A stretch of 64,000 bases of DNA from Lacipirellulaceae bacterium (lineage in GTDB: Bacteria; Planctomycetota; Planctomycetia; Pirellulales; Lacipirellulaceae). The stretch covers positions 372,001-436,000 of the forward strand of contig JAVJRG010000010.1 of NCBI GenBank assembly GCA_040218535.1, written 5' to 3'. Below, one piece after another: positions 1-64,000 of this stretch; within the stretch, counting starts at the first letter, position 1; each line of letters starts with the position of its first letter. The notes under the pieces are model-generated. The model was given only the letters and a program-made list of their open reading frames with translations, made no database searches and was not told the DNA's origin. The position numbers were made by a program, and so were the translations under genes.

Positions 1-1594
1 GTTTAAAACGGACCAATACTCAATCGTGGTGCGTATCTACGATGACGGGATCGCTGTCCGTTATGAGCTGCCAGCCGACATCGATGGAGAACTCGTAAAG
101 CACACCATTCTAAAGGATCTCACCACCTTCAACTTCGCCACCGACGCCACCTGCTACAGCTACAACGGCGAAAACCCGAACATCGGCCCTGAAAAGCTCA
201 GCGACACGGGCGGTGACCGCCAAGCCCCGCTGCTCGCGAAGTGTGCGGACGACTGCTATGTCGCGATCCACGAAGCGGCCCTCTACGACGCTCCCTGGAT
301 GAAGTTGCATAGCGAGACGGGATCGAACTCAATCCGAGTCAAGACATCCAAGTACGAAGTCAAGCCGGGCTTCAAGACACCCTGGCGAGTGTTGATGGTT
401 GGGGATACCCCAGGCGATTTGCTCGACAGCGATCTCCTGATGAATCTCAACCCGCCTTGTCAGGTCGAAGATCCAACATGGATCAAGCCGGGGGTTTGTT
501 TCTGGGATTGGCGTGCCTGGGGGCATAAGACGAAAGATGGATTTACCTACGGCCTAGACTTGCCTTCTTGGAAACGCTTCGTCGATTTCGCTGAGGAGAC
601 CGGCGTTCCCTATCTGTTGCTCGACGCCAACTGGTACGGGCCGGAGTTTGAGAAAGAGTCCAACCCCACCGAAACGGGCAAGGTCAATGACGTCCGCGAA
701 CTACTCGACTACGCCAACGCCCACAATGTCGGCGTGCTGCTTTACTTGAACGACGTTGCTGGGCGGAAGTACGACCTTGATGCTGTGCTGAAGAATTATC
801 ACGAGTGGGGCGCAAAGGGGATTAAGTACGGCTTCATGAGCGGAGGCGGCAAAGACAAAGTTGAGCGGACACGACGCATCATCGAACTTTGCGCGAAGAA
901 CGAATTGGTAGTCGACTTCCACGACGGCCCAATTCCCCCGTCGGGCGATATGCGAACCTATCCAAATTGCTTGACCCGGGAATTCTGCCACGCACAGAGC
1001 GACTCACTTCGTGCTTTCACACCAAAGACGTTCGTAACCGCTTGCTTTGTGAACGGCTTGGCAGGTCCCCTCGATATGGCCAATGGAATGTTTGATCTGG
1101 AGAATTCGATGGCGCAGCGACCGCGAATATTCGAGGACGTTCGCTCAACGGTTGTTGGTGAAGCAGCCCGCTCGTTGATTGTCTTCACAGGGCTGAATGT
1201 CTTGCCGGACTCTCCCGACGCCTATCGAGAGAAGGCTCCCTTGTTCGAGTTCATTGCCGCGCAGAAGATGCCTTGGGATGAGAGCAAGACGCTAGCCGGA
1301 GAAATCGGACAGTACATCACCACGATGCGCCGCACGGGTGATACATGGTTAGTGGCAACAGCCACGAATGAGGAACCGCTGGAGACAAAGATCGAAATCG
1401 ACTTTTTACCGCCCGGGAAATACGCTGTGGTGGTTTACAGGGACGCTCCTGACTCTCACTATGAAACCAATCGCGAGACGTACCAATTCTCATCAGAAAC
1501 TTGGGACATCACCGGTTCGAAAACGATTACTGCTAGGCTTGCCCCAGGCGGCGGTCATTGTTTGAAGATAAAGCGACTTGAAGAAGACAAGTAA
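1..1594 (+). CDS. Glycoside hydrolase family 97 protein, N-terminally truncated by window edge
   Basis: The reading frame is open from base 2 with no stop upstream of the first GTG at 26, so the gene begins outside the window. About 530 residues are visible. They cover the end of the N-terminal beta-sandwich, the (beta/alpha)8 barrel (TPWRVLMVGDTPGDLL, then a LLLDANWYG strand end) and the C-terminal beta domain. This order is typical of GH97, whose members are alpha-glucosidases or alpha-galactosidases that act in the periplasm or outside the cell. The barrel keeps a VDFHD motif at the position of the catalytic base or nucleophile, followed by RTYPN. The E-containing GGDE/RGTE motif that normally follows YPN is not recognisable (FCHAQSDS instead), so activity may be altered. 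A second GH97 gene lies convergently downstream. Family assignment is firm; substrate is unknown. Confidence 0.85.
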   Translation, partial: FKTDQYSIVVRIYDDGIAVRYELPADIDGELVKHTILKDLTTFNFATDATCYSYNGENPNIGPEKLSDTGGDRQAPLLAKCADDCYVAIHEAALYDAPWMKLHSETGSNSIRVKTSKYEVKPGFKTPWRVLMVGDTPGDLLDSDLLMNLNPPCQVEDPTWIKPGVCFWDWRAWGHKTKDGFTYGLDLPSWKRFVDFAEETGVPYLLLDANWYGPEFEKESNPTETGKVNDVRELLDYANAHNVGVLLYLNDVAGRKYDLDAVLKNYHEWGAKGIKYGFMSGGGKDKVERTRRIIELCAKNELVVDFHDGPIPPSGDMRTYPNCLTREFCHAQSDSLRAFTPKTFVTACFVNGLAGPLDMANGMFDLENSMAQRPRIFEDVRSTVVGEAARSLIVFTGLNVLPDSPDAYREKAPLFEFIAAQKMPWDESKTLAGEIGQYITTMRRTGDTWLVATATNEEPLETKIEIDFLPPGKYAVVVYRDAPDSHYETNRETYQFSSETWDITGSKTITARLAPGGGHCLKIKRLEEDK

Positions 1595-1625
1595 CGACAT
1601 CGCACTGACGCAATGAACAATGCGT

Positions 1626-1708
1626 CCCTAGCCCCCAGCGCAAGCTGTGGGGTTGGAATCGTCAATACGCGGAACGGAGAACCGCACAGCTTGCGCTGGG
1701 GGCTAGGG
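1626..1708. repeat. Long perfect inverted repeat between convergent genes (REP-like, possible bidirectional terminator)
   Basis: Arms 1626-1649 and 1685-1708 are exact reverse complements over 24 bp, separated by 35 nt. The repeat lies between the stops of two convergent GH97 genes. There is no T-tract, so an extragenic palindromic repeat that also blocks read-through fits better than a simple intrinsic terminator. Confidence 0.8.
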
Positions 1709-1744
1709 CTGATCGTTCTCGACCCCTGCGCGACTTCCCATTTG

Positions 1745-3673
1745 CTACTTCGCTGGCACAATCCGTACTGCTTGGCCACTATTGGCGATCAGCTTGATGG
1801 GTAGAGTGCTCTCTTGATCGACTTCGAGGCGTTCGATTCTTACATGAGTACGCGTTTGGAGCGAAGGATCGTGCGAATAGACGTGGGCGATGTACTTCTG
1901 ATTCGGCTCAAGAAAATCCAGATCGGCTTTGAGGTCTTGCGGATCGTCGGAATTTAAGGACACAACGTACCAGTCGAGCCCCGAGCGCCGCGCGATGGTT
2001 GCGTACTCACCAATCTCTCCGTGCAGGACTCGGCTGTCGTCCCACACCGTCGGCATGTGCTTCCAGAACTCTAGCTCTGGTGTCTCAACGATGACGTTAT
2101 AACCTTGCTCGCCTCGCTTCTTCTTCAAGGATTCAGCCGGGCTGTCGTACCAGAAAAGAAACTGCCACGGGTCGTACATCATGACCGCCTTGGCTAGCTG
2201 GGCAGCGTGATTTTGTTTTTCTTCGACACGTGCATCGAAGTAGCAAATCTTGTTGTCCGAAGCACCTGCTAGGCATCGAGTGAATAGCTGCATCAAGGTT
2301 TGTTTATTGGTGGGTGCGGTCTCATCACCACCGATGCCCTCGACGGTCATCAGGTTGGGATACGTACGACTAAAGCCGGTGGGGCGGTATTCATCATGGA
2401 CATCGACCATTAGTTCATGCTCAGCCGCCTTGCGAATCGCCTCGTGCAACCAGCGCGTCCACTTCTGCGATCCGACATTCACGAATCCGTACTTCACCCC
2501 CGCCACGCCCCACGATTTGTAAAGTGGGAGGATCTCATCAAGTTGCTTTTCGAGTGCTCGCCGATTCACGTAGAGAATGACGCCCAACCCCTTCTCGTTC
2601 GCGACTTTGATGTGTCGTCTAAGATCGAGCGGCCCTGCGGAACGCTTAGGATCGACGGTGATTGTTGTCGCGTCCGAGGCATCGTCATATTCGTGCCCGT
2701 ACCAGCCAGCGTCGAACTCGACAAATTGCAGGTTGTACTTCACCGCAAAGTCGATACACGCCTCGGCTCCCTCGTCTGTGAGCGTGATTTCGCGAATGAC
2801 TTTGCCGGGCCTAATCCAAGAAGTGTCTTCAATCTTACAGGGCCTGTTGAGATTGAGGAAAATGTCGTTGTTCTCAAGTAGTTCGCCCGGGCTGTCGGCA
2901 ATCATGATCACTCGCCAAGGCGTGTCCGCTTGGAGAATATGCTTCGCCGGGCTATGCAGCTGGCTGACGATACACAGTGGATTCTTCTTGGATCGACGCA
3001 GCTTCATGCGAGAAAAGTCGAACAGCTCTGCTTCTCCAACCGCTACGTAAACAGGCTGATCATCGGTCGTTCTGATCGTTAAAGGTCGTTCGACTTGCTC
3101 GCCAAGCTTGCTGAGGGGACGAGGTTCGTAGATTCCCTGCGCGTTCGTCGTACACCAAGCCGTGTGGTCGTCAAGGAATGTGAACTCTGTGAGTTCTTGT
3201 ACGATGGTGACATATTCTTGCGTGTCATTGCCTACAACACTCATGAGGAAGGCGACCCCCGAATCGTAAACCCGCAACGTCACTCGGAGTGAAAGCTCGG
3301 GATCGGTCGAATCTTGACATATCACAATGACCTGTCGGTACTGATCTCGGATCGTGCTTCGTTCGCCATAGACAGGTCGCCACGTGGCGTCTTGCTCACT
3401 TTTCTCCTCCGAAAGGACTACGAGGTTGTCGCCGAACTCGATTTTGCTCGAGCTGTCGTCAGTTTTGATTTGGAAACGCAATCGCGAATCGGTAATCAAC
3501 GGCTTGCCATCGTAGCTCACGCGATAGACGGCACATTGTTTTGTGGATTCGGTATCCTTCACCTCAAAGGTTGCAACAATGCGGCCATTGGGTGAAGTAA
3601 CTTCGATAGCATGACAAGCCGAAGCAACGACGGTTGCTAGGATAGCACCGAAAACAACGAAGAAGTTTTTCAC
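1745..3673 (-). CDS. Secreted glycoside hydrolase family 97 enzyme
   Basis: A 642-residue protein is read from a GTG at 3673. This start gives a typical signal peptide (VKNFFVVFGAILATVVASACHA) and avoids the overlap with the preceding gene that a longer frame from 3799 would create. The GH97 layout is complete: N-terminal beta-sandwich opening with EVTSPNG, a barrel with FVEFDAGWYG, and a C-terminal beta domain. The active-site region reads VDVHDEYRPTG, RTYPNLMT and GGDE. Aspartate in the HD pair where inverting members have glutamate resembles the retaining alpha-galactosidase-like branch (inference). The gene lies 73 bp downstream of the metalloprotease gene on the same strand and may be its last operon partner. 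The product probably cleaves alpha-linked sugars in the periplasm or outside the cell. Confidence 0.85.
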   Translation of the reverse strand: MKNFFVVFGAILATVVASACHAIEVTSPNGRIVATFEVKDTESTKQCAVYRVSYDGKPLITDSRLRFQIKTDDSSSKIEFGDNLVVLSEEKSEQDATWRPVYGERSTIRDQYRQVIVICQDSTDPELSLRVTLRVYDSGVAFLMSVVGNDTQEYVTIVQELTEFTFLDDHTAWCTTNAQGIYEPRPLSKLGEQVERPLTIRTTDDQPVYVAVGEAELFDFSRMKLRRSKKNPLCIVSQLHSPAKHILQADTPWRVIMIADSPGELLENNDIFLNLNRPCKIEDTSWIRPGKVIREITLTDEGAEACIDFAVKYNLQFVEFDAGWYGHEYDDASDATTITVDPKRSAGPLDLRRHIKVANEKGLGVILYVNRRALEKQLDEILPLYKSWGVAGVKYGFVNVGSQKWTRWLHEAIRKAAEHELMVDVHDEYRPTGFSRTYPNLMTVEGIGGDETAPTNKQTLMQLFTRCLAGASDNKICYFDARVEEKQNHAAQLAKAVMMYDPWQFLFWYDSPAESLKKKRGEQGYNVIVETPELEFWKHMPTVWDDSRVLHGEIGEYATIARRSGLDWYVVSLNSDDPQDLKADLDFLEPNQKYIAHVYSHDPSLQTRTHVRIERLEVDQESTLPIKLIANSGQAVRIVPAK

Positions 3674-3746
3674 GGAAGGAACCCAGCGCGAGGACGCCAG
3701 GCCTGAACGGAGGGTTTGGGGGGCGGGGTGGAAAACTGCAGCAATT

Positions 3747-6700
3747 TTAAAGGGATTGGAAAGCCAAATCGAGCGCCTCTGCAAAGTTCTCTGGCTCATC
3801 GGTCAACGCTTCGTTCGGTACCTCCTCGCTGATTTCCGCAAGAGCGTAATCGAAGGCCGAGTCACCTGCTGCAACTTCAGGTAGGAAATCGCTGTTTGTA
3901 ATTACTGCTTCCGTGGAAGACGGAACGAAAGATTCACTTTCTGGTTGAGCCGTGGGAGCAATGCTGGCAGCATGGACGGCGAGTGTAACCAGACTGTTAT
4001 CGAGCGATGGAGACTCAGGAACGTAGAGATCGCCTTCGATGTAGGGCTGCTCCAGCGGCGGCAACTGCAGAGCCGCGACGGTAGCACCAGGATCGTTGAT
4101 TCCCGCGGGCTCGCCCGTAACGACAAGGCGAACATTGTCCAAGAAAGCCTGTGAAGAACCTCCCTGATTGTCGATGGTGAGCACCAGTTGCGGATTCGTC
4201 CCCGCGTCCGTGACTGAAGCGGTGTAGCTGAACGAGCGTGTGTTGAGTTGCTCGCCGACGCCACCGGAGACGATCGACCCATCGCTGATGGTACCTAGAT
4301 CATAAGTGTTGCTACCCAAGATCAACTCAGCGGTGTAATCGTGAGCCACTCCGTTGCTGCTGCCAACATCCACGGTTACTGTCAGCGTGTCTCCCTCGAC
4401 GACGCTATAGCTGAGAATATCGGATGTGAGCGTAACCAGCGCACTATCATTGGCCAGCGCGTAGGCATCGCCGTCAGAAGCCACATACGTCAGGTCACCA
4501 TCCCAACCACCGACGCCACTGCCGACAACCGCTGTCCAACCAGGGATGTTCGCCGGCGCTGAGTTGTTCGTGTAGACGCGATGTTTTGTCTCATCGACAA
4601 GCAATCCGACGGCACCGGTTTGGTTTTCGAACGATCCGTTACCTGTCGCGGAATCGAGAACTGTCGTGGTTGTCGAGATCCCGGCCCCGTAGTTCCGCTG
4701 CCACATCAGCAGATCGAAACCGTTGGACTGACCATCGCTGTTGGCATCGGAATCACCATTGACGCCATAGTCGTCCTGCCACTGCGCGAGGTCGTCACTA
4801 TCAATCTGGCCATTCTCATCAAAGTCGCCTGGGCCGATCGAAACAGGTACGTCACCCAGACGCGTCAGCACAACGCGATTAACGGCCCACAACTTGTTAG
4901 AAGTGTCTGCGTCACCAAACTCGAGGTCGAGTGTGCCATCGGTCACGGGAACATCGAACTCGAGCGTGTTATTCACTCCGATTGGGTGATCGATATCCGA
5001 GATCCCATGTGTTCCTTCGGCCGTGACGAACATGTTATCCAGGTTGCGGTTCGCGTCGCTCATGTTGAACTTCACCCGCCAAACGCCGTCACGAATCTCA
5101 TGAGACCAAGTGGTGTCGTTGGTTCCCCAGACAAGGTCGCGATTGAAATCATTGCCCACAGCTCGATCTTCCGCGAAGACCGTATCACTCCAATTGATGT
5201 CGCCGAAGGTATCCGGTGTGATGCGTTCAGCAGGGGGAGTGGCACCGATGAACACTGGTGACGTTGAAGTACCAAAATCATAGGTGTAGGCGTCGGCATT
5301 GAGGTCGACCACATAGTCGGCATCCCCGATACGTTCCAGGTTAATGCGATTCACAGCCCAACGTTTGTCTGTAACATCATCGTCGCCAAAGGTGAGGTCT
5401 AGGAATCCATCGTTCACGGTCACTTCGAAATTGAACGTGGTATTCACTCCCTGTGGCCGATCGATATCGGAAACTTTCCGCTCGCCTTCAGCATCGACGA
5501 ACATATTGTCGAAACTAAACTCAGGATCGCTCATATTAAGCGTCACGCGCCAGATACCTGAGGCAATTTTGTGGCTCCAAGTCGTGTCTTGGAAACCTCG
5601 CACGAAGTCGCGGTTGTAAGCGTTCTGACCGGAGTTGGGACGATCTTCCGAAAGGACTCCAATGCTCCAAGTAATGTCACCGGTTGTCTCGTGGGTAATG
5701 CGTACCGCTTGAACATCGTTGCTGCTGAACACCGGTGAAGATGGTGTCCCCGGGTCGTAGGAGTAGAAGGTTTGGGAGGTATCCACGGTGATGCTTGTCG
5801 AGCGCACGTAGACGGCTCCCCAGTCGGTTCTTCCGGTCGAATCGACTACCGTGTAGTGGAAAAAGTCGTCACCGCTGACACTTGCCGGCGGCGTATAGAT
5901 GATCTCATTACGACCGCCGGGTCCCGTGTTTTGAGACAGACTGATTGTACCGCCGAGGAAGCTGACCGTGTCACGAAGCTGAGCATCTAGGACATCGTTG
6001 TTCGCGTCATGATCGTTGGCAATCACATCAATAGTAACCGGACTGCCGTTGGCAACCACTGAGTCAACCCAGCCAAATGGGGCGACTTCGGGCTCGTTGG
6101 CAACCGTATCGCCAAACTGGAGCTTATTCTGTTTGGCATCGAGTACTCGGTTCGCCTCACCGGTTGAAAGTCTCCCAATATTACGAGAGCCGGCACCGGA
6201 CATAATGCTGATACCGCGGCTGTCTTGGTCGGCGGGAGCCCCTGCGGCATTACCGTTCGGGCGCGGACGCGATTCGTAAAAGTCGGCCGAGTGAGTGGTA
6301 CCACTAGGGACATGCCCCAAGTTCCACGAGTGCCCAAATTCATGGGCAAGCGTTCCATCGGCCCAACTTGTTGGGCCGTTGCTGGCGCTCAGGGCGTAAC
6401 GAAAGCTCCCCCCCACGCTGTTCACGTACGCCAGCCCCGAAGGTGCAGCGCGTACGTGATAGACCGCCAAGTCGTGGGTGTTACCAACCTCTTGCGGGTT
6501 GTTATTCCAATAGTTGCGGAAGGCAGACAGTCCAGCGCTATCGTTACCGTTCGCGACATTAAACGGATCGCTGCCCGTGCGAATGATGACGGTCCCCAAG
6601 CGATGCTTGATACCGGCGGCACGCAAGAAACGAGCATCAAGGTTACCAGGAATGCCCTGAGCGACCGACATCGCGTTATCGACTTTCTGTTGAGTCGTCG

Positions 6701-7574
6701 AACCGCTGTAGTTGTTCAGCAGTGCGGCTGAGCCAATTTCCACGCCGACTTCGAATTCGCGAATCTCGATAGTTCGTGTTGGAGCTAGGGTTGTTGCGGA
6801 GACGTTAGGGTCACCTTCTGAGAAGGGGCCGCCATCACCAGCAGCGGCTGAGGGAGTCAAAGCGCTCACCTCCGTCTCATCGCCTGCGATTCCACAACAG
6901 GAAGAGCAAGTACAGCCCGGGGGGTGGCCGCCACCAGTCTCGTCGGTGTGGTCTTCGGGGGCATGATCGGGGATGCCGTCACCATTGTGGTCGTGGTTAT
7001 CGTAGGAAGCAGGTGCTTCCGCCTCGACGGAAATGCGATGCTGGCCGGTCGTTGTACTCGCAGAGTAAGGCTCGACAGTGATCGACGGTTGGTTGGGTCG
7101 TATGATTGTTGCGTGCAGTCCTGTTTCTCCCAGCCACGCACTGACCGCAAGTCGAGGATCCTCTGCAACCGTACCAAGATAAGAACGATCGATGCCGTGA
7201 TCGACTTGCTCTAAGTTGCCGCTACCATCATCGACAAGAAACTTCGTGTTCTCACCAAAGATCGAATTCTTATTAAGTTCAAGCGTGAGGGTTTCTCCGG
7301 CATATTCGATCTCAACAGCAAAGCTTTCCGGCAAGCCTGTTGGAAGAACAAGGTCGGCGTACGACGCACCCACAACGTTCTCGGACGACAATGCTGGCGT
7401 TCTTGGAGCTTGACTTTGCTGCCACGCAAGAAAGTCAGACGCGAAGCTGACGCTTGCCTGGTCCGAGCTACTGAGGTCTGCCGTGGTAGCGTCGGCAGCA
7501 AGCAGGCGGCGTTCCTCTAAGGGCTCGAAGCGAAGCTGTAAATCTTCCTGTCGGCGTTTGCGGTTTGTGGCCAT
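3747..7574 (-). CDS. Giant exported zincin metalloprotease with LEPR-XLL N-terminus, malectin-like repeats and dockerin
   Basis: 1275 residues. Residues 17-26 (EPLEERRLLA) match the planctomycete LEPR-XLL export-associated motif. A pro-region runs to about 255 and includes a His/Cys-rich stretch (193-229, with CTCSSCC). The catalytic domain at about 265-480 has the zinc motif HEFGHSWNLGH (411-421, HExxHxxxxxH) and a Met-turn SIMSG (M458), as in reprolysin-like metzincins. A cadherin-like domain follows (505-590). Then come two tandem malectin-like repeats (about 597-752 and 753-908), a dockerin-type EF-hand pair (914-965), a beta-sandwich module (966-1155), PLEQPY (1173-1178) and a terminal helix. 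The C-terminal half is shared with the two genes immediately upstream, so the protease is one of three interchangeable cores. It probably acts at the cell surface; the substrate is unknown. Confidence 0.85.
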   Translation of the reverse strand: MATNRKRRQEDLQLRFEPLEERRLLAADATTADLSSSDQASVSFASDFLAWQQSQAPRTPALSSENVVGASYADLVLPTGLPESFAVEIEYAGETLTLELNKNSIFGENTKFLVDDGSGNLEQVDHGIDRSYLGTVAEDPRLAVSAWLGETGLHATIIRPNQPSITVEPYSASTTTGQHRISVEAEAPASYDNHDHNGDGIPDHAPEDHTDETGGGHPPGCTCSSCCGIAGDETEVSALTPSAAAGDGGPFSEGDPNVSATTLAPTRTIEIREFEVGVEIGSAALLNNYSGSTTQQKVDNAMSVAQGIPGNLDARFLRAAGIKHRLGTVIIRTGSDPFNVANGNDSAGLSAFRNYWNNNPQEVGNTHDLAVYHVRAAPSGLAYVNSVGGSFRYALSASNGPTSWADGTLAHEFGHSWNLGHVPSGTTHSADFYESRPRPNGNAAGAPADQDSRGISIMSGAGSRNIGRLSTGEANRVLDAKQNKLQFGDTVANEPEVAPFGWVDSVVANGSPVTIDVIANDHDANNDVLDAQLRDTVSFLGGTISLSQNTGPGGRNEIIYTPPASVSGDDFFHYTVVDSTGRTDWGAVYVRSTSITVDTSQTFYSYDPGTPSSPVFSSNDVQAVRITHETTGDITWSIGVLSEDRPNSGQNAYNRDFVRGFQDTTWSHKIASGIWRVTLNMSDPEFSFDNMFVDAEGERKVSDIDRPQGVNTTFNFEVTVNDGFLDLTFGDDDVTDKRWAVNRINLERIGDADYVVDLNADAYTYDFGTSTSPVFIGATPPAERITPDTFGDINWSDTVFAEDRAVGNDFNRDLVWGTNDTTWSHEIRDGVWRVKFNMSDANRNLDNMFVTAEGTHGISDIDHPIGVNNTLEFDVPVTDGTLDLEFGDADTSNKLWAVNRVVLTRLGDVPVSIGPGDFDENGQIDSDDLAQWQDDYGVNGDSDANSDGQSNGFDLLMWQRNYGAGISTTTTVLDSATGNGSFENQTGAVGLLVDETKHRVYTNNSAPANIPGWTAVVGSGVGGWDGDLTYVASDGDAYALANDSALVTLTSDILSYSVVEGDTLTVTVDVGSSNGVAHDYTAELILGSNTYDLGTISDGSIVSGGVGEQLNTRSFSYTASVTDAGTNPQLVLTIDNQGGSSQAFLDNVRLVVTGEPAGINDPGATVAALQLPPLEQPYIEGDLYVPESPSLDNSLVTLAVHAASIAPTAQPESESFVPSSTEAVITNSDFLPEVAAGDSAFDYALAEISEEVPNEALTDEPENFAEALDLAFQSL

Positions 7575-7702
7575 TTCTTCTCAGTTCTCTCGACCTTGTT
7601 TCGTTGAACAAGGGCTTGGTTGTTCTAGGGTGATAAGTCGTGTGTGGCCTCTTATCTCATTGCTGCGTTAGGTGTTGCGGCAAAAAGACCCTGATATCTC
7701 TT

Positions 7703-10700
7703 CTAAATCAATTCAGATAAGTGTTCAAAAGCTCTGTCCGTCGATTGGAATTCGGTTGGCCTCTCACCGGGCTCTGTTGCAGATCGCTTTAGGGTCATGC
7801 TTCTACCGACTCTCGTTTTCACGGATAGCGAGTCGACATCTTGGCTTTGATTCGTCAGCGTCGTGAAGTAAGAGTCCACGTGAGCTTCTTCCAATGAGAT
7901 TCTTTCCTTCTTCGGAAGCTCACCGATAGCGGTGCCTTCAGTGGCCAGCGTTTGGAAGCGGCTCAACACGGGCAAGTCGGGCTCGTCGAAGTAAGGTTGC
8001 TCGAGGGGAGGCGCTGGCGAAGGCTCGGACTGCACGGCAGCAACAACCGCTGCATTGCTTGACGAGCTGCTCGCAGCGGTGGCCGGTGGTCCCGTAATGG
8101 TTTCAACTTGGAACTGCACATTGTCCAGAAACGCTAGCGAAGAGCCCCCCGCGTTGTCCATGGTAAGGACCAACTGCGGACTCATACCAGCATCGGCAGC
8201 AGTCGCGGTGTAGCTGAAATTCAGCGTGTTGAGTGAGCCCCCGCCGCTAGAGACCAGCGTTCCGTCGCTAACCGTCCCCAAGTTGTAGGTATTGCCACCG
8301 AGGATGATCTCCGCGGCGAAGTCGTGAGCGATTCCATTACTGCTGCCCACATCAAATGAGAGCGTAAAGGTATCGTTCTCGGCGACGGAATGGGCGAACA
8401 CTTCCGAAGTAAGTGTCACTAATGCATTGTCGTTAGCGAGGGCATAGGCGGTACCGTCTGAGGGAACGAACGCGGAGGTCCTGGCCCAGCCGCCAACACC
8501 CGTGGTAAGTTGCGCGGTCCAGCCGGGAAGCGTCGCTGGGGCGGAACTATTCGTAAGCACTTGGGTGGCGTTGTTGACTAATCCTGTCGAGCCCGTCCAG
8601 TCCTCGAACGAGCCGTTGCCCGCGGTGTTGTCAATCAGCGTGGTGACGACAATCTCGCCTGCCCCCTTGTTACGCTGCCAAGAAAGGAAATCGAAACCAG
8701 CAACTTGGCGATCGAGGTCTACGTCGGCAGCACCGTCAGTGCCGTATTGCGCTTGCCAATCGGCGAGGTCCGCGCCGTTGACTTCCTGATCGGCATTAAA
8801 ATCACCAGGGAACAGCGGCAGATCGTTCACCTTCTCGAGGGAGATTCGATTGATAACCCAATCTGGCGTGGCCCCGCCATTGTCGGCGAACTGAAGGCTA
8901 AGCGAACCATCGGTCACCTGAACGCGGAAGACTTCCTCAACGAATTGACCGGCAGTGCTATCGAGGTCGGCGATTTTTACTTCGCCTTCGGCCACGATGG
9001 AAAGATTATCGTGAGCGTTGTCCCCATCGCCACTAGTGATCGTCACGTCCCAGATTCCGTTGGCGATCACATGCTCCAGAGTCGCGGAGCTGCTGGCACT
9101 AACAAAGTCGCCCGCGATACTTCCGCCCGTGGCTGTGCTGCCAGAGGATACGGTGCCGGTCCACTCGATGTCGCGATAGGTTTCGGGAGAAATCAGCTCG
9201 AAGCCAGGACCCACGGTCGAGTCCTTCGCACCCAAATCGTAGTCGTAGGCCGTCAGGCTCGTATCAACGATGGCGGGCGCATCGCCGAGACGATTGAGCG
9301 AGAGACTATTAACCACCCAGTTGGGATCGGCGCCACCGACATCACTGAAGGTAAGCTCCAATTGGCCATCGGTCACTACGGCTTGCCCTGTAACCACGGT
9401 GAAGACCGAGCCATCGCTATCAATGTCGACAGTGTTGCCAACTTCCAACCAACCGTTCTCAGCCACGACCCGCATATTCTCGTGTGCATTGCTATCTTCT
9501 CCCATCCGAAGCGTAACTTCCCACAGCCCGTTCTGTAGATTGTGTCGCAACGTGCGTTCGTTGGCGCTATGCACAAAGTCACGATCAAGGTCACCTGTGC
9601 CGGTGCCTGAATCCGCGGCATTCACCGCTTCGTCCCAGAAAATGTCGCCGGTGGTCAGCGGCGAAATTCGTGTCCTTCCGCTCTGCACAGGCGAGAGCGG
9701 TGTGCCGAAGTCGTAATCGAACTGTGTGGCACTCGTGTTGACGGTGACATTCTCGCCTTGGTCCGCGTCGTTCGACCAGACTTGCACCTCGGCGAGAGAC
9801 AAGATTTGGTTCTTCGTCTGCGTAAGCCGCACGTAACGAGCCCCTTGGACGGCATCCAGGCGTGTACCGCCGGACGTGGTCGAGCCATTGATGAGCAGCG
9901 CCCCACCGGGACCGATTTCGATCGTGGAGTAAGTTGGCTCGAAATCGGAGTAGTTGAACTGACGGCTCCACAACTGTGAGCCGCCGTTGTCAGGATCGTC
10001 GTCCCAGACGGAAACAACCACGTCATCGATTCGCGAGGCGGCGTCAGTTCGGTTGAAGACGGCTATTTGATCGATTTGTGCGGTCCGTTCCAAATCGACT
10101 TGCCACCAGATCGGATGCACTTGCAACGCCGAGGTGAAATTGACGATGGGGAGAACCACTCCGTCGTTGGCGTCGCTTGCAAATCCAGCTGCGGCGACGT
10201 CGCCATAGAAGTCGCCCGACTGCGACGCGGTGCCCGTTTGGGCTAGGTTAAGTGGTGAAGGCGCTGCGTCGCTCGATTTCACCCGTACTTCGGCGAGCGA
10301 AAGTTTGCGACTGGTCGGACCATTTTGTTGAATACGTACAACACGCCCCTCGTGGGCAGATGCCAGCCGCATCGTGTTGGAGTTTGGGGTACCGCTGCCG
10401 TTGATGGCCAACGAAGTGCCGATTTCTCCGCCATCAATCACCAGCGACTCACCCTGTCCCACGCTGCCGTTGGTGAAGTAAGTGTTCTCCCAGAGCTTGG
10501 TGCCTCCGCTGCTTGGATCGTCGTCCCAAACGGAAACGGTGAAGTTGCTCAAGTCGGTGAACTGGGAATCGTCGCGGTTGACGATCTCAATCTCCCCGAT
10601 GCTGAAGCCTTGGGCAAAGCGAACTTGCCACCAGTTGTTCAGCCCAGCTTGCGTTGAGGAGAGCGTCGCGGCGTCACCATCGTTTGCATTCTCCGCGACG

Positions 10701-13700
10701 AAGCTGCCATCGGTACTCGATTGCGAGACGACACCGTCGGTAATCGCCAGATTCGTCTCGCCGTAGCCGTAGACCTTGATTTCACCCAGTGCGAGTTGAT
10801 CGTTGCCCGCGTTATTCTGGCCAAGAAGCTGAACCCTCACGAACCGACCGGTGATACTCTTCAAGCTCGTGCTGCCGTCATTGCTGAACGAATCCGGATG
10901 GATCGAAAGGCTTTGTCCAGCTTGGGGCGATTGTCCGCTGGTGAAATAATCTTGATTCCAAAGCTCGGTGCCTCCTGAACGCGGGTCCGCATCCCAGACC
11001 GACACACGGAAGTTGCTCATCCGATCCGGCTGCGAAGTAGGCGGGCTCAGTTTAATGCTGTGCAGTGGAATCTGCTCACCGAGGTCGACCTGGATCCAAC
11101 TCTCCGCAAGGTCGCCCGTCTCGTTATTATCGCTAAGGTTTCCATTCAGTACGCCGGGGGCAGCGGCACTGGTGTTCTCGCTTAGTGAAAGCTCTGCCGT
11201 TGCTGTGCCGGTAACGTCGCGCACAGCAGCCCCTCGGACTCCATCCCCTTCAATGAGGTAGAACCGATCAAGATAGGTGTTGAGGCGCCCTTGATTCTCG
11301 AAGGTAATGGTCGCGGTTGCCGCCGAGGGGCCTGTCGTGAAAGTCAGTTCGTCGTAGCCTGACTCCCAATCTTTGTTGCCAAATTGAATGCCAACGGTCT
11401 CTCCCCCAATCGATGAAGCCCGCATCGTGAGGAGATCGTCCGTGGGCGGCGCTTCATTGAACAATCGGAACGCACCGAGACCGATATTCGCTGCATTTGC
11501 GCCTGTGACAGAAACATAAATGTCATGCACACCCGAGACCTCGGCGAGATTCACTCGTGTCACTCGCCAACGGTCAAGTGTGGTGCCGCTGTTTAATTCG
11601 CTGAAGTCAGCAATGATGGGGCCGGTCGAGCTATCAATTCGGACCTGAACGCCAACACCATCGACGGCTTCTCCAAATCCGTCGAGCGGGTCTTCAATAT
11701 GCAGAAGGTCAATGATGTCGTACTGTCCAGGGTCACCGAAATCGACATCGTCGTAGCGCACCCACTCGCCCGCACCAAGGCCCGTAACGAGGCCTTCATT
11801 GCGATGAGTTCCCGTGCTCACGCTGCCGGACACTCCATCAAACTGGTTGCCGTCCACAAGGCGATTGACCACTCTCGCGGTGACACCGACCGTGTAAGTC
11901 GTGTTGGGGGTAAGGCCTGTGAAAGTCCTTTCCATGGCAGCCCCCGGTGTGAATTCGACGCTCTGAGTGCGGAAGGTCCCCGTGAGTGAAGTGCCTGAGG
12001 AAGCCAGATTCCAGGAATTACGATCCGACGAATTGGGTGAACCAGAGACGGTCGTCCAGTCACCGATTCCTTCAAGAAACTGACCATTGCGGTACAGATT
12101 CGTACCAGGCAATGGTTCCCAGGCGAATGCGGGATTCGGCTCCGTCGTGAAGTTGTGACCCGCGGTCCAGGGCGTCGCACCGAACTCAAAAGCCCCGGCA
12201 TCGGGGGCAGCACCAACGTAGCCATCGTTAATGCTGGGGATTATGATCCCCGCATCGATCGCTCCAGAGCTAGCAGCAAGGGTGTAGTCGTCGCCAAAGA
12301 AATTCGTGAAATCGGAAGTCGAGTAGTTGTAGTTACCGCGCACATCAACGCCAATCGCTTCCATCCGATCCACATTGATCTGCAGATTATTGTTGTAGCG
12401 AGTTTGAATCGCCTCGCGCGAATCAAGGTTTCCTGAGGGCGCCGACGACTCGCTTGTGATGAACGTGTTGTGATACGCTTGCCGGAAGTCCAATCCCGAA
12501 GCTCTGAATACTGGCCGATTGATCGTCGTATTCGTAAAGTCGTGAAACAGATTGTGATGAATGACTAGGTTGTTGTTTTTTCCATAGAAGGCTTCAAAAA
12601 TCCCCCGCGCGGCCGTGTCGCGAAAGACGTTGTGGTGAACGATCGAGTAGCTCGTGTTACCGTTGCCACCGTCCGAATCAAAAACGCCCGTGTCCCAGGA
12701 GAGTTTGCCGCCATCTTCAAAGATGTTGTAAGCAATCTCGCTGCGTGTGGGATAACCATCAAATACGCTGCGGGCGAATTTGCTGACGGTGTTGTGGCTG
12801 AACAGGAGCTGATCGGCACCCGAGGCACTAATCGTTCTTGAAGTGCCGAAGTAACCAATGTCATGAATATAGTTGTTGACGATCTCGTTGCGAAAACCGC
12901 CTACGGTGACAAAGGAGCCCCAAACATCGCTGAATTCATTGTCACGAAGAACGTTGAAGTCACCGTTTAGAATGAAACGCCCAAAGTTACCGCGATCGTA
13001 CGCGTAGAAGCGGTTGCCTTCGTAAAGATTGTTGTCGGTGTTACTGTCGGTTTCGATACTCACACCACGGAATTCAATGTCCTTGACGTGGATATGGTCG
13101 CGACCCCGGGCGTCGAATCCATAGCCGCGCTGTTTGAACTCAAATTCGAGATTGGCGTCGGTGTTCGGGTTGTAGCCGGGGCCCATATCACCGAAGTGAT
13201 AGTAGAGCCGACCGTTGCTATCGTCCTTGTACCACTCGCCCGCCTGATCGACGGTTTGCAGCGCATCGAAAATGTAGTAGCCGTTGGTTTGCTTTTGTGA
13301 GATGACTCCGACGGGCGTGTCATAGGTGATCGTACCATTGGAGGAGAAGTCCGTGATGGTGCGTTCGACGATGATGTAGTCGTGCGTGTGGAATTTGATC
13401 CGCGCGCCGTTCCAAAAGTCATTGCCGAAACCGCCGAGGTCGTCGACCTGGAACGAGCTCGCATTGTTCGCCAAGCGACCATTGGGCAACTGCCCCCAGT
13501 CGTCAATGTCCAGAGGGTCGTTCTCACCCCCTTGGCGACCGATATGTTTCAGCTCGCCATTGACGAACACCGTATTGGCATCGCCGTCACTGATGTTACT
13601 GGCATTGCCCGGAGCCGTGGCGTACCAGATGTCACCACTATGTTGCGTCCACGTCCCCGTGATGAGGTCGCCACCCGAGATGACCACGTCTTCGCTGTTG

Positions 13701-14026
13701 TAAGCACTGAACGTGATCGGATTGGACGAGTTCCCTGAGCGTGGCAGGTCGACCTCCTCGCGGTAAGTCCCGCCGCGAATCAGCACGGTGTCACCAGCTT
13801 GAGCGGCGTCGGCCCCCGCTTGGATGGTTGCAAACGCACTGCCAAGGGCCGTACCGTTGTTACTGTCGCTGCCGTTATCCCCATCGACGTAGAAAGTCGT
13901 GAGCAGTTGACGCTGTTCGAGCGTCTCAAGGCGAAGCCTGCGCTCTTGCACTCGCTGTTTCTTTTTGCGACGCGGCGCCTTCGTGAGCTGCTGCGTGGCA
14001 AGTCTAAACCGATGCTGTAATTTCAT
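7703..14026 (-). CDS. Giant exported right-handed beta-helix protein with discoidin-like, malectin-like and dockerin modules
   Basis: 2107 residues. A basic N-terminus carries LETLEQRQLL (34-43), a LEPR-XLL-type motif. Residues 45-615 form a parallel beta-helix that starts with YVDGDNGSDSNNGT and continues with many N/D-rich coils such as IVHHNVF and LVIHHNLFHD, the pattern of pectate-lyase or chondroitinase-like polysaccharide enzymes. A CBM6-like module is at about 742-857. Three F5/8-type (discoidin) domains span about 945-1090, 1091-1252 and 1260-1420, each with WWQV or WIQVDL and a SVWD(D/A)DP strand. Two malectin-like repeats (about 1430-1735), a dockerin (1739-1790), the shared beta-sandwich (1791-1975) and PLEQPY (2007-2012) complete the protein. 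It is probably a surface glycan-binding or degrading protein. No catalytic residues can be assigned from sequence alone. Confidence 0.85.
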   Translation of the reverse strand: MKLQHRFRLATQQLTKAPRRKKKQRVQERRLRLETLEQRQLLTTFYVDGDNGSDSNNGTALGSAFATIQAGADAAQAGDTVLIRGGTYREEVDLPRSGNSSNPITFSAYNSEDVVISGGDLITGTWTQHSGDIWYATAPGNASNISDGDANTVFVNGELKHIGRQGGENDPLDIDDWGQLPNGRLANNASSFQVDDLGGFGNDFWNGARIKFHTHDYIIVERTITDFSSNGTITYDTPVGVISQKQTNGYYIFDALQTVDQAGEWYKDDSNGRLYYHFGDMGPGYNPNTDANLEFEFKQRGYGFDARGRDHIHVKDIEFRGVSIETDSNTDNNLYEGNRFYAYDRGNFGRFILNGDFNVLRDNEFSDVWGSFVTVGGFRNEIVNNYIHDIGYFGTSRTISASGADQLLFSHNTVSKFARSVFDGYPTRSEIAYNIFEDGGKLSWDTGVFDSDGGNGNTSYSIVHHNVFRDTAARGIFEAFYGKNNNLVIHHNLFHDFTNTTINRPVFRASGLDFRQAYHNTFITSESSAPSGNLDSREAIQTRYNNNLQINVDRMEAIGVDVRGNYNYSTSDFTNFFGDDYTLAASSGAIDAGIIIPSINDGYVGAAPDAGAFEFGATPWTAGHNFTTEPNPAFAWEPLPGTNLYRNGQFLEGIGDWTTVSGSPNSSDRNSWNLASSGTSLTGTFRTQSVEFTPGAAMERTFTGLTPNTTYTVGVTARVVNRLVDGNQFDGVSGSVSTGTHRNEGLVTGLGAGEWVRYDDVDFGDPGQYDIIDLLHIEDPLDGFGEAVDGVGVQVRIDSSTGPIIADFSELNSGTTLDRWRVTRVNLAEVSGVHDIYVSVTGANAANIGLGAFRLFNEAPPTDDLLTMRASSIGGETVGIQFGNKDWESGYDELTFTTGPSAATATITFENQGRLNTYLDRFYLIEGDGVRGAAVRDVTGTATAELSLSENTSAAAPGVLNGNLSDNNETGDLAESWIQVDLGEQIPLHSIKLSPPTSQPDRMSNFRVSVWDADPRSGGTELWNQDYFTSGQSPQAGQSLSIHPDSFSNDGSTSLKSITGRFVRVQLLGQNNAGNDQLALGEIKVYGYGETNLAITDGVVSQSSTDGSFVAENANDGDAATLSSTQAGLNNWWQVRFAQGFSIGEIEIVNRDDSQFTDLSNFTVSVWDDDPSSGGTKLWENTYFTNGSVGQGESLVIDGGEIGTSLAINGSGTPNSNTMRLASAHEGRVVRIQQNGPTSRKLSLAEVRVKSSDAAPSPLNLAQTGTASQSGDFYGDVAAAGFASDANDGVVLPIVNFTSALQVHPIWWQVDLERTAQIDQIAVFNRTDAASRIDDVVVSVWDDDPDNGGSQLWSRQFNYSDFEPTYSTIEIGPGGALLINGSTTSGGTRLDAVQGARYVRLTQTKNQILSLAEVQVWSNDADQGENVTVNTSATQFDYDFGTPLSPVQSGRTRISPLTTGDIFWDEAVNAADSGTGTGDLDRDFVHSANERTLRHNLQNGLWEVTLRMGEDSNAHENMRVVAENGWLEVGNTVDIDSDGSVFTVVTGQAVVTDGQLELTFSDVGGADPNWVVNSLSLNRLGDAPAIVDTSLTAYDYDLGAKDSTVGPGFELISPETYRDIEWTGTVSSGSTATGGSIAGDFVSASSSATLEHVIANGIWDVTITSGDGDNAHDNLSIVAEGEVKIADLDSTAGQFVEEVFRVQVTDGSLSLQFADNGGATPDWVINRISLEKVNDLPLFPGDFNADQEVNGADLADWQAQYGTDGAADVDLDRQVAGFDFLSWQRNKGAGEIVVTTLIDNTAGNGSFEDWTGSTGLVNNATQVLTNSSAPATLPGWTAQLTTGVGGWARTSAFVPSDGTAYALANDNALVTLTSEVFAHSVAENDTFTLSFDVGSSNGIAHDFAAEIILGGNTYNLGTVSDGTLVSSGGGSLNTLNFSYTATAADAGMSPQLVLTMDNAGGSSLAFLDNVQFQVETITGPPATAASSSSSNAAVVAAVQSEPSPAPPLEQPYFDEPDLPVLSRFQTLATEGTAIGELPKKERISLEEAHVDSYFTTLTNQSQDVDSLSVKTRVGRSMTLKRSATEPGERPTEFQSTDRAFEHLSELI

Positions 14027-14175
14027 CTCTCGTCTGTTCCGAAAGTGAGAGGTAGGTTGGGCTGCCGCCGGTATCTCAGCCGTCCGTATCGTTTGCTGAA
14101 GGTACGGTCGACATTGCTGCCCAGATTGCTAATCCCGCCTGATTCGAAAGCGCCCCAAGACTTTCGGACAGATCG

Positions 14176-17100
14176 TTAGAGTAGGTCGAACACTTCATCC
14201 AGCAGTTGGTAAACGTCCGCGGCACTGCCGGATTCATGCGGTGCTTCCATTCTAGTCAAAATCCCCGTTTCGCCACGGGATTGGGCCAAATCGAGCCATT
14301 CTTGTTCGGAAAACCGCAGCTGGAGTGGCCATTCGTATCGTTTGTAGCCCTTTTCTATTGAAAGAACGTCTTCTGCGGCGATTTCGACGGCAGGCGTCCC
14401 CTCCGAAGCAAGCATCGTGAGGCTTACTGAAGTTGAGAATCGTGGGGCCGCTAAGAATGTCTCCCCAGCAACGCCTTGGTCGAAGTAAACGGGTTGCTCT
14501 AAGGGTAAAGCGACTCGGGCTGCCGGAAACTCAATGGCTTCAACGGCGACCGGCTCATTCGCGGTACTTGCGGCTACCACAGAACTCGATTGACTACTGG
14601 AGCCCCCAGGAACCCCAGCCACGCTTACGGCTTCAAAATGCACATTATCTAAGTAGGCCTTCGAGGAACCTCCTTGGTTCTCAATGGTGAGAATTAACTG
14701 AGGATGGTGGCCGGCGTCTGCCGCCGTGGCCGTGTGGCTAAAGCTAATGGTATTGAGCGTCTCACCCGCTCCGCCAGAGACAAGTGTCCCATCGGAGATG
14801 GTCCCTAGATCGTAGGTGTTCGCTCCGAGAACGATCTGAGCCTGGTAATCGTGTGCGACGCCGTTACTGCTACCGACATCAACCGAAACATTGACGGAGT
14901 CTCCTTCGGCGACACTGTGAGAAGTGAATGCGTCCGAGGTGAAGGTGACCACGGCACTGTCATTTGCCAAGGCGTAAGCGTTGCCGTCGGAAGCCACATA
15001 AGCCAGCTCGCCATCCCAACCACCAATGCCATTGCTGACGGTCGCGGTCCACCCATCAATCGAAGCCGTCGCCGTGTTGTTGGTATAAACACGATGCTTG
15101 AGCGGATCGACCAACAAGCCTACGGCATCCGTTTGATCCTCAAACGAGCCGTTCCCTAGCGAGCCGTCGATCAGCGTCGTCCGCGTGATCACGCCGGCAC
15201 CAAGCGTCTGCTGCCAGGCGAGAAAGTCGAAGCCAGAAACGGAACGATCGAGGTTGGCATCGGCAGCCCCGTCGGTTCCGTATTGATCGGCCCATAGATT
15301 GAGATCCGCTCCTTCAACCATGCTGTTCGTGTCGAAGTCGCCAGCATAACCGGGGAGATCAGAAACCTTCTCGAGAGACAGCCGATTCAGTACCCACTCA
15401 TCGGTGTCGCCCCCTAAATCGGAGAAGGTCAGTGAAAGTTGCCCATCCTCGACCCTCACGCGGAAAGTTTGCTCCGCAAACTCGCCGAGGGCCGTGTCGA
15501 GATCGTCGATTTGCAGGAGACCTTCTGCTGCAACCGACAGGTTATCGCGGGCGGAATCGGCATCTCCTGTGCTGATTGTCACATCCCAAATGCCGTTGGA
15601 GATGCGATGTTCAAGCTTTGCGGCTTGAGAACTGTGAAAAAAGTCTCGCTCTAGGGAGTTCGCATGATCTCGATCAGTGCTTTGGACCGAACCAGTCCAG
15701 GAGGCAAATGGCGAGCTGGTGGTGGTGAGGAGATCGAACCCTGCTTCCAGTGGCGAAGAGAGCGTTCCCAGGTCGTAGTGGTACTCGGTGGCATTGAGGT
15801 CGACTGGGATTTCTTCGGGCTCGACATCGGCGAAGGGGTTCGCCGCGATCGTGGCAATCGCGTGATGTTGGGCGTGCGCCCAAGCTTCGCGAACCGCAGC
15901 GCTAACGTTGGGGATGCCGTGTCCGAAGGTGTTGTCCCGTCCTGCCGCTCCGACATCGGTCACGGTATCCGCCAACAACTGCCGCACTTCACCCGCTTCG
16001 AGTTCTGGGTTCACACTCCAAATCAATGAGGCGTAACCCGCCATGACGGGATTAGCCGCCGAGGTACCCCCAAAGGTACCAGCACTGCCATCAGGTCGCG
16101 TCGAGGGCACATTGGTCGGTACGGCAAATGTCAAGTTTGGCCCAAAATTGGAATAGCCTGCCAGAAAAACGCTGCTGGCGTTGCGCTGACCGTGAACGGT
16201 CGTGCTGTTATATTGCAAGGCGCCAATCGCCATCACGTTGTCGTAGGTGCCTTCCAACCGGGCCATCCCGCCGGAGAGACCATCCGGGTGTGAAGTGATC
16301 GCAATGTCTTGGCTGCCATTTCCCGCGGCAATGGCGAACAAGGCCTTGTCCGCATTGTTAGCAACTCGCGACTCTTCAAGGATGTTCAGCCAGTACTCAC
16401 CCTGGATGCCACCTTGGTAGACGACGCGCGTCGCCGAGATGCTATTCAGATGGTCGAGCCCCGCCTGGATCGCCGTGTTGATGCCCACGTTTTCCGGCCC
16501 GTAGACGTCGAGCACCAGGACCGGGCTCTCCCAGTTGAGTCCTGCGATTCCTTGGCCGTCGTTGGGGGTCGAAGCCATCACCGAGACCGCCTGGTAACCG
16601 TGGTCTGAGCCGTTGGCATTGCCAAAAAAGCTCAACCGGTTCGAGGAAAGATCCGGATAGTTCGCCGGATTGGTCTGCGTGATGCCTGTGTCGAGCGAAA
16701 CGAGCAAAACATCATCGGACCCGCGCGTAAAGCGCCACGCATCGGTGACATCGCCGATCGTTAGATCCCATTGCGAAGTAAAGCGTGGGTCGTTCGTGCG
16801 CGTTTGCAACTCCGTGACCGTCGTGCCGCTCGGCCCACTAAATTGCAAACGTTCGATTCCTTGGAAGTAGATTTCGCGACCATCGTTCAAGCGGAGATAG
16901 TCGAATGCCGTGCCGTCATAAATCGCCTGTGATGTGACCATGCTGTTCGCAACGTGGGAGCCCACGGCGGCACCGTTGAGACTGGCCACAGCCGAGGTAT
17001 CAAACCCAAAAAACAGCGTATCAGTACCGCCACCACCGTGGTAAATCGAACCAGGAGAGAGCGTGTTGCTAAACAGGAACGTCTCCGCCTGGAAGTCACC

Positions 17101-17595
17101 CGTCACGGTGGCCACGGGCAGGACCTCAAGAATCAGCGAAGGCGAAATCGTCGAAATCCCATCCGAAGTCGTAGCAACGGCGAAAATCTCTTGAGTTCCC
17201 GCCAATGTCGAGTAGCCGTCGAGATTGATTAGCTCGTTACTGGCGGTGGCTCCCGAAAACTCTCCCAGTTTATAGAACGCATCGTCCTCTCGAGCGTAGA
17301 GATCGACTCCCAGAAGGTCGCCACTGACGACATCGAGATCATAATCGAGTGTGATTGCCGAGGACTCGAAGACCGTCAACGAGGAGTCGTCCCCCGAAGC
17401 ATCAGCGATACCAAACGAAAGAAAGTCAGCCGCCAACGGCAAGCGAGCTTCCAGATGTTCAACACCCGAGATGACTAGTCGCCTGGGCCGCGACTGCCCT
17501 CGCCTTTGGAGCCGGCGAAGCAGTGGGAAGCGTTGGAGGAGAGTAAAAGGGCCCACTTGGCCTGCCAGCGGGCGGTGAGGACGTCGGTTATCCAT
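14176..17595 (-). CDS. Giant exported subtilisin-like protease with LEPR-XLL N-terminus and shared C-terminal cassette
   Basis: 1139 residues. A basic N-terminus ends in HLEARLPLAAD (47-57), a LEPR-XLL variant. The S8 peptidase domain (about 265-570) shows the catalytic Asp in VSLDTG (D302), His in DHGYQ (H332), the oxyanion Asn in AAGNG (N426) and Ser in GGTSAANP (S512). The His motif lacks the usual HGTxVA form but keeps HG. Downstream are one malectin-like repeat (596-745), a dockerin (750-800), the beta-sandwich module (803-992), PLEQP (1031-1035) and a final amphipathic segment ending DVYQLLDEVFDLL. This is the first gene of the minus-strand block 17595-1745. Intergenic gaps of 149 and 128 bp follow, so co-transcription is plausible but unproven. 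Confidence 0.87.
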   Translation of the reverse strand: MDNRRPHRPLAGQVGPFTLLQRFPLLRRLQRRGQSRPRRLVISGVEHLEARLPLAADFLSFGIADASGDDSSLTVFESSAITLDYDLDVVSGDLLGVDLYAREDDAFYKLGEFSGATASNELINLDGYSTLAGTQEIFAVATTSDGISTISPSLILEVLPVATVTGDFQAETFLFSNTLSPGSIYHGGGGTDTLFFGFDTSAVASLNGAAVGSHVANSMVTSQAIYDGTAFDYLRLNDGREIYFQGIERLQFSGPSGTTVTELQTRTNDPRFTSQWDLTIGDVTDAWRFTRGSDDVLLVSLDTGITQTNPANYPDLSSNRLSFFGNANGSDHGYQAVSVMASTPNDGQGIAGLNWESPVLVLDVYGPENVGINTAIQAGLDHLNSISATRVVYQGGIQGEYWLNILEESRVANNADKALFAIAAGNGSQDIAITSHPDGLSGGMARLEGTYDNVMAIGALQYNSTTVHGQRNASSVFLAGYSNFGPNLTFAVPTNVPSTRPDGSAGTFGGTSAANPVMAGYASLIWSVNPELEAGEVRQLLADTVTDVGAAGRDNTFGHGIPNVSAAVREAWAHAQHHAIATIAANPFADVEPEEIPVDLNATEYHYDLGTLSSPLEAGFDLLTTTSSPFASWTGSVQSTDRDHANSLERDFFHSSQAAKLEHRISNGIWDVTISTGDADSARDNLSVAAEGLLQIDDLDTALGEFAEQTFRVRVEDGQLSLTFSDLGGDTDEWVLNRLSLEKVSDLPGYAGDFDTNSMVEGADLNLWADQYGTDGAADANLDRSVSGFDFLAWQQTLGAGVITRTTLIDGSLGNGSFEDQTDAVGLLVDPLKHRVYTNNTATASIDGWTATVSNGIGGWDGELAYVASDGNAYALANDSAVVTFTSDAFTSHSVAEGDSVNVSVDVGSSNGVAHDYQAQIVLGANTYDLGTISDGTLVSGGAGETLNTISFSHTATAADAGHHPQLILTIENQGGSSKAYLDNVHFEAVSVAGVPGGSSSQSSSVVAASTANEPVAVEAIEFPAARVALPLEQPVYFDQGVAGETFLAAPRFSTSVSLTMLASEGTPAVEIAAEDVLSIEKGYKRYEWPLQLRFSEQEWLDLAQSRGETGILTRMEAPHESGSAADVYQLLDEVFDLL

Positions 17596-17940
17596 GCCGT
17601 TCAGTGATCTCGGAGGGGAGTGTGATTCTGTTGGTAGGAGCTTTCAAATGAGGCTCCGCAGATTCACTGGGGTAGCGTCTCAGGTTCCGGACTGGACGCC
17701 AGAATTCCTACGACGAATCGCAGGTATCTATAGATAATGTTCTTGTGGAGCTCAATTCACCCAAAATCGGGCCGGAATCTAGGCGCCGCCCGCCCGAGGT
17801 ATGCCGCTGTCAAAGATCACTCACTCGAAATCTCAAAAAAACGACCGTTCGTAAGTGTCTATCTGATAGCGGCTTGCGCCGATTCATGGTCATCGGCAGA
17901 TAATTGACGGTTAACTGCAAAGCAGAGTGGACATAATCCT

Positions 17941-18002
17941 ACACGGAAAGTCTACGGACTGAGCAATGCTTACTGGCTTTGCCCAGCAGTGGCTTTCCGT
18001 GT
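17941..18002. repeat. 10-bp perfect inverted repeat
   Basis: Arms 17941-17950 and 17993-18002 are exact reverse complements, with a 42-nt loop. It lies just upstream of a second, larger inverted repeat in the same intergenic region. Function unknown; it could be part of a leader RNA or an operator. Confidence 0.55.
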
Positions 18003-18019
18003 TAGGAACAAGCAAATCA

Positions 18020-18115
18020 GTCGTCGGTGCTTCAAATTCGGCTTTTCTGGCCGAAGCACGCAAGCCCGGGCAGACCGACGACAATATGCAATTCTCTGGC
18101 TTTTCATTTTTTTTT
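18020..18115 (+). promoter_or_regulatory. Nested stem structure followed by T9 tract (candidate leader RNA or terminator)
   Basis: The 14-nt left arm 18020-18033 pairs with 18053-18058 and 18075-18082, leaving a 16-nt bulge between the two right-hand pieces. A run of nine T lies at 18107-18115. The T-tract is 24 nt past the stem, which is too far for a canonical intrinsic terminator. It sits 190-280 nt upstream of the first PEP-CTERM gene, so a regulatory leader is possible. No known riboswitch consensus was recognised. Confidence 0.35.
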
Positions 18116-18291
18116 AGGTATTATCAGCAGGATCGGAGCAAATTTTTGAGGTTTGCGCTCTTCAGGCGAGGGGTGCGATTGCAATTACTTTTCCATAGCG
18201 ATTCCGCATGCTGTATTCGCGCCCAGCAAGCTGAGGCACTGCTGCATACTCGCTTTTGACTTGTTCAACATTTGATTTTCTTATTCTAATC

Positions 18292-18306
18292 GGAGGGTTC
18301 TAATGA
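18292..18306 (+). promoter_or_regulatory. Strong ribosome binding site, duplicated leader
   Basis: GGAGGG ends 5 nt before the ATG at 18303. The 15-nt block GGAGGGTTCTAATGA recurs identically at 19161-19175 before the next gene, which fixes both starts and points to a copied leader. Confidence 0.7.
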
Positions 18307-19097
18307 GGTTTCATGGAAAGTTTCTTATCACTGCTTGCGCACTCCTGGCGCTGACAGCTTTCATGGCCGATGCCAGTGCTGTCACGATCAGCCTGATCGA
18401 TGGCGGCATCACCGCCGGTAACGGCGATTTCAACTATGAGGGGGGCGGTTCTGTCTCTGGCGTCGGCACTGCAGTTCCCAACGAGAACATTCCCCGTGAT
18501 CGCTACCTAATTGGTTCGCCAAACACGGGTGGAACGCTTGACATTGAAGGTTGGACCATGCGTCGCCTCGCTTACAGTGGTGGCAACAACGCTTTTGGTC
18601 TCGACGGCAACTTCGGTTTCGACGCTGCCAGCTTCGAACCTGCCAACACCGGTTCCGGTCAGGCATTTACCAACGGCAACGGTAACACCATTGTCGATTT
18701 GATCGCTGATACGATCAATTTTAGCGGTGTTGCGGGCGACATCATCAATTTGAACTATCTATTAGGCAGTGACAGCGGTAGTGGTACTGGTTCTGCAAAC
18801 TCGACCGTCACACTAACTCTAGACGCGGGTCTCGGCTCAGAGCAGACCATCACCTACGCCACGCAGACCCGAACTGGCACAGCGCGTGATGGCTCGACTG
18901 ACGTTTCCGAGGTTTACGTTTCGACCGGCGCCTACAGCACGATTGATCTCACCTTGCAGATGAATCCGGGGTCGAACAGCACTCGTTCACTTATTGACGA
19001 CGTGCGTCTGACTGTGGAGACGATCCCTGAACCAACAACGCTCGCTCTGATTGGCTTGGCCCTTGCGAGCGGTGGCATGGTACGTCGTCGTTCCTAA
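18303..19097 (+). CDS. PEP-CTERM sorting domain protein
   Basis: 264 residues with an N-terminal signal peptide (about 1-27, cleaving near ADASA-VT). The C-terminus has the full PEP-CTERM tripartite signal: IPEPTTLAL, a hydrophobic span and GGMVRRRS. Such proteins are exported and processed by an exosortase-type enzyme, usually for surface or exopolysaccharide association. The body is Gly/Asn/Thr-rich beta-type sequence with no recognised catalytic domain. First gene of a run of five PEP-CTERM genes and preceded by a strong Shine-Dalgarno site. Function beyond surface display is unknown. Confidence 0.85.
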   Translation: MRFHGKFLITACALLALTAFMADASAVTISLIDGGITAGNGDFNYEGGGSVSGVGTAVPNENIPRDRYLIGSPNTGGTLDIEGWTMRRLAYSGGNNAFGLDGNFGFDAASFEPANTGSGQAFTNGNGNTIVDLIADTINFSGVAGDIINLNYLLGSDSGSGTGSANSTVTLTLDAGLGSEQTITYATQTRTGTARDGSTDVSEVYVSTGAYSTIDLTLQMNPGSNSTRSLIDDVRLTVETIPEPTTLALIGLALASGGMVRRRS

Positions 19098-19131
19098 TCG
19101 TCTTGATGGAGTTTACTTCTCTTCACTTATC

Positions 19132-19160
19132 GTATTCGAATAGGAATACATAACTTTTTT
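19132..19160 (+). promoter_or_regulatory. Small hairpin plus T6 directly upstream of a ribosome site
   Basis: A 6-bp stem (19132-19137 with 19144-19149) is followed after 5 nt by six T (19155-19160), and the GGAGGG ribosome site starts at the next base. This could be a weak terminator or attenuator between the first two PEP-CTERM genes. The stem is AT-rich, so the call is tentative. Confidence 0.35.
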
Positions 19161-19171
19161 GGAGGGTTCTA

Positions 19172-20035
19172 ATGAAGATTTTCAGTTTTGCTGCTGCATG
19201 TGTAGCAGCCTGCCTCTTCGCCAGCTCGGCTAACGCCGGTCTGGTTCATCACTACGCCTTCGACGATCTTGTCGACGGTGGCAATGCAACCGACTCCGTC
19301 GGCGGTGCCACAGGCACCTGGAATGGCGACGCTGGGGCAAATATCGCCGTCGGTGGTTTCATCGGTGCTGGTGCCTCTCAAACGAACGACGAGAATGGTG
19401 GTAATGGCGAAGAACATTACACCACCTCGAACCTCTCCGGCCTTGATGGTGCGTCCGCCATGGCACTCTCGATGTGGTTCAACACCAATGTCGATACCAA
19501 TAACAACTCGACCTACAACGGCCTTGTCATGACGCGCAACCTGCTTTCCAGCTTTGGTGGCGGCAGCGAGAACTGGGGTATCGCTTTAGAGAACAACAAT
19601 ACCCCTCGCCATATCGACTGGCGTGTTGATGGTGCCTCCGGCACGGAAACGGACAACATTATCGGCAATGCCACTGATCAATGGCGTCATGTCGTCTTCG
19701 TCTGGGATGGTGTAAATGGGGCTCGCCAACTCTATCAAGATGGTGTGCTTATCCACAGCGAAGGTGCTCAAACGGGTACGATCACCAACGGTAACTCGTG
19801 GGACATCGGCAACGATACTTGCTGCGGCAACCGCGAATTCACCGGCACGATGGATGATATTGCCTTCTACAATCGCCCGCTCAATGCGTCGCAAGTTGCG
19901 AAGCTTTATTCAGGCGGTCTTGCTGGCCTGAATGCATCTGAGGCGATTGGGGTCAATGCTCCTGAGCCTTCGACCTTCGCCCTGACCGGCTTGGCTTTTG
20001 CCGCCAGCTTGGTCATGGTTCGCAAGCGTAAGTAG
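19172..20035 (+). CDS. LamG-like domain PEP-CTERM protein
   Basis: 287 residues. Signal peptide at about 1-22 (ending ANAG). A concanavalin/LamG-like jelly-roll fills the middle, starting VHHYAFDD and including WFNTNVDTNNNSTYNG, WRHVVFVWDG and FTGTMDDIAFYNRPL. The C-terminus is the sorting signal APEPSTFAL, a hydrophobic span and RKRK. The LamG family binds carbohydrate or protein ligands outside the cell. The protein is closely similar to the next gene over the LamG region, including SSFGGGSENWGIALENNN, so the two are tandem paralogues. A strong terminator-like hairpin follows. Confidence 0.87.
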   Translation: MKIFSFAAACVAACLFASSANAGLVHHYAFDDLVDGGNATDSVGGATGTWNGDAGANIAVGGFIGAGASQTNDENGGNGEEHYTTSNLSGLDGASAMALSMWFNTNVDTNNNSTYNGLVMTRNLLSSFGGGSENWGIALENNNTPRHIDWRVDGASGTETDNIIGNATDQWRHVVFVWDGVNGARQLYQDGVLIHSEGAQTGTITNGNSWDIGNDTCCGNREFTGTMDDIAFYNRPLNASQVAKLYSGGLAGLNASEAIGVNAPEPSTFALTGLAFAASLVMVRKRK

Positions 20036-20054
20036 TAACGACAAGTCGCACTCG

Positions 20055-20083
20055 CCCGACCGTAGCATCGTGCTGCGGTCGGG
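20055..20083 (+). terminator. Intrinsic terminator-like hairpin
   Basis: Arms 20055-20067 and 20071-20083 pair over 13 bp with one G-U wobble and a TCG loop. Downstream sequence is AT-rich but has no continuous T-tract. It lies 20 nt past the stop of the first LamG gene. Confidence 0.6.
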
Positions 20084-20206
20084 TAAGCGGCACTCAAATT
20101 TAGTTTTTAGGCTTTTCCAAGCCGGGCAGCAGAGAACGAATCACTCACGAACATTCAAATTCTTTCGACGTTTTGTTTTTAGGCATTTGGCCAAAGGATT
20201 TTCGAT

Positions 20207-21286
20207 ATGAAACGTACTAGCTTTTTTGGAACGGCAGCCGCGCTGCTAATCCTCAGCGCAACCACAGCCCAGGCACAGGTACCCGTGCCAGATATTGCTC
20301 ACTTCCGCTTTGACTCCGTCGGAGCCACGACGCCCAACGACGTAGTTGGCGGCGGCGACGCCACTTGGTTTGGTCCTGCTGGCGACAACGTCCTGGCTAC
20401 CGGCCTGATCAATGGTGGTTCGCAAACGAATGACGAAAACGGCGGCAATGGCAATGAACATTACCGTGTTGAACTTCCGCTCATGGACGGTGCTGACGGC
20501 CTTACCATCTCACTTTGGTTCAACCAGAACGTCGACAGCAACAACAACAGCACATATAACGGCCTCTTCATGGTTCGTGACCTGCTCTCCAGCTTTGGTG
20601 GTGGCAGCGAGAACTGGGGTATTGCTCTCGAGAACAATAACAGCCCTCGTCACATTGATTGGCGTCTGGATGGTGCTCCTGGTCCCGAGGATGACAACAT
20701 CATGGGCAACAACCAAGATCGTTGGGACCACGTTGTTTACACCTGGGACGGTACCGATCAAGGCGACGGCATGGGTGAGCGAGCTCTCTTCCTGAACGGT
20801 ACGGAGCTACAGCGCATTGATGCTCCTATCGGCACCATCACCGACAGCGGCACTTGGCGCATCGGCGACGACGCCTGCTGCGGTAGCCGCGAATTCACCG
20901 GCACGATGGACGATCTCGCCGTTTGGGGCCAAGCCCTGACAGCTGCTGAAGTCATGGAACTTAACACGAACGGCCTGGCCGGTATCGATGCCGCCGGGGT
21001 CACTCCGCCGAAGAAGGGCGATACGGACCTCGACATGGATACGGATCTCATCGACTTCGAAGTTATCCGCGCGAACCTGTTCCGTGATTTTGGCGGTACT
21101 CCTCCAACCCGCGCCGAGGGTGACCTCAACGGTGATGGTGCTGTCGATTTCGTTGACTACCGCGAGTGGAAGACCGAGTACGACTCTGAGAACCTGCCCG
21201 GTTCTTCGAGCGTGCCAGAACCTGCATCGGCTGTTTTGCTTTTGCTTAGCACGATCGGATTGGGTGTCACTCGACGACGAGGTTAG
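20207..21286 (+). CDS. LamG-like domain PEP-CTERM protein with dockerin-type repeat
   Basis: 359 residues. Signal peptide about 1-24 (ATTAQA). A LamG-like jelly-roll at about 27-260 is highly similar to the preceding gene, including NNNSTYNGLFM and CCGSREFTGTMDD. A dockerin-like Asp-rich pair follows at about 266-325 (GDTDLDMDTDLIDFEVIRANLF and LNGDGAVDFVDYREW). The C-terminal sorting signal is VPEPASAVLL, a hydrophobic span and TRRRG. The start at 20207 is supported by AAAGGA 8 nt upstream and by the signal peptide. It differs from its paralogue mainly by the added calcium-binding-type repeat. Confidence 0.87.
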   Translation: MKRTSFFGTAAALLILSATTAQAQVPVPDIAHFRFDSVGATTPNDVVGGGDATWFGPAGDNVLATGLINGGSQTNDENGGNGNEHYRVELPLMDGADGLTISLWFNQNVDSNNNSTYNGLFMVRDLLSSFGGGSENWGIALENNNSPRHIDWRLDGAPGPEDDNIMGNNQDRWDHVVYTWDGTDQGDGMGERALFLNGTELQRIDAPIGTITDSGTWRIGDDACCGSREFTGTMDDLAVWGQALTAAEVMELNTNGLAGIDAAGVTPPKKGDTDLDMDTDLIDFEVIRANLFRDFGGTPPTRAEGDLNGDGAVDFVDYREWKTEYDSENLPGSSSVPEPASAVLLLLSTIGLGVTRRRG

Positions 21287-21344
21287 ATCGAACCTCTAAG
21301 CCACTTCTACTCATTTTTCGATAACTATTCTTCGGAGATATACC

Positions 21345-22430
21345 GTGAAAATTTTCTCTCTAACGCGTGCGTTTGCATCGTTGGCGATTGTTGCACTAGG
21401 TGTTTCAACCGCTGTTGCCCAAACGCCTCTCGCGCACTGGACCTTTGACGAAGGCATTGACGACTATTCGATTCTTTCATCGACTGACACTACCGGTGGT
21501 GCCGTCTCGGACGCTACGTGGCAAGACGCCGGTGGAGCGGGGCTCACCTACGGCCCTGGCCAAATCGGTGGAGCGGCTTATTTGGATGGTGCTTCGGAGG
21601 CGGGGCGTAGCTTTTTGGTTACGGTAGACACAGCCCTTGCCAGTGCAACCAACTTTTCAATTTCTGGCTGGTTCCTACCTGCAACCTCTCAGACAGGAGA
21701 CAACTATAAAGGTCTCTTCATGGGGCGGTCTGTCGAAGACAACAGCGGAATGAACCAAAACTGGGGTCTTGCTTACCGCGACCAGAACAAGATTGACGGT
21801 CGAGCAAGTGGTGGGGCCAATACTTCGGCTGATTTCACGATCGTACCAGACGGTGGCCCCAACGATGGCTGGTACCATGCTGTTCTAGCATGGGATGGAA
21901 TTTCGAGTGATCATGAAATATTCATCAATGGAGTGTCACAAGGTACCCAGTCCAATGACGCTTTCGGCATTCTCAATGGCGGAATGTTTGATATCGGACA
22001 AGATCCCACCGGCGGTAATAACCGCTATTTTCGTGGTGCACTTGATGACTTTGCGATCTACAACGTGACGCTAACCTCGGGGCAAGTCACGACGATCTAC
22101 AATAACGGCCTCGGAAATGGCACGACCTCGACGCCGGCGAATGGCTCTGCCGTTGCCGACTTCCTGCCGGGTGACGTAGATCGTAATGGTACCGTGGACG
22201 CAGGCGACTACGCCACGATTCGCGATGCGATGAACTCAACCGTTTCCGGACGCGACGAAGGGGACCTCGATGCCAACGGAGTCGTGAACCTTGACGATTT
22301 CGCCGAGTGGCGTGCCAATGCTCCGGCCGCGGTACTTGCTTCTCTCGGCTTCGTTCCTGAACCTTCATCCTTGATGCTCATGGGCTTGGCGGGGCTGTTT
22401 GGACTCGGTCGCTCGCGGCGTCGTTCCTAA
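21345..22430 (+). CDS. LamG-like domain PEP-CTERM protein with dockerin-type repeat
   Basis: 361 residues from a GTG start; CGGAGA lies 6 nt upstream and the next residues form a signal peptide (KIFSLTRAFASLAIVALGVSTAVAQ). A LamG-like domain (about 27-250) shows LAHWTFDEG, FSISGWF, WYHAVLAWDG and FRGALDDFAIYN. A dockerin-like segment follows (GDVDRNGTVDAGDYATIRDAM and LDANGVVNLDDFAEWR). The sorting signal is VPEPSSLML, a hydrophobic span and SRRRS. It is more divergent than the two upstream LamG paralogues. Likely a surface-exposed binding protein. Confidence 0.86.
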   Translation: MKIFSLTRAFASLAIVALGVSTAVAQTPLAHWTFDEGIDDYSILSSTDTTGGAVSDATWQDAGGAGLTYGPGQIGGAAYLDGASEAGRSFLVTVDTALASATNFSISGWFLPATSQTGDNYKGLFMGRSVEDNSGMNQNWGLAYRDQNKIDGRASGGANTSADFTIVPDGGPNDGWYHAVLAWDGISSDHEIFINGVSQGTQSNDAFGILNGGMFDIGQDPTGGNNRYFRGALDDFAIYNVTLTSGQVTTIYNNGLGNGTTSTPANGSAVADFLPGDVDRNGTVDAGDYATIRDAMNSTVSGRDEGDLDANGVVNLDDFAEWRANAPAAVLASLGFVPEPSSLMLMGLAGLFGLGRSRRRS

Positions 22431-22508
22431 TCCCAATAGGGCCGGCACCAAGCCGGTGATTTACCCTTCACCAAAGATCAAACTTTTTATTAGGGGGTCA
22501 TCAAGACC

Positions 22509-23573
22509 ATGAATATTCGTCATTTACTAACGCTGACTGCCTGTGGAGCGATGCTCGCTCTCAGCGCGTCGGCAACCTTTGCCCAGACGGTTGAGCTGGA
22601 AGTTAATCGCGTCACTGGCGAGATCCGGCTTGTTGCTAACGGCGGCGATGTCGAGATCGACAGTTACCAAATCTCTTCCACCATGGACGCCTTGAGCCTT
22701 GCTGAGTGGAATAGCTTCGAGGATCAATTCAATCCTGGACAGCTCGACAACACCAGTTGGTTTGAATCGGGCTCCGCACCGAACCCGCTTTCGGACAGCA
22801 ACCTTAGCGAGTTGAAAACCCTTGGCACCTCAACGATCACAGCTGCTGGTGTCTCGATTGGCAATGCTTGGGATGAGGCGGCACGTCTCTCCGCCGATTT
22901 CCTCGTCGACGTCGAGGAAGGGTTGGCGTTCACCTACGGCACGCCTAGCACCGGTGGCGGAACGATCAATGCAGGCGCAATCACCTTCACACCGGATAAC
23001 AAGGAACATAATAATCTGGTGCTGAACATTGATAGCTCGGGGAATGCCTCCATCGAGAACGAGTCGAACACCGCCGTCAATTTGACCGGTTATTCGATCT
23101 TCTCGGATACGGCTGCTTCTCTTGACGTTAGCTTTGCAGGCATTGCCGAAGCTGGATGGGAGGATGCGAATCCTTCGGATACTGCACTGTCCCAGACGAA
23201 TCAGACGGGATCTCGTCTCTTGAATCCAGGTGATGAGGTTTCCATCGGAAACATCACCCTGATTGGTCTGAACGCGGGCAATCTTGACTTCGATTACACC
23301 ATCACTCAGACCGACATTAACCCTCGAACGGGAGAGCCTCTTAATTTGGCTACCATTAATGGCGAGGTTGAGGATGTAATTGGTGGTGGCGCCTTCGACG
23401 GGGCTGAATTCCTGCGTTTGCAACGTGAGAATCCAGCAGGCATTCCCAACTGGGAAACCAACTACGGCAGCGGTGCGTCAACGGCAAGCGTTGGTGCTGT
23501 TCCCGAGCCTAGTGCCATCGCACTTTGCCTACTCGGCATGATCGGCTTGGGTGCGACTCGCCGCAACAAGTAG
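22509..23573 (+). CDS. PEP-CTERM sorting domain protein
   Basis: 354 residues with signal peptide about 1-25 (ASATFAQ). The region LEVNRVTGEIRLVANGG and the following beta-rich body resemble the planctomycete PEP-CTERM family of unknown function that often ends in a short FLRLQR...NWETNYG dockerin-like remnant, visible at about 300-325. The sorting signal is VPEPSAIAL, a hydrophobic span and TRRNK. AGGGGG lies 11 nt before the ATG. Last gene of the PEP-CTERM run; a large hairpin follows. Confidence 0.85.
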   Translation: MNIRHLLTLTACGAMLALSASATFAQTVELEVNRVTGEIRLVANGGDVEIDSYQISSTMDALSLAEWNSFEDQFNPGQLDNTSWFESGSAPNPLSDSNLSELKTLGTSTITAAGVSIGNAWDEAARLSADFLVDVEEGLAFTYGTPSTGGGTINAGAITFTPDNKEHNNLVLNIDSSGNASIENESNTAVNLTGYSIFSDTAASLDVSFAGIAEAGWEDANPSDTALSQTNQTGSRLLNPGDEVSIGNITLIGLNAGNLDFDYTITQTDINPRTGEPLNLATINGEVEDVIGGGAFDGAEFLRLQRENPAGIPNWETNYGSGASTASVGAVPEPSAIALCLLGMIGLGATRRNK

Positions 23574-23637
23574 TTTGGCGTTTTCCGCGGATTCCAAGTG
23601 TATAGTATTCGCAGAGGACGTACGATTAGTAGACGAA

Positions 23638-23674
23638 CCTGCCGCTTGGTGTTTTTTTGTCACCAAGCGGCAGG
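23638..23674 (+). terminator. Hairpin terminator with T7 in the loop
   Basis: Arms 23638-23651 and 23661-23674 are perfect 14-bp reverse complements, and the 9-nt loop is TTTTTTTGT. It follows the PEP-CTERM run and precedes the DUF1559 gene. The T-tract is in the loop rather than after the stem, so termination efficiency is uncertain. Confidence 0.6.
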
Positions 23675-23763
23675 ATTACTTATCAAGGATCTAAATTTCG
23701 ACCAGCCTTTCACGAGAAGAGGCAAGCTTGTCAGCGAGGCGTTGGTCAAGGAGCGAGCTAACA

Positions 23764-24834
23764 ATGCACATTCCAGCAGTCGCCAATCACCACGGTAAAC
23801 ACCGTCGTACGAGTCGTGGCTTCACACTCGTAGAACTTTTGGTCGTGATCGCCATTATCGGCGTGCTCGTTGGATTGCTTCTGCCCGCAGTTCAAGCCGC
23901 CCGCGAAGCGGCACGTCGCTCGCAATGCGTCAATAACTTGAAACAGTTGGGGCTTGGCGTATTAAACTACGAGTCGGCTATTGGCAATCTGCCTCCAGGC
24001 TCATTAACAATACTGCCTGACCATGTTTCCACCGGAACCGGTGCGCGGGGCATTGGCTGGTCCCTGCTCATACTACCCTATTTGGAAACAGGAGTAATTG
24101 ACGATCGCCTAAAATCAGAAATGCAGCGGAGGATTGCCAGCGGCGCGAGAGCCCAAGCAATGTTTGTTATTAGTGATCTAGGGTTAGGCGAAACGCGACT
24201 GCCAATCTACATTTGCCCCAGTCTAGGCGGGGAAGAATGGACCGAAGTTCCCGAACGTAAAGATTATTACGCCTGCAATGGTGGGAGTTTTCTCTTCGCA
24301 GCTGGAATCCCAGCAGATGAATGGCAGCCAAGATGCCGCTCCAGCTCGTCGTGCGATCGAGGCGATACTTTCTCAGATGGCGTCTTCTTGATGGCTGAGC
24401 AAGGGTTTGATATGTCGCGCGTGACCGATGGCACATCGAGTACGTTCGCCATCGGCGAAAGCGCACATCCTGCCCGCTTCGGAAAGAACGCAGATCAACG
24501 TCAGCCATCTCATGGTGCGACGCCGTGGTATTTCGGAGGAGCTGCAGCGATCAATGCCGAGATGACGGAGATTGTGTATGGCCCTAGTAGTGGACACTCT
24601 ACAGGACGTTGTACTAGAGGAGTATCCGAACCGCTAAATTCTGATATCCGCTTCGAATCGAATTGGGAACAAGGATGGCTTGAGAACAACGCTCCTTTTG
24701 GAAGCGATCACGCTGGAGGTGCTAACTTCAACTTCGTCGATGGCCATGTGGAGTTCATCTCAGATGATATCGACACGGCAACTTATCTAGCCCTAGGAAC
24801 GCGAGATCGGGGTGAGGTTGTTCAAGACTATTGA
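23764..24834 (+). CDS. DUF1559 domain protein with prepilin-type N-terminal methylation motif
   Basis: 356 residues. The start at 23764 is chosen because AAGGAG lies 10 nt upstream (23748-23753). The N-terminus carries RGFTLVELLVVIAIIGVLVG, a type IV pilin/pseudopilin cleavage motif, followed by QAAREAARRSQCVNNLKQLG, the hallmark of planctomycete DUF1559 (SBP_bac_10-like) proteins. The C-terminus has H-A-G-G-A-N-F-N-F-V-DG, the H-X9-DG motif. These proteins are found in large families in Planctomycetes and are thought to form pseudopilus-like or surface structures; function is unproven. A lipoprotein gene follows, a usual pairing. Confidence 0.92.
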   Translation: MHIPAVANHHGKHRRTSRGFTLVELLVVIAIIGVLVGLLLPAVQAAREAARRSQCVNNLKQLGLGVLNYESAIGNLPPGSLTILPDHVSTGTGARGIGWSLLILPYLETGVIDDRLKSEMQRRIASGARAQAMFVISDLGLGETRLPIYICPSLGGEEWTEVPERKDYYACNGGSFLFAAGIPADEWQPRCRSSSSCDRGDTFSDGVFLMAEQGFDMSRVTDGTSSTFAIGESAHPARFGKNADQRQPSHGATPWYFGGAAAINAEMTEIVYGPSSGHSTGRCTRGVSEPLNSDIRFESNWEQGWLENNAPFGSDHAGGANFNFVDGHVEFISDDIDTATYLALGTRDRGEVVQDY

Positions 24835-24876
24835 TGGCTTGCCCCTGGGTGACCAGAGTGGGTTCACGACATAGTC

Positions 24877-25386
24877 ATGTTTCTGAATGGAGTTGATTCG
24901 TTGGACAGAGCGATAAATTTCTACCGGATGTTTGTTTACCTTGCGCTGCCACTGCTGATCGTTGGTTGCAAAGAAGGTCGTACCTTAATCCCTGTAACTG
25001 GCAAAGTCACATTCGAAGAGAAAGTTGTACCGAACGGCAAGATAGTTTTTCTACCTAGTGGCGGTGGAAGGTCAGCTCGAGGCAGCATCCAATCAGACGG
25101 CACCTATCAGTTAAGTAGCTTTGAACATGGCGATGGTATCGCACCAGGAACATACAAAGTAACGATCACTGCTATTGAAGAGCCCAAAATAAAGCAAGAA
25201 GCTTCTTCGGGACGAAACCAAGAGACGATTAACGGTTACGCTGTCGATGGTGTCAATACATCTCAAAAACCTGCGAAGCTTAAATATATCGTCCCAATCG
25301 AATACAGCTACGAAAGCGAGACTCCGTTGACAGCGACAGTGGACGATTCAACAACAGAGATTAATTTTGATCTCCCAGTGAAGTAG
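24877..25386 (+). CDS. Lipoprotein with carboxypeptidase-regulatory-like fold, DUF1559 partner
   Basis: 169 residues from the first ATG. A lipobox (LLIVGC, Cys31) follows a short hydrophobic span, and an internal ATG at 24928 or a TTG at 24901 would also keep it, so the exact start is open. The body (VTGKVTFEEKVVPNGKIVFLP, SDGTYQLSSF, PGTYKVTI) is typical of small planctomycete transthyretin/carboxypeptidase-regulatory-like lipoproteins encoded next to DUF1559 genes. It is probably attached to a membrane by lipid and presents a beta-sandwich. No catalytic role is seen. Confidence 0.8.
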   Translation: MFLNGVDSLDRAINFYRMFVYLALPLLIVGCKEGRTLIPVTGKVTFEEKVVPNGKIVFLPSGGGRSARGSIQSDGTYQLSSFEHGDGIAPGTYKVTITAIEEPKIKQEASSGRNQETINGYAVDGVNTSQKPAKLKYIVPIEYSYESETPLTATVDDSTTEINFDLPVK

Positions 25387-25440
25387 CTTGCCATCCAGTC
25401 TGGATTACGGACCAACGCTGCGACAATGTGACATTGCCCA

Positions 25441-26943
25441 TCATTCAAACCCGATCCGCAGCCCCAACGCATACTCGTTGGGCAACTTCTCAGGAAACCA
25501 AACCCGCAGCCCGTCGCCGTGGGCTTCCCAATTGAGATCCCCTTCATGGCCTAGAAGCTCAACGCTTCTGATCACGCCGGCGGGCTCGAAGAGCTCAGTC
25601 ACGAAGGTCAGCTCGGCATACTCGCCAGGTTTAGGCGGGGCCATTACGAAGGCGTACAGCGTGTCGCCCTTGGTTGTGTAGCGAATGTCTTTGGAAGTGA
25701 GTCGCGACTTCTTGTCGTGCGGCCGGATCGTGCCGTGACCTTCTCCGCCAGTAAAAGTTATTGTGGCGTTCCAGGGTCGCGTGCCGTAGATGCCTTCGCC
25801 ATTGATCTCCAGCCACTTGCCGACTTCGATCAGCAGGTCGGTCGCCTTCTGGTCAAGTGTGCCATCTGCTTTGATCGGGATGTTGAGCAGCAGATTGCCG
25901 TTCTTCGAGACGATGTCCACGAGCTTGTCGACCACCATCCCCGGCTCCATGTACGGCACCTTCGGGTTGTAACCCCACGAGCCAATCGAGTCATCGGTCT
26001 GCCACGGCTCGGGCAAAATGCTGGCCGCCTTGCCCCGTTCGTAATCGAGGGTCGCGATCCCGTCGGCGTACAAACCTTGCCAGGGCCGCTGCTTGATGCA
26101 CATCACGCCTTCGGGCCGCTGGTTGTAGAAGTGAGCAATCACGTCCATTCCCGTATGGCCACGATCCTCGCCACGGAATGGGACAGCACAGTCGAAATAC
26201 AGAAGATCCGGCTCGTAATCCTCAACGAGTTGCTTCACCCGCTTCGCCCAAAGTTCGCGCCATGCTTTCGGCGCTTTCAGCGGTGCCCGGGGATGCGTCG
26301 ATTGCCCTTCGTTCGCCGGATAGAGTCCTTTCGCCTTACCTTGGGCACCATCGTAGGGCACGCCTTTCAACTCGCCGCGGGAATCCGCTTGGTTCGCGGT
26401 GTTGAGCCAACTGTAACTCCGCGAAAGATGCGTCGTCACGCCAAATCGCAACCCCGCTTCAAGCGTTGCCTCTCGCCACAGGCCGATCAGGTCTTTCTGC
26501 GGTCCCATCTTCACAGCATTCCACGGATGATGCTTCGAGTCCCACAGATCAAAGTTATCGTGGTGGACAGCACACGGCGAAAAGTACTTCGCCCCCGACT
26601 GCTTGAACAAGGCGACCAGTGCGCCTGGATCGAACCTCTCAGCCTTCCATCGCGGAATAAAGTCAGCGTAGCCAAACTCCGAGGGGTGTCCGTAGGTTTT
26701 CAAATGGTGAGCGTATTCCGGTCGGTCCTCGAGATAAAGGTTTCGCGCGTACCACTCGCCCTGTTCGGCTACCGAGTACGCTCCCCAGTGCAAGTAAATG
26801 CCGAACTTGGCATCACGAAACCACTCAGGGCACTGATACTTTCTCAAAGACTCGACGGTCGGTTCGAACTTCTCTTTGGCCGGGGCACTACTGCTAAGCA
26901 AAAAGAAAAAGAGTAAGGCAATGAGCCTTATCGACTTCGACAT
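25441..26943 (-). CDS. Secreted alpha-L-fucosidase, GH29
   Basis: 500 residues from the ATG at 26943, which gives a clean signal peptide (MSKSIRLIALLFFFLLSSSAPA); a longer frame to 26973 adds a non-signal tail. GH29 features are AKFGIYLHWGAYSV, CAVHHDNFDLW (HHD motif), GLRFGVTTHLS and DLLYFDC, whose Asp is at the nucleophile position. The C-terminal part has GNLLLNIPIKADGTLD and the beta-sandwich domain. The enzyme removes terminal alpha-L-fucose in the periplasm or outside. It is followed 54 bp upstream by the Gfo/Idh/MocA gene and then a second fucosidase, all on the same strand. Confidence 0.9.
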   Translation of the reverse strand: MSKSIRLIALLFFFLLSSSAPAKEKFEPTVESLRKYQCPEWFRDAKFGIYLHWGAYSVAEQGEWYARNLYLEDRPEYAHHLKTYGHPSEFGYADFIPRWKAERFDPGALVALFKQSGAKYFSPCAVHHDNFDLWDSKHHPWNAVKMGPQKDLIGLWREATLEAGLRFGVTTHLSRSYSWLNTANQADSRGELKGVPYDGAQGKAKGLYPANEGQSTHPRAPLKAPKAWRELWAKRVKQLVEDYEPDLLYFDCAVPFRGEDRGHTGMDVIAHFYNQRPEGVMCIKQRPWQGLYADGIATLDYERGKAASILPEPWQTDDSIGSWGYNPKVPYMEPGMVVDKLVDIVSKNGNLLLNIPIKADGTLDQKATDLLIEVGKWLEINGEGIYGTRPWNATITFTGGEGHGTIRPHDKKSRLTSKDIRYTTKGDTLYAFVMAPPKPGEYAELTFVTELFEPAGVIRSVELLGHEGDLNWEAHGDGLRVWFPEKLPNEYALGLRIGFE

Positions 26944-26996
26944 GAGTGAACTTTCTTCTAGGAGTGGGAGCACTGCTACCTATCCGGACACAGACG

Positions 26997-28358
26997 CTAG
27001 GCATCGATCTTGTAACCAGCACGCTTTTCGCGGCTAAGCATCGACTGGGCTTGTTCATCACCAAGGATTTTTCCGTCGGTGGAATTCCAATCAAGCTTTA
27101 ACTCACGGCCCAGTCGGGCGGAAACGCCGGCCAGATGACACAAGTCGAGCGCTCGCATGTGGCTGGCGACGTCGGAGATCGGCTCGGTTCGTTCGCGGAT
27201 ACACTGGAAGAAATTGGCCCAGTGCAATTGGTGGCGATTGTACGGCATCGGCATCCCGCGGTACGCCTGTTGAATGGCGTCTTCAGGAAGCGGGTCGTCT
27301 TTGAGGGCATCCACCGGAGCGCCGACCAACTTGCCACGATTCACAAAGATTCGACCCTTGTCACCTTCGAGCAAAACCCCATTGTCCGTGTCGTTGCGGA
27401 TGATGATCTCGGTGCCGCTGGGTAGCTTCGCAGTAAAGTTAAACGCGGTGGGCGTATTGAATCGATCATCTTCGGTCGGCATACCGTTCTCATCAAAAGG
27501 CACCGGATGCTTAGCGGTGCCGCCGATCGAGACCGGGTGATCAGTCTGCCCATTCACGTCCAGCGCCCAACGAGCAATGTCCACGTGGTGCGCTCCCCAG
27601 TCGGTTAGCTTGCCGCCAGAGTACTGATACCACCAGCGAAAATTACCGTGGCAGTTGCTACGCGGGACTTCGCCTATTCCATTGGACCTGTATTCGACCA
27701 GGGGCGCAGGTCCGAGCCAGCGATCCCAATCCAACCCTGCCGGTGGTTCAACAGCAGGTAAGGGGTCGCAAGCTGGCGCGCCACCGATGGCGGCTTGCAC
27801 GCGAGTCAGCTTGCCGAGCCTGCCCTGCTGGACCAGCGCGATTGCCTTCACAAAGAGATCGCGATAACTACGCTGCATCGTGCCGACTTGAACCACACGC
27901 TTCGTTTCCAGTTGCACTTTCCGTAGCAATTGTCCTTCTTCAATGGTTAGTGTGAGCGGCTTCTCGCAATAGACGTCTTTGCCGGCACGCATGGCTTCAA
28001 TAGCCGCCTTGGCGTGCCAGTGGTCGGGCGTGGCAATGTACACAACGTCGATCGTCTTGTCATCAAGAATCGGGCGATAGTCGTTGTGAAGAGCCGCTTT
28101 ACCGTCGCTGACTTGGTAGCCTTTGAGCTTCTCCTGCGCTCGAAGCTGCCGGGCTTCATCAACGTCGGCCAGCGCGACGACTTCGCACATGTCCTTCGCG
28201 AACCGCATGTGATTGACGCCCATGTGGCCTGCCCCAATCAGACCCAAACGAAACTTGCCTTCGCTTTTTACTTGATCGGCAAAGGACTTCGAGGAAGAGA
28301 AAACGTAGGGCGTGGCGAGGGCGGCAGAGGTCTGAAGAAACTGACGACGATTTGGCAT
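26997..28358 (-). CDS. Tat-exported Gfo/Idh/MocA family oxidoreductase
   Basis: 453 residues. The N-terminus is a twin-arginine signal (NRRQFLQTSAALATPYVF). The Rossmann fold starts with FRLGLIGAGHMG, then VALADVD and IDVVYIATPDHWHA. EKPLT (in CEKPLTLTIEEG) is the family's conserved motif that includes the catalytic Lys. The C-terminal alpha/beta domain includes WWYQYSGGKLTDWGAHHVDIARWAL. Members oxidise or reduce sugars with a bound NAD(P). Placement between two GH29 fucosidase genes suggests action on fucose or another sugar released by them (inference). Planctomycetes encode many secreted members of this family. Confidence 0.92.
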   Translation of the reverse strand: MPNRRQFLQTSAALATPYVFSSSKSFADQVKSEGKFRLGLIGAGHMGVNHMRFAKDMCEVVALADVDEARQLRAQEKLKGYQVSDGKAALHNDYRPILDDKTIDVVYIATPDHWHAKAAIEAMRAGKDVYCEKPLTLTIEEGQLLRKVQLETKRVVQVGTMQRSYRDLFVKAIALVQQGRLGKLTRVQAAIGGAPACDPLPAVEPPAGLDWDRWLGPAPLVEYRSNGIGEVPRSNCHGNFRWWYQYSGGKLTDWGAHHVDIARWALDVNGQTDHPVSIGGTAKHPVPFDENGMPTEDDRFNTPTAFNFTAKLPSGTEIIIRNDTDNGVLLEGDKGRIFVNRGKLVGAPVDALKDDPLPEDAIQQAYRGMPMPYNRHQLHWANFFQCIRERTEPISDVASHMRALDLCHLAGVSARLGRELKLDWNSTDGKILGDEQAQSMLSREKRAGYKIDA

Positions 28359-28473
28359 AACAAAGAACTTTCTTGCAAAGCGTATCGATTGGTATTAGCC
28401 AGAGAGGACCAGGATTTATCGAATTACAATCCGTGTCCCGACACGTCGGGATGGCCTTAAACTACGGCAAGCG

Positions 28474-29985
28474 TCAGTTGACGCTCTCAATCTTGAACGT
28501 CCAAGCATATTCGCAAGGAGCGTTGGAAGGCGTCAGGGCGGGAACCATGATTTCCAGATTCTCGCCGTTCTGCTTCCATTCCACCTTGCCGTCGTAGCCC
28601 AATAGCGAAACGTTTGAGCCTTCCGCTGCTTTCACATTCTTCACGATGAGTTTGCCTTGGGGATAGATCGGGCAGATGCAATAGAGCGAATCGCCCTTGC
28701 GGGTGAAGAAGATTTCCTTCACGCCATCCCCTTCGTCGGGATCGACGGTGAACTTCATCACGTCGTACTTCACACGGTAATTGCCATGCTTCATCTCACG
28801 CTGATTTCCTGCGGACCATTGGCACGACTCGGTCCAGGTTTTGGTGCCGTAGATCGCTTCGCCGTTGACTTCGAGCCAGTCGCCCATTTCCAACAGTCGT
28901 TCCTGCATGATCACCGGGATACGCCCATCGGCAGTCGGACCGATATCGAGGAGAAAGTTCCCGCCACGGCTGACAATATCGATCAGCATGTAGAGGAGTT
29001 GCTGCGTCGAGTTATAGTCTTCGAGGTTCTCAGTGCGACTGTACCCGAATGAGTGAGCCATCCCGCGGTTTTCCTCCCACGGGTTCTCGGCGTTGGGCAG
29101 ACCGGCACCATACTCTGTGGTGTAGTAGCCGCCATGTTTGTGACGTAGTTCCTTGCCCCAGCGGTCGTTGATGACGACTTCCTCCTTGCAAGGCGAATCG
29201 TTGTAGAGCCACGCGAGCAACTCCTTCGACTGCCAAGTCTCGTCCGTGTGATCCCACTCCCCGTCGGAGAATATCACCGCGGGCGAGTACTTCTCAACAA
29301 CATCCTTGAACTGCGGCACCATGTGCTTCTCGACATACAAATCGGGATCCGCAACGTAGAGCGGGTTGTACCATTCGTACAGCGAGTAATAGATGCCCAT
29401 CTTCACGTCTGTCTTGCGCACGCTGTCAGTCAGATCTCCCAGCAAATCGCGTTCGGGACCCGAGTTGGTCGAGCTCCAGGGACGGCCCCAGCTTTTCGTC
29501 GCCTCGTCACTTGGCCATAGGGTGTAACCATCGTGGTGCTTCGAGGTCAGCACGACGTACTTCGCCCTTGACTTCTCAAAGGTTTCGGCCCACTGATCGG
29601 GATCAAACATTTCGCAGGTAAACATGGGAACGAAATCAGGATAGGTGAAATCCGTACCGTAGATCGCATCGTGAAACGCTTTCGTTTCTTTATGCCCCTG
29701 CTTCACACGCCCCGATTCGCGGAGAGTCGCCCAGTACCACTCGGAGTAAGCCCCCACCTTGGAAAACGCCGGTACCGAGTAAGGTCCCCAGTGAATGAAG
29801 ATGCCGAACTTGGCATCAGTCCACCACTGAGGGATAGGGCGGGCGTCTAGCGACTCCCAACTCGCTTCGTAGGGCTGCGTGTTCGCTTCTTGTGAGATTG
29901 CCGGAGAGGCCGAATCGAGAATGAAAAGAGCACTAAAGCCCAAAGCTAAAATCCGGGATTTGCTAAGTAATGATTTCGAAAACAT
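28474..29985 (-). CDS. Secreted alpha-L-fucosidase, GH29
   Basis: 503 residues with signal peptide about 1-32 (ending PAISQ). Motifs: AKFGIFIHWGPYSV, LTSKHHDGYTLW, MGIYYSLYEW and IFSDGEWDH, in which the SDGEW Asp is at the GH29 nucleophile position. GGNFLLDIGPTADG and EVNGEAIYGT follow, then the C-terminal beta-sandwich. This signature is closer to classical broad-specificity GH29 than the paralogue at 25441-26943, so the two fucosidases probably differ in linkage preference (inference). Minus-strand neighbour of the Gfo/Idh/MocA gene, 115 bp away. Confidence 0.92.
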   Translation of the reverse strand: MFSKSLLSKSRILALGFSALFILDSASPAISQEANTQPYEASWESLDARPIPQWWTDAKFGIFIHWGPYSVPAFSKVGAYSEWYWATLRESGRVKQGHKETKAFHDAIYGTDFTYPDFVPMFTCEMFDPDQWAETFEKSRAKYVVLTSKHHDGYTLWPSDEATKSWGRPWSSTNSGPERDLLGDLTDSVRKTDVKMGIYYSLYEWYNPLYVADPDLYVEKHMVPQFKDVVEKYSPAVIFSDGEWDHTDETWQSKELLAWLYNDSPCKEEVVINDRWGKELRHKHGGYYTTEYGAGLPNAENPWEENRGMAHSFGYSRTENLEDYNSTQQLLYMLIDIVSRGGNFLLDIGPTADGRIPVIMQERLLEMGDWLEVNGEAIYGTKTWTESCQWSAGNQREMKHGNYRVKYDVMKFTVDPDEGDGVKEIFFTRKGDSLYCICPIYPQGKLIVKNVKAAEGSNVSLLGYDGKVEWKQNGENLEIMVPALTPSNAPCEYAWTFKIESVN

Positions 29986-30223
29986 TCAGAACCTTTATAT
30001 GAACGTAAGTTATTGATCTCAGTGGATGATAACCGAGGCAAATGCCAAGTAGAGCGATCGCCTAAGTACCTAACGAGAGTACGTCGAATAATCGGGTGTT
30101 CTCACGAGAAAAACCTGCTCGTTGTGGTATTTCTGAATGAATCGCTTGGCTACCTGAAAAAAGCTTCTTTCGATTTGGGGCATTCCGCCTTGACTTATGA
30201 AGCTGTCTCGCCAGGGCAATAGT

Positions 30224-31372
30224 CTACTCGGATACCTCAATCGACTCTTCCTCTTTTTTCTCCCGCTTGAACGGGTACCAAAACTGCTTCCAGTAACCCA
30301 GCGGCACAGGGTGGCCGGCAATGCCGTAGCCTTCGGGCCACTCGTCGCCTGGCATGTGGTAGGTACCGAACAAGCGATCGAGCAACGGGAAGTGCACCGC
30401 GTAGTTGATATTGATCGCTTCCTTCTCGATACCGTGGTGCCAATGGTGAAAACGGGGCGTGGCTAGCACGTACTGCAACGGGCCAAAGTGGAAACTCAAG
30501 TTCGAGTGCACGAAGACCGACAGCAAGTAGACAAAGAAAATGTAGCCGTACAGAGCCGCCTCGCTGAAGCCGAGGGCGTACATCGGGATCGTCGTGAAGG
30601 CACGCAAAAGGATGATCTCAAACAAGTGCATCCGCGAGCCGGCGATCCAGTCCATGTGTCTGGCCGAGTGGTGCACTGCGTGGAATCGCCAGAGCCAGGG
30701 GACCTCGTGAAACGCACGGTGAAACCAGTACTGCACCAAGTCCGTGAAGAACATGATCTCGACGAATTGAAGCAGCACCGGTTGGCTCGCAATAGCCGCG
30801 CGGATGCCGCTGGCCCACTCGGTTTTGGCGAGGATCGTCATCGACGGGGCGAGCGACAGGTACGTGAGCGACTGCACCATCAGACTGCTGATGAAGAAGT
30901 AAAACATGTCTTCGCGCCATTCCGCGCGGAAGATCGGTTGGTCGCGTTTCTTGAACAGTCGTTCAATCGGAATGAACAGCGTTCCGAGCAAAATCAGGTT
31001 GAGCAGAAAAAAATCGAGACCGAAGTAGATGTCGCTCTCGCCCTCCATACGGCTACTCGCCCGCGACCCGCCCATGAGCGTCGCCACCAGCACGAGCGTC
31101 ATCCCCGCAAAGCCCAGCACTTTGCTTTGCCGCAAAGTCACGCTGAGCGCTCCGAATAAGAACGCCGCAATCAGTACCATGTGCAACGCCACTCGCACAA
31201 GTGCCACGTTGTAATAGCCGCGCACATCGGCAACGGTCAGCAGTTGTGGATAAAGCAAGCAAAGGACCGTGGCTAGCCCGACGACTGCCAGCACCAGGCT
31301 CAACATGCCGCTGATCCAACCGCTGCCGAACATGCGTTCGTCGGAATCCATTTCTGTTTTGAGTGGTCCCAT
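30224..31372 (-). CDS. Sterol desaturase / fatty acid hydroxylase family membrane protein
   Basis: 382 residues with several membrane spans (about 18-41, 50-75, 80-100 and further). The di-iron histidine boxes are HRAFHEVPWLWRFHAVHHS and later HHWHH, the family signature for non-haem di-iron hydroxylases acting on lipids. AAGGTG lies 4 nt before the ATG. The substrate could be a sterol, hopanoid or fatty acid; the sequence does not decide. It lies between the fucosidase and sulfatase genes on the same strand but has no obvious link to glycan breakdown. Confidence 0.9.
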   Translation of the reverse strand: MGPLKTEMDSDERMFGSGWISGMLSLVLAVVGLATVLCLLYPQLLTVADVRGYYNVALVRVALHMVLIAAFLFGALSVTLRQSKVLGFAGMTLVLVATLMGGSRASSRMEGESDIYFGLDFFLLNLILLGTLFIPIERLFKKRDQPIFRAEWREDMFYFFISSLMVQSLTYLSLAPSMTILAKTEWASGIRAAIASQPVLLQFVEIMFFTDLVQYWFHRAFHEVPWLWRFHAVHHSARHMDWIAGSRMHLFEIILLRAFTTIPMYALGFSEAALYGYIFFVYLLSVFVHSNLSFHFGPLQYVLATPRFHHWHHGIEKEAININYAVHFPLLDRLFGTYHMPGDEWPEGYGIAGHPVPLGYWKQFWYPFKREKKEEESIEVSE

Positions 31373-31397
31373 GGTTCACCTTGTTTGAGTTTTCGAT

Positions 31398-31463
31398 GCT
31401 CCGGTCGCTGACGCTCGCGGCTCGCCTAAATCCCTAGCCGTCGAGCTACGCCTCGCCCGGAGC
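31398..31463. repeat. Palindromic extragenic repeat (REP-like)
   Basis: GCTCCGG at 31398-31404 is the reverse complement of CCGGAGC at 31457-31463, enclosing GC-rich sequence (CTAGCCGTCGAGCTACGCC). It lies between the sulfatase stop and the hydroxylase start. The composition resembles other palindromic repeats in this window. Confidence 0.5.
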
Positions 31464-31500
31464 CTCTTCTCTCACTTTCCCTGATTCTTGAATGCTTCCT

Positions 31501-32973
31501 TCAATACAAGTCTTCCAACGACTTCGCATTCTCAGGAGCCCAACTTGTTGCTCTCCTTTCGTGCGTGATATCCCACGCAGCTTTGTTGTTTCTTCTTTGC
31601 TCCGCGGTCCTCCCTTTGAGCGACCAGTTGGGGTGGGGGCGGTGGGCTTCTTGAAAGATCTGCTTCGCCCTGGCAACGACCTCAGGTTGCTCACTTGCCA
31701 AGTCCTTCGACTCGCCAGGGTCGCTAGCCAAATCATAAATCTCCACTGGCTTGTTGATTCCATTACGGACGGCTTTCCAGTTACCAAAGCGGGCGGCTTG
31801 AATCGGACGGTTGTCTTGGAGTTCCCAGTAGAAGTAGTCTCGCTCGGGAGCTTCTCCCCCCTTCAGATACTCCACTAACGAATAGCCGTCTGTCTCGTAA
31901 CCTTGGGGCGGCGTTGCACCGCTCAGTTCGACAAAGGTGGGTAGCAGATCCCAGAACGCCCAAGGCTGATCATCCACGCGACTCGCGGGTACGGTGCCCG
32001 GCCACCAAGCGAGCGCGGCCTGCCGGAGGGCACCTTCGTACATTCCGCGTTTATAACCGCGAAGGCCGTTGCGGGCTTGGTTGAAACGCTTGCCGATCTC
32101 TGACTCCGGAGAAAACGAAGAGCCATTATCGCCGGTGAAAATGATGAGCGTGTTCTCGGCGATGCCCAGTTCTCGCAGCGTGTCGATCAGCTCGCCCATG
32201 TCCGTGTCGATACGGGTGACCTGGGCTGCGTACGACTTTTGCTTGTCGCTCCAAGGCTTGTCGGCGTAGACGCCCAGATCGTCGATCTCGTGATGTCCGT
32301 GGGGCAGGGTGATTGCGTAGAACATGAAAAAGGGTTCGTCCGCGTTCGCCTTTAGCCAGCGAATCATGTCGTTCTGAATGAGTTCTTGCGCGTAAGTTTC
32401 ACCGATGTCGCGGCCGTTGTTACCCGGCAGCAGGAACGGCTTGTCATCATCGTAAAGAAACGTGGGGAAATAACTGTGGGCCTGACGTTGGCAGTTGTAG
32501 CCGAAGAAGTGATCGACGCCTTGCTTGAGCGGATTGCCCGTGCTGGCGAAATTGCCCATGCCCCATTTCCCAAACGTGGCCGTCGTGTAACCGGCGGCTT
32601 TGGCGACCTCGGCAATGGTGACCGTCTCGTCAGGCAACGGGTACTGTCCCTCGGGCGACATCGCGTAGTTGCCGCGAATCGGACAATGCCCGATGTGCAA
32701 GCCCGTGAAGAACGACGCCCGACTCGGCGCGCAAACCGACGTGCCGCAGTAAGCTTGCAAGAAGCGCGTCCCCTGCGCAGCCATTTCATCAAGCCGCGGC
32801 GTTTGGATAAGTTCTTGGCCGTAGCAGCCAAGATCGCCCTGAGCGATGTCGTCGCTGAGGACGAAGATGAAGTTGGGTCGCGTGGCTGCACTCGCCGCCG
32901 TGCCTATTCCCGAGAGGAGCAAAGCAATGATGAGACTTAGTGAGGAGAGAATTGGTCGAGGGCTGAGTGTCAT
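31501..32973 (-). CDS. Secreted arylsulfatase-type sulfatase
   Basis: 490 residues from the ATG at 32973, which gives the signal peptide [20 protein letters not shown] onward; a frame extending to 33096 is probably too long. FVLSDD (D41, D42) supplies metal ligands. [11 protein letters not shown] (C81) is the sulfatase C-x-P-S-R signature, in which the Cys becomes formylglycine. FGKWGMG, TLPHGHH and FTGDNGSS are further active-site motifs. The enzyme hydrolyses sulfate esters, most likely on sulfated polysaccharide given the fucosidases nearby. It needs a formylglycine-generating enzyme encoded elsewhere. Confidence 0.93.
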
Positions 32974-33313
32974 GATCGGTTTCGTTCCAAGTTTTCGCAT
33001 TTGATTTGGTTTGTTCGGTCGTTTCGCACTTTTGCACAGCAGTCGCATTGTAGCGTGCAAAAGTCTCGACCGCTTTTCTGCCCCGCTCTCCCACACTTGT
33101 TGCCAGTTAACGACTTACGACGATCGACACAGACATCCCCTCACGACTTTTGCTTTTTGCACGTAAGTGGAGCGTGCAAAAGTCACCCAGGCGAACGTGC
33201 GAGTCTTGCAAGGGTTGTCCCGGCTTGTTGGGGTGAATTCCCTGTCACGTAACGATTAAGAGCTGGGGCTCGACTATTTTAGCGGGTTGGGTGGCTGATT
33301 GCGGCCAGGTAAC
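32974..33313. other. Intergenic region upstream of sulfatase, no gene
   Basis: A 340-bp gap between the sulfatase start and the stop of the FG-GAP gene. No credible coding frame. It contains four GCAAAAGTC-like sites in both orientations, listed separately. Confidence 0.6.
33026..33184. promoter_or_regulatory. Cluster of GTGCAAAAGT-type sites upstream of sulfatase
   Basis: GCGTGCAAAAGTC occurs twice (33053-33065 and 33172-33184). Its core appears inverted at 33026-33037 (GCACTTTTGCAC, itself palindromic) and 33145-33153 (GACTTTTGC). The spacing and orientation suggest operator sites for the sulfatase promoter, but a short repeat origin is also possible. Confidence 0.35.
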
Positions 33314-35131
33314 TCAGCGTGAATCTAATCCTCGACTTCTATTAGTTCGAGAAAACAAGCTGGCTATTACTGCCAAAGCCGAGACAATCAGTTGGCTTTT
33401 AGGCTCAGGAACGGCACGAGCGGTCGACGGTGTCGTTTCGCCATTGCCGAATTGTCGTTGCCATGCGAGGAAGTCGTGCCCATCGCTTTGACCGTCTAAG
33501 TTAGAATCGCTTTCGGCACTAATTCCGAAATCTGCCTTCCATTGGAGAAGGTCGGTCCCGTCAACAACAAAACTACCATCGAAGTCTCCTGGTGTCGTAA
33601 CGTCAAGAAGCTGATTCGCGGCAACCCCCAAGATTATCTGCTCCGTGCCATCAGGCCACACGATTCTCAGCTCGTCGACGATTGAATTGTCGCCCAGACC
33701 GAAGTGAATCGGAACATCGCTCTGGTTGAAGGTCCCCGCGTTCGTGTTCGCCTCGCGACGTAAAGTCACTTCATCTAAGGTGCCTTGGTTGAGCGTTGCA
33801 AAGGCTATGGCACCGACGCCTGTCGTATTGTCCGCTGGACCGGAAAGGTGGACGTAAAGCCAATGATTACCATTCGTAGAAGCGTCGCTTAGGTAAATGC
33901 GCTCCGTGCTTGAGGATGATGTTGGGGCAATGAGGTCTTGGTCACCGTCGAGGTCGAGGTCGGCCCACGTGCTGTCATAGGCTCCTTGATTCGTCTCATT
34001 CAAGCCGACCGCGTCCGTTACGTCGGTAAAGACCCAGTTGCCATCATTACGATAGAGCTTCCTCGCTACGTTGCTATCCACAGCTGAACGGTGATCGTGA
34101 AAAAAGAGATCGAGATCACCATCGTTGTCATAGTCAATGGCCTTGCCACCGTTGAGATCACCCGCGTTGTCGATCAGCAAGGCGTTGCCGGTAATGGTGT
34201 CGACGTCGGTGAATTGATTTCCGCCATCGTTACGAAATATTTTGCTATCCTGGCCATCCGCTCCGACCATGAAGAGGTCGAGATCACCGTCGTTATCGAA
34301 GTCGTGGAACTCAGAGCCGTAGCTGTTATCGAGGTATTGCGTCCCATTGGTGTCCGCGATATCGACAAAACTGAGCGACCCTGTCTGGGCTAGCTGATTC
34401 TCATAAAAGTTATTGCGTATGTTGCCACCGAAGCGGCACGTGGAGATATAGATGTCGAGATCACCGTCCCCATCGGTATCGCCTATGGCCATGCCGTAAG
34501 CTTTCGTCCCAAAGTCTTCTTGAAAACCGACGGTCGCACCCGCTGGCGCAAAAGTGCCATTGGAAGCCTGAAGATAGATTTCGTGCTTCTCAGGTCCCTC
34601 CATTGCCAGGATGAGATCCAGGTCGCGATCGTTATCAATATCCGCCCACGCAACATTTTGATGAAAGCCAGGATCGTCTAATCCTACTGAGGAACTTGCA
34701 TTCGTGAATCCACCCAATCCATCGCCTTGCAGGACATCACCACTGGCAGTCGAGGCTAGGTTCGATTGACCGATGAAAACATCGACTATTCCATCCCTGT
34801 TGTAGTCAGCCCAAGCAGCACTCCATGAACGCTCTAAACCTTCCGGCAGCGATGAAGAAATATCGGTAAATGAGAGCGAGCCATTCTCGACAAGATTATT
34901 TCGGTAGAGTTTCTGCGTATCCGAGAAGCCCTGAAACATAATGTCTAGATCACCGTCATCGTCATAGTCAGCCATAGAGGCACTGATGGAGTTGTGATTG
35001 GCTCCTGCCAGTAACGTCGAGCCTTGCTCAGAGAAAGTCGTAGAATTGGCCTCACCTTCGAATAGGACAAGCAAACAGAACGCCAGACAAAGTAGGCTTG
35101 CAATTCGATTCAATAACGGAAATTTTGTCAC
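33314..35131 (-). CDS. FG-GAP/VCBS repeat protein with ASPIC/UnbV domain, dockerin and PEP-CTERM signal
   Basis: 605 residues. Signal peptide about 1-29. Repeated Asp-rich calcium-type blades (ADYDDDGDLDIMF, ADYNRDGIVDVFI, ADIDNDRDLDLIL, GDTDGDGDLDIYI, HDFDNDGDLDLFM, IDYDNDGDLDLFF, ADLDLDGDQDLIA) form an integrin-alpha-like beta-propeller. An ASPIC/UnbV-like domain follows (LYVHLSGP, DELRIVWPDGTEQ). A dockerin pair (GDFDGSFVVDGTDLLQW, SNLDGQSDGHDFLAWQRQFG) precedes VPEPKSQLI, a hydrophobic span and RTNRSRG. It is an exported surface protein that probably binds ligands through the propeller. Confidence 0.9.
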   Translation of the reverse strand: MTKFPLLNRIASLLCLAFCLLVLFEGEANSTTFSEQGSTLLAGANHNSISASMADYDDDGDLDIMFQGFSDTQKLYRNNLVENGSLSFTDISSSLPEGLERSWSAAWADYNRDGIVDVFIGQSNLASTASGDVLQGDGLGGFTNASSSVGLDDPGFHQNVAWADIDNDRDLDLILAMEGPEKHEIYLQASNGTFAPAGATVGFQEDFGTKAYGMAIGDTDGDGDLDIYISTCRFGGNIRNNFYENQLAQTGSLSFVDIADTNGTQYLDNSYGSEFHDFDNDGDLDLFMVGADGQDSKIFRNDGGNQFTDVDTITGNALLIDNAGDLNGGKAIDYDNDGDLDLFFHDHRSAVDSNVARKLYRNDGNWVFTDVTDAVGLNETNQGAYDSTWADLDLDGDQDLIAPTSSSSTERIYLSDASTNGNHWLYVHLSGPADNTTGVGAIAFATLNQGTLDEVTLRREANTNAGTFNQSDVPIHFGLGDNSIVDELRIVWPDGTEQIILGVAANQLLDVTTPGDFDGSFVVDGTDLLQWKADFGISAESDSNLDGQSDGHDFLAWQRQFGNGETTPSTARAVPEPKSQLIVSALAVIASLFSRTNRSRGLDSR

Positions 35132-35225
35132 GAATAGCCCTTAGCTTGAATAGTAGCTAGTAATCCAACTAGACCTTCAGCACAATCATAACCTAGTTGT
35201 TAGAACATATTCAAACAGACAAACT

Positions 35226-35266
35226 GGGCTTACGCCCTGGCTATGAGCTGTCGGCCCTTCGGGCCT
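35226..35266. repeat. Palindromic extragenic repeat, same family as 62906-62990
   Basis: It contains GGGC-TTAC-GCCC and GGCCC-TTC-GGGCC hairpins linked by TGGCTATGAGCTGTC. Its reverse complement matches the pattern CCCGAAGGG-CGACAG followed by TAGCCAGGGCGT(A/G)AGCCC seen at 62929-62990. It lies just upstream of the ankyrin gene. Confidence 0.55.
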
Positions 35267-35299
35267 GTTCGTTTTGACATGCACTCAAAGGTGTTGTTC

Positions 35300-35914
35300 A
35301 TGCCCACCAACTCGCTCGAACTCAAACACGCCGCCTTCGCAGGCGAGCTCGACGTCGTGCGGGCGCTCATTGAGTCGGGGGCGAATCCTAATTCGGTGGA
35401 CGAGTACGGCTCGGGGACGTTGTTGAACTTTCATCCGGAGGTCACCGCTTTTCTGCTGGCCAGTGGAGCGACACCGGATACGCAGACGAATGAGTTTGGG
35501 GCTTCGGTGTTGGCGGGGCTCTGTTATGTGAACCAGACGGAGTGCGTCAGGCTGTTGCTGGAACATGGGGCGGACGTGAATCTTGGTCGTGTGGAGACGG
35601 CAGAAACGCCGTTGCATCATGCACTTTCTAATGATGCGGGTGCCGAGTTGATCGGGCTGTTGATTCAGCACGGGGCCGACGTCAATGCGAAGACCAAGCC
35701 GGGGCTTTACAGCTACAACTTCAACGGCAACACGCCCACGCGGGGTGAAACGCCGCTGCACCGGGCGGCGGCTTATGCTTCGCTGGAAATCGTCAAGCTG
35801 CTGCTCGAAGCGGGGGCCGACCGGACGGCTGTCGATGTAAATGGGAACACGCCGCACGAATGGGCGGGGTGGCATCGGCGGGCGGCGGAGTTGGTGAATC
35901 TGCTGGCGCCTTAG
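35300..35914 (+). CDS. Ankyrin repeat protein
   Basis: 204 residues from the ATG at 35300; a longer frame from 35243 runs through the palindromic repeat and is less likely. About five ankyrin repeats are visible: ELKHAAFAGELDVVRALIESGANPN, a degenerate second one, CVRLLLEHGADVN, LIGLLIQHGADVN and TPLHRAAAYASLEIVKLLLEAGADRT, with a final NGNTPHEWA. No signal peptide, so it is probably a cytoplasmic protein-binding module. The stop codon TAG is formed by target TA plus the first base of an inserted IS element; without the element the stop would be TAA at the same place, so the protein is unchanged. Confidence 0.88.
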   Translation: MPTNSLELKHAAFAGELDVVRALIESGANPNSVDEYGSGTLLNFHPEVTAFLLASGATPDTQTNEFGASVLAGLCYVNQTECVRLLLEHGADVNLGRVETAETPLHHALSNDAGAELIGLLIQHGADVNAKTKPGLYSYNFNGNTPTRGETPLHRAAAYASLEIVKLLLEAGADRTAVDVNGNTPHEWAGWHRRAAELVNLLAP

Positions 35915-35990
35915 AGCGTACTTCCCGAGACCATAGCGCCCTTTAGGAAATTCGAGTAGACTTGGTAACTTCACCTTAAGGAGGAGCCCG

Positions 35991-36371
35991 ATGGTTTATT
36001 CGAAGGAACGTCGCGGGGAAGTGCTTGCTGCTTGTGATGCCGGCAAGGGGACGAGGGAAGTCGCTTTGTTGTTCAATGTAAGCGAGTCTTGGGTACGCCG
36101 CGTGAAACAAGAGCGTCGTGAGCTGGGGAAGGTTGCCCCGAAACTGACCCGTGATCGCAACCCGGCGTGGACCGCTCATGCTGATTGGCTGCGCGAGAAA
36201 ATCGCTGAGCAACCTGACGCCACGCTCCTGGAACTGGTCGCATTGGCCTCCCAGGAGCGGTCCTGGCAGACTTCCGACGCCACGATTTGCCGGGCCTTGC
36301 AGGCCCTGCGTCTGACTCGAAAAAAAAGACGCTCATCGCCCAAGAACAAGACCGCGAAGATGTCGCGTTAA
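35991..36371 (+). CDS. IS630 transposase, N-terminal frame (helix-turn-helix part)
   Basis: 126 residues. A winged-helix/helix-turn-helix DNA-binding segment is clear ([23 protein letters not shown]), followed by the second helical domain up to [19 protein letters not shown] lies upstream (35981-35989 region), a strong ribosome site. After the A8 run at 36320-36327 the zero frame continues only 14 residues, while the -1 frame continues the transposase, as in many IS630 elements. Confidence 0.85.
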
Positions 36372-36928
36372 AACGTCGACAGTGGTTCGCTTCACAAGAC
36401 TCTCTGGATCCTGATCGTGTGGTGTTTCTCGACGAGACGTGGGCCAAGACCAATATGACGCGGACCTATGGTCGGAGTGAGCAAGGTTCGCGTTTGGTCG
36501 AGAAGACGCCCTGCGGTCGATGGGAAACAACGACCTTCCTCGGGGCGATCCGCGCTAGCGGTTTCGTGGCTCCGCTGTGCGTCGAGGGGGCGATCAACGG
36601 TCGGCTCTTTAAGGCTTGGGTGGAACAGCACCTGGCAGGTGAACTTCGTGAGGGAGACGTGGTAGTGATGGACAACCTCTCTAGTCACAAGGTGAGCGGC
36701 GTTGTCCAGGCGATCGAAGCCACCGGCGCCGAGGTGCGTTACTTGCCGCCGTATTCTCCCGACCTCAACCCGATTGAGCTGGCGTTCAGCAAATTCAAAC
36801 GTCGGCTACGAGACGGCGCACGAAGAACCCAAGAAAGGCTCGTTGAACTCTGCGGACAAGTCCTCGAACTCTTCACCGAAACCGAGATCCGAAACTACTT
36901 TCGACATTGTGGGTACCGCTACGAATAG
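36287..36928 (+). CDS. IS630 transposase, C-terminal frame (DDE catalytic part)
   Basis: The frame is open from 36287, but the true product is most likely a fusion made by -1 frameshifting at 36320-36327, giving ...[15 protein letters not shown]. Catalytic residues are D in VVFLDETW, D in [10 protein letters not shown] and E in [11 protein letters not shown], the DDE triad of the IS630/Tc1-mariner superfamily. The sequence is full length to the C-terminus (FRHCGYRYE). It cuts and pastes the element at TA dinucleotides. Confidence 0.87.
36320..36327 (+). other. Programmed -1 frameshift site (A8)
   Basis: Eight A in a row at the point where orfA (codons starting at positions divisible by 3) must shift by -1 into orfB. 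The fused protein reads [13 protein letters not shown], matching the usual IS630 sequence through the junction. Confidence 0.75.
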
Positions 36929-37085
36929 ATGTAACACGCTCTAAAGTTTGGTATCGAATCAGGAGCACTTTCGATAACGCGGAATGATGACTCCTTCATC
37001 CCGAAGGCTTTAGTAGTCAATGTGCGCCGCTGTTCCGTTGCCCTACAGTGACATTCGTATGATCAAGGGCGACTTGGAGTTACCA

Positions 37086-37880
37086 ATGACAGATCAGCGA
37101 TTTAGCAAACCAGCGAAGACCTGTTTGCTGCTTGGAGTAGCAATTCTAACGCTCACAGTTAGCAATAATTGTCACGCCAGCATCACTGTTCTTGATCAAG
37201 ACACCGTCATCGATGCTAATAATTCCTTCTCAGACAGCGCAGTCGAAATCATCAACGGCCCGCAGGGTCCCCCATTGGTGCAGTTGCTTGATGGAGGGGT
37301 AATAGGAGTCGATGGCCTCTTGCAAAGACCTGGTAGACGATTCACCGGTGGCTCGACTGTCGTGCGCGATGATGCACACTTGTTGATTGATGGAGGAAGG
37401 ACTGAGTTCTTCGTCGATCTCACAGACAACGCGCGCCTGACAGTACTCAATGGTTCGATTGGATGTACTGCAGAATGCGAAACAAGCTCTTATACCGTCA
37501 TGCTGTATGCAACTGGTCAATCGGTAATGCACCTCTACGGAGGTGACTTTCGCTATTACAGCATTTCACTAGCAGAGCAAAGCGTAGCTCATCTGTACGG
37601 CCCGGAACTGCAAGTAATAAGCGGCTCTCTTTCTGGCACTAACCCTCGAAGTGTTGTTGTCGAAGGGTTGCTGCTGAACGGACAAAAAAGCGAACCTCTG
37701 CGTTTTATCTTACAGGACCAATCCGACTTGGTTTTGCATATTGTGCCGGAACCTTCGACAGCAGTGATCTCTTTTTTCGTACTGTTGTCAGTTGGCTATT
37801 TCGCATCACGCTCCACCCCCACATTCTCCTCCAAAAACCCAAACCACTGCTCCTTCGTCTTCGGTGTACCGCGGATGTAG
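37086..37880 (+). CDS. PEP-CTERM protein whose C-terminus reads into the antisense of the next gene
   Basis: 264 residues from the ATG at 37086 (GGAG 7 nt upstream); a longer frame to 37020 is possible. Signal peptide MTDQRFSKPAKTCLLLGVAI onward, cleaving after NNCHA. The body is a beta-rich, solenoid-like domain with repeated LLDGG, LLIDGG, HLYGG and HLYGPEL turns. The sorting signal is VPEPSTAVI, a hydrophobic span and ASRS. After this the frame continues 21 residues to PRM, entirely antisense to the 3' end of the VKOR-DsbA gene. Normal PEP-CTERM proteins end just after the basic cluster, so the native 3' end has probably been lost. Confidence 0.75.
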   Translation: MTDQRFSKPAKTCLLLGVAILTLTVSNNCHASITVLDQDTVIDANNSFSDSAVEIINGPQGPPLVQLLDGGVIGVDGLLQRPGRRFTGGSTVVRDDAHLLIDGGRTEFFVDLTDNARLTVLNGSIGCTAECETSSYTVMLYATGQSVMHLYGGDFRYYSISLAEQSVAHLYGPELQVISGSLSGTNPRSVVVEGLLLNGQKSEPLRFILQDQSDLVLHIVPEPSTAVISFFVLLSVGYFASRSTPTFSSKNPNHCSFVFGVPRM

Positions 37881-39337
37881 CCGCGGTCGAGCATGATCAC
37901 GGGCAGCCCCGTCTTGATGGCGAACAGGCCGTTGCCTTGGCGGCGGAGGCGGCGACTGATTTCTTCTTGCAGCGACTCGTCGAGAAACACTTCGTCACCC
38001 ACTAAATCACGCGCCCTGCGGCGGGCCTCGATTATGGTCGGGGGCTTCTCGCCGGTCATCAGGTACTCGTGGAACTCGGGGAATTTCTCAGGCTCCAGCA
38101 GCCAGACGCCGATGGCAAGTTGGGCGTAGTCACAGGCGTGTTTCGTCTTTTCACTCACCTTGGTGACGTGAGAATTGCACGCTTTGTTGAGCGGCGTGTG
38201 GTAGATCACGAAGCCCAAATTGTCGTATCGATCGAGCGAGGCGTGCACAAACTCGTGCAAATGGCGGCAGTGCTTACACGTGTAGTCGAGCATCTCGACA
38301 ACAATAAACTTCCCCTCGCCATCGCCGACCACCGGCATGTCTCGCACGTCGAGCAACGCCCGCAAGCCGCGGAACTTCATCAGCCGTTTTGGCTGCCTAG
38401 GACGGATATAATTGCTGTCCGCGGACGCTTCGCTCTCTTGATCGCTCTCTGAGTTGTCACTTTCACCGGTGCCGTCAAGCTCGGCATCGCCAAACTCCGC
38501 GAACAGATCGTCATCCTCGTCGTCTCCGAAGTCTGAATTCTCGAGAGCCGCCGGCTCCTCATCGGTAACAACCACGTCGGGGACGATCTCCGGCTCTGCT
38601 TCCTCACGCGAGTCATCGGGAGATTCCGACAACGATTCCTGCTGTGGCTCTTCGGCAGCAGTTGTTTCTGGTGTTTCTTCTGGCTCAACAACATCGTCCG
38701 GCTCGTCCAGCTCGTCCAGCTCGGCGAATTCGAAATCCGTTTCCAAGGTCATCGCCGGTGGCGGAGCGAGGACTTGCCCGAGCATCAACGTCGCTAGGCC
38801 GGTTGCGGCGAAACCGCAAGCGGTGAGGAAAGTGCGTGCGAGGCCCAGGCCTTCGTCCATTAACTCGCCATCGCCGGTCATCCAGTAGCCGAGTTCCCGC
38901 TCTTCCTGAGTTCCAACGACCAGCAGCAGAGTGAGAACCACAATCACTAAACCACAAGAGTGAACCGCCAAGCAGTACACGCAAAAGCTCTTCACAACCA
39001 AAACTTGCAGTCCAATGAACCACAGCCCCGAGCCGGCAGCGAGTAAGCTGAGCGCAAACAGCAGCGTCGGCGCCAATCGCGGTTTTCGCATCGCAGCAGG
39101 CCAAGAAGTCATCGCGATAAGCAAATAGGTAAAACACCCAAACAAGCTGACCGGCACGCCGAGCCACTTCGCCCACTGGCTACTCAACACTGAGTCACAA
39201 TCCAGCCCGGCATCCCCCGTGCAACCGACGACTGCGGTGGAGTTCCAAGTCGTCCACGTCAAATACCCCGCGACTCCAGTCGCCACCAGGGCGAGCAGAA
39301 AGATGGTGGCGGCAAGGGCTTTTGAACGGGTTGGCAT
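37796..39337 (-). CDS. VKOR-DsbA-like thiol oxidoreductase fusion, membrane protein
   Basis: 513 residues. The N-terminal vitamin K epoxide reductase-like domain (about 1-190) has five or so membrane spans, loop cysteines C39 and C47 (GCTGDAGLDC) and the quinone-proximal pair FCVYC (C119, C122). A highly acidic Glu/Asp/Ser linker spans about 200-305. A DsbA/thioredoxin-like domain follows (about 318-513) with DYTCKHC (C354, C357), a long helical insertion and the cis-Pro loop GLPVIML. Such fusions oxidise exported proteins and pass electrons to quinone. The acidic linker is unusually long. Its last 85 bp overlap the convergent PEP-CTERM gene. Confidence 0.9.
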   Translation of the reverse strand: MPTRSKALAATIFLLALVATGVAGYLTWTTWNSTAVVGCTGDAGLDCDSVLSSQWAKWLGVPVSLFGCFTYLLIAMTSWPAAMRKPRLAPTLLFALSLLAAGSGLWFIGLQVLVVKSFCVYCLAVHSCGLVIVVLTLLLVVGTQEERELGYWMTGDGELMDEGLGLARTFLTACGFAATGLATLMLGQVLAPPPAMTLETDFEFAELDELDEPDDVVEPEETPETTAAEEPQQESLSESPDDSREEAEPEIVPDVVVTDEEPAALENSDFGDDEDDDLFAEFGDAELDGTGESDNSESDQESEASADSNYIRPRQPKRLMKFRGLRALLDVRDMPVVGDGEGKFIVVEMLDYTCKHCRHLHEFVHASLDRYDNLGFVIYHTPLNKACNSHVTKVSEKTKHACDYAQLAIGVWLLEPEKFPEFHEYLMTGEKPPTIIEARRRARDLVGDEVFLDESLQEEISRRLRRQGNGLFAIKTGLPVIMLDRGYIRGTPKTKEQWFGFLEENVGVERDAK

Positions 39338-39652
39338 ATTCTCACTGATTGGCTGAATGCGATGGCCAGTTTCCTCCGGCTTGCCAATCTCTCGCCTCTC
39401 TCTTGTGGGCTTCGTCTGACGCTAGGCTTTCAACTGGAAGCTAGAAAGCCTCTAAACCGTTGCTTCGAAACAGAATACGGCACCATTCTATTCTTGCTCG
39501 CAAAAAACCTGCGGAAAAGGCTCTTGCCACAAGATGTGTACATTCTTATAGTATTCGTGTGTTCAGTATGCGATTCCGGGAACTGACCGCCAAACAATTC
39601 TACACCCAGCCTTTTCTATTACGCCCAGTCTGCTAAAAACAGGAGCTTATCG
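39338..39652. other. Intergenic region upstream of recA, no gene
   Basis: A 315-bp divergent gap between the VKOR-DsbA gene and recA. The frame 39362-39586 has no supporting features. A sigma70-type promoter for recA is the only element I can support. Confidence 0.55.
39524..39552 (+). promoter_or_regulatory. Predicted sigma70 promoter of recA
   Basis: -35 TTGCCA (39524-39529) and -10 TATAGT (39547-39552) are separated by exactly 17 nt. The start codon lies 100 nt downstream. No recognisable LexA box (neither CTGT-N8-ACAG nor GAAC-N4-GTTC) overlaps it. Confidence 0.5.
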
Positions 39653-40828
<1,176 letters not shown>

Positions 40829-40937
40829 ATTAGCCGCTTCCGAACATTACACCTAAGTTTTGCATATAGGCACCCAACCGGTAGAATACCGCCGGTTGGT
40901 TCCCCTACTCACGGATGTCTCTCGGAGGCTTGCCGGT

Positions 40938-42011
40938 ATGTACGCAACACGTTGGTCACTCGCTGCGACACTTGGTATTGCGGCTACGTTATTGACAGCC
41001 TTATCGATCTCAGCCAGAGCAGACGAACCCGCCAAGCTGATCGACAGTGAATCTCGCTGGCTGACCGTCGCCAAGCCGGTCGTTCGCGAAGCTGCTGACT
41101 ACGGCTTCAAGACTTGGCTGCGCAAACGCGTTCTTCGCGAAGAAGACGAGGCGAAGTTTGGCCTCGTCATACGAGATGACTTGACGCAAGCTGACCCCGC
41201 GTTGCCACTGGTTGTTCAGGTCCACGGCTACAACTCCAACTGCGAACGCAATGCTGCGGTAATGGAGCCGTTCGCCGAACGCGGCTACCCGTGTGGCGGA
41301 TTCACCTACCCGAACGACTACAGCCTTCGTGAATCAGCAGAGCGACTTTCCCGGGAACTCAAGCAACTTGAAGAAAAACATCCCAAGAGGCGGGTCGCCC
41401 TGGTGACCCACTCGATGGGAGGTTTGGTTGCACGCGGCTGTCTCGAAGATCCGGCACTCGCGCCGCGAAACGTTGACCAATTGCTAATGATCGCCCCGCC
41501 ATCACAGGGCACGTTGGTTGCACACTTTGCTGTCGCTACGGACGTCTGGGAGCATTGGCTTAGCCGCTCGCAAGGTGGGGCTTGGGCTCGCTGGCGTGAC
41601 TCAGTAGTAGACGGACTTGGCGAAGCTGCCGACGATTTAGTCCCTGGTTCCCCATTCCTTACCGAGTTGAATTCCCGACCGCGCAACCCTGACGTTCGAT
41701 ACACGATCTTTTTAGGCACAGCGGCTACGATGTCCAACGAAGAAATGCGTTGGATCCGCAAAGCCATTCGCAAGACCGGAAGCAAACTCCCGGGAATCCG
41801 CGGATCCGCCAATCGCCTGGAGAAACTTCTCGAAGAGATGGATGAAGTTGTCGAAGGTAGGGGCGACGGAATCGTCTCCGTTGAACGAGGCAAGCTTGCT
41901 GGGGTCGACGATGTGATCGTCCTTCCATTCGGTCATCTTTCGGTAACCGACGCAGCCACATCAGACCCAGTTCGCCAAGTTCAAGAAGAGTTGCTGTCAC
42001 GGGTGCGTTGA
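40938..42011 (+). CDS. Exported alpha/beta hydrolase, lipase-like
   Basis: 357 residues from the ATG at 40938, chosen because GGAGG lies about 9 nt upstream (40924-40928) and the first 27 residues form a signal peptide (MYATRWSLAATLGIAATLLT onward). The alpha/beta-hydrolase core shows VVQVHGYNSNCERN, the nucleophile elbow THSMGG (Ser159), and a C-terminal GDGIVSVERGKL and PFGHLSV supplying the likely Asp and His. It resembles triacylglycerol lipase / PGAP1-like hydrolases. Probable periplasmic esterase or lipase; substrate unknown. Its end overlaps the convergent phosphatase gene by 15 bp. Confidence 0.85.
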   Translation: MYATRWSLAATLGIAATLLTALSISARADEPAKLIDSESRWLTVAKPVVREAADYGFKTWLRKRVLREEDEAKFGLVIRDDLTQADPALPLVVQVHGYNSNCERNAAVMEPFAERGYPCGGFTYPNDYSLRESAERLSRELKQLEEKHPKRRVALVTHSMGGLVARGCLEDPALAPRNVDQLLMIAPPSQGTLVAHFAVATDVWEHWLSRSQGGAWARWRDSVVDGLGEAADDLVPGSPFLTELNSRPRNPDVRYTIFLGTAATMSNEEMRWIRKAIRKTGSKLPGIRGSANRLEKLLEEMDEVVEGRGDGIVSVERGKLAGVDDVIVLPFGHLSVTDAATSDPVRQVQEELLSRVR

Positions 42012-42710
42012 TTGCTCGACTGTGTTGATAGTCTTCAAGTCGACTTGGCCTTGCTGGTCAGCCTGCCATATCACACCACTCGTGACGTCCAACGCAGTCA
42101 GCCATCCGCCACCGTAGCAATAGGTATCCAGACAGATGAGGTGTCCCAGGTTGACGACTTTGCCTTGCTTGTTCGAGGTGTGGCCAACCACGGCCGTCTT
42201 TCCTGTGAGATGCGGTAAAGGGATGCTCTCCCGCAGGGAAATCCAACGCATCTCATGCCACGGTTGCTTTGCCAAGGCGATGCCCGCTTCAAAATTTCCA
42301 TGAGCGAAGAAGTGGCTCGCCGTCTCGAAGTAGTCGCCCCAAGACTGGATGAACTCAAGATGATTGGCGTCGAAAGAACTGAGCGTTCCACCTTCCAGGT
42401 AGGAATCGAGCGTTTCTTCCCCGCCGAATCCCAACCAAAGACTTAGCGGCATACGGCTTTCAACCACGTCGATCAACATCTGCTCGTGATTGCCAAGCAA
42501 ACACACCAACTGACATTGATCCTTCAGCTCTAGGAGTACGTCAAGCACACCCCGACTGTCTGGCCCACGATCAATGACATCCCCTAAAATGACGAGGGTA
42601 TCACCGGAACAAATACCTATCGCTTCAACTAATGAGCGAAATGCCGTCAGACACCCGTGAATGTCACCAATTGCGATCACTCGCGGCTCGGGCTCTTCAG
42701 AATCATCCAT
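41997..42710 (-). CDS. Metallophosphatase of the PPP / diadenosine tetraphosphatase type
   Basis: 237 residues without a signal peptide. Motifs of the calcineurin-like fold are all present: GDIHG, GDVIDRG, GNHE, FFAHGNFE and VVGHT. This order and size fit bacterial PPP-type serine/threonine phosphatases or ApaH/PrpE-like Ap4A hydrolases. It binds two metal ions and removes phosphate from protein or nucleotide substrates in the cytoplasm. The precise substrate cannot be read from sequence. Confidence 0.88.
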   Translation of the reverse strand: MDDSEEPEPRVIAIGDIHGCLTAFRSLVEAIGICSGDTLVILGDVIDRGPDSRGVLDVLLELKDQCQLVCLLGNHEQMLIDVVESRMPLSLWLGFGGEETLDSYLEGGTLSSFDANHLEFIQSWGDYFETASHFFAHGNFEAGIALAKQPWHEMRWISLRESIPLPHLTGKTAVVGHTSNKQGKVVNLGHLICLDTYCYGGGWLTALDVTSGVIWQADQQGQVDLKTINTVEQSTHP

Positions 42711-42868
42711 CGGAACTTAGTCAACGAAAATTACTAATAATCTACGATGCAGATACATGACGGTCACTGTACTTGGAGCGTCAGGTGAACGATTATCAAT
42801 TGTTGCGGTTTGCCCGTACGTTTCAATGTCTGCAATAGGTTGAATTCAGCTGCTCTAGTGGTCTCTCA

Positions 42869-44302
42869 GTGAAATCTCGACTCGAAAAGATGTCCTCACA
42901 ATTGCATCTGCTGAGCCTTCTGTGCTACGGACCCCTCGCCGTTCTTATTGTTACATCGAGCGACAATGTCCTCGCTGAGGAAGCCTCCGCGCAGAAGGGG
43001 TATGAGCTCCTGCTCAATAAGCCGTATGTCGAATCCGCTTTCGATCAGGAGACTTTTGACGAAGTTTGGCAGTCGTGGGAAGAGCCGCTCCGCTCGAAAG
43101 CCGCGACTGCCTCGCCTGACGACCGTCGTCGCATGGCCTATCGCCGGTACGGATTTGTGGAACGACCCGACGATCCCGGGCATCGTCCCATTCAGTATGT
43201 TGTCGATGACCAAGGCAAATGGTCGATGAACTGTCTCGCCTGCCACCAGGGAACTGTCGCAGGAGAACTCATCCCTGGAGCCGCCAATACGCAGTTCGCA
43301 TTGCAAACACTGGTTGAAGACATTCGCACCACAAAACTTCGTTTGCGAAAACCGCTCTCGGGCCTCGACATCGGCTCGAGTTTCTTTCCGCTTGGAACAA
43401 CCGTCGGCACCACCAACGCCATCATGTTCGGCGTCGCACTCATGCACTATCGCGATGAGGACCTGAATGTTTTAAGTAATCGGCTCCCACCCAAACTAAC
43501 GCACCACGATCACGATGCGCCAGCTTGGTGGAACACGGCGATAAAAGAGCGTCTTTACTGCGACAACTTCGCGCCCCGCGGGCATCGCGCGCTGATGCAG
43601 TTCATCGCGTCGAAAGAGAATGGGCCGGAAAAGTTTCGCGAGTGGGAAGACGACTTCCGACACATCCAAGCCTATATCGAATCCCTCGAACCACCGAAGT
43701 ATCCTGTTGAAATTGATCAACCCCTCGCAGAGCAGGGGAGGGGAGTATTCAACGAGAATTGCGCCTCCTGCCACGGGACCTACGACCCAAAAATCGAGCT
43801 TAGCGAGCAGTATCCCGAACGAATCATCGACTGGTCTGTTGTCAAAACCGACCCGGTTCGTCTCGGCTCGCTTACCGTTGAGCACCGTGCAGGTTATGGT
43901 CGCAATTGGATCAATGAGTACGGCGAAGCTGGCGAGGTGATCGCCGATCCCCAAGGATATCTTGCCCCGCCGCTAACCGGCGTTTGGGCATCCGCACCTT
44001 ACCTCCACAACGGCAGTGTTCCGACTCTGTGGCACCTGCTTAATCCCGAGAAGCGGTCTATGGTTTGGGTACGCAGATGCCGCTCACCATTGCAGGGCCC
44101 GAAAACCGACTACGACTTCGAAAAGATCGGCCTTGCTGTTGAAGCACTCGAACACCTGCCTGCGAAAGAACTTCCGAAAGCGGAAACCCGCTACTACTTT
44201 GACACCCGAAAGTTTGGCAAGAGTGCAGGCGGCCATGATTTCCCTAGCGTGCTCGATGAACGCCAGCGGAAGGCGGTGTTGGAGTATCTCAAAACCCTAT
44301 GA
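42869..44302 (+). CDS. Exported di-haem cytochrome c protein
   Basis: 477 residues from a GTG at 42869; ATG at 42890 is an alternative. An N-terminal hydrophobic segment (LLSLLCYGPLAVLIVTS) acts as signal. Two CxxCH haem sites are present: CLACH (122-126) and CASCH (298-302). A C-terminal APYLHNGSVPTLWHLL motif gives the type of distal Met/His region seen in planctomycete cytochrome c proteins. It probably transfers electrons in the periplasm and may be an oxidoreductase subunit. It stands alone between the metallophosphatase and thiC. Confidence 0.88.
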   Translation: MKSRLEKMSSQLHLLSLLCYGPLAVLIVTSSDNVLAEEASAQKGYELLLNKPYVESAFDQETFDEVWQSWEEPLRSKAATASPDDRRRMAYRRYGFVERPDDPGHRPIQYVVDDQGKWSMNCLACHQGTVAGELIPGAANTQFALQTLVEDIRTTKLRLRKPLSGLDIGSSFFPLGTTVGTTNAIMFGVALMHYRDEDLNVLSNRLPPKLTHHDHDAPAWWNTAIKERLYCDNFAPRGHRALMQFIASKENGPEKFREWEDDFRHIQAYIESLEPPKYPVEIDQPLAEQGRGVFNENCASCHGTYDPKIELSEQYPERIIDWSVVKTDPVRLGSLTVEHRAGYGRNWINEYGEAGEVIADPQGYLAPPLTGVWASAPYLHNGSVPTLWHLLNPEKRSMVWVRRCRSPLQGPKTDYDFEKIGLAVEALEHLPAKELPKAETRYYFDTRKFGKSAGGHDFPSVLDERQRKAVLEYLKTL

Positions 44303-44444
44303 CTCCTCGCCGGCAGCCAAGCTTCATTGACACGGTTTGCCCGAGCGATAGGATGAATCGATCAACGCCCATTCAAAATGACGGAAGTCTTGCCTAGGAT
44401 TAGACTTTCGCACCCCGTAGCAGAATCACTTCGTAGCAGAATAA

Positions 44445-45818
<1,374 letters not shown>

Positions 45819-45974
45819 AGTGTCGGGAAGTCACAAGTGGCTGCGGGGTTTTGCGTAAATCCCATGTCCGTGCTATGATACGAACGAGACGAATCACTCC
45901 CCGCGAGCGTTCCTCCTGTGTTCCGCTCCGAATACCAGTTTCATAGAATTTGGCCCACCTTTCTGGAGTTCACG

Positions 45975-46358
45975 ATGAAGTATCTACTTGTATTCACCGC
46001 ATTGGTGATGATCGGTTGCCAGTCGCAGACTTCCGCGGAGAAAGAATCCGAGACAACGGAAGTCACCGAGGTTTCCACATTTAACGCTGAGGGCGCCCCC
46101 ACGGTTGAATTCAGCGTACCAAGCATGCACTGCGAGTTTTCCTGCGCTCCAGCAGTCAAAGAAACACTCGCGAAGCAGCCAGGCGTCAAAGACGTGAAGG
46201 TTGACCTAGCGACGAAGACCGCTGTTGTCTCCGTAGAAGAGGATCTCTTCGACGCGGAAGCGGCTGTTGCTGCGTTGGTCGACATTCAGTTTGTCGATTC
46301 GAAAATCGTCAACGATGGGGACCTTGCAAAGTCAACCACCGCGGACGAAAAGTCCTAG
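45975..46358 (+). CDS. HMA-domain lipoprotein with CxxxC motif
   Basis: 127 residues from the ATG at 45975 (GGAG 6 nt upstream). Residues 1-15 form a lipoprotein signal with lipobox MIGC (Cys15). A heavy-metal-associated ferredoxin-like fold follows: VEFSVPSMHCEFSCAPAVKETLAKQPGV, then VDLATKTAVVSVE. Normal HMA domains have GMxCxxC; here the cysteines are C53 and C57 with three residues between. It probably binds a metal or thiol ligand on the outer side of a membrane, but the altered spacing makes copper delivery uncertain. Confidence 0.85.
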   Translation: MKYLLVFTALVMIGCQSQTSAEKESETTEVTEVSTFNAEGAPTVEFSVPSMHCEFSCAPAVKETLAKQPGVKDVKVDLATKTAVVSVEEDLFDAEAAVAALVDIQFVDSKIVNDGDLAKSTTADEKS

Positions 46359-46384
46359 GCAACGGCAAACTCCTACCGTTGGAG

Positions 46385-46416
46385 AAAGCCGCATCCCCAA
46401 GAGGAAGCGGCTTTTC
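46385..46416. terminator. Terminator between convergent genes
   Basis: AAAGCCGC (46385-46392) pairs with GCGGCTTT (46407-46414) and is followed by T-rich sequence on the plus strand; the complementary A-rich start also gives T residues on the minus strand. It lies between the lipoprotein stop and the MFS stop, so it probably serves both. Confidence 0.7.
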
Positions 46417-47922
46417 TTATGCGCCCTCTTTGGGACGATAAAAAAGAACAATCGGCAGCATGAGAAAGGCGATGAAAAGGAACATCGTACTCCTGGGCCA
46501 CTGGAAACTCTCGATCAGTCTGGAAAGTATCCAATAGAGCCCCGCCGAAATCAGGATCCCAACCCAGTTGGCTTGGTTCATCACGGCAATCATCCGCCCC
46601 TTCTTATCATCCGGCGGACGCGATTGCATAAAGACCTGCAACGGCACGGCAAACAGCCCCGTGCAGACTCCCAGCATGAGCAACGTCGGTAGGCTGCCCC
46701 AGTATCCTAGCCACTGTGGGCCTTCTCCTAGGCCCGGCAATCGAGACAGCTCCCCGTTTTCATCTCTCAGCAAGCTCATGTCACCCTTTGCTGGAACGGC
46801 CATCAAGATCAAGCAGACGAACATTCCCACGCTGCCGATCCGCAACAAGCGAAAGTCCACTTTCCCGCCAGAAACAAGACCACCAATCACACACCCGACG
46901 GCGATTCCAACGCCAATGATCCCAGCGAGCTCGCTTGTGTGGTCGTCACCGATACGCATCTCGATTTTCCCGAGTGCGTTGACAGCCGAGGGCACCATAC
47001 CCGCAAGCAGCCAAAAGACACTTGAAACCAGCAGCGCCATCAGCAAGGGACGGTCACCGGCCAACAAGCTCCTCATATCTTGAGGCACCGTCACAGCGTC
47101 GGTATCGAATTTCAAATCGGGATTCGCGGCTGGAACTTTTCGAACGAGCAGTGACGACACCGTCCCTACGACAGCGATGACGACGCAGGCGATCGAAGAC
47201 CGCCAAAGCTCTTCACCGGAGGACTCCAGCAGTTTGCCAGCGACCACCGTCCCAAAAATGATTGCCAGAAACGTGGTCATTAGCATAAAACCGTTGGCTC
47301 GCGGCAAATCTCGCTCGCGTAGCATCTCTGGCAGAATGCCGTACTTGGCGGGACCGAAAAAGGCGCTTTGCGCCCCCATCAGAAACAGCACGGCAAGCAA
47401 TGGCCACAAAGTACTCTCGCGAGAATAGGCAACAAACGCCAACCCGCCTAAAGCCATGATGGCGATTTCGGCAAATTTGCACGAGATCACAATCCCCCGT
47501 TTACCAATCTTGTCGGAGAGGTAACCGGCGTATCCGGTAAACGCTAAGAAGGGAGCCGCGAACACGAACATCACGGTCGCTTGACCATCGGAGACAGCTC
47601 CTTGTTCAATCGCGGCAAACGCAACCATAAAGAACATCGGCGCCACCGTGGCCACCGAGGAGGCGACCAACAAGGGCACCCCAAACCACAGCAGGACCGT
47701 CCCCGGTTGTTCCCCTAGAGCAGAAGCGCCAACCGTCGAAATCGAAAGCAACAAGATGAGCTGCTTGAACAGATTATCATTGAACGCCCCCAGAAACTGC
47801 GTGACGGTCATTCCCCAGAAAGAACGATCCGCGTAGAGCGAAGGCAAGGCCGATTTATCAGCAATTTGCGTGTCTGCTGGGGCTTCCGTGGCCTCATGGC
47901 TTGCTTCTTCCGAGGTGCTCAT
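46417..47922 (-). CDS. MFS transporter, LplT-like
   Basis: 501 residues with about 12 membrane spans. The N-terminus FLGAFNDNLFKQLILLL and the loop GYLSDKIGKRG resemble the lysophospholipid transporter LplT branch of the major facilitator superfamily. GPAKYGILPEML and NGFMLMTTFLAIIFGTVVAG are also typical. It may move lysophospholipids or another amphipathic solute across the inner membrane. Downstream-most gene of the minus-strand set thrC-dapB-small protein-MFS, 56 bp after its neighbour. Confidence 0.82.
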   Translation of the reverse strand: MSTSEEASHEATEAPADTQIADKSALPSLYADRSFWGMTVTQFLGAFNDNLFKQLILLLSISTVGASALGEQPGTVLLWFGVPLLVASSVATVAPMFFMVAFAAIEQGAVSDGQATVMFVFAAPFLAFTGYAGYLSDKIGKRGIVISCKFAEIAIMALGGLAFVAYSRESTLWPLLAVLFLMGAQSAFFGPAKYGILPEMLRERDLPRANGFMLMTTFLAIIFGTVVAGKLLESSGEELWRSSIACVVIAVVGTVSSLLVRKVPAANPDLKFDTDAVTVPQDMRSLLAGDRPLLMALLVSSVFWLLAGMVPSAVNALGKIEMRIGDDHTSELAGIIGVGIAVGCVIGGLVSGGKVDFRLLRIGSVGMFVCLILMAVPAKGDMSLLRDENGELSRLPGLGEGPQWLGYWGSLPTLLMLGVCTGLFAVPLQVFMQSRPPDDKKGRMIAVMNQANWVGILISAGLYWILSRLIESFQWPRSTMFLFIAFLMLPIVLFYRPKEGA

Positions 47923-47978
47923 GCGGAAGATTATGAGCCCGATTGCTCCAACTCACAAGAGAAGTGTTCTCAGGTAGT

Positions 47979-48356
47979 TCACTCTGTCAGCGATCGCTCT
48001 TGAATTCGCTCCCGAACTTCCGGCAGTGGGTAGTCGATGATCTTAAGCTCTTGACCCGACAACTCCTGCAGACGCTGCCAGCCACGGGTGATCAGTGCTT
48101 CGCGCTGGGCAACGAAAGCGGTATCAAGCAATCGCTTGTCAAAGTCCCCATCGACGGAAACCGGCTCGAATTCATCCGCCACAATGTACTGGGCTAGGGT
48201 TGGGTTGCAGCGTAAATGTCGCTCTGGGGTCGTATGCAGGACTTCAGGATCGAGCATTCCCACAACGAAGCGAAGGTACAGATCGCTATCGGTCAGATTG
48301 GCGACATCCTCACCACACACGTCACAGAGATAGCCTTCGTCACACTTCATAGCCAC
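47979..48356 (-). CDS. Conserved small protein with zinc-ribbon-like cysteines, unknown function
   Basis: 125 residues. CDEGYLCDVCG (C5, C11, C14) and a later ERHLRC (H47, C50) could form a metal site. No signal peptide, no membrane span and no known domain recognised; the second half is helical and charged. It lies 16 bp downstream of dapB and 56 bp upstream of the MFS gene on the same strand, so it is probably cotranscribed. The ORF is coherent and its composition fits its neighbours. Confidence 0.65.
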   Translation of the reverse strand: MAMKCDEGYLCDVCGEDVANLTDSDLYLRFVVGMLDPEVLHTTPERHLRCNPTLAQYIVADEFEPVSVDGDFDKRLLDTAFVAQREALITRGWQRLQELSGQELKIIDYPLPEVRERIQERSLTE

Positions 48357-48372
48357 TCGCGAAATTAAGACC

Positions 48373-49167
48373 CTACAACCCGAGGACTTCGGCCATGCCG
48401 TACAGGCCCGGCGGCTTGTCGATCAGCCACTTCGCGGCCATGAGCGCTCCCTGCGCATAACAATCACGATTACTTGCGGCAACATTCAGCTCGATGGTCT
48501 CGCCCAACATCCCAAAGACGATCGTATGCTCGCCTGGGTTGTCACCCGTACGCACCGCGTGGTAGCCGATCTCATTACTCGGACGTTGACCGGGGCGGCC
48601 TTCACGACCGTGCGCCACAGCCGGTTTGTCCATCGCCTTAGCGACAATCTCACCAAACTTCAACGCCGTTCCGCTGGGTGCGTCTTCTTTGAAACGATGA
48701 TGCCGCTCGATGATTTCCACATCCACGCCTGACGGCAAATCCTTGAGCGCACCTCCGGCAATCTCAGTCAACTTCATCACCAGATTCACAGCAGGGCTCA
48801 TACTCGGAGCGAACACTACCGGGATCGCCTTCGCGGCTTCATGGATGGCCGCAATCTGAGCATCGCTGAAGCCAGTCGTGGCGATTACGACCGGTTTCTT
48901 CTCGGCCAAACAATGTTCAATCATCGCCATTGCCGCATCGGGAACTGAAAAGTCGATTACGATTGCAGCCGCGGTCGGACCAACAGGCTTTAGCGGAACT
49001 CCCAACCCGGCAATCCCGGCTAGCAGTCCGGCATCCGCTTCAAGCTGAGGATGATCGACTGACTCGAACGCAGTGACGATCTCAAAACCGTTGTCAGCGG
49101 CGGCACAGGCAACCACGCGTTGCCCCATACGTCCTGCTGCGCCATGAATAGCTAAATCGATTGACAT
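48373..49167 (-). CDS. dapB: 4-hydroxy-tetrahydrodipicolinate reductase
   Basis: 264 residues. DapB reduces hydroxy-tetrahydrodipicolinate with NAD(P)H in lysine and diaminopimelate synthesis. The dinucleotide-binding start is LAIHGAAGRMGQRV. The catalytic motif EIIERHHRFKEDAPSGTA contains the HH pair and Lys. The C-terminus has HTIVFGMLGETIEL. Full length for the family. Located 54 bp after thrC on the same strand; both belong to aspartate-family amino acid synthesis, which supports an operon. Confidence 0.96.
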   Translation of the reverse strand: MSIDLAIHGAAGRMGQRVVACAAADNGFEIVTAFESVDHPQLEADAGLLAGIAGLGVPLKPVGPTAAAIVIDFSVPDAAMAMIEHCLAEKKPVVIATTGFSDAQIAAIHEAAKAIPVVFAPSMSPAVNLVMKLTEIAGGALKDLPSGVDVEIIERHHRFKEDAPSGTALKFGEIVAKAMDKPAVAHGREGRPGQRPSNEIGYHAVRTGDNPGEHTIVFGMLGETIELNVAASNRDCYAQGALMAAKWLIDKPPGLYGMAEVLGL

Positions 49168-49221
49168 CCTAGAGATAGGTCCTTCAAAGAATAAAGAAGT
49201 AGCAGAGCAGATTATTGGGGC

Positions 49222-50637
49222 TCAGCTATTCAACTGAATCGCCTGAACGATTTCATCCAAGTCGTTCTCAACCTTCACCGCACGATTCGCAAATTGGGCT
49301 CGGCTGACGCCGCGGCTACCCAGGACGCGTTCAAACTCATCTTGGTCGGCGGTGTGATAGGCGACCGTCGCGGTGGGGTCCTTGAGTTGATGCCCCGTAA
49401 GCACGCACACCACGCGATCGCTGGGCGCGATGATTCCTTGCTCTCTCAGCAATTTCGCGCCAGCGACACTCGCCGCGCTAGCCGGTTCGCAACCCATGCC
49501 GTTGGCACCCACCTGGCTCTTGGCGTCGAGGATTTGCTGATCGGTCACCTCGCGGACGACACCTTCGCAACATTCCAGGGCACGCAGACACTTCATTAAG
49601 TTCACAGGGCGATTGATTTCGATGGCACTAGCAATCGTATCCGCTTTTCCTGCAGCCGCGTCGAGTTCGCCGTAGTATTTGTCAATGATCGACACGTCAG
49701 GTTTCCCCTTATTCCAACGCAGGCCTCGCTTCTCGTAGAGTTCGTGCAGGGTATTGGCACCGAGTGCGTTAATGACAGCAAGCCGCGGAATGCGATCGAT
49801 CAGGCCCAACTGGTGAAGTTCGTGAAACGCTTTGCCGAACGAACTGCTGTTTCCCAAGTTGCCGCCAGGAACAACGATCCAGTCGGGCACTTCCCAGTTG
49901 AGGCTCTCCAGCACCCTCATCATGATGGTTTTCTGCCCTTCCAAGCGGAAGGGATTCACGCTGTTGACGAGGTAAATGCCAAGCTTCTCGCTGACTTGCC
50001 TCACACGATGCATCGCATCGTCGAAGTCGCCGGCGATCTGCACGGTCAGCGCTCCATAATCGAGAGCCTGAGAAAGCTTTCCGTAAGAAATCTTGCCCGA
50101 CCCGATAAAGATCACCGCCTGCATCAATTTGCTCGAACAGCAATACAGTGCTAAAGAAGCGCTTGTATTGCCCGTTGACGCACAGGCGGCTTTCTTCGCT
50201 CCGATCGTGTGGGCGTGGGTGAAGGCGGCTGTCATGCCATTGTCCTTGAAGCTGCCCGAAGGATTCATCCCCTCGTACTCCAAGTAGAGCCGACCTTGGT
50301 CCATGCCGATGTACTTGCCAACGCCATCGGTCGCGATCAGCGGAGTTTGCCCTTCGCCAATCGTGACAATCTGCTGAGGCTTGGCAAATGGCAGCAACTC
50401 GTGAAAACGCCAAACTCCGCTTTTGCACAGAGGCTCATTGCGACGCGCCCACTTCTTCTCAAACCACTTGAGCGAGTCGGGTACTGGCAACTGGTCCCAC
50501 TCGTAAGTCACGTCCAGAAGGTTGCCGCAAGCATCACAGGACGTGCGTACCTCACCTACCTCATAGGTTGCAGCACACCCAGGCGAAATGCACTGCTGGT
50601 ATGCGTGAGTGGTATCAATATCGACAGAACTTGCCAC
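49222..50637 (-). CDS. thrC: Threonine synthase
   Basis: 471 residues from the GTG at 50637, chosen because AGGAG lies 11 nt upstream and the remaining N-terminus matches where family members begin; a longer ATG frame to 50685 is less likely. The N-terminal CISPGC and CDACG pairs form a zinc-ribbon-like segment found in planctomycete-type threonine synthases. The PLP site is [11 protein letters not shown] (Lys). Further hallmarks are [12 protein letters not shown] and [10 protein letters not shown]. It converts phosphohomoserine to threonine with PLP in the cytoplasm. Confidence 0.94.
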
Positions 50638-51181
50638 CAGAATCGCAGCTCCTGAAAACCATCGCTTCCGCTGGCACGCTTGCACGGCATGTAAAGCGGA
50701 ATCTTCTGGGTTCTAAACTATGACGAATAAACAACTTGTATGAAATTCTACTTCGCGATCCCACTTGCCGCAACGCGAAGGCAGTCGCTTGGTTTTCCAC
50801 AAAGGGACAGCTACCGAATGCGGAAATGCGACCGATCTCCCCGGAGAGATTTCTACTCCATCTCTTCTCGATAGCCTTACGGCTCTCTGCGAACCTTACT
50901 CTGAGTTAGACCTCAGCAATCTACTCAGGGTTCTCCTCGCCTTCGATGCAAGGAGAAACTCACGAGATGGCGACCAATATGCGGCGCAAGCCTCTGCTAA
51001 CAAACGCCTTAGGAAGCAAACCCTGCGATCCAGATGGTTTGACGATTCACACGAAACCGCTTAGAATAAGGGGCTCGATTGAGCTCAATTCCAACAATCA
51101 CTATCACCTGATTCTGACGATTCATCTCAGCGATCGGATATTTCCATTGCCACGAGGAACCGAGGGGGAACGAAGAGCGAC
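50638..51181. other. Divergent intergenic region, no gene
   Basis: A 544-bp gap between thrC (minus) and the DksA-like gene (plus). Open frames here (50765-51064, 50946-51185) lack ribosome sites and protein-like composition. A 7-bp hairpin (50751-50757 with 50774-50780) lies near thrC. GAGGGGGAACG precedes the DksA-like start as a possible ribosome site. Confidence 0.55.
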
Positions 51182-51568
51182 ATGAAAAAAGCTGATATGA
51201 AAGTCTACCGTGAAAGACTCATGGACCTTCGTGCGCGATTGCGTGGCGATGTGAATTCCATGGCTGACTCGGCGCTTCGTAAATCAGGCACCAACGGCGA
51301 CCAAGCCGCGAGCATGCCCATTCACATGGCCGAACTCGGCAGTGAGAACTACGAGCAAGAATTCACCCTCAGCCTGCTCGCCACCGAAGGCGATCGGCTA
51401 GAAATGGTCGAGTCGGCACTCGATCGGATCGAAGCAGGCACCTACGGCCAATGTGTTCACTGCTCGAAGGTCGTCCCGAAAATGAGGCTCAACGCAATTC
51501 CCTACACGCCGCTTTGCATCAAATGTGCCGAATTGCGTAGCGAGGGAAAGCTAGAACTGGAAGACTAG
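51182..51568 (+). CDS. TraR/DksA family zinc-finger protein
   Basis: 128 residues. An N-terminal helical coiled coil is followed by the DksA-type four-cysteine zinc finger CVHC (91, 94) and CIKC (112, 115) after the usual IEAGTYGQC. Members bind RNA polymerase secondary channel or act as related regulators; the coiled-coil tip Asp pair of true DksA cannot be identified with confidence. The adjacent lspA gene 64 bp downstream suggests cotranscription. Confidence 0.88.
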   Translation: MKKADMKVYRERLMDLRARLRGDVNSMADSALRKSGTNGDQAASMPIHMAELGSENYEQEFTLSLLATEGDRLEMVESALDRIEAGTYGQCVHCSKVVPKMRLNAIPYTPLCIKCAELRSEGKLELED

Positions 51569-51632
51569 AAGTTCCGCAGTTGAAACGGACTGACCTTTTC
51601 AGTTCGCGATCATCAGCGTAAGAATGGGCTAG

Positions 51633-52226
51633 ATGACAAACTCAACTGCCCAATCAGTGGACTACCCAAGTTCACGTTATGCTCTTTTTTTTGTCCCGGC
51701 CGTTCTGGGCTTGGCGGCTGATCTGTGGACGAAGTCATGGACGTTCGCACAGCCCGAGCTGTTTCAGGGTGCTCAGCACTGGTGGCTTTGGGAGGAGCAC
51801 GCGGGAATCCAACTCAGCTTGAATGAAGGCGCACTCTTTGGGATGGGGCAGGGGAAGGTGTGGTTCTTTACGGCTTGCTCGGTACTTGCAGGCATCGCCA
51901 TTCCCGTCTGGCTGTTCAGGTTTGGAGCGGCTACGGATGCAAAGCTCACCTTTGCACTGGGGGCAATTATGGGCGGGGTTTTCGGCAATCTTTACGATCG
52001 CCTGGGACTTCACGACCTCCAGTGGGAAAGATTTCGGCACGACCGTGAAGGGGCCGTCTATGCCGTCCGTGATTGGATCCTGCTCCAGTGGAACGATCAG
52101 TGGGTGTGGCCGAACTTCAACATCGCCGATGTGTTGCTCGTCTGCGGAGCGGCCTCTCTCTTCTTGATTTCTGTTTTCAGCGCGGCGCCCGAAACTGAAG
52201 CCGCTTCCGAAAAGCCAGAAACCTGA
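51633..52226 (+). CDS. lspA: Lipoprotein signal peptidase
   Basis: 197 residues with four membrane spans. LspA cleaves lipoprotein signal peptides after diacylglycerol addition. Conserved blocks are LNEGALFG, GGVFGNLYDRL (D122) and WPNFNIADVLL (D166), the catalytic aspartate pair, plus VRDWI. A moderately long N-terminus and acidic C-terminal tail are the only deviations. It serves the several lipoproteins in this genome, including those at 24877 and 45975. Confidence 0.95.
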   Translation: MTNSTAQSVDYPSSRYALFFVPAVLGLAADLWTKSWTFAQPELFQGAQHWWLWEEHAGIQLSLNEGALFGMGQGKVWFFTACSVLAGIAIPVWLFRFGAATDAKLTFALGAIMGGVFGNLYDRLGLHDLQWERFRHDREGAVYAVRDWILLQWNDQWVWPNFNIADVLLVCGAASLFLISVFSAAPETEAASEKPET

Positions 52227-52541
52227 GCGGCTTTCCGCAAAATAGCTGCGGGATGTCGAATCGCTGTGTTTTGGAAAGCTATTTGGCGGTTACTATCCCC
52301 TCGTGAGGGGTGTAATTCTTGGTGCCTCCTCACGAAAGATGCTCTGACTTCCAAACAAGGACATCGTCCCGAAGCTTCCCCGGGCTAATTGTGAGAGCGC
52401 TTGCAGTCATTTAATCTGACGACGTGGTGCGACTGCAATGCCTGCGAAGCGGCTCGCGAGGACGTTGCCAATAAGCAAAAGAAACTAGGCGGATGTGATG
52501 GAACTACATGAATCTTGATTGCAACCTATGAGGACGCCACG
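52227..52541. other. Intergenic region with small terminator, no gene
   Basis: A 315-bp gap between lspA and the Rrf2 gene. It contains the palindrome CCCCTCGTGAGGGG at 52297-52310 (6-bp stem, GT loop), a possible terminator of lspA although the following T-tract is short. No coding frame of interest. Confidence 0.5.
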
Positions 52542-52940
52542 ATGAAATTATCTCAATCCGTTCGCTACGCGATTCTTGCCCTCTGCCAACTTGAAGATCC
52601 CGAAGGATCACGACCCGTTTCCTGCCGGCAGCTCGCCAAGCTCGGCGATATGCCAGAGCGGTTTCTCCTCCAGGTGTTGAGGCAGCTCGTCAATCATGGC
52701 GTTCTGAGTTCGACGCGAGGCGTTGAAGGTGGGTATCGCTTGGCTCGTAACAAGGACGACATCACCCTGCTCGAAATTGTCGAAGCCGCCGACGGACCCT
52801 TGCACGCAAATCAAAACGGGAGCATTGAGGCACTCAACACAGCCTCTCAGGAAACTCTGAAAGCCGTGTTTGGCGAAGTCGTTGATAATCAGAAACAGGC
52901 GCTCGCGAAGGTAACGCTCGGACACCTGCAGCCTGGGTAA
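52542..52940 (+). CDS. Rrf2 family transcriptional regulator without Fe-S cysteines
   Basis: 132 residues from the ATG at 52542; an in-frame TTG at 52515 would add nine residues. The Rrf2 winged helix is clear: MKLSQSVRYAILALCQL, PERFLLQVLRQLVNHGVLSSTRGVEGGY and ITLLEIVEAADGPL. Fe-S members have three cysteines after this point; here that stretch (HANQNGSIEALNTASQ) has none, so it probably does not sense iron-sulfur or NO as IscR and NsrR do. Regulator of unknown targets. Confidence 0.88.
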   Translation: MKLSQSVRYAILALCQLEDPEGSRPVSCRQLAKLGDMPERFLLQVLRQLVNHGVLSSTRGVEGGYRLARNKDDITLLEIVEAADGPLHANQNGSIEALNTASQETLKAVFGEVVDNQKQALAKVTLGHLQPG

Positions 52941-53021
52941 GTGTACATAATCGACGAACAAGAAATACGCATGAAACCCTAGCCTAGCAACACGCAAGTC
53001 TTGGAATAAGGAGGAAATAAG

Positions 53022-54143
53022 CTACTGCGCAGAAATACTGTTTCCATCTGAACTGAATTCGATTCTTTGGTGTTCTTCTAGTGGGAAGATGGCTAGAGGA
53101 ATCCCTTCTTTCCACAGAGCTTCTTTAAGTAGCCGAACATCGTTGTAGGCATCGGGATAGATAAAAGCGAGTACGGACTCGTGATTAGAACTCCGATTTC
53201 GCAATCGTTTCTTAAACTTGGAGTTAGGTAGCAGTGCTTGTTCAATTGGCTGTCCAACTTCCTCGTTGACGGGAAGGATAGCACCAACCATTTGGACCTT
53301 CACGTTGTTCCCAGCTAGTACAGGAGACACGGTAATCGGTACTTCTACTTTTCGTTCTAGATAAAGTCTAAAGCGAAAACCGTCAATCGGCCCAACAGTA
53401 TCGACAGCGTGCCCTCTTTGCATTACTCCTTGCGTGAGGTACGGCTTTCTCAGTCGTTGCATCTCTTGCTTCAATTCATCATATGGAATCACCCCCAGCT
53501 TACCATGACGCAACCGCACTATGATCGCTTCTTTCACTTCGCGTGCTAGAGGCGTCGGCATGCAAACAATCTCTTCAGACTCTTCGGTCTGACCGACTAA
53601 TGAATACTGCTGTTCAGTTAGTTTTTTTAGCTCAATCTTGGCCTTGAGAAGCTCCCGCTGAACGTCGAACTCCTCCTGGGATTTCTCGTCAAGTCGTGCG
53701 CGACGGGCTGCCAGGTCTTGCTCGTGTAAGGACTGCATCTCCACGAGCTTCTGTCTTTCAGCCTCCAAGAGCTTTCGTTCCCGAGCGACTGCGATGGTTC
53801 GCCGCGCTTGTTCGGCATTCTTGCGGCTTGCGAAAGCGATCTCTCGGCGTATTTGAGCCAGTTCTTCAGCTTCGCTCTGCGTCTCGTCCGGTTCGGGTTC
53901 TGCCTTCGGCTGGATTTCTTGCGGCGGGGGCGTAGGTTCGTAGGTAACCTCATGGAGTTGTGTCTGTTCTTCGGGCGTCTCTTCCTCGGGCGAAGCCATC
54001 AACGAACCTTGCGAAGCCCGCACACCGACGACCATCACCAGAATGATGAGGATTCCGACAATGTTCGCCACAATGTCCAGGAACGAATCTTCACCTGGCA
54101 TGCCGTCATCAGATTCGTGGTTGGCACGACTAGCGCGTGACAT
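53022..54143 (-). CDS. Single-span MotB/ExbD-like protein of a motor-type operon
   Basis: 373 residues. One membrane span (about 21-43) contains an Asp (D23, in EDSFLDIVANIVGIL) at the position of the proton-carrying Asp of ExbD/TolR/MotB. Then come a Pro/Glu-rich stretch (50-90), a long coiled coil (90-185) and a C-terminal alpha/beta domain (about 195-365) with VCMPTPL, VGPIDGFRFRLYLERKVEVP and an IAFP/LAIFPLEE end. Its start overlaps the previous gene by 14 bp, so the three genes are translationally coupled. It probably pairs with the ExbB-like channel at 56136-57839. The C-terminal domain is not one I recognise. Confidence 0.75.
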   Translation of the reverse strand: MSRASRANHESDDGMPGEDSFLDIVANIVGILIILVMVVGVRASQGSLMASPEEETPEEQTQLHEVTYEPTPPPQEIQPKAEPEPDETQSEAEELAQIRREIAFASRKNAEQARRTIAVARERKLLEAERQKLVEMQSLHEQDLAARRARLDEKSQEEFDVQRELLKAKIELKKLTEQQYSLVGQTEESEEIVCMPTPLAREVKEAIIVRLRHGKLGVIPYDELKQEMQRLRKPYLTQGVMQRGHAVDTVGPIDGFRFRLYLERKVEVPITVSPVLAGNNVKVQMVGAILPVNEEVGQPIEQALLPNSKFKKRLRNRSSNHESVLAFIYPDAYNDVRLLKEALWKEGIPLAIFPLEEHQRIEFSSDGNSISAQ

Positions 54144-56139
54144 TCGATTGACCTCCCGGAGAGCGCACGGCTGTCAGTGGCATCTCGACATCCACACCGC
54201 TCCCTTCAAGCAGCTTCGCCAGCTTCATCGCCTCACGGTCCGCACCAGGAGCAACCTTCACACGCAATACGGGCTTCCAGTGCATGCTGCGGCCAGCAAA
54301 GCCCCAATCTTGCGTGCGTTGCCGAATGCTGCCCGCGAAGTCATTTATGAGCTTGTTCGTCGGTTGATCGAAGCTGATAAACTTGGTTGATCCAAAGCTC
54401 TGCTTGTCGGGAGAGGGTAGGATATCGAGTCCGTCCTTGCGAACGTAGACCGAGATGGGACGGCGCATTGGCACGGACTGATTACGCGATTTCTGCAACG
54501 CCCAATCGGAGCCGCGCCCCGCGGCAGCACTTTGAACTTCGGTCGTACTAGAAAAGGTTGCGCTCACGCTCTGTGATTGCGAATTCGTGTTACCCGCTTG
54601 AATGGCACCACTTGAGGTTGCTGAGGCCTGCGACGAGGCACTCCCCGAACTCGAGGATCCCGAACCGGCAGACCCACTCGATGCACCACCCGCTGTCGAA
54701 TCTTCGGCTTGCGCGCCGCCAGGTACACCTTTTCCTACGGAGCCACTCGAATCGCCGCCGCTAGAATTCGCTGCACTCGAATCGCTGCCCGCCGTGCCTT
54801 GCCCCAGAGCATCGCCTTCCGAGCCCGATTGGTTCCATGTCGAAGTCGCAGCACCGTTTCCGCCTGCCGCGGAGTCAGGACCTCCATCCCCGGCGCCTGC
54901 GGAGAATTCGCCGCTCGCGCCCTGGCGAGACTCACCCAGTTGGCCTAAACCTTCGCTTGAATTACTGCTAGTCCCTAGTGAGCCGCTACCGTACCGGTCG
55001 CCACCGCCAGCAGTGGCACTATAGCGGTCCGAACCGCCGCCAGAAAAATCGCTGCCGGATCCCGCACCGTATCCGCCACCGTAGCCATTGCCTCTTCCGC
55101 CATATCCCATTCGGGCACCAATTTTTGCGTGCGTCATGTAGCGCCGTGGGGCAGCCTGAGCTAGTCGCTCCTGCTGCAATCTGGCGAACTGGACCGCATG
55201 ATCTTGCTGGCTCGCCAAGATCGGATTAGCTGTAGGAAACACGACTCGTTTCTCTTCACTCAAGAATTCATAACCGTACGAGACATCTGCAACCTTCAGC
55301 GCTGCCAAAACCTTGACATAGAATTCACGCCCCGAGGGACGAACAATAATCAACGGATAAGGCTCCAGCGGTTCATCACCGGTTTGCACCGCCTGCTTCT
55401 CGTAGTGATTTTCCGTAGCACGAATCGCAGCGGCCAAGGCATTGCCCGAACGGATCGGACGAACGAAGTCCTTCTCGGTAAGCCGCGTTCCACCCGGCTG
55501 AATGACGACAGCATTCTCGGTACACTCAATAAATACAGGTGGCCGAAAAGTGCCGTTCGGTCCGCGATAAGGAACGATCGCGTAACTCTTCGGCCTTGTT
55601 GCCTCCTGCTGCATTTCTTCGACTTGCTCTTTGGTATCCTCAACCAGTTCCTGCAGCCGCAAGAGTTCTCGCTTCGCCTGCTCGTTGTCGACCTCTTGGT
55701 CTTCTTCGGTGGCTTCCAATTGCAGATTGTTGAGATAGAGTTCAGAAACCGCATGCTCGAGTCTGCGGGCATGCTCTTCGAGATGAGCCAGTTTCTCTCT
55801 TTCTTCGGACAAGCGTTTCTCGATCGCTTTTTGATCGCGAAGTTGCTGCTCCCGCCGCGCCCGCAACTGCTCCAATTCGCTCCTTGCGGGCGGCCCCACG
55901 GGCTTTTCATCCCTGGGCTGTACCTGCTGGGGCTGAGTCGTAGTCCTCTCAACCGGTTTGGCTTTGACCGCCACTTGTGGTTTAGCCGCAGGCTGCTCAT
56001 CGGCCACCACCACCACCCGCGAGGCCTGCTCCGCCAGCACCACCAGCAGCACTAACAGCGCCCCCATCGTGCAAAGCAACACCGCCAAGAAAGGAAACAG
56101 ACTGACGGCTTTCGAATTATCCCGGACCGCGCGGCTCAT
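54130..56139 (-). CDS. Single-span coiled-coil protein with Gly/Ser-rich region, second ExbD-like partner
   Basis: 669 residues. One membrane span (about 12-38, SLFPFLAVLLCTMGALLVLL) lacks the Asp seen in its partner. A Pro/Lys region and coiled coil (about 70-175) follow, then a domain with FIECTENAVVIQPGG and YPLIIVRPSGREFY (about 200-290). A long Gly/Ser/Asn-rich low-complexity segment (about 345-565) precedes a C-terminal domain with RPISVYVRKDGLDILPSP and PVLRVKVAPGADREAM, ending in ...EMPLTAVRSPGGQSNVTR. It overlaps the upstream ExbB-like gene by 4 bp. Function unknown; context implies an energised envelope complex. Confidence 0.7.
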   Translation of the reverse strand: MSRAVRDNSKAVSLFPFLAVLLCTMGALLVLLVVLAEQASRVVVVADEQPAAKPQVAVKAKPVERTTTQPQQVQPRDEKPVGPPARSELEQLRARREQQLRDQKAIEKRLSEEREKLAHLEEHARRLEHAVSELYLNNLQLEATEEDQEVDNEQAKRELLRLQELVEDTKEQVEEMQQEATRPKSYAIVPYRGPNGTFRPPVFIECTENAVVIQPGGTRLTEKDFVRPIRSGNALAAAIRATENHYEKQAVQTGDEPLEPYPLIIVRPSGREFYVKVLAALKVADVSYGYEFLSEEKRVVFPTANPILASQQDHAVQFARLQQERLAQAAPRRYMTHAKIGARMGYGGRGNGYGGGYGAGSGSDFSGGGSDRYSATAGGGDRYGSGSLGTSSNSSEGLGQLGESRQGASGEFSAGAGDGGPDSAAGGNGAATSTWNQSGSEGDALGQGTAGSDSSAANSSGGDSSGSVGKGVPGGAQAEDSTAGGASSGSAGSGSSSSGSASSQASATSSGAIQAGNTNSQSQSVSATFSSTTEVQSAAAGRGSDWALQKSRNQSVPMRRPISVYVRKDGLDILPSPDKQSFGSTKFISFDQPTNKLINDFAGSIRQRTQDWGFAGRSMHWKPVLRVKVAPGADREAMKLAKLLEGSGVDVEMPLTAVRSPGGQSNVTR

Positions 56140-57839
56140 GCAGCGTAGCTCTGAGGCTCCTCACCGTCGGAGGGCTCGCCGAGATCGCTCAACGTGATCT
56201 CGGGAGCGCTGGTCACCGGTTGGCCTAACCGTGTGTTCAGTAACTGCAGTGTCGCCGAAAGGCTCGCCACGGTCTGCTCGAAGTGATGAGCCCCGGCCAG
56301 AGAGGAGAGATTGCTGTTGAGTGCCTCTTCCAACTTGCGAACCTGCCCGGTCGCTTCGACCACTTGCAGCAGCACTTCGCCCTGCTTGATCAACTGCTGC
56401 TGCTGAGAAACGGTCGTTCCGGCAGCCTCAACCAGTGCCGCTTGCATGTCCTTGAGGACTTGCTCGCTGCGGGCAATGAGCGTCTCTTGCCGTTCTGCCG
56501 CCACTAGCACGGCTTCGCCGAGTGCTCCTTCCACATCAGAAAGATGTTGGCGGTTTTCGTCGGCCAGTTTCGTTTCCGAAGCGACCAGCGTCTCCGTGTG
56601 TTGTTCATAGGCTTCAGCGAGAGCGGAAACATATTGGACAGCCCCTTGCTCAAGCACTTCCGTAAGTTTCATCGTGCCTGAGTTCAGCACGTCGGCATGC
56701 TGGTGAATCCCTTCGTTCATCACGGTGGAATGTTGCTCAAGCCCCTCGTTCAGGATTTCCGCATGACGAATGAGCGTCTGCTCAAGTTGCTCAGCGAAGC
56801 GGCCAACCCCCTCATTCAGGCCGACAGCGTGGGTTTTCAACCCGCGTGATAGTCCGTTCGCTAAAGTCGAGCTAATTGTCTCTGCCGTCGAGTCCGCGAG
56901 ACTGGCCCACTTTTCGTTAGTAGCTTTCAACGAGTCGCTCAGCAAGTCGGTTTGCTGACGGCAAGAGTTCTCAACGGTCGCCAGCAACTGTTCGGAGGCA
57001 CGCTGCACGGACGCCATGTGAGGATCGTGCGCTGCACCATACTGGCGGAAACGTCCAACGAGTTGTTCGTCAGCTTTCTGATCGACCGTGGTCAGGAGCG
57101 CCACCTCGACGCGCTCGACAATAAACTTTGCGAACAGCAGAATCATCGACAACGTCAACGCTAACGCGGTGGTATCAAACGCCACGCTCAAACCGGCAAT
57201 GACCACCGGCAGCGACTGCTCCATTTCACTCCCGGAGAGTTTGGCAATCGCTAAGGTAATGCCAATGACGGTCCCCAAGAATCCAAGGATCGGGATCGTC
57301 GAAGCGATGATCCTGACTGACGCATAGCTGTGATGCATACGCCCCAAGTCGGAATCTTGCAGGTGCCGTAGATGATCTTCCAAGGCGTCCGCCGATTTGC
57401 GTTTGTCAACGTATTGCAGAGCATTCGTAAGGCGTCTCGCTAGGTATGTGTCACAAAGACTAGGATTCCGTTGCTTAAGCTGACTCAAGATAGAGGCGGC
57501 CTCTTCCACTCGTTCACCACCGTCAGGCACAAGCAGTGGCAAGTTCAGCTTTTCAAGAGAACCAAATTGCAGCAACAAACCTAACAGTTTGATCAACAAA
57601 GCCGCGGTACCCACGCAGAACAGCGCCACCGTGACATTCTCAATCCAGTGGTTATTGAGATACCGCTGAATGAAGCTCCCCTCGGCCGCTGGACGCACAA
57701 CGATCGCATAGATGGCTAGATAAGCTAGCCCACCCCAGACAACCGCCTGCTTGAGCAACCATTCGGAAATGTTCGAAATACGCGACACGACGACCTGTCC
57801 TTTCCTAGGGGTCCTTCCCGGCGGCGATTTCCTCGCCAC
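56136..57839 (-). CDS. MotA/TolQ/ExbB-type proton channel protein with long C-terminal tail
   Basis: 567 residues. Four membrane spans at about 28-48, 68-91, 176-198 and 210-240. The last two (RIIASTIPILGFLGTVIGITLAI and PVVIAGLSVAFDTTALALTLSMI) carry the MotA/TolQ/ExbB family signature GFLGTVIGI and the AF-TTA helix. A 327-residue cytoplasmic tail (241-567) follows, made of alpha-helical repeats rich in Glu, Ala and His (for example NEGLEQHSTVMNEGIHQHADVLNSG), far longer than in ExbB or TolQ and comparable in plan to the tail of ZorA. First gene of a three-gene overlapping operon. It probably forms a proton- or sodium-driven pore. Confidence 0.82.
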   Translation of the reverse strand: MARKSPPGRTPRKGQVVVSRISNISEWLLKQAVVWGGLAYLAIYAIVVRPAAEGSFIQRYLNNHWIENVTVALFCVGTAALLIKLLGLLLQFGSLEKLNLPLLVPDGGERVEEAASILSQLKQRNPSLCDTYLARRLTNALQYVDKRKSADALEDHLRHLQDSDLGRMHHSYASVRIIASTIPILGFLGTVIGITLAIAKLSGSEMEQSLPVVIAGLSVAFDTTALALTLSMILLFAKFIVERVEVALLTTVDQKADEQLVGRFRQYGAAHDPHMASVQRASEQLLATVENSCRQQTDLLSDSLKATNEKWASLADSTAETISSTLANGLSRGLKTHAVGLNEGVGRFAEQLEQTLIRHAEILNEGLEQHSTVMNEGIHQHADVLNSGTMKLTEVLEQGAVQYVSALAEAYEQHTETLVASETKLADENRQHLSDVEGALGEAVLVAAERQETLIARSEQVLKDMQAALVEAAGTTVSQQQQLIKQGEVLLQVVEATGQVRKLEEALNSNLSSLAGAHHFEQTVASLSATLQLLNTRLGQPVTSAPEITLSDLGEPSDGEEPQSYAA

Positions 57840-57997
57840 AACACCGACTTGCGAAGTCTGCTATCCCGGCGCAATCAGACGCGCAGACGGGAACCTTCTC
57901 CCCTAGAATCGGCACAACCGGCAAAGCTTACTGAGCCGAAATCGGCGAAAAGGGCCAAGCGAAATGCTAGCACTGGCCAGTCTTGATACCTGACGTT

Positions 57998-58129
57998 GGC
58001 CACGGATGACACGGATCTCACGGATGTCTTCGGGAATAAAAGAGAAGTGCACAAAGGCAGAATGAAGTTTTTCAGCAGGGCATACTGCTGCAAACTACAA
58101 ATCCCGGTGATCAGTGTTCATCCGTGGCC
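57998..58129. repeat. Inverted-repeat element with tandem CACGGAT motifs
   Basis: The left end 57998-58012 matches the reverse complement of the right end 58114-58129 except for one inserted T. CACGGAT occurs three times at 9-nt spacing (58001, 58010, 58019). Elements with CACGGATGA-type ends are scattered in planctomycete genomes; mobility is not shown here. Confidence 0.6.
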
Positions 58130-58196
58130 AAACACTGGGCCGCGATTCTCTACGCTCTCCGCGTCTCTGCGTGGGACAAACAACAGCAGCAAGTTC

Positions 58197-58373
58197 CGGA
58201 ATTCCTTCCCCAACCGGCAAAGATTGCCAAAGCTAGAAGCCGTCGAGCGACGATACCGTTTCTTACAAAGCCAACTCATCGTGGCAGCGACAACGGCCGT
58301 CGCGATAACGAAACATCCCAGGGGGGATAGCAGCCCGCAATCAGCTTCGGTTGATCGGGCTGCTTTTGTTTTT
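58197..58373 (+). ncRNA. Candidate structured small RNA
   Basis: Four short hairpins follow one another: 58216-58220/58224-58228, 58241-58245/58248-58252, 58287-58291/58299-58303 and 58315-58319/58324-58328. They lead into a strong intrinsic terminator on the plus strand. No plus-strand protein gene precedes it, so the terminator needs another transcript. The 5' end is undefined. No known RNA family was recognised; SRP RNA was considered and rejected. Confidence 0.35.
58329..58373 (+). terminator. Strong intrinsic terminator
   Basis: AGCAGCCCG (58329-58337) pairs with CGGGCTGCT (58356-58364), with an inner ATCA/TGAT pairing, and is followed by a T-rich tract (58361-58373). It faces the plus strand and therefore does not serve queD. 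Confidence 0.8.
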
Positions 58374-58406
58374 GCACAAGAGTGTTAAGCCGCAGGGCTC
58401 GCCCCG

Positions 58407-58817
58407 CTAACCGGGAATGTAAGTCGCAAAGCACTTGGGCGTTTCCCACAGCCGAACCTCAACGATCGGCACGGCAAGGTCCAAGCTCTTCGTTTCGGTG
58501 TAGATCAGCTTGGCGATATTTTCCGCCGTTGGGTTTTCATCCACCAGATAGAGCGGCTCGCCCATCTCTTCCAGGATCGGAACCACTGGATCGGCCCGAT
58601 TAAGCAGCATGCGATGGTCGAGATTCTCGTCGATCCACGTGCTCACAGCTTTCTTGATGTCCGCAAAATCTACGACCATCCCTCGGTCGTCAAGCTCGGG
58701 ACCCTCAATAGCAATCACCGCCTTGCCATTGTGCCCATGCAGATGGCGGCACTTGCCATCGTAGTTGAGCAAACGGTGGCCGTAGCAGAATTCAATCTCG
58801 CGGGTGACTCGGAACAT
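58407..58817 (-). CDS. queD: 6-carboxytetrahydropterin synthase / PTPS family
   Basis: 136 residues. The family zinc ligands are H14 (CYGHRL), H27 and H29 (CRHLHGHN), with C23 as catalytic cysteine. VDFADIKKAV, LDHRMLL, PTAENIAKLI and VRLWETPKC complete the pattern. Members convert dihydroneopterin triphosphate to 6-carboxytetrahydropterin in queuosine synthesis or to pyruvoyl-tetrahydropterin; QueD is the usual bacterial role. Divergent from the M24 peptidase gene, separated by an inverted-repeat region. Confidence 0.92.
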   Translation of the reverse strand: MFRVTREIEFCYGHRLLNYDGKCRHLHGHNGKAVIAIEGPELDDRGMVVDFADIKKAVSTWIDENLDHRMLLNRADPVVPILEEMGEPLYLVDENPTAENIAKLIYTETKSLDLAVPIVEVRLWETPKCFATYIPG

Positions 58818-58818
58818 T

Positions 58819-58969
58819 AGTGGGCAGTCGGCAGGGGGCAGGGGGCAGTCGCTTCAAGGATTATTCTCTCAGGGTACAGGCCGGTTGCAAGTGCATGAGA
58901 CCAATCAGATACTAGGGACGTTGCAATCTTTGCTCAGCGAATCCCCACTGCCCACTGCCCACTGCCCAC
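58819..58969. repeat. Inverted heptad repeats bounding a divergent promoter region
   Basis: CCCACTG occurs three times in tandem plus a partial copy (58944-58969), ending directly at the M24 ATG. The left arm (58819-58851, GGGCAGT/GGCAGGG units) is an imperfect inverted copy beginning 2 nt from the queD ATG. The whole divergent intergenic region is thus bracketed, and a long hairpin would cover both starts. No Shine-Dalgarno sequence is present for the M24 gene. Confidence 0.65.
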
Positions 58970-60058
58970 ATGAACCACGCTCCCCGCAGAAATAAACTTC
59001 GTCGTCGCCTGAAAAAAGAAGGCCTCGACGCACTGCTGATTACCAACTTCGTTAACGTAACCTACCTCACGGGTTTCACCGGTGACGACAGCTACCTGCT
59101 GGTCACTTCCGACCACGACATTGTCATTAGCGACCCACGGTACACCCAGCAACTCGAAACCGAGTGCCCCGACGTCGAGCTCCAAATCCGCCAGCCCGGC
59201 GAGAAAATCCTCGACGATCTGGCCAAAATCGTGAAAAAGCACAAGGCCGCGAAACTCGGCTTCGAGGCCTCTTCACTAACAATCGCAACGCATGCGGCGA
59301 TCGAAAAAGCTTTGCCTAAGGTTTCTCTCGAACCGACCGAGGGCTGGGTCGAAGAACTGCGGATGATCAAAGACCGAGACGAAATCAACGCTACCCGCAG
59401 GGCCTGCGAGATGGCCCGCCGAGCGATGGAAGTCGTCCGAGCGAAGATCACTCCCGAGACAAAAGAATCTGACATCGCGGCGGACCTGGAGTTTCAGGCC
59501 CGGCGTTTCGGCGGCAAGGGGTTGAGCTTCACGCCCATCGTGGGCGTCGAAGAACGAGCGGCCCTCCCGCACGGCACGCCCACTGAACGGCGTATCGAGG
59601 ATGCCGAGTTCCTGCTCATCGATTGGGGCGTCAACGAGGGGCTCTACATGAGCGACCTCACGCGTATCCTCACGACGGGCAAAGTTTCCGCCAAACTCCG
59701 CAAGCTCTACAACATCGTCTTGAAGGCCCAACTGGCTGGAATCGCCGCCATCAAGCCGGGAGCCATCTGCCAGGATGTCGACGCCGCGGCACGCAAAGTG
59801 ATTGAAAAGGCCGGGTACGGTAAGTACTTTGGACACGGGCTGGGGCATGGCACCGGGTTGGAAATCCACGAGGCGCCAAGACTTGCGAAAAACCAGCAGA
59901 CCGAGCTGAAGCCAGGAATGATCGTCACCGTCGAGCCTGGGATTTACTTCCCCGAGTGGGGTGGCATCCGCATCGAGGATGACATCCTGGTCACAAAGAA
60001 CGGCCACGAGGTACTCAGCGACGTCCCCAAAGACCTAGACCAGTGTGCAGTCGGCTAA
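58970..60058 (+). CDS. M24 family Xaa-Pro aminopeptidase
   Basis: 362 residues with an N-terminal creatinase-like domain (1-130) and a pita-bread catalytic domain. Metal ligands are D218 (LLIDWG), D229 (SDLTR), H293 (GHGLGHGTG), E322 (TVEPGIY) and E336 (RIEDD), all present. It removes N-terminal residues preceding proline in the cytoplasm. Placement directly before accB and accC matches the peptidase-accB-accC order known from other bacteria, except that elongation factor P is missing here. Confidence 0.94.
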   Translation: MNHAPRRNKLRRRLKKEGLDALLITNFVNVTYLTGFTGDDSYLLVTSDHDIVISDPRYTQQLETECPDVELQIRQPGEKILDDLAKIVKKHKAAKLGFEASSLTIATHAAIEKALPKVSLEPTEGWVEELRMIKDRDEINATRRACEMARRAMEVVRAKITPETKESDIAADLEFQARRFGGKGLSFTPIVGVEERAALPHGTPTERRIEDAEFLLIDWGVNEGLYMSDLTRILTTGKVSAKLRKLYNIVLKAQLAGIAAIKPGAICQDVDAAARKVIEKAGYGKYFGHGLGHGTGLEIHEAPRLAKNQQTELKPGMIVTVEPGIYFPEWGGIRIEDDILVTKNGHEVLSDVPKDLDQCAVG

Positions 60059-60158
60059 TTTCCCGCTATATTTAGCCCAGCATAGAGGTTTCGCGGCGCT
60101 GCTTGCACCGCGCTAATCACTGCCAAAAAGCTGAACCGAATCACCGGAGTAATTATCA

Positions 60159-60653
60159 ATGGCCACCGGCGGCAAAGATTCCAACGACGTTTTTGATGTG
60201 CGCCGAGTCCGTCGTCTCGTCGAATTGATGAATGAGCATGAACTCGGCGAGATTGATCTCAAGCAGGGGGACCAGAGAATCCGGCTCCGTAAGGATGGCG
60301 ATCAGCCGACGATTGTTGCCGCTCCAGCAGCTGCAACACCGGCTCCTGCTGCAGCAGCTCCGCAAACTCCCGCTGCCAGTGGCGGAGCTACCGAGGCGGC
60401 CCCGGCTGCAGCCGCTAATGCCACCTACATCACCAGCCCAATGGTCGGCACGTTCTACACCTCATCGAGCCCTGACGCCCCGCCACTCGTCAAGGTCGGA
60501 GATCAGGTTGGCAACGACACGGTCGTTTGCATTATCGAAGCGATGAAGGTCTTCAACGAAATCCCCGCCGAGACATCGGGCAAAATTGCCGCCATCCTGG
60601 TCGAAAACGGCGACCCGGTCGAATACGGACAGAACCTCTTTCAACTCGAATAA
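60159..60653 (+). CDS. accB: Biotin carboxyl carrier protein of acetyl-CoA carboxylase
   Basis: 164 residues. The N-terminal region ([27 protein letters not shown]) is typical of AccB, followed by an Ala/Pro-rich hinge (50-88). The biotinyl domain has SPMVGTFY and [12 protein letters not shown] with the biotin Lys130. It carries the carboxyl group between AccC and the carboxyltransferase in fatty acid synthesis. accC follows 56 bp downstream, so the two are an operon. Confidence 0.97.
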
Positions 60654-60709
60654 CTTCTGTTCGCCCAACTACTCGTACTCCCCCGTCGCCGCCCGACTCT
60701 TGAACTTCT

Positions 60710-62053
60710 ATGTACCAACGTATCCTCATCGCCAACCGTGGAGAAATCGCCCTCCGCATCATGCGTGCCTGCCGCGAGTTAGGCATTGAGACGGTCGCCA
60801 TTTATAGCGAAGCGGATCGCGGCTCGAACTATCTCGACCTCGCTGACGAAGCCTACTGCGTCGGCCCCCCGAAGCCCGTCGACAGCTACCTAAAAATCGC
60901 CAACGTCATCAGCGCGGCCGAAGTTGGCAACGTCCAAGCGATCCACCCCGGATATGGCTTCCTTTCAGAGAATGCCCACTTCAACGAGATTTGCCGTAGC
61001 TGCAACATCGACTTCATCGGCCCCAGCCCTGACGCGATGGCCAAGCTCGGCGACAAGAACGCCGCCCGCGAACTGGCCCGCAAAGCCAACGTGCCGGTTG
61101 TTCCCGGGAGCGAAGGGCTCATTGAAACCGAAGACCAGGCCCTCAAGTTTGCCCACGAGGTCGGTTTCCCTGTCTTGATCAAAGCGGTCGCCGGTGGTGG
61201 TGGCCGCGGCATGCGAGTCGCTGCCAACGATTTGGCCCTCAAAACCGCTCTTCAACAAGCCAAGCAAGAGGCCGAAGCCGCTTTCGGCAACGGGGCCGTC
61301 TATCTCGAGAAGTACGTCGAGCAACCGCACCATGTTGAGGTCCAAGTCATTGCCGACCACCACGGCAACGCCGTTCACCTCTGGGAACGCGACTGCTCCG
61401 TCCAGCGTCGCCACCAAAAGCTCATCGAAGAGAGCCCGAGCCTCAGTGTTGACGACACGACTCGTAACGCGATGTGCGAAGCGGCCAAACGGCTCATCCT
61501 TGAAGCCGATTACACGAACGCCGCCACCGTCGAGTTCATCGTCGATAAGGATGGCAACTACTACTTCATCGAAGTAAACGCCAGAATCCAGGTCGAGCAC
61601 CCAGTCACCGAACTGATCTCCGGCGTTGATTTGATTAAGCAGCAACTGCTTGTTGCTGGCGGCGAAAAACTTTCCTTCAGCCAAGAGGATATCGTTGCCA
61701 AGGGCGCGGCCATCGAATGCCGCATCAACGCGGAAGACCCTGCCCGCAACTTCCAGCCGTCCCCCGGCAAGATCGAACGCCTGGTCGCCCCCGGCGGTTT
61801 CGGCGTTCGTTGGGAATCCCACACCCACAGCGGATATGTCGTACCACCCTACTACGACTCAATGATCGGCAAACTCTTAGTCCACCAGCCGACCCGCACC
61901 GAAGCCATCGCCTGCATGCTTCGCGCCCTCGCGGAACTCAAAGTCGACGGCATCAAAACCACCGCGCCGCTTCATCAAGAAATCTTGAGCCACAGTGCGT
62001 TCGCCGAAGGGCGGATCGATACGACGTTCGTCGAGCGGACGTTCGGGGCCTGA
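60710..62053 (+). CDS. accC: Biotin carboxylase subunit of acetyl-CoA carboxylase
   Basis: 447 residues. ATP-grasp enzyme that carboxylates biotin on AccB. Motifs: [31 protein letters not shown], the glycine-rich loop [45 protein letters not shown] and [16 protein letters not shown]. Full length. It belongs to the M24-accB-accC run. Confidence 0.98.
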
Positions 62054-62098
62054 ACAATTTCGGATCCTGTCAATAAATTCTCACCATTGGACTGACTC

Positions 62099-62797
62099 AT
62101 GACCGCTACGAAGTTTTCAATCATTCTATCCACGCTTGCATTCTTTGTATTTTCCTCTCCAAGCAACGCGTCGACTCTTCTCACCGCTGGTATTGAAGAT
62201 GGTTTTGCGGCTCCAACTGAGGCTGCAAATCCCAGCGCCAACTTTCTAGCAACGGTGCCCGCTACTCCCGGTGTGAACGCAGGCGATTTCGACGAAGTGT
62301 CTGCCAATCGCAATACACTTCACACATTCGACGGCCTCCCTGCTGGCATTGTCTCCGCTACTCTGAGATTTCGAGTGCAGGGCAACCCGAGCGTCAATGC
62401 TACCGGCAACGGTGGCGATGGCATCATTCTAGCTTTCTCGGATTCTGATTCTGACGATCTCGCTGACGATTTGGTGTGGTCTCGCACGTTCGGCAGTACA
62501 GGCAGCAACGGCGCACTTTTCGTAGACAACGATCCAGGCTTGCTCACCAGTGGTATCTGGTCGGGGACTTCCAATGAGGCAGGAATTCTCGATTTGTCTG
62601 CACTCCCGTTGGCAGGAGGCGGAACTCTTGACCTCATCCCCTTATTAAACTCGAACGGCTTTCTCGATATTTTGAGTGGTGATGATTCAACGACAGACTT
62701 CTTCGAGTTGGCTATCGAAGTACCTGAGCCAACGAGTTTCGCATTGCTATCCTTGTCCGCACTCAGTGCTTGCCTAAGGCGACTTCGAGTGCGATAA
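62099..62797 (+). CDS. PEP-CTERM sorting domain protein
   Basis: 232 residues with signal peptide about 1-24 (SSPSNAS). A beta-sandwich-like body (LHTFDGLPAGIVSATLRFRVQ, DGIILAFSDSDSDDLADDLVW) precedes the sorting signal VPEPTSFALL, a hydrophobic span and CLRRLRVR. It sits 45 bp after accC on the same strand, so it may be read through from the acc operon although its role is unrelated. No enzymatic motif. Confidence 0.83.
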   Translation: MTATKFSIILSTLAFFVFSSPSNASTLLTAGIEDGFAAPTEAANPSANFLATVPATPGVNAGDFDEVSANRNTLHTFDGLPAGIVSATLRFRVQGNPSVNATGNGGDGIILAFSDSDSDDLADDLVWSRTFGSTGSNGALFVDNDPGLLTSGIWSGTSNEAGILDLSALPLAGGGTLDLIPLLNSNGFLDILSGDDSTTDFFELAIEVPEPTSFALLSLSALSACLRRLRVR

Positions 62798-62905
62798 GCC
62801 TAGAGAGTCATACTCGAAAAACTTGCAGCGCTCGTCTGGTGCCTGATACAAACCATTCGACGTGCCAGCAGTGTCAGGCTCTCGGAGAGCTTTGCCTCAA
62901 TCTCA

Positions 62906-62990
62906 GTCGCGAAGCGACGGCAGCCCGTAGCCAGGGGCGTGAGCCCCTGGATGCAGCACGCCAAATCAATCAAGCCCCGAAGGGGCGACA
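62906..62990. repeat. Cluster of palindromic extragenic repeats
   Basis: Three hairpins follow in 85 bp: GTCGC-GAA-GCGAC (62906-62918), CCAGGGGC-GTGA-GCCCCTGG (62931-62950) and GCCCC-GAA-GGGGC (62974-62986). The core matches the repeat at 35226-35266 in reverse complement, so it is a dispersed family. It lies in the convergent gap between two PEP-CTERM genes. Confidence 0.6.
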
Positions 62991-63096
62991 GTAGTTCGCT
63001 ATCGCTGAACCAATGTCGTCCCTCCGAGGCTTACCTTTCGTTATCTCAGATCCCAGGGGTTCTTGCCGACGACTACGTACTTGCGCCACTTCGTGG

Positions 63097-64000
63097 CTAG
63101 GCGACTGGCGAATTTCGTGTCCTTAAAGATAGGCTCTTGAGTAAGAGGAAAAGAAATAACGCTAGTCCACCTCTAGGCTCCGGCACATTCGCAACGCTCG
63201 CATCCGCCTCCACCCCGCGCTGCCATGCCAGAAAACCATCCCCGTCTTCGCTCACCCCATACTGACTAGCCCACAAACTCAAGTCCGCCCTGTCGACGCT
63301 TCCATCGAGATTCAAATCTCCGGGATCAGCGACTGCTTCGAGAATCGCCAAATGCATCTGCGAAGAGAGTTCCTCAATGTTGGTAATCCGCGTCGTATCG
63401 GTAGCTAATGTGAAAACTAGCCCGTGCGACTGGTCAATCCAACTGTGAAAACCACGGCCACCCGCTGCCAGCACATCAACCGGCGGGCCTGCTTGGTCGA
63501 GTTGGTCCAGCCAAACGCCGATGCCGTAGCGGTTGTTCTCGACCGGGGAAAAGTCAATCGGTGTGGTGTCTTCGGTCACCCGGGTGAACATTTCCTCGAC
63601 GGAGTCTTCGGAGAGGATCCGCGTCCCAGTCACGCGATCCTCGCCGCCGTTGAGTAGCATGTCCATGAAGCGTGAAAACTCAGACGCTGTCGACTCCATC
63701 CCACCCGCGACTCGTGGATTCGCATCGCTAGCCGTCACGAAGCGTGTGTTGGCCATCTCCAGCGGTCCCGTAATTCGCTCCGCCATCAGATCAACGAAGC
63801 TCTCACCGGTCGCTACCTCAGCCGCGGCCCCGGCGGCATGCATTGAAATACCACCGTAGCCGAAAGTGCTTCCCGGCGGGCCGTTCTCCAGAGGCCGAAA
63901 ACTAATCAACCACGCTGCTTGCCGAAGCGTGATGTCCGTGCGAATGAGAATCGGAGAGGTCCCGCCTTCGGAAGGCAACCCGCTGGTATGCGAGAACGCC
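63097..64000 (-). CDS. Secreted beta-lactamase-fold serine hydrolase with dockerin and PEP-CTERM signal, truncated by window edge
   Basis: The frame is open to the right edge, so the N-terminus and the SxxK active-site motif lie outside. About 300 residues are visible. The upstream frame reads SHTSGLP, a strong class C beta-lactamase / serine hydrolase landmark, then FGYGGISMHAAGAAAEVATG (the Tyr motif region), GGMESTASEFSRFM and AAGGRGFHSW at the HxG position. A dockerin pair (GDLNLDGSVDRADLSLW, GDGFLAWQRG) and VPEPRGGLAL with hydrophobic span and RTRN finish it. A surface-sorted, dockerin-bearing serine hydrolase is an uncommon combination. Substrate unknown. Confidence 0.82.
   Translation of the reverse strand, partial: AFSHTSGLPSEGGTSPILIRTDITLRQAAWLISFRPLENGPPGSTFGYGGISMHAAGAAAEVATGESFVDLMAERITGPLEMANTRFVTASDANPRVAGGMESTASEFSRFMDMLLNGGEDRVTGTRILSEDSVEEMFTRVTEDTTPIDFSPVENNRYGIGVWLDQLDQAGPPVDVLAAGGRGFHSWIDQSHGLVFTLATDTTRITNIEELSSQMHLAILEAVADPGDLNLDGSVDRADLSLWASQYGVSEDGDGFLAWQRGVEADASVANVPEPRGGLALFLFLLLKSLSLRTRNSPVA

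Follow-up and report, generated by a model that had tools for sequence, protein, structure and literature searches.

A core planctomycete operon for a MotA/TolQ/ExbB-type ring protein and two unlike single-span partners

Described motors and their resemblance to the A-B1-B2 operon

In models of five-to-two motors, the two axle acids are taken to be equivalent and to act in alternation. Motors in which one ring protein is served by two unlike B-type proteins have already been described. In the AglRQ/S gliding motor of Myxococcus the ring protein AglR has two different MotB/TolR-like partners, AglQ and AglS, both of them MotB homologues with the Asp, and the accessible text of that paper states the formation of an AglQ-AglS heterodimer as unknown (PMC9389320). 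According to the accessible part of PMC12204202, motors with heterologous tolR-like pairs have been found in the PVC phyla, and so have paired vWA proteins in which a pore helix contains Asp. A broad survey of MotAB systems does not use the word heterodimer in its accessible text (PMC12505986). The statement of the preliminary description of this locus that known stators employ one B-type protein is thus not supported, and the novelty claimed there was overstated, because published motors already combine two different B proteins. What stands of that claim is the partner devoid of Asp: neither an Asp-free axle partner nor co-switching of ring and B1 was found in the open-licence papers searched, which were covered by title and the beginning of the abstract.

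The window, i.e. the whole analysed stretch of 64,000 nucleotides, harbors on its minus strand three open reading frames arranged head to tail, namely A (56136-57839, 567 aa, GTG start), B1 (54130-56139, 669 aa) and B2 (53022-54143, 373 aa). Their coordinates yield overlaps of 4 bp between A and B1 and of 14 bp between B1 and B2, as had been claimed, and the key codons of all three agree with the translation of the window. With ExbB-ExbD and TolQ-TolR the trio shares the pore threonines of the ring, an Asp on a putative single-span axle protein (B2) and an ExbD/TolR-like domain (in B1). It differs from them by two different candidate axle proteins, one of which normally lacks the Asp, by an Asp at ring position 222 where they have Ile or Leu, and by a long tail and a long Gly/Ser arm. 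AglRQ/S is similar in combining one ring protein with two different partners, but both Agl partners carry the Asp, as far as the accessible text tells, whereas B1 of the window has Ala (PMC9389320). The PVC motors come from the same group of phyla and likewise combine one ring gene with two unlike B genes and the idea of an axle reaching outwards; in the accessible text, however, the spans of the paired vWA proteins contain Asp and TPR and vWA genes often adjoin (PMC12204202), while a search for widely conserved neighbours detected none here. Zorya ZorA-ZorB resembles the locus in the long tail of its ring protein and provides the best PADLOC matches of A, but the operon comprises two B proteins, is a core element and has no ZorC, ZorD or ZorE among 10 flanking proteins.

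The assignment of A to the MotA/TolQ/ExbB type holds, since residues 133-243 match Pfam MotA_ExbB (PF01618) with an E-value of 1.6e-12 and 47.7 bits, compared to a curated cut-off of 22.9. In a 34-row alignment Pro183, Gly189, Thr190, Asp222, Thr223 and Thr224 are invariant. The pore spans TM3-TM4 (residues 172-243; 57111-57326, minus strand) include Thr190 and Thr224, which align with the pore threonines of TolQ/ExbB, and Asp222 (codon 57174-57176, minus strand) of the motif AFDTT, which in rows read by eye is aligned with their Ile or Leu. The spans are followed by a cytoplasmic helical tail (residues 241-567; 56139-57119, minus strand). This long tail is present in the window as described before, but it varies among relatives, because A there ranges from 427 to 640 aa by open reading frame, a range which takes in one divergent ring protein (A', see below) and one pore-dead copy.

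B2 carries the Asp23 already pointed out (codon 54075-54077, minus strand), which is invariant in 37 of 37 aligned sequences together with Asp19, Ser20, Phe21, Asn27, Val29 and Gly30. In the AlphaFold model (mean pLDDT 82) the transmembrane helix comprises residues 18-46 with the motif DSFLDxxxNxVGI (54006-54092, minus strand), and a periplasmic globular domain is predicted at residues 206-364 (53052-53528, minus strand). No ExbD or TolR is among the best 50 VIA-align rows for the B2 model, and the domain is not visibly ExbD-like. A sequence search of the PDB with B2 gave 35 matches, mainly to coiled coils.

B1, which was delineated from its reading frame, two alignments and an AlphaFold model, is the single-span partner whose span was claimed to be free of Asp, and indeed Ala19 (codon 56083-56085, minus strand) is found at the aligned place. 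The modelled transmembrane helix (residues 15-47; 55999-56097, minus strand) contains Gly26, invariant in 39 sequences (consensus LFPFLAVLLCTMG) and located at +7 from residue 19, the same spacing as that of Gly30 from Asp23 in B2. Profile comparison (probability 96, E-value 2.4e-9), with part of the signal coming from the helix that follows the span, shows B1 and B2 to be relatives; the spans are aligned such that Ala19 of B1 occupies the place of Asp23 of B2. Ala19 is also aligned with the ExbD Asp by profile, but that match is not significant: against a profile of 22 ExbD sequences, B1 and B2 reach E-values of 0.079 and 0.25, respectively. Both proteins stay below every cut-off in a Pfam and NCBIfam scan, with no Pfam ExbD match and no Pfam match to the OmpA-like peptidoglycan-binding domain typical of flagellar MotB, and Foldseek found no PDB match at an E-value of 0.001 for either model.

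The B1 model has a mean pLDDT of 68 with two confident domains, at about residues 200-292 and 556-652, and a Gly/Ser stretch in between. Residues 185-294 superpose best in VIA-align on TolR (5by4, Z 6.4, rmsd 4.7, 87 residues aligned), followed by three ExbD entries (Z 5.7-5.9, rmsd 2.4-2.7, 68-71 aligned; 8p9r: Z 5.9, rmsd 2.6, 70 aligned). These ExbD chains comprise 72-75 residues, so that nearly the whole domain is covered; the Z-scores are middling, as ribosomal proteins score 4.6-5.3 on the same region. The modelled domain (residues 200-292; 55264-55542, minus strand) thus resembles ExbD/TolR in fold. It is succeeded by a low-confidence linker (residues 342-524; 54568-55116, minus strand), where pLDDT is below 50 nearly throughout and which is Gly/Ser-rich by the composition of residues 340-545, and by a predicted C-terminal globular domain (residues 556-652; 54184-54474, minus strand) with invariant Trp612, Gly613 and Trp621. 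In VIA-align the latter reaches Z 5-7 with YqgF, Pelota and kinases, which is taken as a common arrangement. Among the best 60 of 173 matches of a PDB sequence search with B1, coiled coils prevail.

Distribution and genomic surroundings

A-B1-B2 is a core operon of the planctomycete order to which the window belongs. Of 59 genomes searched, the genome of the window among them, 58 contain a relative of B2, including all 48 of good quality (48/48); the single genome without it is 58 % complete. Outside the order, the operon occurs in one more family of the class (f21). When 294 genomes drawn from the phylum were searched with B1, 43 matched at an E-value of 0.001, with strong matches (E-value below 1e-40) in 5 genomes of the order and 15 of f21, although at least one f21 genome (G163) is among the non-matching genomes listed. 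The weaker matches lie in other families of the phylum and, where read, represent short look-alike systems.

The three genes are neighbours again in most of the 39 genomes examined, and in 32 of 34 measured pairs A and B1 share exactly 4 bp; the trio is therefore more than a chance arrangement. The spacing of B1 and B2 is more variable, ranging from a gap of 314 bp to an overlap of 68 bp, where the overlap depends on the start codons chosen. A ring-protein match occurs in 36 of 40 stretches from these 39 genomes, a count which takes in a pore-dead copy (L037) and an A' on the opposite strand (L075). As to the other four stretches, L061 is one piece of a genome that has its A and B1 on L062, L065 starts at a contig end, and for L059 and L067 an A' is found elsewhere in the genome. 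A' denotes a divergent ring protein in which AFN replaces AFD and a His is present in the pore span. The occurrence of the two partners in genomes without a channel gene, raised in the preliminary description as a counter-argument, was looked for and is not seen: in G036, G052 and G053 no standard A adjoins the B1-B2 pair in the same orientation, yet each genome contains A'.

No further widely conserved neighbour gene was detected in 67 loci, where the family next in frequency after A, B1 and B2 is present in 17, and the surroundings consequently give no function; nor was a phenotype found in the papers searched. The main text of a study on essential genes of P. limnophila names, in its accessible part, no MotA, TolQ, ExbB, ExbD or proton channel (PMC10632474). 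Two other ring genes in the genome of the window (L001:485-1501, L004:1764-2898) are each followed by an unlike ExbD pair, and both members of these pairs keep the Asp. Unlike pairs are hence ordinary in this genome, and the partner without Asp is the unusual part.

Ring type and residue 19 of B1

Four of the first 38 relatives have a B1 with Asp19, and at these loci no normal A is found beside B1, but the genomes contain A'. When 296 genomes of the order were searched with a profile of A', 19 matched at an E-value of 1e-150 or better, the next match being at 2e-74 with matches listed down to 1e-60. A DNA pattern for Asp19 also matches 19 of 296 genomes, of which 16 were accepted; G470 and G432, whose B1 reads Ala, and G392, where the start of B1 was not recovered, were set aside, and a backward control of the pattern gave 3 matches. 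In the 19 genomes with A', residue 19 of B1 is Asp in 17, Glu in one (G369) and Ser in one (G361), i.e. acidic in 18 of 19. By comparison, where the locus contains a standard A, not one of 120 distinct B1 proteins is acidic at this position. These 120 comprise 119 from a set of 142 distinct B1 proteins plus G531, a genome in which a standard A coexists with an A'-like protein and whose B1 has Ala. The set was obtained from 208 loci with readable B1 by removal of near-identical (over 98.5 %) and short copies; for 15 of its members the locus is devoid of A. Residue 19 is Ala in 119, Asp in 18, Gly in two, and Thr, Ser and Glu in one each, the equality of the 119 Ala and the 119 with standard A being coincidental. 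A single case of Asp19 in the absence of A' was encountered, in the 77 % complete genome G385.

When the motif columns are left out of the B1 tree, the acidic residues occupy five of its regions (parsimony score 7), and the position of the f19 group has a support of 0.25. A' forms a single clade (20 of 20, support 1.0). Standard A together with a non-acidic B1 also occurs in genomes of families f1, f2 and f13. A search up to an E-value of 1e-20 recovered no intact standard A from the 13 genomes that have A' and lie outside genus g2. A pore-dead A adjoins an acidic B1 in seven A' genomes, six of genus g2 and G386. The pore spans of the g2 proteins are 24-32 % identical to those of the window, compared to 64-88 % in seven other A of the family, while the tail end is conserved to the same degree, with values of 58-63 % and 48-85 %, respectively. 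In G386, which belongs to another family, the pore-dead A is in addition shortened and located next to Asp19. Most simply, this is read as a replacement of the ring, with B1 changing along with it. In g2 the replacement perhaps followed lateral arrival of A', as suggested by the grouping of the g2 A' with that of G036, a genome of another family.

The case for a one-for-one exchange of charges is weakened by exceptions. Asp222, which is replaced by Asn in A', is kept by 114 of the 119 standard A with a B1 read; in the other five it is missing (3 Ala, 1 Gly, 1 Asn) although their B1 retains Ala, so that a direct charge exchange with residue 19 is not established; a strict swap is further weakened by the A' of G361 with Ser19. 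In distant short relatives the ring motif FDTT occurs together with an acid on the B1-like span (L129, L133, L303) or with Ser (L126, L127, L128), and L135 combines FHTT with Asp in both spans.

Several related genes deserve mention in their own right. Ring genes with destroyed pore motifs but an intact reading frame are located beside B1 at L037:10253-11788, in the g2 relatives L136-L140 and at L293:431-1501; the C-terminal part of the tail is kept in the g2 copies, and such genes are perhaps retained as a structural part. G531, which also holds the standard operon, encodes its A'-like ring protein at L278:1120-2313, and the adjoining open reading frame looks like the end of what we take to be an RNA polymerase beta-prime subunit. 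Several planctomycete families contain a further A-B1-B2-like system, which is shorter (L126, L128, L354 of G036, L355/L303 of G359), with Ser or Asp on its B1-like span.

Possible mechanism and alternative explanations

The conserved order A-B1-B2 and the co-switching argue for two different B-type partners of one A. As the most likely reading, with a probability of roughly 0.6, we regard a motor of the A ring with an unlike pair of axle helices. The product of the operon would be driven by the proton motive force in the manner of MotA/TolQ/ExbB, with A forming a pentameric ring by analogy and one helix each of B1 and B2 inserted into its pore as an unlike two-helix axle, presumably 1:1 and rotating. 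Asp23 of B2 would carry the proton. Position 19 of B1 would be level with it; as the residue found there is neutral in the normal case, one axle acid would be left in the standard motor, whereas the axle with the alternative ring A' would usually have two. B1 could pass the motion outwards by way of a coiled coil, the ExbD-like domain, the flexible Gly/Ser arm and the terminal domain; from this arm and from the core distribution, a transfer of force to the outer envelope may be surmised. Rather more tentative, and in our view a possibility to be held with some doubt, is the extended proposal of a natural single-acid rotary motor, with one proton-carrying helix in a heterodimeric axle and an Asp-bearing ring, that was repeatedly turned into a two-acid motor by a new ring, with Asn instead of Asp222 and a His in its pore span, together with an acid at position 19 of B1, some lineages keeping pore-dead copies of the old ring. 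If true, a conserved one-acid motor and its close two-acid relatives would provide natural parts for testing the assumption of equivalent axle acids, and planctomycetes would gain a core energised machine.

That B1 works in this motor is argued for by the co-switching of its residue 19 with the ring type, which falls short of proving a B1-B2 heterodimer. The axle might instead be a homodimer of B2, with B1 placed outside the ring as a transducer similar to TonB or TolA. The build of B1 from a span, a flexible linker and a terminal domain corresponds to that described for transducers, and even a B1 residue that meets the ring from outside might vary with the ring type. We nevertheless consider this arrangement unlikely, since the span of B1 aligns with that of B2, an ExbD/TolR-like domain succeeds the long helix of B1, and the switching residue coincides with the position of the proton-carrying Asp. 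Furthermore, many of the transducers in the accessible text of PMC12204202 possess a SHLS motif with His, while the B1 span of the window is free of His. The link between A' and acidic B1 might also reflect mainly shared ancestry or chance and be silent on contact: A' is one clade, the Fisher test of the association ignores relatedness, the f19 group is weakly placed (0.25), and G361 as well as the five ring proteins without Asp222 are exceptions. Against this stand the five tree regions with acidic B1 and the parsimony score of 7, the presence of standard A with non-acidic B1 in f1, f2 and f13, and the pore-dead A beside acidic B1 in two families, which render such an origin of the pattern quite improbable.

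An ordinary but divergent ExbBD or TolQR with the known Ton or Tol-Pal tasks would account for the common superfamily and for the ExbD/TolR-like domain of B1. It is, however, a poor candidate, with five Pfam ExbD matches elsewhere in the same genome, no widely conserved neighbour family (next best in 17 of 67 loci) and one partner without Asp. For a Zorya-like phage defence system speak the PADLOC matches of ZorA to A (1.2e-12) and, weakly, of ZorB to B2 (0.0025). Membership in Zorya was rejected and a system of this kind is extremely improbable, given an NCBIfam ZorA score of A far under the cut-off, the missing ZorC, ZorD and ZorE among the 10 flanking proteins, and the presence of B2 in 58 of 59 genomes, i.e. 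a core distribution instead of the patchy one expected of a defence system; the preliminary description, which had set the locus apart from Zorya, was right in this respect. One ZorF3 match (1.5e-4) falls on an Ala-rich flanking protein, presumably a biotin carrier, and is taken as chance.

Elsewhere in the window, three very large minus-strand open reading frames (1275, 2107 and 1139 aa) extend over positions 3747-17595; their C-terminal segments are similar by eye, and their products may be secreted.
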